From positions 1-52,403 of the forward strand of contig OMYT01000023.1 of the NCBI GenBank assembly GCA_900315315.1: DNA of 52,403 nt, written 5' to 3'. Position 1 is the first letter of the stretch, and every line of letters starts with the position of its first letter. This document shows, piece by piece, positions 1-52,403 of the stretch. The notes beneath the pieces were generated by a model. It had not been told where the DNA came from and did not search any database. It saw nothing but the letters and a program-made list of their open reading frames with translations. This stretch comes from an uncultured Eubacteriales bacterium (GTDB taxonomy: Bacteria > Bacillota > Clostridia > Christensenellales > Aristaeellaceae). The position numbers and the translations under genes are program-made.

Positions 1-104
1 TAAACTCTTTGGAATCTTCGCTGAATTTCTTGCGCGTTTCTCTCTGTATCGTTTTCAAGGTTCGCCTGCCCGTTCCCCTCACTTTCGTTCGGGCGAGCTT
101 GACT
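1..104 (-). other. probable rRNA operon leader (start of transcript)
   Basis: Read leftward, this stretch follows a strong promoter and contains a short GC hairpin (stem 68-72/90-94), then the CCTTGAAAAC box (51-60) that is common in leaders and spacers of clostridial rRNA operons. It ends in AAAGAGTTTA at the window edge, which resembles the approach to a 16S 5' end. No rRNA sequence itself lies inside the window, so the rRNA identity is inference. Confidence 0.5.
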
Positions 105-133
105 ATAATACCAAAGCCCCACCCCCTTGTCAA
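105..133 (-). promoter_or_regulatory. strong sigma-A promoter, rRNA type, leftward
   Basis: On the minus strand a perfect -35 TTGACA (128-133) is followed by a 17-bp spacer and -10 TATTAT (105-110), with AT-rich DNA upstream (134-175) that could act as an UP element. It points off the left edge of the window. The near-consensus match and the leader that follows suggest a stable-RNA operon. Confidence 0.75.
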
Positions 134-249
134 GAACTTTTTTGAAAATTTTTATCACAAAAAAACGCCCATTCCGTAAAGGTTTTTCAACGGTTTCGGC
201 CATCTTCCATATGTTGTAGTTATCCCCCCGGATACCCTGCTACATTTGG

Positions 250-278
250 TGGACATTTCACTCTTTCCCTGCTAAAAT
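250..278 (+). promoter_or_regulatory. promoter of the rlmD-like gene
   Basis: TGGACA (250-255), 17-bp spacer, TAAAAT (273-278), ending about 55 bases before the chosen start codon. It is divergent from the leftward rRNA-type promoter; the two share the 134-249 gap, in which no gene is visible. Confidence 0.55.
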
Positions 279-333
279 ATCCGCGTATTATAATAGGAAA
301 AAATATCACTTAATGGGGAGGAAACAGATCCGG

Positions 334-1680
334 ATGAAGAAAAACGACTGTCTGACCCTGACCGCGGATAACCTCGGCGCGGATCTGGAGGGAATCTGCC
401 GTCATGAAGGGCTCCCGATCTTCGTCCCCGGACTCCTTCCCGGCGAGAAAACCACCGTCCGGATCGTCAAAACCGAAAAACGCTACGCCTTCGGCCGCAT
501 GGAAACGCCGCCTGCCTCGCCGTCTCCCGATCGGCAGGATCCCGGCTGCCCGGCATATCCCCGCTGCGGCGGATGTTCCGGCCGGCATATGAGTTATGAG
601 GCCACCCTGGCTGCCAAACGGCAGCAGGTGGAGGATTGTTTTCGCCGGATCAGCGGCATCGAAGCGGAAGTCCCGCCGGTCATCGGGATGGAAGAACCTT
701 CCGGATACCGAAACAAAACTTCTCTCCCCTGCGCGGGCAGCGCGGATCTGCCCGTTCTCGGTTTTTATGCTCCGCGAAGCCACACCGTAATTCCGGCGGC
801 ATCCTGTCCCAATGCCATGCCCCCGGCCAATCAAATTACCGAAGCCTTCCTGTCCTGGATGAGAACGTTTCACGTGGAACCATATCGGGAAGAAACCCGG
901 AAGGGCCTGATCCGGCATCTGGTCATCCGGATCAACCGGCAGGGAGAGAGCATGGTGACCGTCGTGGCCAACGGCAGTGTCCTGCCGCACGCCGATGCGC
1001 TGAAAGACGTGCTGATCCCGCTTCATACCGTCAGCCTCTGGCTGAATGAGAACCGAAACGCCACCAATGTAATTCTGTCCGATCGTTTCCATTTATTATA
1101 TGGAAAGGAAACGCTCACGGATACCCTCTGTGGTTTGCAGTTTGAACTGTCGCCCGCCTCTTTCTTCCAGGTCAACCCTTCCCAGACGGAAAAGCTGTAC
1201 CAGACCGCAACGGACTTTGCGACACTGAAGCCGGAAGATCTTCTGTGCGATGTATACTGCGGTGCCGGAACCATTACTCTGACCTTGGCCCGCCATTGCC
1301 GGGAAGCCGTCGGAATCGAGATCGTTCCTGCAGCCGTGGAAAATGCAAAGCAGAATGCAGAACGCAACGGTATCCGAAACGCTTCTTTCCATACCGGCAA
1401 GGCGGAAGACCTGCTGCCCCGGATGGTGACGGACGGCCTGAAACCCGATGTCATTGTTGTGGATCCGCCCCGTAAAGGCCTGGAACCTTCCGTCATTAAA
1501 GCCATTGCCGAAGCAAGCCCTGACCGTTTGGTTTATGTTTCCTGCAACCCTGCCACCCTGGCCCGGGATGCGGGCCTCTTAAAAAATGAAGGATATCAAC
1601 TGAAAAAGGTCCAGCCGGTGGATATGTTCTGCTGGACCTCGGGGATAGAAACGGTTGCTTTGTTCTCCAATCTGATCTGA
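334..1680 (+). CDS. rlmD: 23S rRNA (uracil-C5)-methyltransferase, RlmD/RlmCD family
   Basis: SAM-dependent enzyme that methylates C5 of uracil in 23S rRNA (U1939 in E. coli RlmD; U747 and U1939 for RlmCD in Gram-positives). An N-terminal TRAM-like RNA-binding part (about residues 1-60) is followed by a CPAYPRCGGC cysteine cluster typical of the 4Fe-4S site, then a Rossmann methyltransferase domain with the SAM loop DVYCGAGT, the VVDPPRKG motif and the catalytic cysteine in YVSCNPATLARD near the end. The length (448 aa) is normal. I chose ATG 334 because the GGGGAGG site (315-321) lies just upstream of it and overlaps an in-frame ATG at 313. Which uridine it modifies cannot be read from the sequence. 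A parS-like palindrome lies inside the gene at 866-881. Confidence 0.9.
   Translation: MKKNDCLTLTADNLGADLEGICRHEGLPIFVPGLLPGEKTTVRIVKTEKRYAFGRMETPPASPSPDRQDPGCPAYPRCGGCSGRHMSYEATLAAKRQQVEDCFRRISGIEAEVPPVIGMEEPSGYRNKTSLPCAGSADLPVLGFYAPRSHTVIPAASCPNAMPPANQITEAFLSWMRTFHVEPYREETRKGLIRHLVIRINRQGESMVTVVANGSVLPHADALKDVLIPLHTVSLWLNENRNATNVILSDRFHLLYGKETLTDTLCGLQFELSPASFFQVNPSQTEKLYQTATDFATLKPEDLLCDVYCGAGTITLTLARHCREAVGIEIVPAAVENAKQNAERNGIRNASFHTGKAEDLLPRMVTDGLKPDVIVVDPPRKGLEPSVIKAIAEASPDRLVYVSCNPATLARDAGLLKNEGYQLKKVQPVDMFCWTSGIETVALFSNLI
866..881. other. parS-like site inside rlmD
   Basis: The 14-bp core GTTTCACGTGGAAC (867-880) matches the parS core GTTnCACGTGnAAC; only the two outermost bases differ from the 16-bp consensus. 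ParB/Spo0J sites commonly lie inside genes near the origin, and a full match lies at 49134. The coding frame alone could also explain it. Confidence 0.5.
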
Positions 1681-2112
1681 TTAAAAACGCTCATCTTGCA
1701 GCAGTGGACAGTTGTTTGTTGAATTTGTACGTGCTCAACCGTACTTATCTCGCGGTTTTTTCGTCTTTGTCTCTTCCGGGACTCGAGTCTTCGAGTCTTC
1801 GAGTCTTTCACGTTTTTACGTTTTTCTCATTTGTTGCCCTTTTTCGAGTCGCCTTGATCGTTTCTTGTTATTTTCCGGTTTTTTACGCTTAACTCTTCGC
1901 TTTTTCAAGTCTTTTTCAAGTCGCCTCTTGAGTGCAATAATCCTTTAGAGAAAACAGTCTTGCAGCTGTCATTCCTCTACAAGATGTAGATTATCACCTT
2001 ACAAATACCACTATATCATGTGCTTTCTTCCCTGTCAACGTTCCCGCCGGCCATGTCCCTCATCAATTATCTCATTCTGAAATTCAATTCTCCGGATCCA
2101 CCGGTATTGCCT
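1681..2112. other. 432-base gene-poor gap with purine-rich repeats
   Basis: No recognisable gene. On the minus strand the sequence after the promoter at 2010-2038 contains two mutually exclusive hairpins (UCUACA/UGUAGA and CUUGUAG/CUGCAAG, about 1964-1992), then a purine-rich tract with repeats of GACTTGAAAAAG/GACTCGAAAAAG and three exact 8-bp tandem units (cgagtctt on the plus strand, 1784-1807). A Lys/Arg-rich open frame (1938-1816, minus) follows an AAAGGA motif but would need an ATT start. The same frame continues past one TAA to 1735. Purine bias alone could create such a frame, so I do not call it a gene. Confidence 0.5.
2010..2038 (-). promoter_or_regulatory. strong leftward promoter with no recognised gene behind it
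   Basis: TTGACA (2033-2038), 17-bp spacer, TATAGT (2010-2015) on the minus strand. It starts just past the stop of the Nim/VOC gene and reads into the 1681-2003 gap, which then runs antisense into the end of the rlmD-like gene. A small RNA or very short peptide gene is the simplest explanation. Confidence 0.6.
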
Positions 2113-2970
2113 TCACTCCGTTATCTCGATCTGATTCCCTTCGATAGCGACCACGCAGCTTTCGTAGTATCCGTCGCCGGTTGTTCGTGGGCCGCTGACC
2201 ACTTCAAATCCGGCTGAACGAAGCCGCTCCGTCAGCTCATCAACCTTCTCCCTGCCGCCGACAGAAAAAGCAATATGCGCGTATCCTGTGCGGTTGAGAG
2301 GCTTCTCCTGATCCTCCATCCCGGATTTCGTCATAAGCTCCAGTCGGGCGCCTGATTCAAAACGAATGAAGTACGAGCGGAAGTTCGTCCGGGAATTATG
2401 GTAGCCATCATTGGATCGTCCGCCAAGATACGTGACGAAGAAATCCCTTGCAGCTTCCAGGTCGTTCACATAAAGCGCCGCATGTTCAATCGTCGCTTTT
2501 TTCTTCTCGTTATTCACGGGATTCCGCTTGCCCGTAATCTCATCCAGTACAATCTTCCCGACAAGCACATGCTCCAATGCCCGGCAATCCGCATAATCAT
2601 AGTCGTAATAACCATAATGATCCGTGATGGTCTTCAATCCGTGAATGATTTCATGTTCATCGTCCGGAAACTGACAAATCCCGCTTCCGATCACACTTTC
2701 GTACCTTGTGGTAATTCCGTGGTCTGTAAGCTCAGTCCTGATGAATCGATCAGCTTCAACACAAACCCTCGGATCGCTCTTCAGAACATTTGTCTTTTGT
2801 CCTTCTCTTGCGCAATGGAAGTAGATGACTATCGTACCATCCACCATCTCCGTGCCGAAGGAAACCGGAACAATGTATGGACCGGACATCCCGATTCGCA
2901 CCGTATCACAGCGGAGCAGAATATCGAAGATCTCCTGCAGATCCGGCACTTCTCTGTCTTTCCGTCTCAT
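2113..2970 (-). CDS. Nim-like PNPOx domain fused to a VOC domain
   Basis: Two-domain protein of 285 aa. Residues 1-150 resemble the pyridoxamine-phosphate-oxidase-like flavin-binding fold of the NimA family (MRRKDREV start, [28 protein letters not shown]). Residues 165-285 are a vicinal-oxygen-chelate (glyoxalase/bleomycin-resistance) domain ([40 protein letters not shown]). Nim proteins are linked to 5-nitroimidazole reduction; VOC domains bind a metal and small molecules. The fusion suggests redox or detoxification of a small molecule in the cytoplasm, but the substrate cannot be named. A GGAGGT site stands 6 bases before the ATG. The flavin reductase-rubredoxin gene lies immediately upstream on the same strand. 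Confidence 0.8.
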
Positions 2971-3040
2971 CTCAGCACCTCCGCCATCGGTTTTCCTGCC
3001 GAAACGGTCCTTCTGTATTTATTTGGCTCAACAAACAATA

Positions 3041-3664
3041 TTAGCCCGTCACTTTTTCAAAGTCTGACGCGGGGTGCTTACAGATCGGACAAATGAAATC
3101 TTCCGGCAGTTCCTCTCCCACATATTCATATCCGCAGATTCTGCAGCGCCAGATGGTTTTCCCCTCCGCCGTTTTTCCGATTGCCTCGGGCTTCGGTTTG
3201 ATCTTTTCCTGATAATAGGTATACGTTGCGGATGGAACATCGCCGATCGTATTCATATCCGTCACCCGGGCAATGAAAAGCATATGGCTTCCCAGATCGA
3301 TCGTCTGTTCAACCTCGGCGGAAATCCATGCGTTGGTTCCTTCTGTGATAATCAATGTGCCGTTTTCCGCCCGGTAAAAACTGTCGAATCCGTCAAACTT
3401 GTCCACATCGCGTCCGCTCTGGAAGCCGAAACGCCTGAACAGGTCAAACGTAGCGTCCTGGGCGATCACAGAGGCAGTGAACAGGCCCGTCTCCCGAATC
3501 ATCTCAGAAGTATAATTGCTCTTGTTCACCGCAACCGAAATCCGGTTCGGCTCGGAAGTCAGCTGGATAACTGTATTTGTGATACAACCGTTGTCTTTGC
3601 CGTCCCGGCAGGCCGTAACAACAAATAACCCATAAGAAATGGTGTACATCGCTTTCTTATTCAT
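3041..3664 (-). CDS. flavin reductase-rubredoxin fusion (high-molecular-weight rubredoxin type)
   Basis: The 207-aa product has an N-terminal FMN-binding flavin-reductase-like domain (about 1-150; YTISYGLFVVTA, LTSEPNRISVAVNKSNYT) and a C-terminal rubredoxin (CRICGY...CPICKHPASDFEKV) with both CxxC pairs that bind one iron. In anaerobes such proteins pass electrons from NAD(P)H to partners such as the flavodiiron protein FprA for O2 or NO reduction; that partner is not in this window. I chose ATG 3664, preceded by GGGAGGT, over an in-frame ATG at 3712. A TTGCAC-17-TATCTT promoter lies upstream. It may be cotranscribed with the Nim/VOC gene 70 bases downstream. Confidence 0.85.
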   Translation of the reverse strand: MNKKAMYTISYGLFVVTACRDGKDNGCITNTVIQLTSEPNRISVAVNKSNYTSEMIRETGLFTASVIAQDATFDLFRRFGFQSGRDVDKFDGFDSFYRAENGTLIITEGTNAWISAEVEQTIDLGSHMLFIARVTDMNTIGDVPSATYTYYQEKIKPKPEAIGKTAEGKTIWRCRICGYEYVGEELPEDFICPICKHPASDFEKVTG

Positions 3665-3747
3665 GCATACCTCCCGATCATCATCTTCAGATTTTTTCGT
3701 TTTGCCGCGCATGCTGCTTCAGTCCCGCTGTTTTTTGCGTTGGATAA

Positions 3748-3776
3748 AAGATATCATCTTTTTGTCCCGAGTGCAA
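3748..3776 (-). promoter_or_regulatory. promoter of the flavin reductase-rubredoxin gene
   Basis: Minus strand: TTGCAC (3771-3776), 17-bp spacer, TATCTT (3748-3753), about 85 bases before the start codon. The -10 region sits within AT-rich sequence. Confidence 0.6.
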
Positions 3777-3921
3777 GAAAAACGATCAGGCTTATCAATC
3801 TGCCTGGAAAACCGGAGTTTGATTCATCAGCAGGGATCGGTATCTGATCTGACGAAACAGATAAGTAGCAAATGACCAAAAAAACGAACCGAAATATATT
3901 CCATAAAGGAGATAATCTGAA

Positions 3922-6387
3922 ATGAACCGGATCTGTATTGATGAAAACTGGACATTCCGCAGAGGCTTCCTGGATTCTCCCGGCATGCTGAAGGAAGACC
4001 CCGGAATCACCGTCAACCTGCCCCATGACGGGATGATCGGCACCGCTGTGACACCTGACGCTCCGGCTCAGGCGGATATGGGTTATTTTTCCGGCGGTCT
4101 GTGTAATTATACCAAAGGCATTTTTATCCCGAAGGAATGGGAAAACGAATGCGTCTGTCTGTTCTTTGACGGAGCGATGATGAATGCTTCGGTCGATGTA
4201 AACGGCTGCAAGGCCGGATCTCAGCACTACGGTTATGCGCCCTTTTGCATCGACATGACGGATCTGGTTGCCTTCGGTTCGGAGAACCGGATCACCGTCA
4301 ACCTCAATACCAGCATGCAGCCGAACTCCCGCTGGTATACCGGCTCCGGATTATACCGCAGCATTCATCTGCTCCATGGCCCAAAAGTTCATATCGCGCC
4401 GGAGGGGATCTTCGCCCATACCGAACAAGTCGCGGACGGGTATGCCTTCCTGAAAATCGAAATAGAGATCTGCAATGAGACAGCAGAAAACAGTCTGGCA
4501 GAAGCAGAAGTGTCTCTGATCCGGGAAGATTCGGGTGAAACAGCCGCAACAGCGAAACAGGTCATTCATATCACTGCGCGAAGCAGTGAAATCGCCGGAA
4601 TCTCCCTGAATCTCCGGAATCCGATGCTTTGGGACGCGGATCATCCGAATTTGTACCGGGTCCGGGCCAGGGTCAGGAATCTCGGGAGATTCCGCACCCA
4701 TTTTGAAAAAGAGGCAGTGCAACCCGTTGATGAAGCGGACGTTCTCTTCGGAATCCGGATAGTCACTGCTGACGCTGTCAGAGGTCTTCAGATCAACAAC
4801 AAAACCGTTAAACTGAAAGGCGGCTGCCTCCACCATGACAATGGATTGCTAGGCGCCGTCTCCCTGTATGAAACTGAAGCAAGAAAGATCCGGAAGCTGA
4901 AGGAAAGCGGCTTTAACGCGATCCGTACTGCACATAACCCGCCGTCCGCCGCACTGATTGAAGCTTGTGACCGCCTGGGAATGTATGTTTTTGACGAGGC
5001 TTTTGATGCCTGGGGAATCGCGAAACGCGCGGGGGATTACAGCCAGTTTTTTGATGCCTGCTGGGAAAGGGACCTGACCGCTTTTGTCCGTAGGGACCGT
5101 TCCCATCCCTGCGTGATCCTCTGGTCCACCGGAAACGAGATTCCGGAACGGGGCGGCCTGAATAACGGGTACTCTTTGGCCGCAAAACTGGCGAAACGGA
5201 TACGCAGTCTTGACGGTACAAGACCTGTCAGCAACGGGATCTGTTCCTTCTGGAGCGGCCTGGATGATTTCCTGGCAGAGGGAACGGATCAGTCACAGAA
5301 CGCCGGAATCGAGGATCCGGAAAACCTCTGGGAGAAAGGAACCGAGCCCTTCGCCGCCCCTCTGGATATTGTAGGTTATAACTATATGGAAGATCATTAC
5401 GAACGCGATCATCTGATGTTCCCGGAGCGCGTCATCCTCGGTTCGGAAAATTTCCCGAAGGAGATCGGCTTCCGCTGGCCGCTGGTCGAAAAGCTTCCCT
5501 ATGTGCTCGGGGACTTTACCTGGACCGCCTGGGATTATCTGGGGGAAGCCGGGATCGGTAAAGCGGTCAGCCTGGATCCGGACGATCCGCTGCTGGAAAA
5601 AGGGCCCTGGGCGCTGATGCCCCAAGTTTCGTCGCCTTTCCCCTGGAGAACAGCCAACGACGCAGATTTCGATATCACCGGTCGGATCACACCGCAGGGA
5701 ACCTACCGCAGCGTTGTCTGGGGAAATACCGGGACCTTTTTGTATTCCTATCCTCCGGAAGCTTTCGGAAAGACGGAGCTGATCAGTCCCTGGGGCTTCC
5801 CTGCAGTACAAGCCTGCTGGAATTTTGCGGAACAGGAAGGCAAACCCATTGAATTGCTGATCTTTTCAAATGCGCAGGAAGTTGAAGTCTTTGTCAACGG
5901 GCATTCAATCAGCAGAAAACCGGTCAGCATGGAGCGTCCCCTGCCCTGCAGCGTACGTTTTGAAACGGTTTATGAACCGGGAATCGTGGAAGCCGTCAGC
6001 TATACCGAAGGCCGGGAAGTAAGCCGCGCCGCACTGACAACTGCAGGCCGTCCTTCGCATCTTCGGATCACGCCTGAAAAAACAGCCATGAAAGCAGACG
6101 GTCACGATCTGATCTATGTGAATATTGAAGTGGTGGATCAGCAGGGAAACCGGGTTCCGGATGCGGAAATACCGCTTTCCGCAAACGTATCGGGCCCGGT
6201 CCTGCTGAGCGGCTTCGGCACCGGCAACCCCGTCACGCAGGAAGATTATACGGATCAGAAAACCCGGACCTGCCGGGGAACTGCCACAGCCATTCTCCGC
6301 GCCGGTTATGAACCGGGACAGATGGTTCTGACCGTTTCGGGCGAAGACCTGCCTGAAGCTCAGGTAGCTCTGTCTGTTTTGGAATAA
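3922..6387 (+). CDS. glycoside hydrolase family 2 enzyme (beta-galactosidase/glucuronidase type)
   Basis: 821-aa protein with family 2 architecture: sugar-binding jelly-roll domain (about 1-165), immunoglobulin-like domain, TIM barrel (about 270-560), then C-terminal Ig-like domains (about 590-821). Catalytic motifs are present: TAHNPP near residue 335, the acid/base Glu in STGNEIPERGG (about 405) and the nucleophile Glu in LGSENFP (about 508). No signal peptide is seen, so it probably acts in the cytoplasm on imported oligosaccharides. The exact sugar (beta-galactoside, glucuronide or other) cannot be decided. The ribosome site AAAGGAG precedes the ATG. It stands alone, with no sugar transporter nearby. 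Confidence 0.88.
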   Translation: MNRICIDENWTFRRGFLDSPGMLKEDPGITVNLPHDGMIGTAVTPDAPAQADMGYFSGGLCNYTKGIFIPKEWENECVCLFFDGAMMNASVDVNGCKAGSQHYGYAPFCIDMTDLVAFGSENRITVNLNTSMQPNSRWYTGSGLYRSIHLLHGPKVHIAPEGIFAHTEQVADGYAFLKIEIEICNETAENSLAEAEVSLIREDSGETAATAKQVIHITARSSEIAGISLNLRNPMLWDADHPNLYRVRARVRNLGRFRTHFEKEAVQPVDEADVLFGIRIVTADAVRGLQINNKTVKLKGGCLHHDNGLLGAVSLYETEARKIRKLKESGFNAIRTAHNPPSAALIEACDRLGMYVFDEAFDAWGIAKRAGDYSQFFDACWERDLTAFVRRDRSHPCVILWSTGNEIPERGGLNNGYSLAAKLAKRIRSLDGTRPVSNGICSFWSGLDDFLAEGTDQSQNAGIEDPENLWEKGTEPFAAPLDIVGYNYMEDHYERDHLMFPERVILGSENFPKEIGFRWPLVEKLPYVLGDFTWTAWDYLGEAGIGKAVSLDPDDPLLEKGPWALMPQVSSPFPWRTANDADFDITGRITPQGTYRSVVWGNTGTFLYSYPPEAFGKTELISPWGFPAVQACWNFAEQEGKPIELLIFSNAQEVEVFVNGHSISRKPVSMERPLPCSVRFETVYEPGIVEAVSYTEGREVSRAALTTAGRPSHLRITPEKTAMKADGHDLIYVNIEVVDQQGNRVPDAEIPLSANVSGPVLLSGFGTGNPVTQEDYTDQKTRTCRGTATAILRAGYEPGQMVLTVSGEDLPEAQVALSVLE

Positions 6388-6400
6388 GGTTTGATCCGGT

Positions 6401-7099
6401 TTATTTGCTCGACGGATACCATTCTTCAATCAGAGATGTGGGAATCTCAAAATGCTGGTAATCCTTCCGGTCTTCCCAGTCTCCTCCCCATTCAAAGCCA
6501 TGCTCTTTAAACAGTTTGAAGCACAGATCCTCATGATCGATCTTATACGGGAAGTCCGCTGAGCGGTCCAGATAAGGTTCGCCGGTAACCGGTTCCACAA
6601 TGCGTTCACCGTCTACTGTTTTCGTATACGGGTTGTATAGTGTGTTGATATCCACCGCCAGCCCCAGGCCGTGCTTGGAAACCCTGGTGGTATGGGAAAT
6701 GAACCGGAAATTGAAGGACGATGAATTGTTGTCTTCCATGGAGCGTTCATCATCCGCGTCGTATTCATCCACCAGCCGGATCCGCTCGATGGGATAGTTT
6801 GCTTCATACAGCTGCCTGAGAATATCCAGCACATCCTCCGCAATGTGATAATTCACGATCATCTCCCCTTCATGGGTTTCCCCGTTCAGATCCGTATGCA
6901 GCACATGCAGATATCGCAGATCTTCCCGGGGAAGGGTACAGTCATCCTTGAATGATTTCCCCTGAATCCTTTCAAATATTTCGTCCGTGATATCAGAGAT
7001 CCAGAACGAAATATCCGGATTCAGGTCTCCTGATTCCGCGCAGGCCGTGCCGAGCTGCAGCACAGTAGCCATCACAGCGGTCAATAATTTCCTTCTCAT
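6401..7099 (-). CDS. exported M15-family D-Ala-D-Ala carboxypeptidase-like protein
   Basis: 232 aa. It begins with a basic/hydrophobic export signal (residues 1-21, ending near TACAES). A zinc peptidase domain of the VanY/M15 type follows: SKHGLGLAVDIN supplies one His and the Asp ligand, DYQHFE the last His, and the GFEWGGDW block is typical. It probably trims peptidoglycan stem peptides outside the membrane. A cysteine at the end of the signal could be a lipid anchor, but the preceding GTA is a poor lipobox. GGAGGAG lies before the ATG. The gene converges on the glycosidase with a 13-base gap. Confidence 0.82.
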   Translation of the reverse strand: MRRKLLTAVMATVLQLGTACAESGDLNPDISFWISDITDEIFERIQGKSFKDDCTLPREDLRYLHVLHTDLNGETHEGEMIVNYHIAEDVLDILRQLYEANYPIERIRLVDEYDADDERSMEDNNSSSFNFRFISHTTRVSKHGLGLAVDINTLYNPYTKTVDGERIVEPVTGEPYLDRSADFPYKIDHEDLCFKLFKEHGFEWGGDWEDRKDYQHFEIPTSLIEEWYPSSK

Positions 7100-7154
7100 A
7101 CGATTCTCCTCCTTTTTTCATATCAGTTATCATCCACTGCTTCAGTTGTCGGCA

Positions 7155-8177
7155 TCATGATTGCTCTTTGATTGTCTGCGTCTTTTCAATGCTCCTCGAT
7201 GTGATTGCAAGAACGCATTGTTGAGTAAAAACATCTGTGGCCGTTACCGCAAAGTCCAGTATGGAAGTCAGCGACAGGATCACTGCCAGATCAGATACCT
7301 GCAGCCCGAGCTGAGTGAAGAGAATGGTAAAGCTGGCCGTCATGCCTCCCGGCACAGGAGGAGACGCCACAGAAAGAATAACACTTACCGCAATTGCCGT
7401 AATAATCCATACCTCGGATACCTCCGCGCCGCTGCTTTCGGCTACGCAGACCGCGGCAAACCAGAACAGCACAGATGCTCCCGGAGGATACAGCAATTGC
7501 CCGAACGGAACGCCGAAATTTGCCAGATGGTGGCTGATTCCCAGCTTTTCCGTACACGTTCTCTTATTTTCGGCAAACGCCGCCGAAGATGATGCTGTGG
7601 AAATCGCTATAATGAACGTGGAAAACGTCCTTTTCCACAGTTCAAGCGGAGAAATATGCATTTTTACGCAGGCCAGGACTGTGTGGAAAAGGATCAGGAT
7701 GATACATCCCGCCAGTGTTCCGGCAAAAAACTTCCCGCCGGCGGCAAGAGAGCTGAGATCGCTTGATACAATGATATTGAAAAGACTCCCGAATACAAAC
7801 ACGGGGACAAGTTTGCTGATAAAGCCCATGATCCCGTCGACGATAAATCCAAGCTGTTCCGCCAGCTCCGCGACAACCTGTGTGTTCTTGCCGATCACCA
7901 GCATCGTTAAGCCGATGATGATACCGACAAACATAATCTGCAGCGTATTGCCGCGCGAAAACGGTGTGAACAGGTTGTCGGGAATGATATTCAGCACCAT
8001 CTGATACAGTTCGGAATATTGATTGCCGTTCTGCGTATTCCCGATCTGCAGACTGAAAAAAGGCAGACTGATCAATGCAATCAGCACCGTCATGACAAGC
8101 AGATACAAAAGATATCTGACGCATACGCGTCTGCCTACCTCGCTGAAGGTGGACGCGTCCCCGATACAGTATATCAT
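7155..8177 (-). pseudogene. 5'-truncated SLC1-type (DAACS) symporter
   Basis: The 340-residue frame matches the dicarboxylate/amino acid:cation symporter family from about the third transmembrane segment onward: IGDASTFSEVG, SRGNTLQIMFVGIIIG, the serine-rich hairpin STASSSAAFAE, and the C-terminal PPVPGGMTASF loop with TM8. Family members are usually 400-450 aa, so about 60-80 N-terminal residues with TM1-2 are absent. An in-frame TGA lies 12 bases before the first ATG, no ribosome site is seen there, and the 103 bases to the next gene hold no missing segment in another frame. I infer a decayed gene; a short functional protein cannot be excluded. Confidence 0.65.
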
Positions 8178-8280
8178 CTGGTTTGTTTTTCATCAAAGCA
8201 TCAAACAACTTCAGGCGCAGAGTCCTTTCATGAAGAATAAGCGTCCAACGGCGTAATGTCCTCATCGCTGTTCATCCTGT

Positions 8281-11200
8281 TTATTGAATAGACAAAACAA
8301 CCATCGTGATGTCGTCAAACTGGGGAACCTCTGCTGCATGTTCGTTGACATCCGCAAAAATGCGTTCTAGCACCTGTTCGCCCGGCAAATCTCTGGTGCT
8401 GTCCACCATGCTCATTAGGCGGTCATCGCCGTAAAGCACGTTATCCCGGTTATGGGCCTCCACCACACCGTCGGTATACAGCAACAGCCGGTCTCCGGGT
8501 TCAAGCTGAATCTCGTCCTGACGGTACCGCATGAATTCCATTCCGCCCAGGAACAGTCCGTGATTCTTCTTGATCATCTCGCAGGGTTGGCCCTTGTGCT
8601 GGAGGACCGGGTAATTGTGCCCGGCGTTTGTGTATTGCAGCGTCATCGTCCGCTTGTCCACAATGCCGATCCAAGACGTCGCAAACATGTTCGCCTCGTT
8701 GCTTTCACACAGTCGGGCGTTGACGGCGGTGTAGATCTTTGAAGTGGTATCCAGATTCAGCGCGTAGTCCTTAATCATGGTCTTGGCGGTCATCATAAAC
8801 AGTGCGGCCGGGATGCCCTTGCCGGATACGTCGGCGATGAGGAAGCAGAGGCGGTTCTCGTCAATGGGGAAGTAGTCGTAGAAATCGCCGCCTACCTCCT
8901 TGGCAGTATTCATGCTGCCCCGCAGGTTCAAATCCGGAAAATCGGAGAAATCCGGTGCAGTCGTCGGCAGGGCGTCCAGCTGAATCCGGGTTGCCATCTG
9001 CAGTTCCTTCTCTGCCTTTTCCCGTTCGACTTCCTCGCGATGCTTTGCCTCCAGCGCGCGCATTCTCCTGCGGATATACAGCTTCACCAACAGTGCGATC
9101 AAAAGCGCCGTCGCGACCGCCACGAGGATGTAGAACCACACCTGTTCATAGAACGTCTTCTCCTTGACGATCGTTACTGCCACTTCCTTGTTGCCCCGGC
9201 CCATGGCGTCCTTCAGCCGCATTACGAAATGATACGTGCCGCCTCGCAGGTTGGTGTAGCTCACGGGCGCCATATCGCTGCGGTTGATCGTCGTGTCGAT
9301 GCGCTCAAACCCCTCAAGCTGGTAGCTGACCTGAGGGTCGCTCAGCGCATAGTTGAACACAAAACCGGGCACCGTCAGTTTCTGCGTGCTTGAAGGAATC
9401 GTGAACACGCCGTCATCGTTGGGATAAATCGTCTGCTCGTCCACCTGCACAGACGGAACCGTTGCCTTCAGATCATCGACATTTTCAAGGGGCTTTTCAA
9501 TGTTGACCTTGCAGATGCCGGTGGTTCCGGCAATGTACAGGTCTCCCAGGTCGGTCAGTTCGCTGTAGGAATTTGCCGTGGTAATGCAGCACAGGCCGTT
9601 GGCGATGCTGTAGTATACGGGGGTAATCTCCCCGTTGGCAATCAATTCCTCAGCCGGCGTGATATAGATGCCGTTGCTGCTGAGCACCCACATATCGCCC
9701 TTGCTGTTCTCAAAGAGGTCGAAGTTGTTGCTGTAGGGGAACTCCCTGATCGTTGTCACCTGGTAGTCCGGCGTCATATAAGCGATGGCGCTGCTTGTGA
9801 CAATCCAGATCAGATCCCGGCTCCGATCGCGCTTTACGCGCATAACGATATCGGAAGGAAGTCCGTTCTCAACATTGATGTTCTTCGTGCCGGATTCACT
9901 TAAAATATAGATGCCGCCGCCGTTGCTGCCCAGGACGATTTCCCCGTTCACCCCTTCTGCCACGGTGAGGCTCTCTATGTCGTCGATACCGTCCTCCTTG
10001 CTGTAGGCGGCAACCACGCGATCGCCCTCAATGACGTTGACGCCGCCGGTGAGCGCCACCAGCATACGGCCGTCCGCGCATTCGCTGACCGCACGGATGC
10101 TGTTGGAGAGCAGCCCATCCTCTTCAGTAAAAACGGTGAGTTCACCGTTTGCATAACGCAGGAGACCGCAGGTACGCCAGGTGGAGATCCAAAGCTGATC
10201 CCGGCTGTCCCGGATGATGGAGCGAATGCGGCAGCCGTCGAGCAGCGCGATCAGGTCGTCCGCCTCCACATCCGTTCCGGAAGCCGTCACTGCCTTCTTC
10301 AGGCGGAGACGGGGTATCGGACCGTCATTGCCCAGCACAAGCAGACCCGTATCCGTCGCCACGAACAGATTCCCTTTGTACATGCAGGTGGAATTGACCA
10401 CCATTTGGGGAAGGCTGTAGCGTTCGCACACGTTCAGGAACTGGTTTGGCACCACCTTCATCACACCCTGACGGGAGGATGTGAACCAGAGATTGCCCAG
10501 GTAATCCGTCATCACGTTGCCTACACTGTTGTCTATGGGGAGTTCTCTCAGCACGGTAAAGCGGTCGCCGTCCAGCACGCCGATGCCGTTTCCCGCGCAA
10601 ATCCAGATTTTGCCGTCAATATACTTCATCTGCTGGATATATCTCAGCGGCTCTATATGGATCTTCTCGATATCGCTGAGCGATTCTCCCATGTTGGCAT
10701 GCAGGAGGACGAATTCCGAACTCTCCACATAGACCTTTCCCGGCGCTTCCGGGTCGGGAAGGATGTAGCCCGCGCCCTGAGTGGAACTGTCTTCTGAACG
10801 GATGAAGCTGGTCAGTTTGCCGTCCTGGATCGTGATCAGATCGCCCGAATCAGTGGTGCCGTAGATTTTCCCGTCAGGGCCGGTCACAAGGCTGCGCATA
10901 TATGCGTCGGCAATATCCGCCTCCTCCATCGCCGTCAGATTGTATTGCTGATCAATGATCATGATTCCGCTGGTGGTCGCGACATAGATATTGCCGTTTT
11001 GATCCCCGGTGATGGCGCGGGTATGGGCGGATTTCATGCCCTCCAGCTTCCCCCACCGTCGGAATTCGCCGTGCTCCATGACAGCCACGCCGTTGTCATT
11101 GGTACCGATCCAAAGGCGCTCCCGGCTGTCCACATACAGACTTACCACACTGGTAAGCCCGGTGGTGGAGCTCAGGCGCTCAAATGTATTGCCGTCGTAC

Positions 11201-11457
11201 CGGATCAATCCGGCATAGCTGCCGATCCAGATGAAGCCGTCGCTTGTCTCGACGATTGCGTTGGCCTCGGATGTGGGCAATCCGCTGGTATTGTCATACA
11301 GCACCGCGGAACAATTATCGAAGTGATCGACAGGATCCACGATCTTCAGCCCTTGTGAATCTCCGTCAGCACTCGCCGCGCATGCATTCAACAGCATGAC
11401 AAGCGCCAGGAGCAGACCGGGGAGCCATCTTCTTCTGTGTTGCGCTCTTTTAACCAC
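8281..11457 (-). CDS. propeller-sensor SpoIIE-type phosphatase (lipoprotein-like signal)
   Basis: 1058-aa sensor phosphatase. The signal region ends in a lipobox-like LNAC; then come many two-component-regulator-propeller repeats (GFIWIGSYAGLIRYDG, RLWIGTNDNG and others, about 50-680), a Y_Y_Y domain (about 690-765), one membrane helix (about 772-795), a basic/acidic coiled linker and a PP2C/SpoIIE domain (about 825-1058). Metal motifs are intact: GGDFYDYF, LIADVSGKG, LLYTDGV and QFDDIT. Known relatives dephosphorylate STAS anti-anti-sigma factors; here ligand binding outside would set phosphatase activity inside. Translation starts at GTG after GGAGGT. It is the last intact gene of the DUF308-permease-ATPase unit. 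No STAS protein is present. Confidence 0.85.
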   Translation of the reverse strand: MVKRAQHRRRWLPGLLLALVMLLNACAASADGDSQGLKIVDPVDHFDNCSAVLYDNTSGLPTSEANAIVETSDGFIWIGSYAGLIRYDGNTFERLSSTTGLTSVVSLYVDSRERLWIGTNDNGVAVMEHGEFRRWGKLEGMKSAHTRAITGDQNGNIYVATTSGIMIIDQQYNLTAMEEADIADAYMRSLVTGPDGKIYGTTDSGDLITIQDGKLTSFIRSEDSSTQGAGYILPDPEAPGKVYVESSEFVLLHANMGESLSDIEKIHIEPLRYIQQMKYIDGKIWICAGNGIGVLDGDRFTVLRELPIDNSVGNVMTDYLGNLWFTSSRQGVMKVVPNQFLNVCERYSLPQMVVNSTCMYKGNLFVATDTGLLVLGNDGPIPRLRLKKAVTASGTDVEADDLIALLDGCRIRSIIRDSRDQLWISTWRTCGLLRYANGELTVFTEEDGLLSNSIRAVSECADGRMLVALTGGVNVIEGDRVVAAYSKEDGIDDIESLTVAEGVNGEIVLGSNGGGIYILSESGTKNINVENGLPSDIVMRVKRDRSRDLIWIVTSSAIAYMTPDYQVTTIREFPYSNNFDLFENSKGDMWVLSSNGIYITPAEELIANGEITPVYYSIANGLCCITTANSYSELTDLGDLYIAGTTGICKVNIEKPLENVDDLKATVPSVQVDEQTIYPNDDGVFTIPSSTQKLTVPGFVFNYALSDPQVSYQLEGFERIDTTINRSDMAPVSYTNLRGGTYHFVMRLKDAMGRGNKEVAVTIVKEKTFYEQVWFYILVAVATALLIALLVKLYIRRRMRALEAKHREEVEREKAEKELQMATRIQLDALPTTAPDFSDFPDLNLRGSMNTAKEVGGDFYDYFPIDENRLCFLIADVSGKGIPAALFMMTAKTMIKDYALNLDTTSKIYTAVNARLCESNEANMFATSWIGIVDKRTMTLQYTNAGHNYPVLQHKGQPCEMIKKNHGLFLGGMEFMRYRQDEIQLEPGDRLLLYTDGVVEAHNRDNVLYGDDRLMSMVDSTRDLPGEQVLERIFADVNEHAAEVPQFDDITMVVLSIQ

Positions 11458-11535
11458 TCTAAATCATACCTCCATGCCCGTCGCTTTTGGGAGATCTGTT
11501 GTCAGTAATACTGTAGAGGAGCTCCTAAACAATAT

Positions 11536-12633
11536 TCAAAGCGTAATATTGATCTGATTCCTGTTATCCGTGTAGTTGTATTCCAGCTGTTTCGACATAT
11601 TCTTCAGAATGGTCACTCCAAGGCCGTCTTCCTCCTGCTCGAAGGGATTGAAGGCCATACCGCCGCAGTCGATGTCGATTTGCGTCGCCCCGTCCGACTC
11701 CGCATGGGAAACCGACAGCTTCAGGTCGATATCCTCCCGGCCTGCATAGCAATGATCCAGCAATTCACAGATCAGCTCCTCGCAGCAGAGCTGCAGTCTG
11801 TAGGTGCGCTTCTGGTCCAGGCCGTACTTTTCGCCGAAGTTCTGGATGCCGCCCTGAAGCTGCATCAGGTCGAACTGGCGCTCGGTGATTTCATAGGTGA
11901 AGTACTTGATCTTGTGGATGAAGGCCACGGTCTTGTCCCGCTGCGGATGATCAAATATTTCCGCAGGCGTACCCTGCTCGTAGATCCCGCCGTCCGCGAA
12001 GAACAGCACCCGGTTGGCCACCTCCCGGGCAAAGTTCATTTCATGGGTAACAATCAGCATCGTCATATCCCGTTTTGCCAGCATCCGGATCACAGCCAGC
12101 ACCTCGCCCACCATCGTGGGATCAAGGGCGCTGGTGGGTTCGTCAAACAGCAGCACCTTCGGCTCCATCATCAGGCACCGGCAGATGGCGATGCGCTGCT
12201 GCTGACCGCCGGAGAGCACCGTGGGCCAGGCATGGGCACGGGTGGCAAGGCCGACCTGGGAAAGAAGCTCCATGGCCTTCTTCTCCGCGTCCGGCCGCGG
12301 CATTTTCAGGATCCGCGTCGGCGCGAGGCACAGGTTGTCCATCACATTCATTTCGGAAAACAGGTGGAATTTCTGGAACACCATACCCATGCTGCGGCGG
12401 ATTTCGTCAACCTGATTCCCTTTGGCAGCGGTAATATCCCGGCCGTCGATGATGATTTGTCCCGCGTCCGGCTTTTCCAGCAGCGCCAGGGAACGCAGAA
12501 AGACGCTCTTGCCGCAGCCGGAGCCGCCGATAATGGCGATGCGTTCGCCCTGCACCACAGACAGGTCCACGCCCTTCAAGACCTCCAGCGAGCCGAAGGA
12601 TTTCTTCAGTCCTTTCACTTCAACCAGGTTCAT
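11536..12633 (-). CDS. ABC ATPase fused to an RsbW-like GHKL ATPase domain
   Basis: 365 aa. Residues 1-240 are a polar amino acid transporter ATPase (GlnQ type): Walker A GGSGCGKS, signature LSGGQQQR, Walker B VLLFDEPTSALD, switch His in IVTHEM. Residues 245-365 resemble an anti-sigma/serine-kinase HATPase of the RsbW/SpoIIAB kind: EELICELLDHCY (N box), IDCGGMAFNPF (G1), DGLGVTILKNM (G2). The Asn that normally binds Mg in the N box is replaced by Glu, so kinase activity is doubtful while binding of a STAS partner remains possible. The ATG overlaps the permease stop by 4 bases, showing translational coupling. No substrate-binding protein is encoded nearby. The fusion is clear in sequence; that transport is controlled by partner switching is inference. 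Confidence 0.85.
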   Translation of the reverse strand: MNLVEVKGLKKSFGSLEVLKGVDLSVVQGERIAIIGGSGCGKSVFLRSLALLEKPDAGQIIIDGRDITAAKGNQVDEIRRSMGMVFQKFHLFSEMNVMDNLCLAPTRILKMPRPDAEKKAMELLSQVGLATRAHAWPTVLSGGQQQRIAICRCLMMEPKVLLFDEPTSALDPTMVGEVLAVIRMLAKRDMTMLIVTHEMNFAREVANRVLFFADGGIYEQGTPAEIFDHPQRDKTVAFIHKIKYFTYEITERQFDLMQLQGGIQNFGEKYGLDQKRTYRLQLCCEELICELLDHCYAGREDIDLKLSVSHAESDGATQIDIDCGGMAFNPFEQEEDGLGVTILKNMSKQLEYNYTDNRNQINITL

Positions 12634-13310
12634 TCCGCCGCCTCCCTTTTCCGTGCCTTGATCTTATCCGTCAGCGCGAAGATGCCGAACACGATATACG
12701 AGATCGCCAGGTAGATCAGCATGCCGATGATGATCGTGAGCAGCGGCTGCATCGTCCTGGAGGCAATGTTGTTGATCACGCGGGTCAGATCGGTAATCGT
12801 GACATAGCCCACCACACTGGTCCACTGGATCAGGTTCACGATGGTGGACTGGTACACGGGCTTTGCAATGCGCAGTACCTGCGGCAGCGTGATGAGCCTG
12901 AAGGTTTCCCATGCCGATAAGCCCAGCGTCCGTGCCGCCTCAGCCTGCCCGCGGTCGGCAGCCTCCAGCGCCGAGCGCAGCAGCTCCGCCACATGGGCCG
13001 ACACATTCAGCGCGAAAGTAATCACCGCAACCATCACCGGCGCAATGCCCGCCCGGGCAAACACGCCGTAGTACAGCAAAAGCAGCAGCATCAGCACCGG
13101 TGTGCCGCGCAGGATGGCGATATACACGGAAGCAATGGTCCGGGCGACGGGGTTTTTCCGGGTGCGCATCAGGCAGATCAGCGCCCCCAGCAATGTGCCC
13201 AGCAGCAGGGCCAGGGCTGAAATCTGCACCGTGACCCACAGGCCGCCCAGAATGGTCTTCCAGGAATCACCTTTGATGAGGATCGTGTAAAGCTTGTCGG
13301 ATAATGTCAT
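12630..13310 (-). CDS. polar amino acid type ABC permease
   Basis: 226-aa membrane protein with about five helices and the EAA loop that docks the ATPase (EAARTLGLSAWETFRLITLPQ), typical of HisM/GlnP permeases. It pairs with the fused ATPase encoded directly downstream (4-base overlap). A GGAGGT site precedes the ATG, and a terminator hairpin ends only about 15 bases upstream, so expression probably depends on read-through from the DUF308 promoter. The substrate is unknown and no solute-binding protein accompanies it. Confidence 0.88.
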   Translation of the reverse strand: MTLSDKLYTILIKGDSWKTILGGLWVTVQISALALLLGTLLGALICLMRTRKNPVARTIASVYIAILRGTPVLMLLLLLYYGVFARAGIAPVMVAVITFALNVSAHVAELLRSALEAADRGQAEAARTLGLSAWETFRLITLPQVLRIAKPVYQSTIVNLIQWTSVVGYVTITDLTRVINNIASRTMQPLLTIIIGMLIYLAISYIVFGIFALTDKIKARKREAAE

Positions 13311-13325
13311 TTCGGACCTCCGTCA

Positions 13326-13363
13326 CAAAAAAGCACGCAGAAAGAGCGTGTCTCTGCGTGCTT
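13326..13363 (-). terminator. intergenic terminator or attenuator before the permease gene
   Basis: Perfect 11-bp stem AAGCACGCAGA/TCTGCGTGCTT with an 11-base loop, followed on the minus strand by a run of six T. It lies between the DUF308 stop and the permease ribosome site. No separate promoter fits in the 15 bases left, so it probably lowers or regulates expression of the transporter-phosphatase genes. Confidence 0.8.
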
Positions 13364-13395
13364 GAAATGCTCAATCGCTGCGGTCTGTTGCCGCC

Positions 13396-13911
13396 TCAGT
13401 CATCCACTTCTCTTCCGATAACTATCACGTTGATGCCGGCTTCAATGAAGTAGATGCCGATCAGGATGCCCAGAGCAACTGCCATCATCGCGGGATGCAC
13501 AAAGGAGTAGATACCGATAATCAGCTCCAGCACGCCCAGCACAACGCAGAGCACCACGGTGCTGGTATCGGCGTCTTCCTTCTTGCTTTGAATAGCGGTT
13601 ACAATGGACAGGATCCCGTGAACGATGAACCAGCCTGCGGCGAGATAAAGCAGTATGTAGTCATTGGTCATAGCCGCCGCGTTGGGCACAACCAGACCGA
13701 CAATACCCAGAATCAGGCTGAGGATCGCGAAGAAAAACTCCACGCCGTAGCGCTTTTCTCTGATTCCGCGGACGAGGCCGTAAATACCCCACAGGAAAAA
13801 CAGGATGATGATGAAATAACCCGCGCTCATAAAGGTCATGAGCGGCGTGGCCATCAGGGCGACGCCTGCGATAATCAGCAGGACTCCGAAGATCACGATC
13901 AGGGCAGTCAT
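13396..13911 (-). CDS. DUF308/HdeD-family membrane protein
   Basis: 171 aa with about six hydrophobic segments arranged as paired helices, the pattern of the DUF308 (HdeD) family, whose biochemical role is not settled (acid-stress link in enteric bacteria). It ends in IVIGREVDD. I chose ATG 13911 because GGGAGGA stands 6 bases before it; longer in-frame starts lack such a site. It is the first gene behind element copy A and heads the unit containing the permease, fused ATPase and propeller phosphatase. Confidence 0.8.
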   Translation of the reverse strand: MTALIVIFGVLLIIAGVALMATPLMTFMSAGYFIIILFFLWGIYGLVRGIREKRYGVEFFFAILSLILGIVGLVVPNAAAMTNDYILLYLAAGWFIVHGILSIVTAIQSKKEDADTSTVVLCVVLGVLELIIGIYSFVHPAMMAVALGILIGIYFIEAGINVIVIGREVDD

Positions 13912-13973
13912 TTGGATTCCTCCCATAAAATGATTTATTGTACAGCACATAAAATGCCTGTTACAGGATAGTT

Positions 13974-14023
13974 ATTATCCATTCTTTTAACGTTGCCGTC
14001 AAGAGGGTGTTCCAGAATGTCAA
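13974..14023 (-). promoter_or_regulatory. promoter with shared element, copy A (DUF308 unit)
   Basis: Minus strand: TTGACATTCTGGAACA then CCCTCTTGACG, in which TTGACG (13997-14002) serves as -35; 17-bp spacer; -10 GATAAT (13974-13979). The start codon is about 60 bases downstream. The 27-bp block is shared with three other promoters at 21126-21175, 21184-21234 and 22467-22516. Confidence 0.75.
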
Positions 14024-14028
14024 CATTT

Positions 14029-15357
14029 TTATGCGGCGTCATCCATCTGGACATCCTCGCCGCCATAGGTTTCAACCAGCGTATCATAGGCGTCGATGGC
14101 GTTCTGGATGCGCGCCAGCACGTCGTCCATGCGGTAATACCCGTCTGCGTTCCGTTCCAGGCCGGAAAGATCAATGTCAAAGGACATGGGAGGATTGTCC
14201 AGTGAAAGCGGGATGATCCCGCGGAGCTGTTCGGTGCTCTGGTAAACCAGGCGCACTTTGGCGTAAGATTCGCCGTCCTCTGAAGACCATCTTTCAAATA
14301 CGAGCTTCACGCCGATGGGCGTCATGGGCTCCACGGTATCGGGCAGTGTGTATTCCTCCGTTCCCAGTACGGACAGTATGCCGGCGACATTGGAATCATG
14401 TCCGCACAGGAAAGTGAACTTCCGGCCCTCCGCCGTCAGTTCGGAGCGAATCTCCTGAAGCAGCGGGTGCGCCGCGTTCACGGCAATCAGCGGCGTTTCA
14501 AACAGCATTTTGGTATAGGTGTCCACGATGCTGTGGATCTTCCGCCAGTCGTCCCTTGTCAGATCGTGGCCGAAGGCGGCTGCTTTCTCGTCAGCCATCT
14601 CGTAAAACTGGAACGTGAGGGCGTCCGCCACCGATGTCGCAGTTTTGATGGGACCGGTCATACCCGGCTCCTTGCCGACTTCCAGGTTAATGGTTGTTTC
14701 ATCCGCCAGCAGATCGCCGAACTGGCCTGACTGATACGCCTTGCTCTCTTCCATGTCCGTCACATCCATCAGCAGCTTAATGGCGTCCAGCAGTCCGGCA
14801 TGAATTCCTTTCAGCCCGGCCACACCGCCCGCTTCGGCAATCTGGGCAACAACGTCCTTCGCGTATTGATCGTTGTAGAACGTCAGCATGGGATTGAATG
14901 TCGGATCCATTGTGTCGTATTCCGCATGGCTCTCGATCGGCACGACCGCCACCGGCAGGAGTCCTGCGGAGAAGTAGCGGGCCGTAGCCAGTGTGCGCTG
15001 CTTCGCGTTTGCGTAGAACCGCACTGCGCCATCCTCGGGCTTCCAGTTCTCGGGGAACAGGCCCTCCTTCTCCAGCCACAGCCGGAAATACTGCCCCATC
15101 AGGGTCTCCAGCATCGCGCCGCGCAGCGAAAGCTCGCTGGGATTGCTCGTCCATTCAAACCATTGATGCGGTGTGATATCACCCAGCAGCGAACCGCTGC
15201 CCGACAGCGGAGACCGTATGTTGTGGCGGCTCAGGACAACAACCTGTTCAAGCTTATACTTCGCTTCCTGTTCAGCCGTCGCGGGCACGGCAAGCAGTGC
15301 CAGCATCATCACCGCAAGGGTGATAGCAGTCAGATGTTTCCAAAGTTTCTTTTTCAT
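14029..15357 (-). CDS. secreted histidine acid phosphatase (phytase/glucose-1-phosphatase type)
   Basis: 442 aa with a cleavable signal peptide (MKKKLWKHLTAITLA..., cut near ATA/EQ). The branch-2 histidine phosphatase signature appears as SRHNIRSP (about residue 44; usually RHGxRxP, here Gly to Asn), and the HD proton-donor motif as CGHDSN (about 320). The family hydrolyses phosphomonoesters such as phytate or sugar phosphates outside the cell. The gene follows a HAD hydrolase by 19 bases on the same strand and faces, across one promoter region, a secreted 5'-nucleotidase. Together they suggest phosphate or nucleotide scavenging. The preferred substrate is unknown. Confidence 0.82.
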   Translation of the reverse strand: MKKKLWKHLTAITLAVMMLALLAVPATAEQEAKYKLEQVVVLSRHNIRSPLSGSGSLLGDITPHQWFEWTSNPSELSLRGAMLETLMGQYFRLWLEKEGLFPENWKPEDGAVRFYANAKQRTLATARYFSAGLLPVAVVPIESHAEYDTMDPTFNPMLTFYNDQYAKDVVAQIAEAGGVAGLKGIHAGLLDAIKLLMDVTDMEESKAYQSGQFGDLLADETTINLEVGKEPGMTGPIKTATSVADALTFQFYEMADEKAAAFGHDLTRDDWRKIHSIVDTYTKMLFETPLIAVNAAHPLLQEIRSELTAEGRKFTFLCGHDSNVAGILSVLGTEEYTLPDTVEPMTPIGVKLVFERWSSEDGESYAKVRLVYQSTEQLRGIIPLSLDNPPMSFDIDLSGLERNADGYYRMDDVLARIQNAIDAYDTLVETYGGEDVQMDDAA

Positions 15358-15376
15358 GTGAGACCTCCCATATCAT

Positions 15377-16015
15377 TTATTCGTCCTCTTTGAGGTGAAT
15401 ATTCCATCCTGTGTCGATCTTCTTTTTTACCTTTTCCCTGGTGGCATCATCCATTTCCGGCCAGTCAGCAACCGTCGTTGCTTTATTCGAGACCAGATGG
15501 GCCTTTTCCGCGCATAAGGCAAGCGGTGTGTCGGCCAGGGAATCGGAATAGAAGTTTTCGATCACCGGAAAACCCTTGTCAATGATGTACCGGGCCTTTT
15601 CCTTTGCGTACATCATATTGTTCAGGAACACTCCGTATTCGCGGTCATATTCAGATGCCATGAAATTCACGCCTAGCCGCCTTGCGATCGGTTCAATAAT
15701 GCAGGTTGGGGACGCGCTGATAATTAGGTCGTCCGGCCTTTTTTGAGCCAGATACCACGGGACGATCTTTTTTTCATTTTTGTCCCAGTACCGCCTGATC
15801 TGCACGTCAAAATCGTCAATCAGCGTCAGGTATCTGAAAAATTTGCGCTGCAGCGAAGCCTCTGTCATTTTCCCTGTCTTGCGCCGGATCAGATAGCTGA
15901 GTGCCTTCGGAAAAAACGTGATCCATAACTTGGGATGATGGTTCATACACCAGATGCAGAAACCGATCGAACAGTCCGATGGGTAAATCGTTCCGTCAAA
16001 ATCATAAACATTCAT
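15377..16015 (-). CDS. HAD-superfamily hydrolase (class IB-like)
   Basis: About 212 aa. The catalytic motif NVYDFDGTIYPSD starts at the N terminus (nucleophile and general acid Asp), motif II is LIISASP and motif III is FYSDSLADTPLA, the arrangement of phosphoserine-phosphatase-like HAD enzymes. A helical cap with many aromatic and basic residues lies between motifs I and II. It is cytoplasmic with no signal peptide. ATG 16015 lies 7 bases after GAGGA; ATG 16021 is too close to it. The gene is cotranscribed with the secreted acid phosphatase. The substrate is unknown; a phospholipid-head-group or small phosphomonoester is possible. Confidence 0.75.
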   Translation of the reverse strand: MNVYDFDGTIYPSDCSIGFCIWCMNHHPKLWITFFPKALSYLIRRKTGKMTEASLQRKFFRYLTLIDDFDVQIRRYWDKNEKKIVPWYLAQKRPDDLIISASPTCIIEPIARRLGVNFMASEYDREYGVFLNNMMYAKEKARYIIDKGFPVIENFYSDSLADTPLALCAEKAHLVSNKATTVADWPEMDDATREKVKKKIDTGWNIHLKEDE

Positions 16016-16056
16016 TTTCATTCCTCGTATTCAGCTTTTATGAATACTCCTTTTCT

Positions 16057-16084
16057 ATTATAAAGGAAATGAAGAAAAAAACAA
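16057..16084 (-). promoter_or_regulatory. promoter of the HAD/acid phosphatase operon
   Basis: Minus strand: TTGTTT (16079-16084), 16-bp spacer, perfect TATAAT (16057-16062). The start codon is about 45 bases downstream. Confidence 0.6.
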
Positions 16085-16089
16085 TTGTA

Positions 16090-16106
16090 TGTGACGAAAT
16101 GTCACA
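16090..16106. promoter_or_regulatory. palindromic operator candidate between divergent phosphatase genes
   Basis: TGTGAC-GAAAT-GTCACA, a perfect 6-bp inverted repeat with a 5-base centre, lies 5 bases upstream of the -35 box of the leftward operon and about 100 bases before the rightward nucleotidase. The half-sites resemble Crp/Fnr-family sites, but the spacing (TGTGA-7-TCACA) is one base longer than a classical CRP site. Confidence 0.45.
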
Positions 16107-16208
16107 CGAATCCTTATCCAATATATGATATTCTCGGAGGCAGGGCTTTTTTCGTCTTTGGCGAATATTCAGATATATTGCACAGAGCCTGGAATGGAGG
16201 AACACAGA

Positions 16209-17909
16209 ATGAAAAAACGGGTTTCCCTCATCATCACCGTAATGCTGCTTCTGTCAGTCATGACCGCTGCCCTTGCGTCTTCGGCGGAAGAATCCGCGGC
16301 GGAAACTGTTTCAGTATTTCCGGCCGGATCCCCTGATGAGGTGGCGGCTGTGATTCTCCACACCAACGATGTTCACGCGGGATATGCGGACAATATCGGT
16401 TATGACGGGCTTGTTCTGTATAAAAAGGAACTGGAAGCGTTTTATGATCACGTCCTTCTCGTGGATGCCGGCGACGCCGTGCAGGGAACCGTCATCGCTT
16501 CCCTTTCCAATGGCACGGAGATCATCAGGATGATGAACCGGGCGGGATATGACCTTGCGGCTCCCGGAAACCATGAATTTGATTTCGGCTTTGATGCGCT
16601 GGAGGAATGTTCCGAGCTGCTTTCCTGCGGCTATACCTGCGCGAATTTCTGCACCGCCGACGGTGAGCCGGTATTCAGCCCCTGGAAGATCCTGGAAGCC
16701 GGTGACCTGAAAATCGGATTTGTCGCAACGGTTACGCCGTATACTTTTACCCAGACCAGTATCCGGAATATCGTGAACGAAGTCGGCGAACCGATGTATG
16801 ACTTCCTTGTGGACAATACCGGGGACAGGCTGTGCGACGCCCTGCAGAAGCGTATCGATGAAGTCCGGGCAAACGGAGCGGATTACGTGATCCTGCTCGC
16901 CCACCTCGGCAGTGATACGAAAACCCCCTCGATCTATTCGAGCAACGCGGTTGTCGGAAAACTGACCGGCCTGGATATGGTGATCGACAGCCATACGCAT
17001 GAAGTGTACAACACCCGGATCCCGGACAAGGAGGGCCGCATGATCCCGGTTGCCCAGGCCGGAGAGAAACTGAAAGTCGTCGGACAGCTGACAATCTACC
17101 GGGACGGCCACATGGAGGAAACCCTTGTCGAGCTGGTTCCGTCCGTTTCCGGCATCCCCTCGGAGCTTGTCCAACGCAAAAAAACGGATCGATATGTCGA
17201 TCCGGAAATGAAAGCGTTCCTGGACGATATTACCGCTTCCTATGAGCCTGTGCTGGAACGAAAGATCGGCTATAATCCGGCTGATCTGGTCGTATGGGAC
17301 GGTGTCCGGGATTATAACCGGGCTGAGGAAAACGGCCTGTGCGACCTGGTCGCGGATTCCCAGCGCGTTCTCGCCGGAGCCCAGGCGGCCATGGTTCATG
17401 CCGGTTCCGTGCGCAACAACCTGAGCGCGGGAGAGATTACCTGTAAGGATGTCCTGAACACGCTTCCTTATTACAATGAAATCGTAAAGGTAAGCGTCAG
17501 CGGGCAGATGATTCTGGACGCCCTGGAATTCAGCGTATCCTTCCTTCCGAAACGAGTCGGCGGTTTCCTCCAGGTTTCGGGCATTTCGTTCAGCGTCAAT
17601 CCGGACCTCGGAAGCAGCGTGCAAACAGATGAGAAAAAGCAGTTCATCTGTGTGGAAGGAGACCGCCGTGTACATGACGTAACAATCGCAGGCAGGGCTC
17701 TTGACCCGAAAGCCGAATATACGCTGGCCATAAACATGTTCCTGCTGACCGGCGGGGATGGATATACGATGTTCAAAGAGGCGGATATTCTGGAAACCAT
17801 GCCCCTTTCCGATAACGAAATGCTCATGAAATACATTGAGGAAAACCTGGGAGGCGTGATTCCGGAAAAATACGGGGAACCGCTGGGACGCATTCAGTGG
17901 ACAACCTGA
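16209..17909 (+). CDS. secreted 5'-nucleotidase / metallophosphatase (UshA family)
   Basis: 566 aa from ATG 16209, which follows TGGAGGA and begins a signal peptide (MKKRVSLIITVMLLLSVMTA). The metallophosphoesterase domain keeps the two-metal motifs ILHTNDVHAG, VDAGDAVQG, APGNHEFDFG, LLAHLG and DSHTHE. The C-terminal 5'-nucleotidase domain (about 340-560) has SVRNNLSAGEIT, LPYYNEIVKVSVSG and INMFLLTGGDGYTMF. It probably dephosphorylates nucleotides outside the membrane. There is no LPXTG or other wall anchor, so the product should be soluble after cleavage. Divergent from the HAD/acid phosphatase operon. Confidence 0.9.
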   Translation: MKKRVSLIITVMLLLSVMTAALASSAEESAAETVSVFPAGSPDEVAAVILHTNDVHAGYADNIGYDGLVLYKKELEAFYDHVLLVDAGDAVQGTVIASLSNGTEIIRMMNRAGYDLAAPGNHEFDFGFDALEECSELLSCGYTCANFCTADGEPVFSPWKILEAGDLKIGFVATVTPYTFTQTSIRNIVNEVGEPMYDFLVDNTGDRLCDALQKRIDEVRANGADYVILLAHLGSDTKTPSIYSSNAVVGKLTGLDMVIDSHTHEVYNTRIPDKEGRMIPVAQAGEKLKVVGQLTIYRDGHMEETLVELVPSVSGIPSELVQRKKTDRYVDPEMKAFLDDITASYEPVLERKIGYNPADLVVWDGVRDYNRAEENGLCDLVADSQRVLAGAQAAMVHAGSVRNNLSAGEITCKDVLNTLPYYNEIVKVSVSGQMILDALEFSVSFLPKRVGGFLQVSGISFSVNPDLGSSVQTDEKKQFICVEGDRRVHDVTIAGRALDPKAEYTLAINMFLLTGGDGYTMFKEADILETMPLSDNEMLMKYIEENLGGVIPEKYGEPLGRIQWTT

Positions 17910-17926
17910 ATGCCTCTGTCCTCTTC

Positions 17927-19378
17927 TCACCCGTTATACTTCAGGCATAGCATCGTGATGTCGTCAAACTGCTGCGCCCCGGCCACAAATGCGTTGATAC
18001 CGTCCATGACGTTTGACAGAACTTCCTCCGGCATGGCGTCCGGATTCCGGTTCAGCGCCTGAAGCATACGGTCTGTGCCGAAAAGTTCGTTTTGGGCATT
18101 CGTGGCTTCGGCAACGCCGTCGGTGTAAACAAACAGGCTGTCACCGGGGTGCAGTTCAAAACTGTGCTCCTTATACGGAATCCCTTCCATCGTGGCAACG
18201 GCAGGGGAGTGGCGATAGACGACGAGTTCGTACTGACCGCCGGCACGGCACAGAACCGGGTGTTCGTGGCCCGCATTGACGGCAGTGCCTTTGCCCGTGG
18301 AGATCTGAATCACCGCCGCCCAGACGGTAACAAACAGTTCTGCCTCGTTGCTCTCGCAGAGCTGGTCGTTCACATTCTCAAGCGCCTCGCCGACACTCTC
18401 ACCGTTCTGGAGATGGGATTTAATGAGCACCCGGGCCACCATCATGAACAGCGCGGCCGGCACGCCCTTGCCCGAAACATCTGCCATGACCAGACCGATG
18501 TGATCGTCATCGATCAGGAAGAAATCGTAGAAATCACCGCCAACCTCTTTTGCGGGCGTCATGCTGGCAAAGACATCAAACTCCGGGCGATTGGGGAATG
18601 CGGGGAAGAGCCGGGGCAGCTGACTGGCCTGTATGTCCGTGGCCATGCTCAGTTCAGCACCCATCCGGGTCGCGGTTTCATGCTCCTGTTCGTATTTCTC
18701 CCTCTGATCCTGCATGATCACCATGGACATATAAACCGCCGCGGCGACCGTAGCCAGGATAATCAACTGGACATCCTGAAAGAACGCCTGAATCGCAATC
18801 GCCGCTATAGGCGCGATAATATACGCCCAGAACGCGTGCCTGATCCGCGGGCTGAAATTGTTCCGCCAGCGGATCAGAAGGAAAACGTCGATGCCCAGCA
18901 TGAAGAGATGCGCCAGATTGGAGAGCATATAGGCAGGAGATCTGTGATAAACATTCCCGCTGTCAAAATAGTAGCAGAGATCGGTAAACTGCGAAACGAT
19001 CATCAGCAGTACGTGCACGATAAGGATTCCCAGGAACAGCCGCAGAAAAGTTTTCCGCTGCCGCTCCGGGTTTGCAACATGCAGCGTAAGCAGTGAAAAG
19101 AGGAAGGCCATCATGCCGGAAGCCAAAAACTCCAGCAGTGTCACAGTGATCAGCGCAATCCGTATCCCCTGACCCGGAATCCCCTCCATCAGCTGACGGG
19201 CAAGGTGGCTGCCGATGTACACAATGACCAGGCCGAAAAAGAGCTGGAAATACCGCGTGGCTTCTTTTGATAATTTGGCTCCCGTGCTGACCTGCAGGAT
19301 GTTCATTCCGCAGATCCCGATTCCTGCCGCGATGATAATAATGTTGAACATGTTTCCGGCTGTTACGCTGAAGATCAT
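17927..19378 (-). CDS. multi-TM SpoIIE-type PP2C phosphatase
   Basis: 483 aa. Residues 1-215 form about six or seven membrane helices; after a short coiled linker (QDQREKYEQEHETATRMG) comes a SpoIIE domain (about 240-483) with intact metal motifs GGDFYDFF, MADVSGKG, FVYTDGV and QFDDIT. The catalytic part closely resembles that of the propeller phosphatase at 8281, so both may act on the same phospho-STAS protein in response to different signals. It lies 34 bases behind the exported phosphoglycerate mutase and probably shares its promoter (element copy B-left). It converges on the nucleotidase with a 17-base gap. Confidence 0.85.
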   Translation of the reverse strand: MIFSVTAGNMFNIIIIAAGIGICGMNILQVSTGAKLSKEATRYFQLFFGLVIVYIGSHLARQLMEGIPGQGIRIALITVTLLEFLASGMMAFLFSLLTLHVANPERQRKTFLRLFLGILIVHVLLMIVSQFTDLCYYFDSGNVYHRSPAYMLSNLAHLFMLGIDVFLLIRWRNNFSPRIRHAFWAYIIAPIAAIAIQAFFQDVQLIILATVAAAVYMSMVIMQDQREKYEQEHETATRMGAELSMATDIQASQLPRLFPAFPNRPEFDVFASMTPAKEVGGDFYDFFLIDDDHIGLVMADVSGKGVPAALFMMVARVLIKSHLQNGESVGEALENVNDQLCESNEAELFVTVWAAVIQISTGKGTAVNAGHEHPVLCRAGGQYELVVYRHSPAVATMEGIPYKEHSFELHPGDSLFVYTDGVAEATNAQNELFGTDRMLQALNRNPDAMPEEVLSNVMDGINAFVAGAQQFDDITMLCLKYNG

Positions 19379-19412
19379 TATGCTTCACCCTTTCATAATG
19401 TTTTTTTTTCAT

Positions 19413-21074
19413 TTATTTCTTTATCAGCAATGACTCTCCCGTCATCTCCGCCGGCTTCTCCATGTCCATCATCTCGATCAGCGTGGGAGCTATGTCAGCC
19501 AGGCAGCCGCCTTCTCTCAGCGTATAGGCGGGATCATAATTAACCAGAATGAAGGGAACGGGATTGGTCGTGTGAGCCGTCCACGGTTCCCCCGTCTCCT
19601 CGTCTGCCATCGTCTCGGCATTGCCGTGGTCGGCGCAGATGAAGAGCTGACCGTTCGCCTCTTCAACTGCCTCCACAATGCGTCCGATGCATTTGTCGAT
19701 GCATTCGACGGCCTCAATGGCGGCTTTCTCTACACCGGTGTGACCGACCATATCCGAGTTGGCGAAGTTTGTAATGATCACGTCATACTCGCCGGAGCGG
19801 ATCTTCTCGATCAGGGTATCGCATACTGCCTCCGCGCTCATCTCCGGCTGCAGGTCATAAGTCGCCACCTTCGGGGACGGGATCATAAACCGGTCCTCTC
19901 CCTCATTAGGCGCTTCCACCCCGCCGTTGAAGAAGAAAGTCACGTGGGCGTATTTCTCCGTCTCGGCGATTCTTGCCTGCTTCATATGGTTGGCGGCAAG
20001 CCACTCGCCGAACGTGTTGGTAAGGACTTCCTTTTCAAACGCGACATCCTTGTTGGGAATTGTCACGTCATAGTCCGTAAAGCATACATAGGTCACCTGC
20101 TTCCGCGGTCCCCTGTCGAAACTGTCAAATTCATCGCAGCAGAAGGTGCGGGTAATCTCTCTGGCGCGGTCCGGGCGGAAATTGAAGAAGATGATGGAGT
20201 CCCCGTCCCCAATGGTGGCCACCGGTGCACCGTCCTCCATCACCACCGTGGGTTGAATAAACTCATCCGTTTCTCCCTTTTGATAGGACTGCGTCACGGC
20301 CTCCGCAGCAGAGGCTGCCGTCACACCCTCGCCCAGGGTCATGGCCCGATATGCCTTTTCAATGCGGTCCCAGTTGTTGTCCCTGTCCATGGCATAATAG
20401 CGGCCTGCCACCGTGGCGATCCTGCCGCAGCCGATCCTGTCCATCTCCTCCTGCAGCGCCTGAACATAATCCTTTCCGGATTCCGGGGGCGTATCCCTCC
20501 CGTCCAGGAAACAATGTACGTATACCTTTTCAAGTCCGTGGCGCTTCGCCAGTTCCAGAAGGGCATAGAGGTGGGTGTTGTGGCTGTGTACGCCGCCGTC
20601 GGAAACCAGGCCGTACAGATGCAGGCTCGTTCCCTTTTCCTTCGCGTTGTTCACCGCCTTCAGCAGCGCCTCGTTCTCAAAGAAATCACCGTCTTCGATC
20701 TTCTTCGTGATCCTGGTCAGATCCTGGTACACGATCCGGCCGGCCCCTATGTTCAGATGGCCCACCTCGGAGCTGCCCATCTGTCCCTCCGGAAGGCCAA
20801 CGGCCATGCCGCTGGCATTGCCCTTCACGAAGGGGCACTCCTTCATCAGCCGGTCCAGTACCGGGGTTTCCGCCAGCGCGATGGCATTGTGCTCACGCTG
20901 CTCATTCAGGCCGAATCCGTCAAGGATCAGCAGCACGGTCGGCCTCTTCTTGTTCGCCTTCTCCTCCGCTTGCGCGGAGCATGATCCGGGCAAAACATTG
21001 AAAGCAACTGCGGTAAACAGAAGCGCTGTCAGCAAAAGCCGAAGCAGCGGTCTGAACCGAACTTTGATATTCAT
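19413..21074 (-). CDS. gpmI: phosphoglycerate mutase (cofactor-independent) with signal peptide
   Basis: 553 aa from ATG 21074 (GAGGAGGT, 6 bases before). The mature part is a full-length 2,3-bisphosphoglycerate-independent mutase: LLILDGFGLN, catalytic Ser in GQMGSSEVGH, DGGVHSH, LDGRDTPP, SDMVGHTG and CADHGNAE, so both metal sites and the phosphoserine are present. It is preceded by a classic export signal: basic MNIKVRFRP, a leucine-rich core and an exit near CSAQAEE, about 45 extra residues compared with the cytosolic enzyme. This glycolytic enzyme is normally cytoplasmic; export is predicted from sequence only. It is transcribed from element copy B-left with the multi-TM phosphatase behind it. 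Confidence 0.88.
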   Translation of the reverse strand: MNIKVRFRPLLRLLLTALLFTAVAFNVLPGSCSAQAEEKANKKRPTVLLILDGFGLNEQREHNAIALAETPVLDRLMKECPFVKGNASGMAVGLPEGQMGSSEVGHLNIGAGRIVYQDLTRITKKIEDGDFFENEALLKAVNNAKEKGTSLHLYGLVSDGGVHSHNTHLYALLELAKRHGLEKVYVHCFLDGRDTPPESGKDYVQALQEEMDRIGCGRIATVAGRYYAMDRDNNWDRIEKAYRAMTLGEGVTAASAAEAVTQSYQKGETDEFIQPTVVMEDGAPVATIGDGDSIIFFNFRPDRAREITRTFCCDEFDSFDRGPRKQVTYVCFTDYDVTIPNKDVAFEKEVLTNTFGEWLAANHMKQARIAETEKYAHVTFFFNGGVEAPNEGEDRFMIPSPKVATYDLQPEMSAEAVCDTLIEKIRSGEYDVIITNFANSDMVGHTGVEKAAIEAVECIDKCIGRIVEAVEEANGQLFICADHGNAETMADEETGEPWTAHTTNPVPFILVNYDPAYTLREGGCLADIAPTLIEMMDMEKPAEMTGESLLIKK

Positions 21075-21125
21075 TGAGAAACCTCCTCGATATTCCGTCT
21101 GAAAAAGCACCGTTGCATAACATAT

Positions 21126-21175
21126 ATTATGTGGTTTTTATGTTGCTGTCGTCAAGGGATGTTCCGGAATGTCAA
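21126..21175 (-). promoter_or_regulatory. promoter with shared element, copy B-left (phosphoglycerate mutase)
   Basis: Minus strand: TTGACATTCCGGAACA then TCCCTTGACG, with -35 TTGACG (21150-21155), an 18-bp spacer and -10 CATAAT (21126-21131); ATG about 50 bases on. Its arm pairs with copy B-right through a perfect 15-bp inverted repeat (21161-21175/21184-21198). Confidence 0.72.
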
Positions 21176-21183
21176 CATTCGAT

Positions 21184-21234
21184 TTGACATTCCGGAACAC
21201 CCTCTTGCATTGAGCATGAAAAAAATAATAAAAT
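21184..21234 (+). promoter_or_regulatory. promoter with shared element, copy B-right (phosphotransacetylase)
   Basis: Plus strand: TTGACATTCCGGAACA then CCCTCTTGCAT, with -35 TTGCAT (21205-21210), an 18-bp spacer and -10 TAAAAT (21229-21234). The leader of about 105 bases ends with a GCCGG/CCGGC stem (21318-21335) directly before the ribosome site. Divergent from copy B-left. Confidence 0.72.
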
Positions 21235-21347
21235 GGAATGTAATTTCGGAAACAGCAATGCATCTCGGATGGTTGAAAACGGGAAATTCTGCGGCCCTCG
21301 TTTTCCTTCCTGCCTGTGCCGGTTGCCGCGCCGGCCTGAGGATTCCC

Positions 21348-22457
21348 ATGAAGAAATTTTTAACTCTGCTCCTGGCGCTTCTGATGGTTCTGTGTTTGTC
21401 CGTCCCGGCCTGGGCGGAAGAAAACGCTCCTGCTGAGAGCGCCGTTCCCGCAATGATTAATCCGCTCATTGAACTTCTGAAGACCAACCCCCGCAGGCTC
21501 ATATTCACGGAAGGCACCGATGCCCGCATCCTTGAAGCCGCCGCACGTCTGAAGCAGGACGGTTTCCTTACGCCTGTACTTATCGGCAATGCGGACGAAG
21601 TCAGGGCTGCGGCCGCCAAAGGCGGTTTTGATATCGAGGGGCTGGAGATCCTCGACCCCGCCGCCTATCCCGATATGGACAGGCTGGTGGATGATTTTGT
21701 TGCGCTGCGCAAGGGAAAGGCTACCGCTGAGGAAGCCCGCAAAATGCTCCTCAGTCCCAACTACTTCGGCACCATGCTGGTCAAGGAAGGTCTTGCCGAC
21801 GCCCTGCTCGGCGGTGCAACCTACTCCACCGCCGATACCGTGCGCCCCGCGCTTCAGCTGATCAAAACCCGCGAGGGTGCAAACCTCGTATCCTCCTGCA
21901 TGATCCTCCTCCGCGGAGACGAAAAGCTCGCCATGGGCGACTGTGCCATCAACGTCTCCTACGAGGATAAACTGGACGATCAGGGCAATGTCGTTCTGAG
22001 CGCCGCCCAGCAGGTGGCGGAAGTCGCCGTTGAAACCGCGCGGACTGCCAGACTCTTCGGCATTGACCCGAAAATCGCCATGCTCTCTTTCTCCACCAAC
22101 GGCTCCGCCAAAGGCGCCGGTCCGGAGATGATGCGCGCTGCCGCCGCCATTGTCAAGGAAACCCACCCTGAGCTTGAATGCGACGGTGAGATGCAGTTTG
22201 ACGCCGCGGTGGTTCCCGAAGTCGGCCAGCTCAAGTTCCCCGGCAGCACGGTTGCAGGCTATGCCAACACCTTTATCTTCCCGGAAATCCAGTCCGGCAA
22301 TATCGGTTACAAAATTGCCCAGCGCCTCGGCGGCTTCATGGCCATCGGTCCCATTCTCCAGGGTCTCAACGCCCCCATTAACGACCTCTCCCGCGGCTGC
22401 AACGCAGAGGAGGTCTATCTGATGAGCATCATTACCGCCGCCCAGGGTATCGAATAA
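21348..22457 (+). CDS. pta: phosphate acetyltransferase with signal peptide
   Basis: 369 aa from ATG 21348, after GAGGA. Residues 1-23 are a textbook export signal (MKKFLTLLLALLMVLC, cut after VPAWA). The rest is a complete short-form phosphotransacetylase: FTEGTDARILEAAARL, GGATYSTADTVRP, AMLSFSTNGSAKG, CDGEMQFDAA, NTFIFPEIQSGNIGYK and GLNAPINDLSRGC. The enzyme interconverts acetyl-CoA and acetyl phosphate and is normally cytosolic; CoA is not expected outside the cell, so export is surprising and unproven. It has its own promoter with the shared element and stands back to back with the exported phosphoglycerate mutase. No acetate kinase lies in the window. Confidence 0.88.
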   Translation: MKKFLTLLLALLMVLCLSVPAWAEENAPAESAVPAMINPLIELLKTNPRRLIFTEGTDARILEAAARLKQDGFLTPVLIGNADEVRAAAAKGGFDIEGLEILDPAAYPDMDRLVDDFVALRKGKATAEEARKMLLSPNYFGTMLVKEGLADALLGGATYSTADTVRPALQLIKTREGANLVSSCMILLRGDEKLAMGDCAINVSYEDKLDDQGNVVLSAAQQVAEVAVETARTARLFGIDPKIAMLSFSTNGSAKGAGPEMMRAAAAIVKETHPELECDGEMQFDAAVVPEVGQLKFPGSTVAGYANTFIFPEIQSGNIGYKIAQRLGGFMAIGPILQGLNAPINDLSRGCNAEEVYLMSIITAAQGIE

Positions 22458-22466
22458 AAAATCGGT

Positions 22467-22516
22467 GTGACATTCTGGAAACCCCCTTGCATGAAGCCTT
22501 CGGGATTTGTTAGAAT
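22467..22516 (+). promoter_or_regulatory. promoter with shared element, copy C (acyl-CoA-ligase operon)
   Basis: GTGACATTCTGGAAA then CCCCCTTGCAT, with -35 TTGCAT (22487-22492), an 18-bp spacer and -10 TAGAAT (22511-22516). The ATG is about 60 bases downstream. Copy C is one base shorter than copies A and B-right between GGAA and CTTG, like B-left. Confidence 0.72.
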
Positions 22517-22578
22517 ACAGTTCATCAGGTAAAAGGCCGTATCGGACTTAAATCGGCGGGAAAGGAATTGAATAGCAT

Positions 22579-25248
22579 ATGAAAGCAGCAGGTAAAGAAG
22601 GATTGACCAAAATCAGACAGCGCATTAAAAGCGGTGAGATTACGGATCAAAAATGCTGGTCCTTTATCAGGGAATTGAATTCCTTCAGCGAGGAGCGCCT
22701 GGACAGCGTAGCGGTCCGCGACGGGTACCGGACATACACCTACCGCCAGATGTTCCGCTATTGGGAGAAATATGCGGAAGCCTTTTCCGGTGTGCATTTG
22801 ACCGGCAGGAATCATTCCCGCGTGGGCCTGATCGGCGTGCAGCAGACGGAGACGATTTTCGCCTTCTACGCCCTGAACATGACCGGGGCCTCCGTCTCCC
22901 TGATCTATCATCTGGATCTGTATGATGATAAGCGCATCCGGACCATGATCGAACGGGAAAAAATCACCGATCTGGTGATTTCCGAAGTATATGCGTTTCC
23001 GAAGGTCATGAAGGGACTCCTGCGGGACCGGGAGCTGCTCGGCCTGCGGAACATCATTGTGCTGGAAAGCCCGATGGGCGGCGAATATGCCCTTCCCCCG
23101 CTGGAGATGGTTCGCAAGCTGAACACGTCAATGTTCCGGGAGCTTGAGGGCGGGCTGGTGATGGAAGACCTGATGAAGGAATATGAAGCGGCTCCCATCG
23201 CCTACGGAAACGAAAAATCCTCTGAAGGATCCATTATCCTGCACACGACGGGGACGGTCAGCGGCATCCATAAGCCGGTGCCCATGTCCGACAAGGCGCT
23301 GAACTCTTTCGTGATCGCCGCCCTGGAAGCAAAGAACACGTATGAGGATTTCAAACACGTGCCGGATCATCTGGTCAGCTTCCTGGCGCTGCCGCTGAGC
23401 TGGGTTTACGCGATGGTGGATATGCTTCACACCGCCTTCGGCCTGGGCATGGAAGTAGTCTGCCTGCCCTTCGGCGCCACCAATCCCCGTTATGCCGATG
23501 CGATCGAGAACTACGGCATCAGCATCCTCTTTACCAGCATGAGCATTCTGGATACCTGGAATAAGATGATGCCGGATATTGACATGTCCAAGGTAAAGGT
23601 CGTGTTCATGGGGGGCGCGTACGTTTCCCCCGAATTCAAGAAGAGCTTCAACGACTATCTGCGGTCCCACGGTTCCGCCGCCCGGATTATCAACGGGTAC
23701 GGAATGTCTGAGCTGGGCGGCGCGTGTATCATCGCCCCCTCGGACCGGGATGATGACGCCATCGGCTTCCCGCTGCCGGGCTTCAAAGTCAAAATCTATT
23801 CGGAAGACGAAAAGAAGTACTACAATATTTCAGACGGGCCGCGTACCGGCGTCCTGTGCCTTTCATCGCCCACGATGAGCAGCGGGCGGTTGGATGACAC
23901 CGTATTCTTTGAACTGGTAAAGATCGACGGGGAAGAGTATTTCAATTCCAACGATTTGGTGCGGGTCAACGAGGACGGAAGTCTGACCTGTATCGGCCGG
24001 TCCAACCAGTTCTTTGTCAACAACGCCGGCATCCGTTTTGACGCGGGCCTGATTGAAACAGCAATGACCGCCCAGCCCGGTATCAATGCCTGCGGCATCG
24101 TGCCGGAGTTCCACAAGATGATCCACGACAACGTTCCCATCCTGTATGTGGAAACCGCCGGCGGGTCGGACGGACTGGGCGTTGTGCGCGACGCCTTGAT
24201 TCAGGTGTTTATCAACGACGGAAAGCTGGCGGACACCAACCTGCCCAGCCAGGTTGTGCTGGTAGAGAAGATCCCGCTGAATGCTGGCGGCAAGGTCGAC
24301 ACGAAGAGACTGGCATCCGGCGGTGTGAACGGGAAACGGTACAACGTCAGCGGCGTCAAGCTGAACGACAAGTTCGTGGATATTATGCTCATACCCGCGC
24401 CGAAGGGCGAAGCCGCTACGGTCGGGGCCGGCGTACCGGAGGAACTGGAGAACGATCCCTACAACATTCTGAGTGAAATCTTCGCCGCCATTCCGGAGAT
24501 CAAAGAGGGCGGCCTCACCCGGATCATCCGCATCCCGGGCATCCGGGACCTGGTCCTGAAACTCACGGATTTTGACATTCAGAATATTCCGGGAAGCATG
24601 GGCAAATTCGTTCCGAAACTGATGAAGATGTCTGTGGATGAGCTGCCCCCTATGCCGAAGATGAACGGGGACAGCAAAAAAGGCGATACGAAGCACTGGA
24701 TGAAGAATTTCCTTTCCATGGTTGAGGAAATGGAAGCCGCCGAGCTCCCAATGCCTGTACCGCTCATGCCTCCCGTACCGGCCCTGCCGCTCATGCCTCC
24801 CGTGCCGTTCATGCCCTGGAGTTTGTCCGGAAAAAAGGCCAGCAAAAAGAACGATGCCGGCGACCGGTGGGATCATCTGAAAACCGGCGTGGAAACACAG
24901 CTTGAGCAGATGCGGGATGTGCAGAAGGTGTCCATGGATGCATACATGGAACAGTGGGACAAGGCCTTCCCCAAATACATGGAGATACAGGAAGCAATCG
25001 CCGCCATCCTGCCCGACGAGGCGCCTCTCCTGCCCGGGATGCTGTCTCCGAGAGCTTTCATGGAACGGATGAACGAATTCCGGAAAACGGCCAACGAAAA
25101 CGCCAGGAAACAGGCTGATGCCTTCCGCGATTTTTGCAAGGAGGGGCAGCAGAAAGCCAGATCCGTGATTTCGGACACGGTGGAAAACATCGAAAACGAC
25201 GTGAAGAAAACCTCTGACGACACAGCGGACAATGCCGACAGCGAATGA
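22579..25248 (+). CDS. acyl-CoA-ligase-like protein with C-terminal phasin-like helical domain
   Basis: 889 aa. Residues 1-590 are an ANL-family adenylating enzyme: the P-loop is altered (HTTGTVSGIHKPV, about 223-235), while YGMSELGG (about 375), CIGRSNQFF (about 472) and the catalytic Lys in NAGGKVDTKRL (about 571) are recognisable. Then follow amphipathic helices (about 605-715), a Pro/Met-rich hinge (PVPLMPPVPALPLMPP, about 726-745) and a charged helical domain (about 755-880). That last domain is paralogous to the whole small protein encoded next: ILPDE...LPGM...SPRAFMERMNEF versus ALPDE...VPGM...SPKEVVEKAKEF. No signal peptide. I infer acyl activation at a surface or granule; the acid substrate is unknown. 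It heads an operon with the small protein and a hydrolase. Confidence 0.82.
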   Translation: MKAAGKEGLTKIRQRIKSGEITDQKCWSFIRELNSFSEERLDSVAVRDGYRTYTYRQMFRYWEKYAEAFSGVHLTGRNHSRVGLIGVQQTETIFAFYALNMTGASVSLIYHLDLYDDKRIRTMIEREKITDLVISEVYAFPKVMKGLLRDRELLGLRNIIVLESPMGGEYALPPLEMVRKLNTSMFRELEGGLVMEDLMKEYEAAPIAYGNEKSSEGSIILHTTGTVSGIHKPVPMSDKALNSFVIAALEAKNTYEDFKHVPDHLVSFLALPLSWVYAMVDMLHTAFGLGMEVVCLPFGATNPRYADAIENYGISILFTSMSILDTWNKMMPDIDMSKVKVVFMGGAYVSPEFKKSFNDYLRSHGSAARIINGYGMSELGGACIIAPSDRDDDAIGFPLPGFKVKIYSEDEKKYYNISDGPRTGVLCLSSPTMSSGRLDDTVFFELVKIDGEEYFNSNDLVRVNEDGSLTCIGRSNQFFVNNAGIRFDAGLIETAMTAQPGINACGIVPEFHKMIHDNVPILYVETAGGSDGLGVVRDALIQVFINDGKLADTNLPSQVVLVEKIPLNAGGKVDTKRLASGGVNGKRYNVSGVKLNDKFVDIMLIPAPKGEAATVGAGVPEELENDPYNILSEIFAAIPEIKEGGLTRIIRIPGIRDLVLKLTDFDIQNIPGSMGKFVPKLMKMSVDELPPMPKMNGDSKKGDTKHWMKNFLSMVEEMEAAELPMPVPLMPPVPALPLMPPVPFMPWSLSGKKASKKNDAGDRWDHLKTGVETQLEQMRDVQKVSMDAYMEQWDKAFPKYMEIQEAIAAILPDEAPLLPGMLSPRAFMERMNEFRKTANENARKQADAFRDFCKEGQQKARSVISDTVENIENDVKKTSDDTADNADSE

Positions 25249-25337
25249 GGGGTAAACGAAGTCTGATTGCCGACGTTGGTGACGGTGCCGGCTTTCAAGC
25301 AATATATCTTATCCGAATTTTGAAAGGAGAACAAAAA

Positions 25338-25808
25338 ATGGGTAACAAGAAGAACAAGGAAAAGAATGCTTTCCCGGCCATGCCCGCCTGGGATTGGGAC
25401 AACGAAGAACAGAAGGCGAAGTGGAAAGAATTCAAAGCCAACGCCGAGAAGCTCTGGGACCAGTACGAGGATATGCAGAAGGCCGCCAAGAAAGCCTGGA
25501 AAGACCAGTGGGAAACCTTCTTTGCCCAGCTGATGGGAATGGAGCAGACCGTTGCTGACGCTCTGCCCGATGAGAAGATCTCTGTGCCCGGAATGCCCGC
25601 CGCCCCCGTGTCTCCGAAAGAAGTCGTGGAAAAGGCGAAGGAATTCCAGGAGAAAGCCAATGCCCAGGTCGTGGAGCAGGCCGACAATGCGTTTGAGCGC
25701 AGGATGCAGCGGCAGCAGCAGGTAAAAGAGATGGTCACGGATGCCGTGGAGACCGTCGAAGCCAACCTGGACGCAGCCAAGGCCGCGGCAGAAGAAAAAG
25801 CGAAGTAA
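25338..25808 (+). CDS. small charged helical protein, phasin-like, paralogue of the ligase C-terminus
   Basis: 156 aa, almost wholly alpha-helical, rich in Lys, Glu, Ala and Trp near the N terminus (WDWDNEEQKAKWKEF), with no signal peptide. Residues 30-145 align with residues about 755-880 of the preceding ligase, including ALPDE, VPGM, SP+E, QAD and a late DAVETVE block. The size and composition recall phasins that coat polymer granules, but there is no specific family match I can assert. ATG 25338 follows AAAGGAG. It lies 89 bases behind the ligase without an intervening terminator, so probably in the same operon. Confidence 0.75.
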   Translation: MGNKKNKEKNAFPAMPAWDWDNEEQKAKWKEFKANAEKLWDQYEDMQKAAKKAWKDQWETFFAQLMGMEQTVADALPDEKISVPGMPAAPVSPKEVVEKAKEFQEKANAQVVEQADNAFERRMQRQQQVKEMVTDAVETVEANLDAAKAAAEEKAK

Positions 25809-25844
25809 TGACAGAAGTCTGATTCTTCATCAGAGGATCGGCAT

Positions 25845-26750
25845 ATGAATCGGTTGTTTCAGTTCATCATCAGGAAGATGGATGCCAGATGCAGGGTCTG
25901 GGAAGCCGGCCTGGAATCCGGCCGTCGGATTCCTGATGATATTCAGGAATATTTGGATATACCGTTTCAGGGGGCAGAAGGCGTTCCGCTGGCAGTGGAC
26001 ATCTTCCGGGCAAAAACCCGGGACCTTCGCCCCCTTCCTGTTGTTGTGATGATCCATGGCGGCGGGCTGATGGTCGGCACCAGAAAGATGTCCCGGCCTT
26101 TTTGCGAAAATCTGGCTGCAAAGGGCTTTCTTGTGTTTGCCCCGGAATACCGGAGAATAACGGAAGCGGACATGTTTCAGGAAATCGGGGACTTGTATAC
26201 GGCCCTCTCTTTTGTTTCCGGCATGCTGGCGGAATACGGAGGTGATCCGGACCAGGTCACCGTCGTATCCGAAAGTGCCGGCTCTTTTTTGTCTGTCTAT
26301 ACCGTCGCCTCCCTGAGCTCCCCGGCTCTGCGGGAAGCCTTCGGACTTCCGGATGGATCCCTTCAGGTCCGCGCGCTTGCCTGCTTCTGCGGTATGTTTT
26401 ATGCCGCGCGCAGGGATCTTCCGGGTCTGTTCTATCCCCGGTATCTGGTCGGCAAAAAGAGAAAAGACGCTTCCTTTATGCGGTACATGAACCCGGAATG
26501 TTCTGAGGTAGCCGGTTCACTTCCTCCCGTTTTTCTGGCCGGAAGCGATGCGGATTTCCTGAAAGGCTATACAAAGCGCTTTGCGGCGGCCCTGCGCAGC
26601 GCAGGGCATTCCTGCCGGCTGGTTTATTACAGGGATAACAAAGCTCTGACCCATTCTTTCCCTGCCCTGAAGCCCGACCTTCCGGAAAGCAGGGAGATTC
26701 TGGATCAGCTGGTCGAATGGATCGCGGAAAACGAATCAGCTCAGGCGTGA
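25845..26750 (+). CDS. alpha/beta hydrolase, HSL-type esterase
   Basis: 301 aa. The hormone-sensitive-lipase-like oxyanion motif is MIHGGGLMVG (about 71-77), the nucleophile elbow VVSESAGSF (Ser about 143), the acid Asp in AGSDADFL and the His in LTHSFP (about 268): a complete triad. No signal peptide. It probably hydrolyses carboxylesters or thioesters; with the ligase upstream it may release or turn over the activated acyl product. GAGGAT precedes the ATG and the gap to the small helical gene is 36 bases. Its last 10 bases overlap the convergent kinase gene. Confidence 0.85.
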   Translation: MNRLFQFIIRKMDARCRVWEAGLESGRRIPDDIQEYLDIPFQGAEGVPLAVDIFRAKTRDLRPLPVVVMIHGGGLMVGTRKMSRPFCENLAAKGFLVFAPEYRRITEADMFQEIGDLYTALSFVSGMLAEYGGDPDQVTVVSESAGSFLSVYTVASLSSPALREAFGLPDGSLQVRALACFCGMFYAARRDLPGLFYPRYLVGKKRKDASFMRYMNPECSEVAGSLPPVFLAGSDADFLKGYTKRFAAALRSAGHSCRLVYYRDNKALTHSFPALKPDLPESREILDQLVEWIAENESAQA

Positions 26751-28075
26751 CAATCTGATACCCCTCCTCCTTCGTCGCCGTCCTGTGCGCCGCTGTCCGG
26801 GATCGTAACCGTCACCACGGTTCCGCCGCCGTCACCCGGCGCAATGGTCAGGCTGCCTCCGCACATGATTTCAAGCCTTTGCTGTATGTTCTTCAGCGCG
26901 ATATGCGGCTCGTCATCCCCGGCGGGATCAAAACCCCGGCCGTTGTCCGCAACGATAATCTCACTGCCGGTGTCCGTTTTCTGCGTCCGGATGGAAATAT
27001 GAAACGGACCGGCATACGGATCCCTGCCGTGCTTGACGGCATTTTCCACGATCGGCTGCAGGGTCAGCGGCGGAACGCGGAAGAACGTATGCGGCGTATC
27101 GTAGTCGACAAAAAGGCTGTCCTCATACTGGGCCTGCTCGACGGCGAGGTAGGCGCGCGTATGCTCCAGTTCCGAGGAAAAAGGGATCGGCGCGGCGCTG
27201 GCAACAGCGGTGAAGTTCCTGCGCAGGTAGGTTGTAAAATCCAGGGTCACCTGCCGGGCCAGCCGGGGATCCTGATTGCAGAGGCAGTAGATGCTTGTCA
27301 TGGTGTTGTAAATGAAATGCGGCCGCATCTGCAGGACCATGATACTGGCCTTCTGATTTGCGATTTCCTGCTGCTGCAGGGCAATTTCCCGCTGATGGCG
27401 CAGGTCCTGCTCCACCTGCTCGGACAGGACCAGCCCGTACATGGACACGGCGGAGACAACAACGCAGATATCGATCAGCGGGAAAACATCGATAAACAGG
27501 TGCGCGACCAGAGCAATGGTCATCGGCAGGACCGCAATGAGGTAGCTGAGGAAGGTTCTGCGGGAAAGCTGCTTCCGGCGCCGTATGGCGCCCGTGAGAT
27601 TGAGAAGCAGGATGATGAGGATCGGCAGCGGAATAAGCGGGTACAGGGGTCCGCGGAAATACAGCCCTTCCGGCGTAATCGTGAAAAAACCGTCCATCGT
27701 GACGGCGCAGATAAGCATAACCACATAGGCAGCCCACAGGCCGAGGATGGTGTGCAGGAGCCCGGAAGAGCGGAAGTCTTCCCCGCAGCAGTGCAGCAGG
27801 TAAACCGTCAGCATAGACATAGGCAACGAAAGAAACAGGGATTCAAGAAAGAGAACGGCATAAATGACCGCCATCGGGGCATAATAATATTCGATGACCA
27901 TTTCGAGGATACCGAAAAGCACGTTTACCATCAGCACGATAAAATAGCTTTTGAAGAAGCGTCTGTTCCACCGGTCGGTTCCGGGCATGATCCGGGTGAA
28001 CCACAGCCCCATCAGACTTAGCAAAAGCGCCGCGCCGAGCAGGAAGAAGTAGAAAAAATAGACCCAGTCGATCAT
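26741..28075 (-). CDS. LytS-like membrane sensor histidine kinase
   Basis: 444 aa. About six membrane helices (1-215), a short coiled linker (EQDLRHQREIALQQQEIANQ), a His_kinase domain with the phospho-acceptor His in QMRPHFIYNTMTSIY (about 253) and a HATPase with PIVENAVKHG and VADNGRGFDP. It is translationally coupled to the XRE-REC regulator by an ATGA overlap and preceded by GGGAGG. It most likely phosphorylates that regulator. The signal is unknown. Confidence 0.87.
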   Translation of the reverse strand: MIDWVYFFYFFLLGAALLLSLMGLWFTRIMPGTDRWNRRFFKSYFIVLMVNVLFGILEMVIEYYYAPMAVIYAVLFLESLFLSLPMSMLTVYLLHCCGEDFRSSGLLHTILGLWAAYVVMLICAVTMDGFFTITPEGLYFRGPLYPLIPLPILIILLLNLTGAIRRRKQLSRRTFLSYLIAVLPMTIALVAHLFIDVFPLIDICVVVSAVSMYGLVLSEQVEQDLRHQREIALQQQEIANQKASIMVLQMRPHFIYNTMTSIYCLCNQDPRLARQVTLDFTTYLRRNFTAVASAAPIPFSSELEHTRAYLAVEQAQYEDSLFVDYDTPHTFFRVPPLTLQPIVENAVKHGRDPYAGPFHISIRTQKTDTGSEIIVADNGRGFDPAGDDEPHIALKNIQQRLEIMCGGSLTIAPGDGGGTVVTVTIPDSGAQDGDEGGGVSDCHA

Positions 28076-28671
28076 TCGTCCGTGCCTCCCGTCGAAAGCG
28101 GATAGCGCAGCTTTTTCAGCTGGTCCCGGATGCGCTCCGGGGTCAGGGGTTTGAGCACAAATCCGCAGGCCTCGGTTTGCCAGGCGTCGAGGGAGTAGTC
28201 GGCATAAGCGGTCAGAAACACGATGTTTATACGGGGATTGATTTCCAGCAGCGTTCGGCTGAGATCAAGCCCGCTGGCCGATCCCAGTTCAATGTCCAGA
28301 ACCGCCAGGGCGACCCGGTTTGTTCTGGCATATTCAATCGCTTCCCGCGGCCAGACAAAGCCAGTGATCGTAGCATTCGGCAGGACCTCCCCCAGCACGG
28401 TCACCGCGTCGGAAAGAACAGCCCTGCTGTCGTCCACCAGGATCACATTGGGGCTTTCGTCGCTCTGTTCCTCCAGGTTGAGAAGCGTATTGACGTCTAC
28501 GCCGAGGCAGGCAGACAGGCGGGAAATCATCGCCGCATCCGGCAGGCGGGTTCCGTTTTCCCACCGTGCAACGGTGGAATGGTTAACAAACAGCTTTTCG
28601 CCAAGCTGCTTCTGTGAAAGTCCTCTTTCGGATCTCAGTTTCCGCAGGGTTTCCGCAAAAAGCGTATTCAG
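28072..28671 (-). CDS. XRE DNA-binding domain fused to a receiver domain
   Basis: 199 aa. An N-terminal XRE/Cro helix-turn-helix (LRKLRSERGLSQKQLGEKLF, about 8-60) is followed by a response-regulator receiver (NVILVDDSRA, phospho-Asp in VLDIELGSASG about 125, FLTAYADYS, FVLKPLT). This order is the reverse of most response regulators. The best start is CTG at 28671: GGGAGGTG lies 6 bases upstream and the sequence then reads as a normal XRE N terminus (NTLFAETLRKL); no ATG or well-placed GTG fits. It is cotranscribed with the LytS-like kinase and is the only regulator among the accessory genes, so a candidate for binding the shared promoter element (inference). Confidence 0.8.
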   Translation of the reverse strand: MNTLFAETLRKLRSERGLSQKQLGEKLFVNHSTVARWENGTRLPDAAMISRLSACLGVDVNTLLNLEEQSDESPNVILVDDSRAVLSDAVTVLGEVLPNATITGFVWPREAIEYARTNRVALAVLDIELGSASGLDLSRTLLEINPRINIVFLTAYADYSLDAWQTEACGFVLKPLTPERIRDQLKKLRYPLSTGGTDE

Positions 28672-28747
28672 GCTGCACACCTCCCGTTTCAGGCTCGTCC
28701 ATATGATAATCCACCGGGACATCAAAAGCAAAGGAATTGAAAAGAAA

Positions 28748-30724
28748 ATGAAAAAACTGTTTACGGTTGATGATTTTGCGGTTGCTTTCGTGGCGGCGCT
28801 GGGGTATGGCTTTGGGGAGACCATTTCAAGGCTTCTGGGCTGGCCGCCGTTCGCTTGCGGGCTGGCAAGCCTTGTGCTCGGCATGGTGCTCGAAATCATC
28901 ATCAACAGGATTGCTTTCAGCGAAACGGTGCAGAAAAGCCTGCGAAACCGGATCCTGACTTATGCTGCGTTCTGTCTGGTTTTTCTGATTGCCCATACGG
29001 TTTCGTTTCTGTCGGCGGGCGTATCCATGGTTAATTATCTGACGGAGCATTTCGCGTACATCGTCGTCCTTCCCCTTCTCGGCTTCGGAATCAATCTGCT
29101 CATCCGCGCGTATCAGATCAGGAAGATCCGCAGCCTTTACGGGGACGGAAGCGAAGGCTTTGTCTTCGATGTGGCGAAAGAGGATGTCGAGGAGATCAAC
29201 CGGCAGAATCAGCCTGTTTCCGGTGAATACGATCCCGAATGTGCAGTAAAGACGGAAACCGGCGTCTATGTCGGGGAAAAAAATAAACAAACCGTTTCCT
29301 GGTGCGGAATTCCCTATGCAATCCCGCCGGTGGGTGACCGCAGATGGAAGGCGCCCGAACCGCTCCCCCCGTCGGATACCGTGTTTGAGGCGAAATGTTT
29401 CGGCGCTTCGGCCATACAGGTCGATCACAAAGGTTCGATCTTAAAGCTGCACAGACAGAGTGAGGACTGCCTGACCCTGAATATCTGGACGGGGGCCGAC
29501 AAAGCGGAAAGCCCGAAACCGGTGCTCGTTCTGTTTCATCACGGCGGTTTTACCTGCGGGGGATCCGCCGATCCCCTGCTGTACGGCAGCGAATTTGCAG
29601 ACCAACATCCCGACATCGTGTTTGTCAGTTTCAATTATCGCCTCGGCCTTTTCGGCTTTATTGATTTTTCGGAGGTTCCCGGCGGGGAGGCTTATCCCGA
29701 CGCCGTAAACCTCGGGCTGCTGGATCAGATCGCGGCATTGGAATGGATCAGGGATAACATTGCCGCCTTCGGAGGCGATCCCGGCCGGGTTACGGTGCTC
29801 GGCTTTGAGGCCGGAGCGGCCTCCGTCTGTCTGCTTTCCGCCTGCAAACGGGCGAAAGGCCTGTTCCGGAAAGCGTTTGCGCTTAACGGCAGTCCGGCCT
29901 CCGCCTGGGAAACGCCGGAGCAGGCGAAGGCCCTGGCACAGGCGCTGCTCAAAGAAACCCGCACCTCGACAATGGAAGAACTTTCGCATCTGAGCACGGA
30001 AGCCCTGAAGGATGCGTCGCAAAAGCTTTGGCGGGATATGTGCGGGCCAACCTGCGACGGAACACTGATCCCGGCTGATGTGTTTCAGGCCTGGCAGAAC
30101 GGAACCGCTTCGGACATCGGGATAATCATCGGCATTCCGGGAAATGAAATGCAGGTATACCGTTCCTTTGTCGGCGATCAGAACTATACGGAAGAACTGT
30201 CCGCGGCTGTAACCGATCTGCAGAACAGCGTGGATGATTCCGCCGCCGGGGCGCTGCGGGCGTATACGGAGACGCAGGCAGCGTCAGGCAGTGGGCTGGA
30301 AGCAAAATCGAAACTGGTGGAGCAATGCCTCGCAGTATCCCTTTATCGCAGCGCGGAAATACTGGCGGAGGGCGGAAATCAGGTGCGTCTGATCTACTGG
30401 AATGAAAAACCGCTGATCGGAAACCTGGGTTCAGGCACGGTCGATGCCGCAGCAGCGTTGCTCGGAAACAGGGAAGCTCTGCAACTGTACGGCAATGTGA
30501 TGAACACCGACCTGTCTGAAACGCTTCAGCTCCTGCTGGCCAAGTTTATCCATGGGGAAGATCTGCAGCTGTATCCGAACGAAATCAAGGGCATTGACGC
30601 CCTGACCTGGAGAGCCTTTCCCCTGGCGCTCATTGTTTCGGACGGAAAAGTGCAGTGCGGCCCGATCGAAGACTTGCTGCCGGAGATCGGAAGTCTGCCG
30701 GACTTTATTGAATCAAAAAAATAA
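28748..30724 (+). CDS. membrane-anchored carboxylesterase-type B homologue lacking its Ser/His
   Basis: 658 aa. Residues 1-125 hold three or four membrane helices. A type-B carboxylesterase/cholinesterase fold follows (about 150-650): GIPYAIPPVGDRRWKAPEP, SEDCLTLNIW, HHGGFTCGG, FNYRLGLFGF and LLDQIAALEWIRDNIAAFGGDP are all conserved. The nucleophile elbow, normally GESAGA, reads GFEAGA, so Ser is Glu, and the usual His block reads GSGTVDAAAALLGN with no His. Hydrolysis by the normal mechanism is therefore unlikely; binding or scaffolding is possible, as in neuroligin-like homologues. ATG 28748 follows AAAGGA. Divergent from the XRE-REC gene. Confidence 0.82.
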   Translation: MKKLFTVDDFAVAFVAALGYGFGETISRLLGWPPFACGLASLVLGMVLEIIINRIAFSETVQKSLRNRILTYAAFCLVFLIAHTVSFLSAGVSMVNYLTEHFAYIVVLPLLGFGINLLIRAYQIRKIRSLYGDGSEGFVFDVAKEDVEEINRQNQPVSGEYDPECAVKTETGVYVGEKNKQTVSWCGIPYAIPPVGDRRWKAPEPLPPSDTVFEAKCFGASAIQVDHKGSILKLHRQSEDCLTLNIWTGADKAESPKPVLVLFHHGGFTCGGSADPLLYGSEFADQHPDIVFVSFNYRLGLFGFIDFSEVPGGEAYPDAVNLGLLDQIAALEWIRDNIAAFGGDPGRVTVLGFEAGAASVCLLSACKRAKGLFRKAFALNGSPASAWETPEQAKALAQALLKETRTSTMEELSHLSTEALKDASQKLWRDMCGPTCDGTLIPADVFQAWQNGTASDIGIIIGIPGNEMQVYRSFVGDQNYTEELSAAVTDLQNSVDDSAAGALRAYTETQAASGSGLEAKSKLVEQCLAVSLYRSAEILAEGGNQVRLIYWNEKPLIGNLGSGTVDAAAALLGNREALQLYGNVMNTDLSETLQLLLAKFIHGEDLQLYPNEIKGIDALTWRAFPLALIVSDGKVQCGPIEDLLPEIGSLPDFIESKK

Positions 30725-30737
30725 AATATGTTATGAT
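30708..30737 (+). promoter_or_regulatory. promoter of the secreted helical protein/FHA transporter pair
   Basis: TTGAAT (30708-30713), 18-bp spacer, TATGAT (30732-30737), overlapping the end of the esterase-like gene. The start codon 30772 lies about 35 bases downstream. Confidence 0.5.
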
Positions 30738-30771
30738 AGGGGAACCAAAGTCATTTGAAGGAGATCATGAG

Positions 30772-31698
30772 ATGAAAAAATGGCTGGCCGTCCTGCTGTC
30801 CGTGATGATCCTCTTCTCCGGAAGCCTGTGCCTGGCGGAAAGCACCGAGCCGAAGGAAAACGCCGACATTCAGGAAACCGTCGTCTCCGTGGAAGGGGAG
30901 AGCCTCGGCACCCTGTCGGAAAACATCCGCTTTCTGAAGGATCTGGCGCAGAACAAAGAGGTGCGTGAACTGCTGGGGATGGAAGAGGTGAAAACCGTCA
31001 CCTCGGAAATCATCTGGCGGGTCCTGATCTGGCTGTATCAGAATCGTCCCGTGACCATGAAGATCCTGGCGGAGCTCGGCGTAAAGGAGTCGGACCGGCG
31101 CTGTATCGAAAAACTCTGGGACAGTGCCGACCGGATCGGCGAAGCGCTCATGAACCATTCGCAGACAGAGGACGGCAGGCAGCTGCAGGCGGAAGCCGAG
31201 GCGGTCAAAAACGATCCGGAACTGCAGGAATCCCTGGTCAACTTTCAGGCGCTGGCCACTTCTGAGGACCTGACTGTAATCCTGGACACCCTGAGTGAAG
31301 CCGTAAAAGCGGAAACGGCCGAAAAAAAGAACCCGGACGGCGCGCTGACGAAGGAAGCCCTGAACCGGAATGTGGATCAGTCCTCCTTCATCGGAAAACT
31401 GATCATCGAGGCCCTGACCGTCATGGACCGGAGCGAATGGGCCCGGAAGTCGGTGCCGAAGCTGCTCAAAAACGAAAACCTCTGGCGTTTCCTGGCCCAT
31501 CTGTCAGGCGGCAATTCGGAGCTGGACCGTGTTTTTCGGGAAGAATTCGTCCTCATCACGAGCGATCCGGAAATAAACGTCTTCTTCAAGCAGACCATGC
31601 TGGAAGCCCGGGCGCTTTACCGGGCCCTGGCGGATCCGGAAACGGACAGCCCGGAAACAGCCGGTAATGAAAAAACCAGTGAGGAGGTTACCCCATGA
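30772..31698 (+). CDS. secreted helical protein of unknown function
   Basis: 308 aa with a signal peptide (MKKWLAVLLSVMILFSGSLC, cut near LA/ES). The rest is predicted helical and charged (ENIRFLKDLAQNKEVRELLG, LWDSADRIGEALMNHS) and ends in an acidic, disordered tail. I recognise no family. ATG 30772 follows AAGGAG. Its stop overlaps the start of the FHA/ABC gene by 4 bases, so the two are coupled and the protein may be an extracytoplasmic partner of that transporter. Confidence 0.72.
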   Translation: MKKWLAVLLSVMILFSGSLCLAESTEPKENADIQETVVSVEGESLGTLSENIRFLKDLAQNKEVRELLGMEEVKTVTSEIIWRVLIWLYQNRPVTMKILAELGVKESDRRCIEKLWDSADRIGEALMNHSQTEDGRQLQAEAEAVKNDPELQESLVNFQALATSEDLTVILDTLSEAVKAETAEKKNPDGALTKEALNRNVDQSSFIGKLIIEALTVMDRSEWARKSVPKLLKNENLWRFLAHLSGGNSELDRVFREEFVLITSDPEINVFFKQTMLEARALYRALADPETDSPETAGNEKTSEEVTP

Positions 31699-34148
31699 GC
31701 GAGAACTTCAGCCAGGCGAGACCGGAAACCCCGGCAGGGCTTGTCTTCTTCGAGGCGCAGGAAAAGCCCCGGCAGTATGTGATCTTTGACAAAGCCCTGA
31801 TCAAAGGCTGCCAGGAGATGGAAATTTTCACCCCCACCGGGCTTCAGCTGACCTACCCCTTCCTGGATGAGGAACAGTGTGAAATCCGCTTTGAAGACGG
31901 AAAATGGATATATAAAAACCTGAGCGAAAACGTGTTCACCTTTGTGGGCGGAAAACTCCTGCCCCGCGGGGAGGAGCAGGCGCTCCGGGACAATATAGTC
32001 ATCCGCCTTTCCAACGACCGGATGCTCACGGCGGTCTTTCTGAAAGAGTTCGCCTCTTCCGCCGATTGGCAAATGATCAACATGGACGACGGCCGTCATA
32101 CCGTTGTCATTGAGAACGAGGCCTGGGAAGAAGGCAACACGGCGCTCACGCTGGAATATGAAAACAGCCGCTGGCACCTGGACGACATCGGCGTTTCCAA
32201 TCTGCTCCTGAACGGAAAACAGGTCAACGAGCCGACCGCACTGCAGTTTGATGATTGCCTGCAGATCGGCACCACCCGTTTTATCTTCGAAGGTTCCGGC
32301 ATGCTTTACAGCGTGCATTCCCATCAGGGCGGTCTGAACATCTCCATCGACGAGCGGACCGTCCGCAACGCGATGAAGAAGTACACGCTGCTCAAGGATA
32401 TTCACCTGTCGATCGAGCCGGGCAACATGGTCATGATCCTGGGCGGTTCCGGCGCCGGCAAAAGTACCTTCGTCAACGCCGTCACCGGCTATGAAAAAGC
32501 AAAGGCCGTCATCACAGAAGGCGGCGTGGATTATTACAAGCAGTATGACCAGGTCAAGCACCGGATCGGCTTCGTGCCCCAGGAAAACCTGATGCGCGAA
32601 GAGGACACCGTCGAGATGACGGTCAGCAACGCTGCAGACCTCCGCCTTCCGGCAACGATCTCCGAGGAGGAGAAAAAACGCCGGGTCCGGATGGCGCTGG
32701 AAACCTTCGGCCTGACCGGGCGGGAGGACACGCTGGTCAGCAAGCTTTCCGGCGGCCAGAAAAAGCGCCTGTCCATCTGTACGGAGTTTGTCGCAAGCCC
32801 CAATCTGTTCATTCTGGATGAGCCGGATTCCGGCCTGGACGGGATCATGGCCCGGAGCCTGATGGAAAACCTGCGGCTGATCGCCTGCCAGGGAAAAATG
32901 GTCCTGGTCATCACCCACGCGCCGGACCGGGTCGCAAACCTCTTTGACAAGGTCATTGTCCTCGCCAAGGGCACGGAGAACCATGTCGGCCAGCTGGCCT
33001 TCTACGGCGGTATTCAGGAGGCGAAGGACTTCTTCGGAACGGATTCCCTGGAAAACGTCGTCAAGCGGATCAACGCCGTCAACGAAGGCGGCGAAGGCCG
33101 GGCGGACGAGTTCATAGAAAAATACAGGGCCTACTCGGCTCAGCGGGACGCGAAGGAAAAAGACGACTTCCGGGAAGCGGGGGCGGAAGAGGAAGAGATT
33201 CCCGCCACGGACGTGGATGTCAGCATTCGCTATAAGAGCCGTCTGGCGCAGATCCCCATCTTCCTGGGCAAGCATTTCCGGATGTTCATCACCGAGGGGA
33301 ACTGGAAGGTGCTGCCCCTGTCGGCCATCATCGCCTATCTGGTGGTTTATGTCATGGGCAAGCGGATGTTCATCAACATGGAGGGAACCTCCTATGCCGC
33401 CTTTGCCATCACCTGCGTATGCCTCTGGAACGGTGTTTTCAACTCCATTCAGGTCGTCTGCAAGGAACGCGGCATCATCAAGCGGGAACACCGGGCCGGT
33501 CTGCATATCACCTCCTACCTGGCGTCCCATATGATCTATCAGGCGATTATCTGCCTGATCCAGGTCGTCATGATGATCGTCATCTTCCTGATCTTCGGCG
33601 TGCACATCCCTTCCGGCAGCGCGGTAACCGGCAGTTTCCTGCTGGATTTGGGTATCACAATGTTCCTGATCACCTATGCGTCGGACATGCTGGGTCTGAT
33701 GATTTCCTGCATCGTGCACTCGCCCATGACCGCCATGACCGTCATGCCCTTTGTGCTGATCGTTCAGCTGGTGTTCGCCAATTTCGTCATCCCGCTGAAT
33801 GCCGTCGGCAAAAAGCTTTCCAATGTTACCATCAGCAAATGGGGTATTCAGGCTGTCTGCAGCGTCTCAGACTATAATTCCCAGGAGTCAACCGTGCTTC
33901 TGACCGCCCTGAACACCATGAGCAACAAAGATCCCGACAGTCTGATCTCCAGGGTTCAGCGGGTACTTTCCATCGACGAAGTCAACCATAAGGTAGGGCA
34001 GCTGACCGCTTCCCAGCTGCAGAACAGCGAATATGCCTTCACGGCCGAAAACGTCCTGAAGAACTGGGGAATCCTGATCGCCTTTACCCTGCTCTATGTC
34101 CTCATCGGCTTCCTTTTTCTCAAACAGATCGATTACGACAAGAGATAG
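31695..34148 (+). CDS. FHA-like/ABCG-type ABC transporter
   Basis: 817 aa in one chain. Residues 1-210 contain two FHA-like regions; the second ends in NLLLNGKQV...FDDCLQIGTTRFIF, but the Ser/His that normally bind phosphothreonine are not evident. The ATPase (about 225-470) has Walker A GGSGAGKST (about 250), LSGGQKKRLSI (about 352), LFILDEPDSGLDG (about 375) and THAP. After a charged linker the C-terminal ABC2-type membrane domain (about 535-817) has six helices. This ABCG-like half-transporter arrangement exports lipids or other hydrophobic compounds in other systems. The substrate is unknown. Confidence 0.85.
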   Translation: MSENFSQARPETPAGLVFFEAQEKPRQYVIFDKALIKGCQEMEIFTPTGLQLTYPFLDEEQCEIRFEDGKWIYKNLSENVFTFVGGKLLPRGEEQALRDNIVIRLSNDRMLTAVFLKEFASSADWQMINMDDGRHTVVIENEAWEEGNTALTLEYENSRWHLDDIGVSNLLLNGKQVNEPTALQFDDCLQIGTTRFIFEGSGMLYSVHSHQGGLNISIDERTVRNAMKKYTLLKDIHLSIEPGNMVMILGGSGAGKSTFVNAVTGYEKAKAVITEGGVDYYKQYDQVKHRIGFVPQENLMREEDTVEMTVSNAADLRLPATISEEEKKRRVRMALETFGLTGREDTLVSKLSGGQKKRLSICTEFVASPNLFILDEPDSGLDGIMARSLMENLRLIACQGKMVLVITHAPDRVANLFDKVIVLAKGTENHVGQLAFYGGIQEAKDFFGTDSLENVVKRINAVNEGGEGRADEFIEKYRAYSAQRDAKEKDDFREAGAEEEEIPATDVDVSIRYKSRLAQIPIFLGKHFRMFITEGNWKVLPLSAIIAYLVVYVMGKRMFINMEGTSYAAFAITCVCLWNGVFNSIQVVCKERGIIKREHRAGLHITSYLASHMIYQAIICLIQVVMMIVIFLIFGVHIPSGSAVTGSFLLDLGITMFLITYASDMLGLMISCIVHSPMTAMTVMPFVLIVQLVFANFVIPLNAVGKKLSNVTISKWGIQAVCSVSDYNSQESTVLLTALNTMSNKDPDSLISRVQRVLSIDEVNHKVGQLTASQLQNSEYAFTAENVLKNWGILIAFTLLYVLIGFLFLKQIDYDKR

Positions 34149-34425
34149 CACCCGGTCAGAAAGAAACACCGGTCCGCCTTGTATCCGGTAAACGTCTTCG
34201 AATATTCCATGGCAAAATCCCCTCGCGAAACGCAGATTATGCCGTTTTTAATGGTTAATTCGGCATAATCTTCTCTTTTTGCATGGATTATGCTGTTTTT
34301 AAGTTGTTATTTGGCATAATCTGTGAAAATGCTGAAGATGATTCTGCAATAATGAGTCTGGCTGAAAATTCAGTTTTCCGGTATAATGGTTCCGTTTCAG
34401 ACTATGTATCGAAAGGAAGATTTCC
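34149..34425. other. gap with two tandem hairpins
   Basis: No gene. It holds the paired palindromes described separately (34234-34321), and a good -10 TATAAT (34382-34387) with a weak -35 (TGGCTG, 34359-34364) that should serve the DUF1015 gene. Confidence 0.6.
34234..34321. repeat. two tandem palindromic units
   Basis: Unit 1 (34234-34271) has a perfect 10-bp stem AGATTATGCC/GGCATAATCT; unit 2 (34286-34321) has an 8-bp stem GATTATGC/GCATAATC. Both loops begin with the same GTTTTTAA or TGTTTTTAA run, so the units look duplicated. They could be a small mobile palindrome, a paired operator or a folded leader. Confidence 0.65.
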
Positions 34426-35682
34426 ATGTCTTTTGAACGTATCGGTATCCGTCCAGCTCAGATCCTCCTGCCGGCTCCCGCCGTCCGGCCGGAAACCTGG
34501 GCCTGCATCGCCTGTGATCAGTATACCTCCGAGCCGGCGTACTGGGAGAAAGCCTTCGCTTCAGCCGGTTCCTCTCCTTCCGCCCTCCGGCTGATCCTTC
34601 CGGAATGTTATCTGAAGGACAGTGAAAAGCGGATCCCCGGCATTCACCAAACCATGACGGAGTATCTGGAACAGGGCCTCCTGGCTCCGGCGGTGGATCC
34701 CGGCTTCGTCCTCTGCGAGCGGACCATTGCCTCCGGGTCCCGGCTGGGCCTGGTCTGCGCGGTGGATCTGGAACAGTATTCCTTTGAAAAAGGGTCCCTG
34801 CCCCTGGTCCGCCCCACGGAGCAGACCATCGCCTCCCGGCTGCCTCCCCGGCTGGTTATCCGCCGCGGCGCGCCGGTGGAGCTGACCCATATCATGATCC
34901 TCATCGATGATCCGGACCGGACCGTCCTGGAGCCCCTGCAGGCAAAGAAAGCCTCCCTCCGGAAGCTCTACGATTTTGACCTGATGATGGACGGCGGGCA
35001 TCTCGCCGGCTGGGCCCTGGATACCCCGGACCTGCTGGAGCAGGTCGACCGCAGCCTGAACGCGCTGATGGACACCAAAGGTGAGCATCCGCTCCTCCTG
35101 GCCGTCGGCGACGGAAACCACAGCCTGGCCACCGCCAAGGCATACTGGAACGAGCTCCGGGAAAGCCTGACCGCGGAAGAACGGGAAAATCATCCCGCCC
35201 GCTTCGCCCTCTGTGAAATCGTGAACATTCACGATAACGCCCTGCTTTTCGAGCCGATCCACCGGATCGTCACGGGAACGGACCGCAAGGCGCTCCTGGC
35301 CGATTGGCGGCAGTATGCCGCAACCCGCGGCATGTCGCTGCAGGCCGGGGGAGAAGGCCACCGCTTCACCGTCGTGTCCGCAGACGGGGAAGAGTCCGTG
35401 GTTGTCGCTTCGCCCGAGGGCGCCATTCCCTGCGAAACAATTCAGAAGTATCTGGATGATTTCCTCGCCCGCCATCCGGAAACGGAGATCGATTATATCC
35501 ACGGGGAGGAGTCCCTGCGCACGCTGGCGCAGCAGCCGTCCGCCGTCGGTTTCCTGCTGCCGGAGATTGACAAGCATACCTTCTTCGCGGATGTGGAGCG
35601 GCTCGGCGTCCTGCCGCGGAAAACCTTCTCCATGGGCGAAGCCGATGAGAAACGCTTTTACATGGAAGCAAAGAGAATCTGA
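34426..35682 (+). CDS. DUF1015-family protein
   Basis: 418 aa, cytoplasmic, matching DUF1015 over its full length (QYTSEPAYWE, AVGDGNHSLATAKAYW, EIVNIHDNALLFEPIHR, and the end KTFSMGEADEKRFYMEAKRI). The conserved GDGNHS block suggests an active or ligand site, but the function of the family is not established to my knowledge. AAAGGA precedes the ATG. It is followed by a bidirectional terminator and appears to be monocistronic. Confidence 0.85.
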   Translation: MSFERIGIRPAQILLPAPAVRPETWACIACDQYTSEPAYWEKAFASAGSSPSALRLILPECYLKDSEKRIPGIHQTMTEYLEQGLLAPAVDPGFVLCERTIASGSRLGLVCAVDLEQYSFEKGSLPLVRPTEQTIASRLPPRLVIRRGAPVELTHIMILIDDPDRTVLEPLQAKKASLRKLYDFDLMMDGGHLAGWALDTPDLLEQVDRSLNALMDTKGEHPLLLAVGDGNHSLATAKAYWNELRESLTAEERENHPARFALCEIVNIHDNALLFEPIHRIVTGTDRKALLADWRQYAATRGMSLQAGGEGHRFTVVSADGEESVVVASPEGAIPCETIQKYLDDFLARHPETEIDYIHGEESLRTLAQQPSAVGFLLPEIDKHTFFADVERLGVLPRKTFSMGEADEKRFYMEAKRI

Positions 35683-35729
35683 TCTGAGCGGGAGAAGAAG
35701 CGGTCACGCCTAATACCGCGGCAGTCAAA

Positions 35730-35758
35730 AACAGCAGCTCGCATCTCGGGCTGCTGTT
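35730..35758. terminator. bidirectional intrinsic terminator
   Basis: A 9-bp stem AACAGCAGC/GCTGCTGTT with an 11-base loop between the convergent DUF1015 and XRE genes. T-rich tails follow in both directions (TGTTCTTT rightward; TTTTTGAC leftward). Confidence 0.85.
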
Positions 35759-35780
35759 TGTTCTTTCCGCTGTTATTCCT

Positions 35781-36509
35781 TTACAGTTCAAACGTGACTT
35801 TCACGCACCGGGAAAGGAAGCCGATTTCGTTGATGGGCACTGTCTCCGCTTCGTATTCCCGGTCGTAGGACTGGAGCAGCACATTTCGGTCGTCCAGGAT
35901 CTTGATCTTGCGCAGATACCGGTGCTCGTTGTAGTTCATCAGCATCACCGCACCGTCCACCGGGCTCTGGGCCGGAACCGTCAGCACGATGTCGCCCTTG
36001 TGGATCCGGAATCCCCGCATGCTGTCGTCCGGCGCCAGGTAAAAGAAAACCTTGTCCGGGTTGGCGCCCTCGATGCGCCCGTTCTCCACCGGCACCAGCT
36101 GATAGCCCACGGGCTTCATCACGGCGTTCATCACCGGCACCCGCTTCAGCACGCTCTGCAGCGCGTCCAGCCATACGCTGCCGGCCACGCCTTCATCCTT
36201 TTCTTCGGTGGAGGCCGCCAGTTCCGCTTCCTTCTTCGGCGGTTTTTTCAGCGCCTGCGCCATCCTCGGCTGTACCTGCGCCAGGTCCACCGTCGCGGCG
36301 ATATCGTCCAGGGTAAATTCGGCTTCGGTCTGCTGCTTCAGGCCCATGCTCTTCAGGATGCGCCTTGCCTGGTCGTCCGCGATAATCCGCGTGCCGGCTT
36401 CCACCGCCAGCAGATAGCTCTCGCTGACGCCGCACTTCTTTGCCACCTGTTTCGGCGTCAGTTTCTGCCGGATTCGTTCTGTCCGGATCAGGTCTCCCAG
36501 TCTGCTCAT
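35781..36509 (-). CDS. XRE regulator with S24/LexA-like C-terminal domain
   Basis: 242 aa. The helix-turn-helix is at about 5-60 (GDLIRTERIRQKLTPKQVAK, CGVSESYLLAVEAG). A long linker rich in Lys and Glu follows, then a signal-peptidase-like fold (about 150-242) with DDSMRGFRIHKGDIVLT, the Ser motif of LexA/CI-type repressors. A clear catalytic Lys is not obvious, so self-cleavage is uncertain. I chose ATG 36509, which follows GGAGAG, over an upstream in-frame start. It lies just beyond the end of the liv operon on the same strand; targets unknown. Confidence 0.78.
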   Translation of the reverse strand: MSRLGDLIRTERIRQKLTPKQVAKKCGVSESYLLAVEAGTRIIADDQARRILKSMGLKQQTEAEFTLDDIAATVDLAQVQPRMAQALKKPPKKEAELAASTEEKDEGVAGSVWLDALQSVLKRVPVMNAVMKPVGYQLVPVENGRIEGANPDKVFFYLAPDDSMRGFRIHKGDIVLTVPAQSPVDGAVMLMNYNEHRYLRKIKILDDRNVLLQSYDREYEAETVPINEIGFLSRCVKVTFEL

Positions 36510-36593
36510 TGATTCTCTCCTGACTGAAACGGCAGCCTGCCGGGCGTAGGCCAAAATCCGATCTCCCGGCATCAAAGCTGCTTATTTTGATTG

Positions 36594-37316
36594 TCAGCCT
36601 TTGCTCGTTTTCCCCAGATACGCCTCCTGGATCGCTTCGCTCGCGAGGAGCTCCTCGCCGGTTCCGGACATCGTGATCCGCCCGGTCTCCATCACGTAGG
36701 CGTAGTCGCAGGCGTGCAGGGCGGCGTTCGCGTTCTGCTCGATCAGTAGCACCGTCATGCCGGTGCTCTTCAGCGTCTGGATGATCATGAAGATATCCTT
36801 GACCACCAGCGGCGCCAGGCCCAGGCTGGGTTCATCCATCATGATGATCTTCGGCCGGGTCATGATCGCGCGGCCCACGGCCAGCATCTGCTGCTCGCCG
36901 CCGGACAGCGTACCCGCCAATTGCCAGGAGCGTTCCTTCAGCCGGGGAAAGAGGTCATATACATAGTTGATATCTTCTTCGATCAGTTCCTTGTCCTTGC
37001 GCAGATATGCGCCGATCCGCAGGTTCTCCAGCACCGTCAGGTTGGCGAACACCCGCCGTCCTTCCGGCACCATGGCAATCCCCGTCTCCACGATCTTCTG
37101 GGTTCCGAAGTCAGTGATATCCCGGCCTTCATAATAAATCCGCCCGGATTTCGCGGGCACCAGCCCGGAAATGGTCCGCAGGGTTGTGCTCTTGCCCGCG
37201 CCGTTGGCGCCGATCAGGGTCACGATCTTGCCCTGGTCCACCTCAAAGGAGATCCCCTTCAGGGCTTCGATGCCGCCGTAGGAAACCACCAGATCCGTCA
37301 CTTTCAGCAGGCTCAT
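36594..37316 (-). CDS. livF: branched-chain amino acid ABC ATPase LivF
   Basis: 240 aa. Walker A GANGAGKS, signature LSGGEQQMLAVGRAIM, Walker B IIMMDEPSLGLAP, and VLLIEQNANAAL instead of the usual switch-His block, as in other LivF proteins. It drives uptake of Leu/Ile/Val or related amino acids with LivG, LivH, LivM and LivJ. The start overlaps the livG stop by 4 bases; it is the last gene of the liv operon. Confidence 0.94.
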   Translation of the reverse strand: MSLLKVTDLVVSYGGIEALKGISFEVDQGKIVTLIGANGAGKSTTLRTISGLVPAKSGRIYYEGRDITDFGTQKIVETGIAMVPEGRRVFANLTVLENLRIGAYLRKDKELIEEDINYVYDLFPRLKERSWQLAGTLSGGEQQMLAVGRAIMTRPKIIMMDEPSLGLAPLVVKDIFMIIQTLKSTGMTVLLIEQNANAALHACDYAYVMETGRITMSGTGEELLASEAIQEAYLGKTSKG

Positions 37317-38176
37317 TCTTCATCCACCCCCAGATAGGCCGCGATGACGACCGGGTTTTTCTGGATCTCGTCCGGCGTTCCTTCGGCAATCTGCTTGCCG
37401 AAGTCCAGCACATAGATCCGGTCGGAGATGTCCATCACCAGGTTCATATGGTGCTCGATCATGAAAACCGTGAGGTCGAATTTGTTTTTGATCCCCACGA
37501 TAAATTCGCCCAGCTCGTCCGTTTCCTGCGGGTTCATGCCGGCCGCCGGTTCGTCCAGCAGCAGCAGCGTCGGGTCGGTCGCCAGGGCCCGGGCAATTTC
37601 CAGCCTGCGCTGCTTGCCGTATGGCAGGGAGGTCGCCAGCTCGTCCCCGACGTCCGCCAGGCCCACGATCTCGAGCAGGTTCCTTGCCTTTTCCCGCATG
37701 GCCTTCTCTTCCTTCGCGTTCAGCCGGAAGGAAGCCGTCAGGAAATTGCTGGTCCGGCGCAGATGCGTTCCGATCAGGACGTTTTCGAAAGCCGTCTGGC
37801 TCTTGAACAGGCGGATGTTCTGGAAGGTCCTGGCAATGCCCATGTGCGTGATCTTGTCCGGTGTATACACAACCGCCTTCTGGTCTTTATACTTGTCCGC
37901 GTTGATCCCGCTGTACTGCTTGACCATTTTCCCCTGGGGATGGTTGACGGCGATCGGTTTTCCGTGGAAATAAACCGCGCCGTTGGTCGGCTCATATACG
38001 CCGGTGATGCAGTTGAAGGCGGTTGTTTTCCCGGCGCCGTTCGGGCCGATCAGGGCCACGATCTCCCCCGTGTTCACTTCCAGCGAAAGGTTGTTGATCG
38101 CGACCACGCCGCCGAACTGCATGGTAATATCCGTCAGGCGCAGGACATTGTTATCGTTGTTCTTGCTCTCGCTCAT
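37313..38176 (-). CDS. livG: branched-chain amino acid ABC ATPase LivG
   Basis: 287 aa. Walker A GPNGAGKTT, the family insert with GIARTFQNIRLF, signature LPYGKQRRLEIARAL, Walker B LLLLDEPAAGMNP, and VFMIEHHMNLVMDISD. ATG 38176 overlaps the livM stop (ATGA); longer in-frame starts run into livM. A somewhat long insert (RTSNFLTASFRLNAKEEKAM) lies before the helical domain, within the normal range. Confidence 0.93.
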   Translation of the reverse strand: MSESKNNDNNVLRLTDITMQFGGVVAINNLSLEVNTGEIVALIGPNGAGKTTAFNCITGVYEPTNGAVYFHGKPIAVNHPQGKMVKQYSGINADKYKDQKAVVYTPDKITHMGIARTFQNIRLFKSQTAFENVLIGTHLRRTSNFLTASFRLNAKEEKAMREKARNLLEIVGLADVGDELATSLPYGKQRRLEIARALATDPTLLLLDEPAAGMNPQETDELGEFIVGIKNKFDLTVFMIEHHMNLVMDISDRIYVLDFGKQIAEGTPDEIQKNPVVIAAYLGVDEE

Positions 38177-39252
38177 TTGATGTCGCTGCCTCCTTTCGCC
38201 TTTCTGCGGCTGCCGAGGTCCCATAGCTCCCGGTCACCCATGATTCCCTTCCGGAAGAACAGCACCACGACCATGATCACCACCGAGAACGCCACCATCC
38301 GGAATCCCGGCGCCAGCAGCGGAACCTTGAAATCGCCGATCATCGTTTCCGTGTCCAGGAACCGCAGCCACCATTCGCTGCACGCAATGAACAGGAAGGA
38401 CGCGATAATGCTGCCGGATACGGAGCCCAGCCCGCCGATCACCACGATCAGCAGGATCTCGTACGTCATGGCGCTCTTGAAGCCGTTGGCCTGCAGCGTT
38501 CCCTGATACATGGCCAGCAGCGCCCCGCCGATCCCCGCAAAGAAGCAGCTGATCACAAACGCCATCTGCTTGTGATGGAACAGGTTGATCCCCATCGCCT
38601 CCGCCGCGATCTCGTCGTCCCGGATGGCCTTGAAGGCCCGCCCGTAGGTGGAATTGATCAGCAGCAGAATCAGCCCGATGCAGATCCCGACCACGATGAA
38701 CGTGAACAGCACCGTGTTCCCCGGCATAGCCGTCTTCAGGGTCGGATAGGTCTTCAGCAGGTTGGATCCGTTGGTCAGCGGCCCGATCGCGTCCCACTGG
38801 ATAAAGGCGCGGATGATCTCCGCGAAGCCCAGCGTAGCGATCGCCAGATAGTCTCCCTTCAGCCGCAGCACCGGCATGCCGATCAGCGCCGCGAACAGCG
38901 CCGCCACGATTCCGGCAACCAGCAGCGCCGGAATCATGCCGATGGTAAACTGCACGATCCCGCCGTCATAATACTGGTAGACCGCCGCGCGCTTGGCCAT
39001 GGGGATGGTCAGGATCGCGTAGCTGTATGCGCCGATCAGCATAAATCCCGCCTGTCCCAGGGAGAAAAGTCCCGTAAATCCGTTCAGCAGGTTCATCGAG
39101 ACCGCGATCAGCGCGTAGACCGCGCCCTTCTGCAGCACCGTCACCGCCATGGACTTGGATCCGCAGGTCTGTTCCACAATGAATCCCGCCACATAGATCA
39201 GGGCCACCACAGCCAGCGAGATGATCAGACGCCGATTTCCTCTTTTCTTCAT
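38173..39252 (-). CDS. livM: branched-chain amino acid ABC permease LivM
   Basis: 359 aa with about ten membrane helices and the LivM docking loop (AIRDDEIAAEAMGINLFHHKQ). ATG 39252 follows GAGGTGAG; a GTG three codons earlier overlaps that ribosome site. It forms the membrane channel with LivH. The livH stop is only 10 bases upstream. Confidence 0.93.
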   Translation of the reverse strand: MKKRGNRRLIISLAVVALIYVAGFIVEQTCGSKSMAVTVLQKGAVYALIAVSMNLLNGFTGLFSLGQAGFMLIGAYSYAILTIPMAKRAAVYQYYDGGIVQFTIGMIPALLVAGIVAALFAALIGMPVLRLKGDYLAIATLGFAEIIRAFIQWDAIGPLTNGSNLLKTYPTLKTAMPGNTVLFTFIVVGICIGLILLLINSTYGRAFKAIRDDEIAAEAMGINLFHHKQMAFVISCFFAGIGGALLAMYQGTLQANGFKSAMTYEILLIVVIGGLGSVSGSIIASFLFIACSEWWLRFLDTETMIGDFKVPLLAPGFRMVAFSVVIMVVVLFFRKGIMGDRELWDLGSRRKAKGGSDIK

Positions 39253-39262
39253 CTTTCTCACC

Positions 39263-40141
39263 TCACACTTTCTCCCGCGTCTTTTCGCCGAACAGTCCCG
39301 TGGGCCGTACCAGCAGCACCACGATCAGCAGGGCAAACGTAAACGCGTCGGAGAACATCGTCAGTCCGGCCGCCTTGATCAGGTTTTCGCAGATACCGAT
39401 GATCAGTGCGCCGATCATGGCGCCCGGAATCGACCCGATCCCTCCGAACACCGCCGCCACGAATGCCTTCAGGCCGGGCATCGCGCCGATGGTCGGCGTC
39501 ACCGCCGTGTAGTTCGTGAAGTACAGCATCGATCCGATCGCCGCCATCGCGGAACCGATAATGAACGTGACGGAAATCACGTTGTTGATCTTGATGCCCA
39601 TCAGCTGTGCCGTTTCAAAATCCACCGAAACCGCCCGCATCGCCATGCCGATCTTCGTCCGCTTGATCAGCAGCACCAGCGCCACGACCAGGATCACCGT
39701 CACCACCGGTGTCACCAGGGTAACCACCTTCGTGCTCGCGCTGCCGATCTGGATCGAATCGCCCAGGCCGGGAAGCACGGGATACTGGCGGGCCAGGCCG
39801 CCGGTCAGGTACCACATCAGGTTCTGCAGCAGATAGCTCACGCCGATGGCGGAAATCATGATCGACATTCTCGGCGCGGTCCGCAGCGGTTTATAGGCAA
39901 CCCGCTCGACCGTGAAGCCCAGGATCACCGTCAGGATGATCACCAGCGGAACAGCCAGGGCCGGCGGCAGCGCGGCTGCCAGGTAGACCATGAAGAAACC
40001 CGCCGCCGTAAAGATATCGCCGTGAGCAAAGTTGATCAGGCGCAGGATGCCGTAAACCAGCGTATATCCCACCGCAATCAGCGCGTATTGTCCGCCGACG
40101 GAGATCCCGGCCAGCAGGTAAGGGAGCAGCGTATCAAACAT
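39263..40141 (-). CDS. livH: branched-chain amino acid ABC permease LivH
   Basis: 292 aa, about eight membrane helices, with the LivH features VGYTLVYGILRLINFAHGDI, ERVAYKPLRTAPRMS, the docking loop MRAVSVDFETAQLMGIKIN, and GGIGSIPGAMIGALIIG. It is separated from livJ by a strong terminator hairpin, which probably reduces its expression relative to the binding protein. Confidence 0.94.
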   Translation of the reverse strand: MFDTLLPYLLAGISVGGQYALIAVGYTLVYGILRLINFAHGDIFTAAGFFMVYLAAALPPALAVPLVIILTVILGFTVERVAYKPLRTAPRMSIMISAIGVSYLLQNLMWYLTGGLARQYPVLPGLGDSIQIGSASTKVVTLVTPVVTVILVVALVLLIKRTKIGMAMRAVSVDFETAQLMGIKINNVISVTFIIGSAMAAIGSMLYFTNYTAVTPTIGAMPGLKAFVAAVFGGIGSIPGAMIGALIIGICENLIKAAGLTMFSDAFTFALLIVVLLVRPTGLFGEKTREKV

Positions 40142-40193
40142 ATCAGTCTCGCCCTTCCATGGAAATAATCATAAATGATTTCAGTTCAAACAT

Positions 40194-40235
40194 GAAAAAA
40201 TCAAACGGGAGCTGCTGCTAACCGCAGCAGCTCCC
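40194..40235 (-). terminator. terminator between livJ and livH
   Basis: A perfect 12-bp stem GGGAGCTGCTGC/GCAGCAGCTCCC with a 5-base loop (40207-40235), then GTTTGATTTTTT on the minus strand. It allows high livJ expression with partial read-through into livHMGF, a common arrangement for binding proteins. Confidence 0.85.
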
Positions 40236-40251
40236 AGTCTTCAGCAAAGGA

Positions 40252-41424
40252 TTATTCGCCGACTTTCTGGGTCTTGACGAAGTCGAATGCGCCGGTCTCG
40301 GGATTGGCGTACTTGATGTAGGCCATGTCCTTCTTCGCGTCGCCGATGTCGTCGAAGGCGATGCTTCCGGTCACGCCGTCGTAGGTCACGCCGGGCAGCG
40401 CTTCCGCGATCGCCTGGCTGTCAGCGCTTCCCGCCGCTTCGATCGCGGTCAGGGCCACGTTGTAGGCGTCAAAGCCCAGCGCGGAAACCGCAGCGACGAT
40501 GTCGTTGCCGCCGTTGTTGTTCAGGTTGCCGGAGTCGGCGTTCAGCCATTCCTTGAAGCCCTTGACGAATTCCGCGGCGGAAGCTGCGTCGTCGTTCTCA
40601 TCGAAGAAGGTGGAGCAGTACACTTCCACGTCCTTGCCCTTGGCGGCGTTCAGGATCGCGGAGTTCTCCCACGTATCGCCCGCCATGATCGGGAACTTGA
40701 CGCCCTGCGCGGCGGCCTGGTCAATGATCAGCGCGGCGTAGGTGGTGGAGCACGGAGCGAAGAACACGTCGCAGTTTGCGTTCACGGCGTTGTTGATGTA
40801 CGCGGTGAAGTCGCTGTTGCCTTCCGGGAAGGTCTCGGGCTTGTCGCCCACAACGGTGCCGCCCAGCGCCTTGAAGGCTTCGACAAAGTAGTTCGCCAGG
40901 CCGCTGCCGTAGTCTTCACCCTGCATGTTCAGGACGTAAGCGGTCTTGGCGCCCTTGTCCCAGGCGAAGTTAGCCATCACGGAGCCCTGGAAGGGATCCA
41001 GGAAGCAGATGCGCCAGTAGTAGTCGCACAGCGCGGTCACGTTCGGGTTGGTGCAGCTGACGCCGATGGCGGGCACCTGCGCGTCCACGAAGGTATCGCC
41101 GGCAGCCATGCACACGCCGGAGCCGTAGGAGCCCAGCACCACGGACACGCCCTTGTTCACCAGGCTGGCAGCCGCGGTCACGGCCTTGTCGTTCACGGAC
41201 TGGTTGTCTTCGATCTCCAGTTCAACCTTGTACTCTTCGCCGCCGATGTTCACGGTGGGCTTCAGGCTGTTGGCATACTGGATGCCCAGGATCTCCTGCT
41301 TTCCGCCGGCGCCGTTGTCGCCCGTGGAGGGCTCAAACACGCCGATTTTGATGACGTTGTCCGCCATCGCGAAGGCGGGGACCAGCATCATCACAGCAAG
41401 AACCAATGCGATCAGTTTCTTCAT
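40252..41424 (-). CDS. livJ: branched-chain amino acid binding protein LivJ
   Basis: 390 aa with a signal peptide (MKKLIALVLAVMMLVPAFA) and a type-1 periplasmic-binding fold (IKIGVFEPSTGDNGAGGKQ, AVTAAASLVNKGVSVVLGSYGSG, NMQGEDYGSGLANYFVEAFK). No cysteine follows the signal, so it is not a lipoprotein, unlike most Gram-positive solute-binding proteins; how it stays at the cell surface is not visible. ATG 41424 follows GGAGG. It is the first gene of the liv operon. Confidence 0.93.
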   Translation of the reverse strand: MKKLIALVLAVMMLVPAFAMADNVIKIGVFEPSTGDNGAGGKQEILGIQYANSLKPTVNIGGEEYKVELEIEDNQSVNDKAVTAAASLVNKGVSVVLGSYGSGVCMAAGDTFVDAQVPAIGVSCTNPNVTALCDYYWRICFLDPFQGSVMANFAWDKGAKTAYVLNMQGEDYGSGLANYFVEAFKALGGTVVGDKPETFPEGNSDFTAYINNAVNANCDVFFAPCSTTYAALIIDQAAAQGVKFPIMAGDTWENSAILNAAKGKDVEVYCSTFFDENDDAASAAEFVKGFKEWLNADSGNLNNNGGNDIVAAVSALGFDAYNVALTAIEAAGSADSQAIAEALPGVTYDGVTGSIAFDDIGDAKKDMAYIKYANPETGAFDFVKTQKVGE

Positions 41425-41479
41425 AATTCGGTTTCCTCCTTGTTTTTCAGGTAAATCGCTTTTACCTTGCGGTTTTAAC

Positions 41480-41508
41480 AGTATACCCATTTCATCCCGA
41501 AAAAACAA
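41480..41508 (-). promoter_or_regulatory. promoter of the liv operon
   Basis: Minus strand: TTGTTT (41503-41508), 17-bp spacer, TATACT (41480-41485), about 55 bases before livJ. Confidence 0.65.
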
Positions 41509-41540
41509 TCAAAGTGCAGAGGAAAGACAAAAAGGGCTTC

Positions 41541-41792
41541 TCAGCCCTCCAGTCCCTGCTCCTGCCGCTCCATGTTTTCCACAACGATGTCGTAGATCTC
41601 CCCGAGGCTCGCGCAGTATTCCAGCACCTTCCACGGTTCGTTCGTATGGTAGTGGATTTTGATCAGTTCGTCATCGCCCACCGCCAGCAGGCAGTCACCC
41701 TCAAAGTTGTTGGTAAAGTATTCGTTGATCTCATCCTCATCCAGTCCTTCTCCTTCGATCAGCAGCTGGGTGTCGAATTTGAATTCCAGCAT
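41541..41792 (-). CDS. small stand-alone domain resembling the FakA C-terminal region
   Basis: 83 aa. The sequence (FDTQLLIEGEGLDEDEINEY, LLAVGDDELIKIHYHTNEPW, VLEYCASLGEIYDIVVENM) resembles part of the C-terminal region of FakA/DAK2-type proteins, where a VKVHVHTN block is conserved, but the kinase portion is absent. GGAGC lies before the ATG and a good promoter stands upstream, so it looks like a real gene and not a decayed remnant. Function unknown; it may bind a fatty-acid carrier or act as a regulatory subunit. Confidence 0.72.
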   Translation of the reverse strand: MLEFKFDTQLLIEGEGLDEDEINEYFTNNFEGDCLLAVGDDELIKIHYHTNEPWKVLEYCASLGEIYDIVVENMERQEQGLEG

Positions 41793-41848
41793 GGTCGTAA
41801 ACAGCTCCTTTGCTTATTGTTGCCCCCGGCTCGCCGGAAACAGAACCC

Positions 41849-41877
41849 AATGTACCATGTCCGGGCAAAAAAGTCAA
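41849..41877 (-). promoter_or_regulatory. promoter of the small FakA-like gene
   Basis: Minus strand: TTGACT (41872-41877), 17-bp spacer, TACATT (41849-41854), just past the polA stop. A second TTGACA lies 9 bases further upstream. Confidence 0.6.
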
Positions 41878-41900
41878 TTCTGTCAACGGCTCCGGCCGTT

Positions 41901-44468
41901 TTATTTCGCCTCGGCCCAGTTCTTTCCCCGGTGAACTTCCGCCACCAGCGGCACCTTCAGTTCGATCGCGTTTTCCATCGCTTCCCGCAGCAGTTCCGCC
42001 GCCCGGTCCGCCTCTTCCGGCGGGCATTCCAGCAGCAGTTCGTCGTGCACCTGCAGGATCAGGCGGCTCTTCATTCCCGCCTCCCGCAGCGCCCGGTCCA
42101 CCCGGACCATCGCCAGTTTGATGATGTCCGCCGCCGTTCCCTGCACCGGCGTGTTCATCGCCGCGCGCTTTCCGAATTCCCGGATCGGCGCCTTGGGGGA
42201 GCGCAGCTCCGGCAGATACCGCCGCCGCCCCATCAGGGTTTCCGCGTATCCCTTTTCCGCGCCGTCCGCGGCCGTCCGGTCCATAAAGCGTTTCACGCCC
42301 GGATAGGTCCGAAAATACTTCTCGATGAATTCCGCGGCCTCCCGCCGGCTCACGCCCGTGTTCCGGCTCAGGCCGAAACCGCTGATCCCGTAGATCAGGC
42401 CGAAGTTCACCGCCTTGGCCCGGCTGCGCAGCTCCGGCGTCACCCATTCCGGCGGCACGTCGAAGATTTCGCTCGCCGTCCGGGCGTGGATATCCTCTCC
42501 CTTCCGGAAGGCGTCGATCAGCGTCTCGTCTCCGGAGAAATGCGCCATCAGGCGCAGTTCGATCTGGCTGTAGTCCGCGTCCAGCAGCACCCATCCTTCC
42601 CGGGGCAGGAACGCTTCCCGTATTTCCCGTCCTTCCTCCGTCCTCACGGGAATATTCTGCAGGTTCGGCTCGGAAGAGGAGATCCGCCCGGTGGCGGTCG
42701 CCGTCTGGTCAAAGGTGGAATGGACGCGGTTATTCCTGTCTGCCAGCGGCAGCAGCCCTTCCACATAGGTGCCGTTCAGCTTGGTCAGCTGGCGGTAGCG
42801 CAGCAGCGGTTCGATCAGCTCCGGCGCGTCGAAGCGCAGCCCCTCCAGCACTTCCGCCGAGGTGGAGTATCCTTTTGATGTTTTCTTTCCGTGGGGCAGG
42901 TTCATCTTTTCGAACAGCACCTCGCCCAGCTGCTGCGGGCTGTTCAGGTTAAAGGTGTATCCTCCCGCGGCCGCGATCACTTCGTCCCGCCGCTGCGAAA
43001 TTTCCGCCGTGTATTTCTTTCCGAGCTCCCGCAGGAACTCCGTGTCGACCGTAAACCCTTCCTTTTCCATCCGGAACAGCACAAAGCTCAGCGGCTGCTC
43101 GATTTCTTTCATCAGGGTCATCATGCCGTCCGCTTCCGCCTGCGTCTTCTGCCATGCCGCCAGGGAGCACAGCGCAGCCGCGTCTTCCTGAAGGTCCGGG
43201 CACAGTGCCGCCAGCCGGTAGCTCTTTTCCTGCGGGTTCAGCAGATAGGCCGCCAGCATCGTATCCCAGCCGAAGGTCTCCGGCAGCGGCAGGCCCAGCC
43301 GGTCCAGCGTGTGCAGCATCGCCTTGCCGTTGTGCACCACGGCGTCGCCCTTCTGCAGTTCCGCGCCCAGCAGCGTCAGCACTTCCGCCGGATCCAGTCC
43401 CGGGTTCAGCAGGTCCCCGCCCAGCGAGATCTCGGCCCGCTTTCCTCCGGCCCTGGCCAGGGAAACCGCCGTTTCGGAAACAAACAGGCACAGCGGTCCG
43501 TCTCCTTCCGTTTCCCGCAGCCACGCGGAGATCTCTTCCGCCTCGCTCAGCACCGCCGCTTTGTCAAAGGGCAGCAGCGTCAGGGCTTCCCGGCTTTCTC
43601 CGCCTTCGCTCTCTCCCTCGCTGCCCAGCCGGCGGATAATGCTGTTGAGCTTCAGTTTTTCCAGTGCCGGTATTCCTTTTTTCAGGTCCGGCATCGCGCA
43701 CGCGCCCAGGCTGAAGCTCACCGGCGCGTCCCGGCGGATCGTGGCCAGTTCCTTGCTGAATCGGGCCTGCTCCGCGTAGGTCTTCAGTTTTTCGCCCAGT
43801 TTTCCTTTCACCTGGTCCGCGTTTTCCAGCACCTTTTCGAGGGTTCCGTATTCCTGCAGCAGTTTCACCGCCGTCTTGTCCCCCACCCCGGGAACGCCCG
43901 GAATGTTGTCGCTGGAATCTCCGGCCAGGCCCTTCCAGTCCGTCACCTGTTCCGGCGTGAATCCGTATTCCTCATACACCTTTGACGCGTTGAACCGCAC
44001 CGTCTCGGTAATTCCCTTCCGGGTAAACATCAGCTCCGTTCCGCCGCCCACCAGCTGCAGCGCGTCCCGGTCTCCGGTCAGCAGCAGCGGCGCCGCGCCG
44101 GCCTCCGCGCCTTTCAGGCTCAGCGTGCCCAGCAGGTCGTCCGCCTCCCATCCCTGCAGGGAAAACCGGCGTATCCCCATCTCGTCCAGCAGCGTCAGGA
44201 TTGTGGTAAACTGCTGCCGCAGTTCCGGCGGGGTTTCCTTTCTCCCGGCTTTGTAATCCGGATAGACCGTATGGCGGAAAGTCGGCCCGTGCTCGTCGAA
44301 GCACACGGCCAGATACTGCACATTCTCTTCCTTGATCACCTTCAGCAGCATGCTGAGAAAGCCGTAGATCGCGTTGGTATAAATCCCGTCCGCGTCCATC
44401 GGCGGAAGCGCGTGAAACGCGCGATGCATCAGACTGTTCCCGTCCACCAGCAAAAATGTGTCTTTCAT
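41901..44468 (-). CDS. polA: DNA polymerase I
   Basis: 855 aa. The 5'-nuclease domain (1-290) shows LLVDGNSLMHRAFHAL, TGDRDALQLV and AGDSSDNIPGVPGVGDKTA. The central 3'-5' exonuclease-like domain (about 300-465) has lost most acidic metal ligands (NGKAMLHTL in place of the NxKxD block; only WDTMLAAYLLNP remains), so proofreading is probably absent, as in Bacillus and Thermus enzymes. The polymerase motifs are A DYSQIELRLMAHFSGD, B RSRAKAVNFGLIYGISGFGLS-type helix, and C LQVHDELLLECP. It fills repair and Okazaki gaps. GGAGGAGG precedes the ATG; a TATAAT (44512-44517, minus) lies upstream with a weak -35. Confidence 0.97.
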   Translation of the reverse strand: MKDTFLLVDGNSLMHRAFHALPPMDADGIYTNAIYGFLSMLLKVIKEENVQYLAVCFDEHGPTFRHTVYPDYKAGRKETPPELRQQFTTILTLLDEMGIRRFSLQGWEADDLLGTLSLKGAEAGAAPLLLTGDRDALQLVGGGTELMFTRKGITETVRFNASKVYEEYGFTPEQVTDWKGLAGDSSDNIPGVPGVGDKTAVKLLQEYGTLEKVLENADQVKGKLGEKLKTYAEQARFSKELATIRRDAPVSFSLGACAMPDLKKGIPALEKLKLNSIIRRLGSEGESEGGESREALTLLPFDKAAVLSEAEEISAWLRETEGDGPLCLFVSETAVSLARAGGKRAEISLGGDLLNPGLDPAEVLTLLGAELQKGDAVVHNGKAMLHTLDRLGLPLPETFGWDTMLAAYLLNPQEKSYRLAALCPDLQEDAAALCSLAAWQKTQAEADGMMTLMKEIEQPLSFVLFRMEKEGFTVDTEFLRELGKKYTAEISQRRDEVIAAAGGYTFNLNSPQQLGEVLFEKMNLPHGKKTSKGYSTSAEVLEGLRFDAPELIEPLLRYRQLTKLNGTYVEGLLPLADRNNRVHSTFDQTATATGRISSSEPNLQNIPVRTEEGREIREAFLPREGWVLLDADYSQIELRLMAHFSGDETLIDAFRKGEDIHARTASEIFDVPPEWVTPELRSRAKAVNFGLIYGISGFGLSRNTGVSRREAAEFIEKYFRTYPGVKRFMDRTAADGAEKGYAETLMGRRRYLPELRSPKAPIREFGKRAAMNTPVQGTAADIIKLAMVRVDRALREAGMKSRLILQVHDELLLECPPEEADRAAELLREAMENAIELKVPLVAEVHRGKNWAEAK

Positions 44469-44543
44469 GGGTCCTCCTCCGCCCGCCTCCGGGGCGTTTT
44501 CGATTATCGATATTATATAGGAAGTCTCCCCGTTCGTCCATTC

Positions 44544-44572
44544 TTTTCAAACAGCCCGAAACATGCTATACT
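44544..44572 (+). promoter_or_regulatory. promoter of rimO-pgsA
   Basis: TTTTCA (44544-44549), 17-bp spacer, TATACT (44567-44572), about 47 bases before rimO; divergent from the polA promoter. Confidence 0.5.
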
Positions 44573-44618
44573 CCATTCTGTATCATGCTGACCGGCAAAC
44601 GGAAGGAAGATCAGTTTC

Positions 44619-45935
44619 ATGGCATATACGGTAGGCGCCGTTTCCCTCGGCTGCAACAAAAACCGCGTGGATACCGAAACAGCCCTGGGGCTGCTGACGG
44701 AAAAAGGCTTTGTCCTGACGGAAAATCCCGAGGAGGCGGACATCCTCCTCGTGAACACCTGCGGGTTTATCGATTCCGCCAAGGAGGAGTCTGTCAATAC
44801 GATCCTCGATATGGCGCAGTATAAGGAAACCGGCCGCTGCCGCCTGCTGGTGGTCACCGGCTGTCTCACGCAGCGCTATCCGGAGGATCTGTTGAAGGAA
44901 ATCCCGGAGATTGATCTGCTCCTGGGTGTGAATCAGTACGCGGATCTCCCCGCGGCCATCGAAAAGGCCCTCGGGGGCGAGCGGCAGGCCTGCTGGAACG
45001 ATGATTTCGGTTATTTCGAGCATTCCCGCGTGCTGACTACGCCGGCTTATTCCGCCTATATCCGCATCGGTGAAGGCTGTTCCAACTGCTGCACCTTCTG
45101 CGCCATTCCGCTGATCCGCGGCCCCTACCGCAGCCGCAGTGAGGATGCGGTCCTTCGGGAAATCCGTCAGCTGGCCGCTTCCGGTGTCCGTGAGCATATT
45201 CTCGTCGCGCAGGATACCACGCGTTTCGGCACCGAGGATCATCCCCACACCACCTTGCCCGCCCTCATGCGCAAAGCCGCCGCCATCGATGGGGTGGACT
45301 GGCTCCGGGTGCTTTACTGCTATCCGGATGAGACGAGTGAAGAACTGCTGGACGTGCTCGCGGAAACCGATAATGTCTGTCCTTATCTGGATATTCCCCT
45401 TCAGCATATCAATGCCGATCTGCTCAGGCGCATGCGCCGGCGGGGAACCCGGGAGGATATCCTTCGTTGTGTCCGCGGCGCGAAAAGCCGCGGCCTGACC
45501 CTGCGGACCACGCTCATCATCGGCTTCCCCGGGGAAACAGAGGATCAGTTCAGGGAGCTTCTGGATTTTGTGGAGGAAACGGAGTTCGACCGGCTCGGCG
45601 CCTTTGCCTATTCGCCCGAGGAAGGAACGCCGGCTGCCAAACTACCGGATCAGCTTCCGGACGAGGTGAAGCAGGAGCGGCTTGACCGCCTCATGACTCT
45701 GCAGCAGCGTATTTCCCTGAAGCGGAACCGGGAGCGGGTCGGAACCGTGGAGCAGGTCCTTGTCACCGATACCGACGGAAAAGGAAACTGCCTCGGCCGC
45801 AGCAGCCGTGAAGCGCCCGAGATCGACGGGGAAATTTATGTTTCCTGCCCGGATGCCCGGCCGGAACCCGGCCTCTTCATCCCGGTCCGGATTACCGATG
45901 CCGATGAATATGATCTGCGAGGTGAAATGCTTTGA
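44619..45935 (+). CDS. rimO: ribosomal protein S12 methylthiotransferase RimO
   Basis: 438 aa. The N-terminal methylthiotransferase domain binds a second 4Fe-4S cluster (VSLGCNKNRVDTE, NTCGFIDSAKEES, TGCLTQRY). The radical-SAM domain has CSNCCTFC, and a C-terminal TRAM domain starts at about 370. It adds a methylthio group to Asp88/89 of S12. QDTTRFG and the closing GEML are typical of RimO and distinguish it from MiaB. Its stop overlaps the pgsA start. Confidence 0.95.
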   Translation: MAYTVGAVSLGCNKNRVDTETALGLLTEKGFVLTENPEEADILLVNTCGFIDSAKEESVNTILDMAQYKETGRCRLLVVTGCLTQRYPEDLLKEIPEIDLLLGVNQYADLPAAIEKALGGERQACWNDDFGYFEHSRVLTTPAYSAYIRIGEGCSNCCTFCAIPLIRGPYRSRSEDAVLREIRQLAASGVREHILVAQDTTRFGTEDHPHTTLPALMRKAAAIDGVDWLRVLYCYPDETSEELLDVLAETDNVCPYLDIPLQHINADLLRRMRRRGTREDILRCVRGAKSRGLTLRTTLIIGFPGETEDQFRELLDFVEETEFDRLGAFAYSPEEGTPAAKLPDQLPDEVKQERLDRLMTLQQRISLKRNRERVGTVEQVLVTDTDGKGNCLGRSSREAPEIDGEIYVSCPDARPEPGLFIPVRITDADEYDLRGEML

Positions 45936-46465
45936 CTTTGCCCAATAAACTCAGTATTGCCCGCGCTGTCTGTATTCCGGTCATTGTGGTGCTCCTTTAT
46001 CTTCAGGATCCGGCCTGCCGGATCGCCGCGGGCATTGTCTTCATCCTCGCCTGCATCACAGATTTTCTCGACGGGCGCATTGCCCGCAGCCGCAACCTGG
46101 TAACGGATTTCGGCAAGTTTATTGACCCGGTGGCGGATAAGCTCCTTGTCCTGACCACCATGATTATGCTCATTCACCTGCAGCTGATGCCCGCCTGGGT
46201 CGTCATCATCGTCATCTGCCGGGAGCTTTCGGTGGACGGTCTGCGGATGGTTGCCGTCACCCAGGGCAAAGTCATTGCGGCCGGTCCGCTCGGAAAATGG
46301 AAAACCGCCTGCCAGATGGTGCTCATCAGCGTTATGCTGATTCTGAATCTTTCCTTCTGGTCCTCCTGGCCGGTCATGGTGCTCACGGGGATCATGGTCC
46401 TGCTCACGGTGGTTTCCGCTGTGGATTATTTTGTCCGCAACCGCTCGGTTCTTGCGGAAAAATAA
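45932..46465 (+). CDS. pgsA: CDP-diacylglycerol-glycerol-3-phosphate phosphatidyltransferase
   Basis: 177 aa, about five membrane helices, with the CDP-alcohol phosphotransferase motif D-G-x2-A-R-x8-G-x3-D-x3-D seen as DGRIARSRNLVTDFGKFIDP followed by VADK. It makes phosphatidylglycerol phosphate for membrane lipids. The start is TTG at 45932, 6 bases after GAGGTG, overlapping the rimO stop by 4 bases. The rimO-pgsA order is common in Firmicutes. Confidence 0.95.
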   Translation: MTLPNKLSIARAVCIPVIVVLLYLQDPACRIAAGIVFILACITDFLDGRIARSRNLVTDFGKFIDPVADKLLVLTTMIMLIHLQLMPAWVVIIVICRELSVDGLRMVAVTQGKVIAAGPLGKWKTACQMVLISVMLILNLSFWSSWPVMVLTGIMVLLTVVSAVDYFVRNRSVLAEK

Positions 46466-46825
46466 GGCCCTGCGACAATTCACAGCCTGTTTTCCACAGC
46501 CCGGTGAATTCATTGAATTCAGTGGATTATTGACAGTTCCTGCGGTTTTTTTCCCCGGCTTCCGGAAGGGTTTGCCACCGGGTTTCGGCTCACAGCGGTA
46601 TCCGCTTCGGTCCAAAAGAAGGATTTCCTTTTTCGCACATGGAATATTTACAGGAATCCTGTGTATGAATTGAAAGGTTTTCCACTTTTTTTCCACAGCA
46701 TGAATGCAGTCATCCTTGACTCTTTCCGCTTTTTCCACCGTTTCCACAGGGTTTACTACGACAACGATAATGATTATATATATTATGATCATTCTACGTT
46801 TTCAGGATGAGTGAGGTTTTGCCAG
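46466..46825. other. DnaA-box-rich gap upstream of dnaN
   Basis: No gene in 360 bases. DnaA-box variants on the plus strand: TTTTCCACA at 46490-46498 and 46689-46697, GTTTCCACA at 46740-46748, with near matches at 46678 and 46731. A very AT-rich stretch (about 46765-46796) follows and contains possible -10 sequences for dnaN. This is where dnaA or the dnaA-dnaN spacer would normally be; it could be a secondary origin part or DnaA-controlled dnaN promoter. Confidence 0.65.
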
Positions 46826-47941
46826 ATGATTCTTTCCATGAATTCCCAGGACCTCCTGGAAGGTCTGAATATTGTTACCCGCGCTCTGTCGCCGAGGCCG
46901 GCGAAACAGATTCTCGAAGGGGTGCTGATCTCCGCGGAGGATAATCGTGTGCTCATGACCTGCTCCGACGGGTCGCTCTCCATCGAGTATACCAACACGG
47001 CTTCCGTTCAGGAGGAAGGCCAGACGGTTCTGCCCGGCAGGATTTTTACGGAGATGATCCGGAAAATGCCCCAGGGTACGGTCACCATTACCGAGCAGGA
47101 TCACCGCTCCGCCACCATTCGCTGCATGAAGAACAGGAGCTCCCTGGCTGTCATGAATCCTGCCGAGTATCCGGAAATCACTCCGATGAAAACAGGCGCG
47201 ACGGTCAAAATTCAGCAGAATAAGCTCAAGGATATGATCAGCCATGTCGCCTTTGCTGTGGCGACGGATGAAAGCCGCCAGATTCTCACGGGCAGCCTCC
47301 TGGAGGTGAATCGCAGTGAGGCGCGGCTTGTGGCACTGGATGGTTTCCGCCTGGCGATGTACAAACTCTTCCAGCCCTTTGAGCTGGCGGACGGGCTGGA
47401 TGTCGTCAAGGCTGTCATTCCCGGTAAGGTCCTGAATGAACTGACCAAGATCCTGCCGGATGATGATGCTTTCTGCTCCCTGCTTATCGACAAGGGGCGG
47501 ATGCAGTGCGTTTTCGGCAATATTCGCCTGACCACCGTTTTGCTGGCCGGAGAGTATATTGATTACCGCAGAATCCTCCCTTCGGATTTTAAGACCGAAG
47601 CGCTTACGGATAAAGCCAGTGTTCAGGATGCAATTGATCGTGCCAGCCTCATGGCCCGCGAGGGAAAGAACAATCTGATCAAAATGAGTTTCCGGGAGGA
47701 TACGCTGAAAATCTCTTCCAACGCCGAGCTGGGTGATGTGGAGGAAGAAACCGAAGCGTCCCTCAACGGGGAGCCGGTGGATATCGCCTTCAACGCCCGC
47801 TACATCACGGATGTGATCCGGAATGTACCGGATGAAAAACTGTTTATGAAGTTCAATTCCTCCGTCAGTCCCTGCGTCGTGATTCCTCAGTCCGGTGACG
47901 ATTATCTCTACCTGATCCTTCCTGTTCGGGTTTTCCAGTAA
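46826..47941 (+). CDS. dnaN: DNA polymerase III beta clamp
   Basis: 371 aa with three clamp domains (MILSMNSQDLLEGLNIVTRA, LPGRIFTEMIRKMPQGTVTI, FAVATDESRQILTGSLLEV, ending YLILPVRVFQ). It encircles DNA and tethers polymerase III. ATG 46826 follows GTGAGG; an in-frame GTG at 46811 is part of that site. It is preceded by DnaA boxes and not by dnaA, and followed by a terminator and recF. Confidence 0.97.
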   Translation: MILSMNSQDLLEGLNIVTRALSPRPAKQILEGVLISAEDNRVLMTCSDGSLSIEYTNTASVQEEGQTVLPGRIFTEMIRKMPQGTVTITEQDHRSATIRCMKNRSSLAVMNPAEYPEITPMKTGATVKIQQNKLKDMISHVAFAVATDESRQILTGSLLEVNRSEARLVALDGFRLAMYKLFQPFELADGLDVVKAVIPGKVLNELTKILPDDDAFCSLLIDKGRMQCVFGNIRLTTVLLAGEYIDYRRILPSDFKTEALTDKASVQDAIDRASLMAREGKNNLIKMSFREDTLKISSNAELGDVEEETEASLNGEPVDIAFNARYITDVIRNVPDEKLFMKFNSSVSPCVVIPQSGDDYLYLILPVRVFQ

Positions 47942-47963
47942 ATCAGAAAGAGTGAAAGAGCAG

Positions 47964-48002
47964 AACGGCGGCCCGGAAACGGGTCCTGCCGTTTTCTGTT
48001 TT
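47964..48002 (+). terminator. terminator between dnaN and recF
   Basis: Stem AACGGC/GCCGTT (47964-47993) with an inner CCCG/CGGG hairpin capped by GAAA, then TTCTGTTTT. Only about 10 bases separate it from the recF start, so it probably attenuates recF. Confidence 0.7.
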
Positions 48003-48010
48003 ATAAGAAG

Positions 48011-49129
48011 ATGCAGATAACAGAGCTGAAACTGAAAAACTTCAGAAATTATGAAAATCTGTCACTTTGTCCGGATCCCGGTGTAAATCTCTTCTTCGGC
48101 AGAAACGGTTCCGGAAAAACTAATCTGCTGGAAGCTGTTCATTATGCGGCGCTCGGCCGTTCCCACCGGATTTCGAATGATGCCAACGTCGTTCGTTACG
48201 GGGAGGCCGGTGCTCTTTCCACCATCGGGGTCAGCACGGCCCTCGGGCAGCGGGAGATTGCCGTCCGTTTTCACCCGGGAGAAATGCAGAAAAAGGAAAT
48301 CCTGATTGACGGAAAGAAAATTCAGAAGTTTTCGGATATGATGGGCTGCCTGCGATGCGTCATTTTTTCTCCCGAGGATCTCGGCCTCATCAGGGAAGGG
48401 CCCTCTGTCCGCCGCAGATATCTTGATATGATGATCAGCCAGATCAGCCGCCGCTATTTTATTGCCCTGCAGCAGTACAGAACCGGTCTGGACCAGCGTA
48501 ACGCGATTCTAAAAAATCTGCGGACGGATCCGTCCGCCGGAAAAAGCCTTCTCGGCGTCTTTGAGGAAGCCATAGCGGAACCCGCCGCGGAAATTATCCG
48601 GGAAAGACGCCGGGTCATTTCCCTTCTCTCGGAAATCGCGGGAGAAACATACTGCAGAATTTCCGGAACGGAGGAGCAGCTTCGCATTGCTTATCATTCT
48701 TCTGTCCGGGAAGAGGATCATATCGCGGAGTCGCTCTGCAGAATTCTGCGGGAAAACCGGGAGGACGATATCCGTCTCGGAATGACGTCCGTCGGTCCCC
48801 ATCGGGATGATCTGATTCTGACCCTGGACCGGAATCTCATGAAACAGTTTTCCAGCCAGGGGCAGGTTCGCACGGCAGCCCTGAGCATGAAACTGTCCCA
48901 GATGAAAATCCTGACCGATGACAGCGGGGAAGAACCGGTTCTTCTCCTGGATGATGTCATGAGCGAACTGGACCGGAAACGCAGGGCCAGCCTGATCAAT
49001 GAGATCCGCTCCTTTCAGACGTTCATTACCTGCGCGGACCGCGAGGATGTGGATTGTGAAAAAGTCAGCAGAATCTGGCAGGTTTCTGCTGAAAGCGGCT
49101 CGGCATCGCTGACGGAAACCGAAAAGTAA
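48011..49129 (+). CDS. recF: DNA repair/replication protein RecF
   Basis: 372 aa. SMC-like ATPase with Walker A FFGRNGSGKTN (about 30), YLDMMISQ, GPHRDDL and Walker B LLLDDVMSELD. It loads RecA at gaps with RecO and RecR. The ribosome site is weak (AAGAAG), and the small RNA-binding gene yaaA that often precedes recF is absent. A parS palindrome begins 5 bases after the stop. Confidence 0.95.
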   Translation: MQITELKLKNFRNYENLSLCPDPGVNLFFGRNGSGKTNLLEAVHYAALGRSHRISNDANVVRYGEAGALSTIGVSTALGQREIAVRFHPGEMQKKEILIDGKKIQKFSDMMGCLRCVIFSPEDLGLIREGPSVRRRYLDMMISQISRRYFIALQQYRTGLDQRNAILKNLRTDPSAGKSLLGVFEEAIAEPAAEIIRERRRVISLLSEIAGETYCRISGTEEQLRIAYHSSVREEDHIAESLCRILRENREDDIRLGMTSVGPHRDDLILTLDRNLMKQFSSQGQVRTAALSMKLSQMKILTDDSGEEPVLLLDDVMSELDRKRRASLINEIRSFQTFITCADREDVDCEKVSRIWQVSAESGSASLTETEK

Positions 49130-49723
49130 AAAATGTTTCACGTGAAACATTTTGGAAAAATGGAGATCGTTTGATCTCTGTTTTGTTTTTTTGTCGTCAG
49201 GATTATACCCGGCAGAACAGCAAAAAACAGAATATTATCCACAAGTTGTTCACAGGCTGCAAACCGTTGATATAAAAGGATTTCCTGCAGTTATAAACAG
49301 GAAATTGTGGAAATTGATACAGTTTTCCACAGGCGTCAGAGAGGGCATAAATCCTTGTTTTTGTTTTTGCCTGTGGATGAACTGTGGAAGGTTTTTTTGC
49401 TCTGAAATGACCGGACGGACAAAACCCGTCCTCAGGAGACATTTTTGTCTTTCGATCCAGTTTTGATAACTCACAGTCAGTCATTATGCACAGTCTGTGG
49501 ATTACGGTTCAGGCCCCGGAAAACGGTCTCAACCGCGTCAAATCAGCGTTCGGAGAAATAAACAGGTTATCCACAGGTTGAAAAGCCTTGAAAGCAAAGG
49601 GTTTCAAAAACACAGATCCGCGAAAGCAAGGAAAATCAATGTTTTCGCGGATCTGTGCATACCTGTTCATGCCGGTGGAAAACTGTGGATAACTTGTGGA
49701 AAACTGTTCTGCCTGTTGAAAAA
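49130..49723. other. gap with parS and DnaA boxes: probable oriC
   Basis: No gene in 594 bases. Perfect TTATCCACA boxes at 49235-49243 (+), 49567-49575 (+) and 49684-49692 (-). Variants: TTGTTCACA 49246-49254 (+), TTTTCCACA 49323-49331 (+) and 49695-49703 (-), TCATCCACA 49372-49380 (-), TAATCCACA 49496-49504 (-). Between the boxes are AT-rich stretches (49255-49320, 49341-49400) that could unwind. With dnaN, recF and parS alongside, this is the best origin candidate in the window. Confidence 0.75.
49134..49149. other. parS site
   Basis: TGTTTCACGTGAAACA, a perfect 16-bp palindrome that matches the bacterial parS consensus bound by ParB/Spo0J. It lies 5 bases behind recF and marks the origin domain for segregation. 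No parA/parB genes are in the window. Confidence 0.88.
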
Positions 49724-50713
49724 TCAATTCTCCGGGGGTTCCTGCTTTTCCGTTGCGAGGGAGGTCAGCGGCAGGTCGCTCTCCAGGAAAGGATCATCTT
49801 CCTGCAGAATCGGTCCGTCTTCTTCGGCGGGGGCACCCTTCGGTGCATTATCCGTTCCGGAAGGATCCTGCGTTTCGGAAAGCCCGGATTCAAAAACGCT
49901 CGTCCCGGACGGGCGGGAAATGTTCAGATACCCTTCTTCGTCCTCTTCCAGCCGGATGGTTTCACCGTATACGGGCATGGCCAGCACCTCTGTCGTGCGG
50001 CAGCTGGCCGTGCGGGCATATTCCGTGGCGGTATCCGTCCGGTGGAAATAGTGCATCGGGATCAGGATCCGCGGTTTGACGGCAAGGATAAAGTAATTGG
50101 CTCCGGCTTCAAACATTGCGCCCTGCCGCGGATCCACCGGAAAGAAGGCCACGTCGATCCTCTCCCGGGAGAGGGGTTGAACAGCCTTGCGGAATTCCTG
50201 GTCTGCCTCCTCGATTTCCTGCATCGTGGATTCTTCCCGCCAGTGCCAGAAGTTCAGGTCACCCGCGTGGAAGAACCGCATCCCGAGAAAATCCACCAGG
50301 AAGCTCACGCCCAGGTCGGTCGAGTCGAAGGCGGTCACGGTCACCTCTTCCGAAAGCTTCACCGTATCCCCGGGAGCCATCCGCTTTCCCCGGGTCCCCA
50401 CCGGCATATCCGAGGATACGATCCAGGATACGTTTCCTGCTTCGTTCCAGGAAAAGACAATGGGATCCAGATGATCGATATGCTCATGGCTGATGAATAC
50501 AAATACGTTTTCATAGGCCCGCAGTTTTTCCGGTGTCAGCTGGATTTCGGGCGTCAGTTCCCCGCGCTCTCCGCGCCAGTAGTCGAATACCAGCAGCGTG
50601 TGTTCTCCCGCGACGGAAAAACCGCTGTGGTAATAATGGGTAATCAAAAATGGTTGCTTCACTGAAGATGTGCGCCTCCATGGCCCCTTGCCGATAAAGA
50701 TCGAATCTATCAT
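49724..50713 (-). CDS. MBL-fold metallohydrolase with acidic tail
   Basis: Up to 329 aa. A metallo-beta-lactamase-like domain (about 25-260) keeps FISHEHIDHLDP (HxHxDH), FHAGDLNFWH and IPMHYFHRTD, giving a di-metal site like that of UlaG/YcbK-type hydrolases. The last 70 residues are acidic, Pro/Ser-rich and probably disordered. The start is uncertain: ATG 50713 has AAGGCGG 3 bases upstream, while GTG 50662 has GGAGG 12 bases upstream and begins closer to the conserved fold. A consensus promoter lies upstream. Substrate unknown. Confidence 0.78.
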   Translation of the reverse strand: MIDSIFIGKGPWRRTSSVKQPFLITHYYHSGFSVAGEHTLLVFDYWRGERGELTPEIQLTPEKLRAYENVFVFISHEHIDHLDPIVFSWNEAGNVSWIVSSDMPVGTRGKRMAPGDTVKLSEEVTVTAFDSTDLGVSFLVDFLGMRFFHAGDLNFWHWREESTMQEIEEADQEFRKAVQPLSRERIDVAFFPVDPRQGAMFEAGANYFILAVKPRILIPMHYFHRTDTATEYARTASCRTTEVLAMPVYGETIRLEEDEEGYLNISRPSGTSVFESGLSETQDPSGTDNAPKGAPAEEDGPILQEDDPFLESDLPLTSLATEKQEPPEN

Positions 50714-50769
50714 AAAGCCGCCTTGAGGAGAAGGGCAGCGGAAAAACGTTGATCAAAAACGTTACGGGA

Positions 50770-50798
50770 ATTGTAACACCATGTCCCACTTTTGTCAA
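50770..50798 (-). promoter_or_regulatory. promoter of the MBL-fold gene
   Basis: Minus strand: perfect TTGACA (50793-50798), 17-bp spacer, TACAAT (50770-50775). Confidence 0.72.
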
Positions 50799-50840
50799 AT
50801 TTTGCCCGATTTCAGAGAAGGGTGAAACCATAAATAAACC

Positions 50841-50880
50841 CAAAAATAACGCATTCCGGCAGTTTATCCCCACCGGAATG
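50841..50880 (-). terminator. terminator of the phosphodiesterase-like gene
   Basis: Stem CATTCCGG/CCGGAATG with a 13-base loop (50852-50880), followed on the minus strand by CGTTATTTTTGGG; 18 bases past the stop codon. Confidence 0.65.
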
Positions 50881-50897
50881 TGTTCGGCACTTGTTTT

Positions 50898-52118
50898 TTA
50901 TTCCGTGATCTCCCCGGACCGGTCTTTGCCCTTCGCTGCCGGAAGCGTCAGCCCCATTAGCCCGGCAATGGTGGGCCCGATGTCCCGCATCGGGAAGGAG
51001 GGCATTTCGTATCCCTGCCGGACGCCCTTTCCGTATACGGCAAAAAAACACAGATCGCCGGGATGCCCCGGTCCGAAACCGTGGGTGGCCTTTTCTCGTT
51101 TTTCCGGGGCGAGGCTGTCGGAGAAAACAACCCCTTCCGCGGCTTCGGCCGCCAGCACCGGTCCGCTCACCGCGTGCAGCCGGTTCAGCTCTTCCCGGCT
51201 GTATAGGTGGGAAATCCCCAGCTCCTCCCGGTGGCTTTCCAGCAGGGGAATCAGTCTGTCCGGATCCGGAACCTCCCCCTTCGGAAAGAAGTAGGCGCTC
51301 ATCCCGTTGGACTGGGGCAGCAGGGGAAACCCGGGCATCAGCCTTTCGAGGCTTTCCCGCAGGTTCACGGTTCGCTCGATGTCCGCCTGTCCGTGATCGC
51401 TCACGAGGATCAGCAGCGCCTCCTCCATGCCGGGTGTGTCGTCGAGGGTTTTCATCAGCTCGCCGATCCGCTTGTCCAGCCGGCCGATCGCCTCATTCGC
51501 CTCTTTGGAGAAGGTGCCCGTATGGTGCCGGGCATCATCCAGGTCGATCAGGTGCAGGGCGGTCAGTTCCGGCTGTTTCCGCCGGATGATGTCGTCCGCC
51601 AGGGCGGTGGCATAGTCGCTCAGCCAGGGTTCCTTGATCCCTCTGCGCAGATGGCGGAAGCGCTTCTCTCCCTGGAGGATGAAGCGCGGTGTCCCGTAGC
51701 GCAGGGCTTTCAGTGCGGCGTTCTCGCCGGGCAGGGGATGAACCTCCGGGAAGCACCAATTGACGGCCCGGTTTTTGCAGTTGACCGGCCACAGGATCGA
51801 GCAGCTTCGTCCGCCGGCTTCACGCACGGCTTCAAACAGCGTGGGCACGCGGATATGTTCCCGCTCCCAGTACCAGCGGCGGCTTTCCTTCGGCGTGTCG
51901 GGCTGGAAGGGCTGGTTCTGGCCCACGCCCGTATCCTCCGGTTCGCACCCCGTCACCATCGTCACGTGGATCGGATAGGTCAGTGCGGGGAAAATCGTCT
52001 TCACCTTCCGGCACCACGTTCCTTCCCGCAGGATGCGGGCAAGGGCGCCGTCCGGGGGCAGCCGTTCGAGATCCGGCTCAAAAAAGGCATCCAGGGACAC
52101 CAGCAGCACTTTGCGCAT
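50898..52118 (-). CDS. alkaline-phosphatase-superfamily phosphodiesterase (nucleotide pyrophosphatase type)
   Basis: 406 aa, no signal peptide. Motifs of the type I phosphodiesterase/NPP family: first metal Asp in VLLVSLDAFFEPD, nucleophile Thr in FPALTYPIHVTMVTG, then IDLDDARHHTG, VSDHGQ and a late GHPGD block. It probably hydrolyses phosphodiesters or pyrophosphates in the cytoplasm; the substrate is unknown. ATG 52118 follows GGAGGA; longer in-frame starts lack such a site. It lies 66 bases behind a sugar-isomerase-like gene, separated by a hairpin. Confidence 0.83.
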   Translation of the reverse strand: MRKVLLVSLDAFFEPDLERLPPDGALARILREGTWCRKVKTIFPALTYPIHVTMVTGCEPEDTGVGQNQPFQPDTPKESRRWYWEREHIRVPTLFEAVREAGGRSCSILWPVNCKNRAVNWCFPEVHPLPGENAALKALRYGTPRFILQGEKRFRHLRRGIKEPWLSDYATALADDIIRRKQPELTALHLIDLDDARHHTGTFSKEANEAIGRLDKRIGELMKTLDDTPGMEEALLILVSDHGQADIERTVNLRESLERLMPGFPLLPQSNGMSAYFFPKGEVPDPDRLIPLLESHREELGISHLYSREELNRLHAVSGPVLAAEAAEGVVFSDSLAPEKREKATHGFGPGHPGDLCFFAVYGKGVRQGYEMPSFPMRDIGPTIAGLMGLTLPAAKGKDRSGEITE

Positions 52119-52145
52119 TGGTTCCTCCGTCATGAAAGAAGGCAT

Positions 52146-52172
52146 GAAAGAAGGCCGCCGGCGGCGGCCTTC
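52146..52172 (-). terminator. hairpin behind the isomerase-like gene
   Basis: A perfect 10-bp stem GAAGGCCGCC/GGCGGCCTTC with a 3-base loop (52150-52172), followed on the minus strand by only a short T stretch (TTTCATG). Probably a partial terminator or mRNA-stabilising hairpin. Confidence 0.6.
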
Positions 52173-52184
52173 GAAAGTCCGGTC

Positions 52185-52403
52185 TTATGCCCAGGGGTTC
52201 TCAGTCCGGTAGGGCAGTTCCTTGGGCTGGTTCCAGGCGATGTCTTTCACGCCCAGATACTTGAACACTTCGAACAGCAGCTTTCCGCAGTGGGCAAACG
52301 CCACGGCGCCGTGATGCGGATAGCGCTTCTGCACCAGCACATGGCGGTAGAAGCGGCCCATTTCCTTGATGGCGAAGATGCCGATGCCGCCGAAGGACTG
52401 GGT
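52185..52403 (-). CDS. sugar isomerase, L-fucose-isomerase-like (C-terminal part only)
   Basis: The last 72 residues of a protein that continues past the right edge. RYPHHGAVAFAHCGKLLFEV and the following FKYLGV resemble the C-terminal part of L-fucose/L-arabinose-isomerase-like proteins, and the chain ends in LPYRTENPWA. Such enzymes convert aldoses to ketoses in the cytoplasm. Only the end is visible, so the assignment is tentative. Confidence 0.6.
   Translation of the reverse strand, partial: TQSFGGIGIFAIKEMGRFYRHVLVQKRYPHHGAVAFAHCGKLLFEVFKYLGVKDIAWNQPKELPYRTENPWA

Follow-up and report, generated by a model that had tools for sequence, protein, structure and literature searches.

An imperfect palindrome upstream of the −35 box is the predicted operator of an XRE-receiver two-component regulator family

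Four promoters in the window, by which we mean the whole 52,403-nucleotide stretch of DNA analysed here, carry a common sequence block, which raises the question of which regulator reads it and how. Direct reading of the sequence and a mismatch search of the window found the block at each of the four promoters where an earlier note had placed it, together with the −10 boxes 17-18 bp beyond the −35 boxes (spacers of 17, 18, 18 and 18 bp for promoters 1 to 4). The block is built on a 15-bp imperfect palindrome, TTGACA-TTC-YGGAAC, a property that the note had missed. Its description as a unit of 26-27 bp holds in part: the sequence is present at the −35 box, but it is not one unit: the 15-bp palindromic operator is followed by a pyrimidine-rich spacer, and the block ends in the first bases of the −35 box. 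The data presented below indicate that the block is very probably the operator of a family of XRE-REC two-component regulators.

Operator 1 (14009-14023, minus strand; TTGACA-TTC-TGGAAC) belongs to the promoter of the DUF308, transporter, ATPase and propeller-SpoIIE genes (13974-14002, minus strand), with its −35 box TTGACG at 13997-14002 and its −10 box GATAAT at 13974-13979. The first of these genes encodes a DUF308 membrane protein (PF03729; 13396-13950, minus strand) and heads a minus-strand gene run reaching 8281, whose gene order suggests an operon. Operator 2 (21161-21175, minus strand; TTGACA-TTC-CGGAAC) accompanies the promoter at 21126-21155 (minus strand; −35 TTGACG, 21150-21155; −10 CATAAT, 21126-21131) of an exported-type 2,3-BPG-independent phosphoglycerate mutase with an N-terminal signal-peptide-like stretch (iPGM; 19413-21110, minus strand) and of the SpoIIE phosphatase that follows it (17927-19378, minus strand). 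Divergent from it, with 23 bp between the centres, operator 3 (21184-21198, plus strand; TTGACA-TTC-CGGAAC) precedes the promoter at 21205-21234 (plus strand; −35 TTGCAT, 21205-21210; −10 TAAAAT, 21229-21234) of an exported-type phosphotransacetylase (PF01515; 21348-22457, plus strand). The longest open frame of this gene runs from 21129; from the likely start at 21348, the N-terminus reads by eye as signal-peptide-like. Operator 4 (22467-22481, plus strand; GTGACA-TTC-TGGAAA) is a weaker match, located at the promoter (22487-22516, plus strand; −35 TTGCAT, 22487-22492; −10 TAGAAT, 22511-22516) of an operon encoding an AMP-binding ligase, a 187-aa protein and an alpha/beta hydrolase (22579-26750, plus strand). 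Its block has three mismatches to the 16-mer (GTGACATTCTGGAAA) and is weaker than the other three. With up to three mismatches allowed, the 16-mer gave 5 matches in the window against a shuffle mean of 0.91, and 5 matches were reached in 1 of 100 shuffles; the fifth match, at 12365-12380, is intragenic and is taken for a chance match.

The block also recurs outside the window. Over the whole genome, the 14-mer TTGACATTCYGGAA was found 21 times when at most one mismatch was allowed, and its reversed pattern twice. A 57-column sequence model retrieved 12 strong copies at E < 1e-6, 11 of which are its own training sites, the site C144:14092 being new. In chosen loci totalling 1.15 Mb we counted 162 sites, against 7 in the reversed sequence. 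Relatives contain perfect palindromes such as TTGACA-TTC-TGTCAA; these inverted repeats led us to abandon a reading in which TTGAC forms direct repeats with a spacing of about 21 bp. Copies are found again, in a second species of the genus, at the promoters of like kinds of genes, which supports the view of the block as a regulon marker; the search of the genome and of related genomes did not find it occurring widely at random. The 16-mer was also seen in viral contigs, in 27 stretches.

The window encodes a candidate binder, an XRE-REC response regulator (28075-28671, minus strand; TTG start) with an N-terminal HTH and a C-terminal receiver. Its Cro/CI-type HTH lies above the cut-offs of PF01381, PF13560 and PF12844, its recognition helix reads VNHSTVARWE, and a structure model places five helices in residues 3-70. 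The receiver matches PF00072, and its residues D81, D126, T154 and K174 are invariant in 45 sequences. None of the best 25 of 37 matches to named NCBIfam regulator families reached its cut-off. A sequence search of solved structures returned, in the best 60 of 234 matches, receiver or HTH relatives, none of them described as an XRE-receiver fusion, and the same holds for the 50 Foldseek matches listed. The gene overlaps that of its partner, a membrane histidine kinase (26741-28075, minus strand; PF06580 and HATPase_c). In 72 of 80 XRE-REC loci a homologue of this kinase lies directly downstream, so the pairing is observed by adjacency. The genome encodes at least four XRE-REC paralogues, a fact that the earlier note had overlooked, as it had the promoter of the window's own XRE-REC gene, upstream of which we found no block. 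Because there are at least four paralogues, the regulator of the window need not bind every site.

Linkage between operator and regulator genes was computed at the 80 XRE-REC loci, taken from public genomes. A block scoring at least 12 is present within 260 bp upstream in 50 of them, compared with 0/80 for the reversed matrix and 1/80 downstream; the upstream score is under 12 in the remaining 30. Forty-eight of the 50 blocks are divergent, facing away from the XRE-REC gene. Among 150 genomes of the family, the operator (E ≤ 1e-3) was detected in 7 of 18 XRE-REC-positive genomes versus 1 of 132 negative ones (Fisher 8e-7), and in 3 of 14 versus 1 of 132 (p 0.003) when the four genomes used to train the model were removed; 11 of the 18 positive genomes have no operator at this threshold. 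One genome, G103, which is 83% complete, has an operator-like site and no detected XRE-REC. Of the 290 other genomes searched in the class, 2 encode XRE-REC, and the sole operator match, in G362, is located about 100 bp upstream of the XRE-REC gene of that genome in divergent orientation.

Adjacency would also be expected if some other regulator encoded nearby owned the block, XRE-REC being a mere neighbour or target. In most cases the gene driven by the site is the divergent neighbour, and in L109/L152, L108 and L233 it is the XRE-REC gene itself, as would be seen for a target. We nevertheless hold this improbable: genomes lacking XRE-REC hardly ever carry the operator, and, from one family to another, bases 1 and 15 of the operator vary with a residue in the recognition helix of the XRE domain. 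The residue concerned is the second after the Val of V-x-x-S/P-T. In our operator table, hand-picked and covering 56 of the 80 loci (the rest, except L224 and L181, have no convincing site), the outer pair is G..C for Arg (11/11), A..T for Gln (3/3) and T..A for Asn, Lys or Pro (15/15). G occupies base 1 in 11/11 operators of Arg regulators versus 4/45 of non-Arg ones (p 9e-9); four His regulators have G at this base. The two loci left out of the table are L224 (Arg, G..T), which breaks the Arg rule at the last base, and L181 (Pro, T..A). A second set of 14 operators, obtained for 14 of 24 XRE-REC genes and including 3 regulators identical to first-set ones, gave G..C for Arg in 9/9 and T for His in 5/5, L140 (Arg) being uncounted as its best candidate, which starts with C, was judged too poor. 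In two other families Arg regulators are associated with perfect G..C palindromes.

The covariation was also followed on a tree built without the helix, which includes the 11 second-set regulators not shared with the first set. Four supported independent pairs were found, of which a mean of 3.9 go in the same direction and none in the opposite one; with four pairs the test yields p 0.125 and is unable to reach 0.05. The contrast of His with Asn, Lys, Gln or Pro gained no support from independent pairs on this tree. Judging from the sequences, the version of the block that a regulator reads appears to be set by one residue of its recognition helix. The XRE-REC protein, which the earlier note had offered as one candidate, is strongly favoured as the binder by adjacency, co-occurrence and this helix-operator covariation.

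The position of the operator relative to the promoter bears on the mode of action. Among 137 unique sites from the window and its relatives, the pyrimidine-rich gap between operator and −35 box measures 6 nt in 85 and 5 nt in 21, with other offsets in 8 and no TTG in range in 23; the site scorer rewards both TTG and pyrimidines 3′ of the operator, which biases their presence; neither the −10 positions nor the precise distance to the TTG enters the score. The spacing, first described as fixed, therefore varies somewhat, 5 or 6 nt being the usual values. Among 110 sites, −10-like hexamers are most frequent at spacers of 17 bp (37 sites) and 18 bp (31 sites). The operator-promoter unit that emerges from these computations is of the sigma-70 type, with −35 and −10 boxes 17-18 bp apart and the operator at a near-fixed place upstream.

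It is very improbable that the block is instead part of an alternative sigma promoter, of the sigma-54 or ECF type. Site 4 does resemble a −24/−12 element (TGG-N10-TTGCA), and ECF −35 boxes contain GGAAC. Sigma-54 promoters, however, have GG-N10-GC at strict spacing, whereas the GG-to-G distances are 12 or 13 in the four sites, two of which read TTGAC instead of TTGC and hence lack the GC. Housekeeping −10 hexamers at 17-18 bp and the existence of perfect palindromes also argue against it. The sigma-54 and ECF readings of the TGG..TTGC and GGAAC strings were rejected on spacing and −10 boxes.

In a scan blind to the tail, the orientation of the operator centre predicted the side of the promoter in 58 of 59 one-sided cases; a single one of the 101 palindromes scanned is opposed, and 42 have a centre off the consensus or lack one-sided promoter-like boxes. 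A half-site polarity of 80 to 0 was set aside, being biased by its matrix. The block has scarcely any chance of being a dispersed repeat or a duplicated promoter cassette devoid of regulatory meaning. Some promoters do look duplicated (C51, C78 and C105; the L104 group), but promoter sequences mostly differ outside the operator, the sites keep one place before the promoter boxes, and from locus to locus the half-sites change symmetrically; the XRE-REC adjacency and polarity results disfavour it further.

Polarity and spacing favour activation. Activation is not forced, because the promoters have fair −35 boxes, and XRE-REC might act on the block as a repressor, its dimer upstream of the −35 box blocking RNA polymerase until phosphorylation releases it. 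Repressors are common among XRE regulators, which counts for this possibility, as do −35 and −10 boxes good enough for some unaided activity. A passage of one paper (PMC12565409) ascribes autoregulation to most XRE regulators, and this counts for repression too. We consider repression unlikely, however, as the operator lies upstream of the core promoter and not over it, mostly with a gap of 5-6 nt, and a repressor site does not need the single polarity observed.

The genes downstream of the sites include diguanylate cyclases, esterases, amidohydrolases and phosphatases, and AMP-ligase-like genes with the block occur also in G112 (L103:10118) and at L167:5618. Because these genes were predicted with a greedy ORF caller, errors are to be expected in some gene starts and in a few genes as a whole. 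The tally of targets covers 80 of the 91 non-redundant genes found downstream, and 73 of the 91 genes drawn as controls were scanned alongside; the 18 dropped controls were mostly XRE-REC or kinase genes, and four kinase-like and four HTH genes remained. By a home-made rule, signal-peptide-like N-termini are found in 25/80 targets versus 11/73 controls (p 0.02), a weak enrichment.

We propose the following mechanism. A regulator built backwards, with an N-terminal Cro/CI-type (XRE) HTH and a C-terminal receiver, would be co-produced with a membrane histidine kinase, whose phosphorylation of the receiver would set the state of the regulator. Its dimer would bind directly to the 15-bp palindrome NTNNCA-NTC-YGNNAN, which spans about −56 to −42 with its end 5-6 bp from the −35 box, and would recruit sigma-70-type RNA polymerase, the helix residue setting the outermost operator pair. 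Targets would be hydrolases and phosphatases that are membrane-bound or exported, metabolic enzymes that are exported, diguanylate cyclases and, often, the neighbourhood of the regulator itself. The paralogues of the genome differ at the helix residue (His in C139 and C162, Arg in C33), and any assignment of a paralogue to a site is tentative. We put the probability of the whole explanation, an XRE-REC dimer on the palindrome, activation, kinase control and one-residue specificity, at roughly 85%.

The regulator family combines features of several known systems. Like XRE (Cro/CI-type) regulators, whose operators are palindromic and often autoregulated, it has an HTH_3/HTH_31 domain, a predicted palindromic operator and such a site in its own upstream region; it differs from them by the fused C-terminal receiver and paired histidine kinase, and by an operator that, across many promoters, keeps a single polarity and a nearly constant distance to the −35 box. 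With two-component response regulators it shares the receiver acidic residues, the phospho-acceptor Asp, the Thr and Lys, and the adjacent kinase gene. In contrast to the OmpR, NarL and LytTR classes of these, its output is an XRE domain placed N-terminal to the receiver. PhyR-type regulators, structures of which are among the Foldseek matches listed, have the same reversed domain order; PhyR has a sigma-like N-terminal domain that binds an anti-sigma factor, whereas here the N-terminal domain is a predicted DNA-binding XRE domain. At PRM, a lambda CI dimer, of the Cro/CI fold, sits beside the −35 box, where it can contact sigma region 4. Its site is centred at −42, compared with about −49 and a pyrimidine-rich gap here. 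No paper among the open-licence PMC matches listed concerns response regulators of the XRE-receiver type.

The system is plausibly an undescribed and widespread two-component class of gut and rumen bacteria, with an XRE output and a near one-residue DNA code, in which His and Arg paralogues could run separate sub-regulons, coupling the synthesis of c-di-GMP with an envelope programme that comprises esterases, amidohydrolases, phosphatases and exported copies of normally cytosolic enzymes (phosphoglycerate mutase, phosphotransacetylase). Our results would supply the regulator, the operator, the promoter geometry and part of the DNA code for this class of response regulators. Because the code is predictive, the sequence of a regulator could by itself suffice to call operators and targets in other genomes. 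For poorly cultured bacteria of the rumen, the results would also give a handle on the joint role of c-di-GMP signalling and exported enzymes of the glycolytic type.

The four promoters in the window at which the earlier note had described a common block do carry it, with a -35 to -10 spacing of 17 or 18 bp, as direct reading of the sequence showed. In the window's own assembly (4.26 Mb in 197 contigs), the 14-mer TTGACATTCYGGAA gave 21 matches with at most one mismatch, against 2 for the reversed control. Reading of the flanks placed 11 of the 21 at one position before promoter-like boxes; in the other 10, the boxes or the pyrimidine tail were missing. With a sequence-only model of 57 columns, 12 sites were recovered in this genome at E < 1e-6, including one new site. 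Three block promoters (L114, L115:5610 and L111:5500, from contigs C51, C78 and C105) share a similar leader in the GTGTTACAC region, and two of them precede exported proteins that resemble each other, which would fit a joint duplication of promoter and gene. An 18-mer search allowing one mismatch, run on 150 family genomes, gave 11 matches in the window's genome, 12 in G112, a genome of the same genus, and one or two in each of four more, while its reversed control gave none.

The proposed binder is XRE-REC (28075-28671, minus strand), which consists of an HTH_3 domain followed by a receiver; in the window, the gene of a membrane histidine kinase overlaps its end. Its structural model (mean pLDDT 86, pTM 0.64) shows a helical N-terminal domain and a receiver, whose relative placing is uncertain given this pTM. 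The best 50 fold matches were mostly receivers and included PhyR, which has a C-terminal receiver as XRE-REC does; none of the 50 was described as an XRE-receiver fusion. From a scan of named genomes we retained the best 80 loci of 456 relatives among at least 591 stretches. Rumen and gut MAGs account for nearly all of them, and the taxon names of these MAGs are the depositors' own and look unreliable for this set; Lachnospiraceae bacterium AD3010, whose title bears no MAG label, is also present. A kinase homologue lies directly downstream of XRE-REC in 72 of the 80 loci, and of the remainder, one is cut off by the contig edge and two show partial kinase matches where the kinase would be expected.

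The operator often adjoins the regulator gene. With a matrix derived from 12 site strings (11 from the window's genome and 1 from G112), 50 of 80 loci had a site scoring at least 12 in the 260 bp that precede XRE-REC, compared with 0/80 for the reversed matrix and 1/80 for the downstream stretch. These sites lie nearly all 60-140 bp before the start of XRE-REC and 48 of the 50 face away from it, so that the regulator gene is most often flanked by a target promoter that diverges from it. An additional site in the gene's own direction precedes XRE-REC on contigs C162 and C33 of the window's genome and C23 of G112. A fourth paralogue in the window's genome (contig C122, L234:7166-7732) has a different helix, FITRKTISNWE, and no recognisable operator was found upstream of it.

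Regulator and operator also co-occur across genomes. Full-length XRE-REC relatives (E < 1e-40) were found in 18 of 150 family genomes. A model built from 51 diverse sites (E <= 1e-3) matched 8 of the 150, namely 7/18 with XRE-REC versus 1/132 without (Fisher 8e-7); four of the seven positives (G000, the window's own genome, G112, G094 and G149) had contributed model sites, and their exclusion left 3/14 versus 1/132 (p 0.003). The exception, G103, has a plausible operator-promoter unit, GTGCCA-ATC-TGGAAC (L249), and no XRE-REC gene was detected in its assembly, which is 83% complete. Among 291 genomes of the class, XRE-REC occurred only in the window's genome, G362 and G390, and the operator only in the first two; in G362 it is found some 100 bp upstream of XRE-REC, pointing away from it.

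We compared residue x2 of the helix V-x1-x2-[SP]-T with the outermost base pair of 56 tabulated operators. Arginine goes with G first and C last (11/11), asparagine, lysine or proline with T and A (15/15), and glutamine with A and T (3/3). With histidine, the first base is T in 22 of 27 operators (G in 4, A in 1) and the last is C in 18 and A in 9. Ignoring kinship, G at base 1 separates arginine (11/11) from the others (4/45; Fisher 9e-9), and a last C separates histidine (18/27) from Asn/Lys/Gln/Pro (0/18; p 4e-6). A receiver-only tree contains at least 7 changes involving arginine, and its four supported independent pairs, too few for significance alone, coupled residue and base the same way in almost every pairing and the opposite way in none; they lent no support to the histidine contrast. 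In a second set, which overlaps the first (3 of 14 operator-bearing regulators identical), an operator was found at 14 of 24 XRE-REC genes, with G..C for arginine in 9/9 and T for histidine in 5/5. Perfect palindromes also accompany two arginine genes found elsewhere in the class, in other families: GTTCCA-TTT-TGGAAC at one and GTGTCA-ATA-TGACAC at the other, the latter with no promoter-like tail visible by eye. The arginine paralogue on C33 has operators GTGACA-AAC-TGTCAC and GTGACA-ATC-CGGAAC. At L224 (Arg, G..T; outside the table) the first base fits the code and the last does not, and at L140 (Arg) the sole candidate site is poor and starts with C. Direct binding of the operator by XRE-REC is predicted as very likely (probability about 0.93). 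Base 1 is T in three window operators, as expected for the histidine paralogues (C139, C162); it is G in the fourth, as in several other operators of the genome, and this fourth operator could belong to the arginine paralogue C33.

Perfect palindromes in relatives include TTGACA-TTC-TGTCAA, GTTCCA-TTC-TGGAAC, TTTCCA-TTC-TGGAAA, TTGCCA-ATT-TGGCAA, ATTCCA-TTC-TGGAAT and TTTTCA-ATC-TGAAAA; read against them, the window block is an imperfect palindrome that combines a TTGACA half with a GTTCCR half. Among 137 unique sites, a C- and T-rich gap separates the operator from the TTG by 6 nt in 85 and 5 nt in 21. The -10-like hexamers of 110 sites peak at spacers of 17 (37 sites) and 18 (31 sites), with 10 at 16, 7-12 at 20-23 and 1-6 elsewhere. 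By these distances the operator would span about -56 to -42. At three G112 sites (L104:3706, 8731 and 11299) the best -10-like hexamer lies about 22 bp after the -35, and the low shoulder at 20-23 bp is present in the whole site set too. In a tail-blind scan, 59 of 101 unique palindromes had a clear centre orientation and one-sided promoter-like boxes, and the orientation predicted the promoter side in 58. A symmetric repressor site would need no such coupling, which favours activation; the bound regulator thus probably activates rather than represses.

Among the literature matches listed, no paper dealt with regulators of the XRE-REC kind or with the operator described here; phrases such as 'XRE-type response regulator' had no match, and the listed papers containing short site strings were unrelated by title. 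The closest of those listed was a survey of XRE palindromes (PMC12565409), whose main text contains neither 'receiver' nor 'response regulator'.

Among the other targets in the window's genome, inspection by eye suggested a carboxylesterase, an exported protein similar to histidine acid phosphatases and a second XRE-REC gene, and Pfam identified a Cache-GGDEF protein. In G112, sites grouped around XRE-REC/kinase pairs precede genes (some named by eye) for AMP-ligase, histidine phosphatase, PAP2 phosphatase, M20 peptidase, alpha/beta hydrolase, GGDEF and XRE-REC proteins; the AMP-ligase, alpha/beta hydrolase, XRE-REC and kinase genes are grouped in both genomes, in different order. The 80 scanned targets comprise 10 GGDEF, 8 Amidohydro_3, 7 carboxylesterases, 4 HAD-like, 4 DUF1269, 3 AMP-ligases, 2 PAP2 and 2 histidine phosphatases; 73 control genes from the same loci gave 2 Amidohydro_3 and 3 carboxylesterases, and GGDEF was absent among the 25 of 83 control-gene families listed. 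There is a weak indication that exported-type proteins are somewhat enriched among targets. Phosphoglycerate mutase and phosphotransacetylase are normally cytosolic; those of the window (19413-21110, minus, and 21348-22457, plus) have signal-peptide-like N-termini, as, by eye, does a mutase-like protein of G112 (L108:4902-6602). A 64-aa protein starting MKTIEELFNEV stands behind a block on contig C91 (L012) and a similar 72-aa protein in the G112 cluster (L103:14744-14962); both presumably resemble Nif11-type leader peptides. In the window, a single open frame (11536-12633, minus) carries an ABC-transporter ATPase fused with an ATPase domain of the histidine-kinase-like type and adjoins permease and propeller-SpoIIE phosphatase genes. 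Two SpoIIE phosphatases (8281-11457 and 17927-19378, both minus) lie downstream of block promoters, and the regulon may thus feed into a partner-switching pathway.
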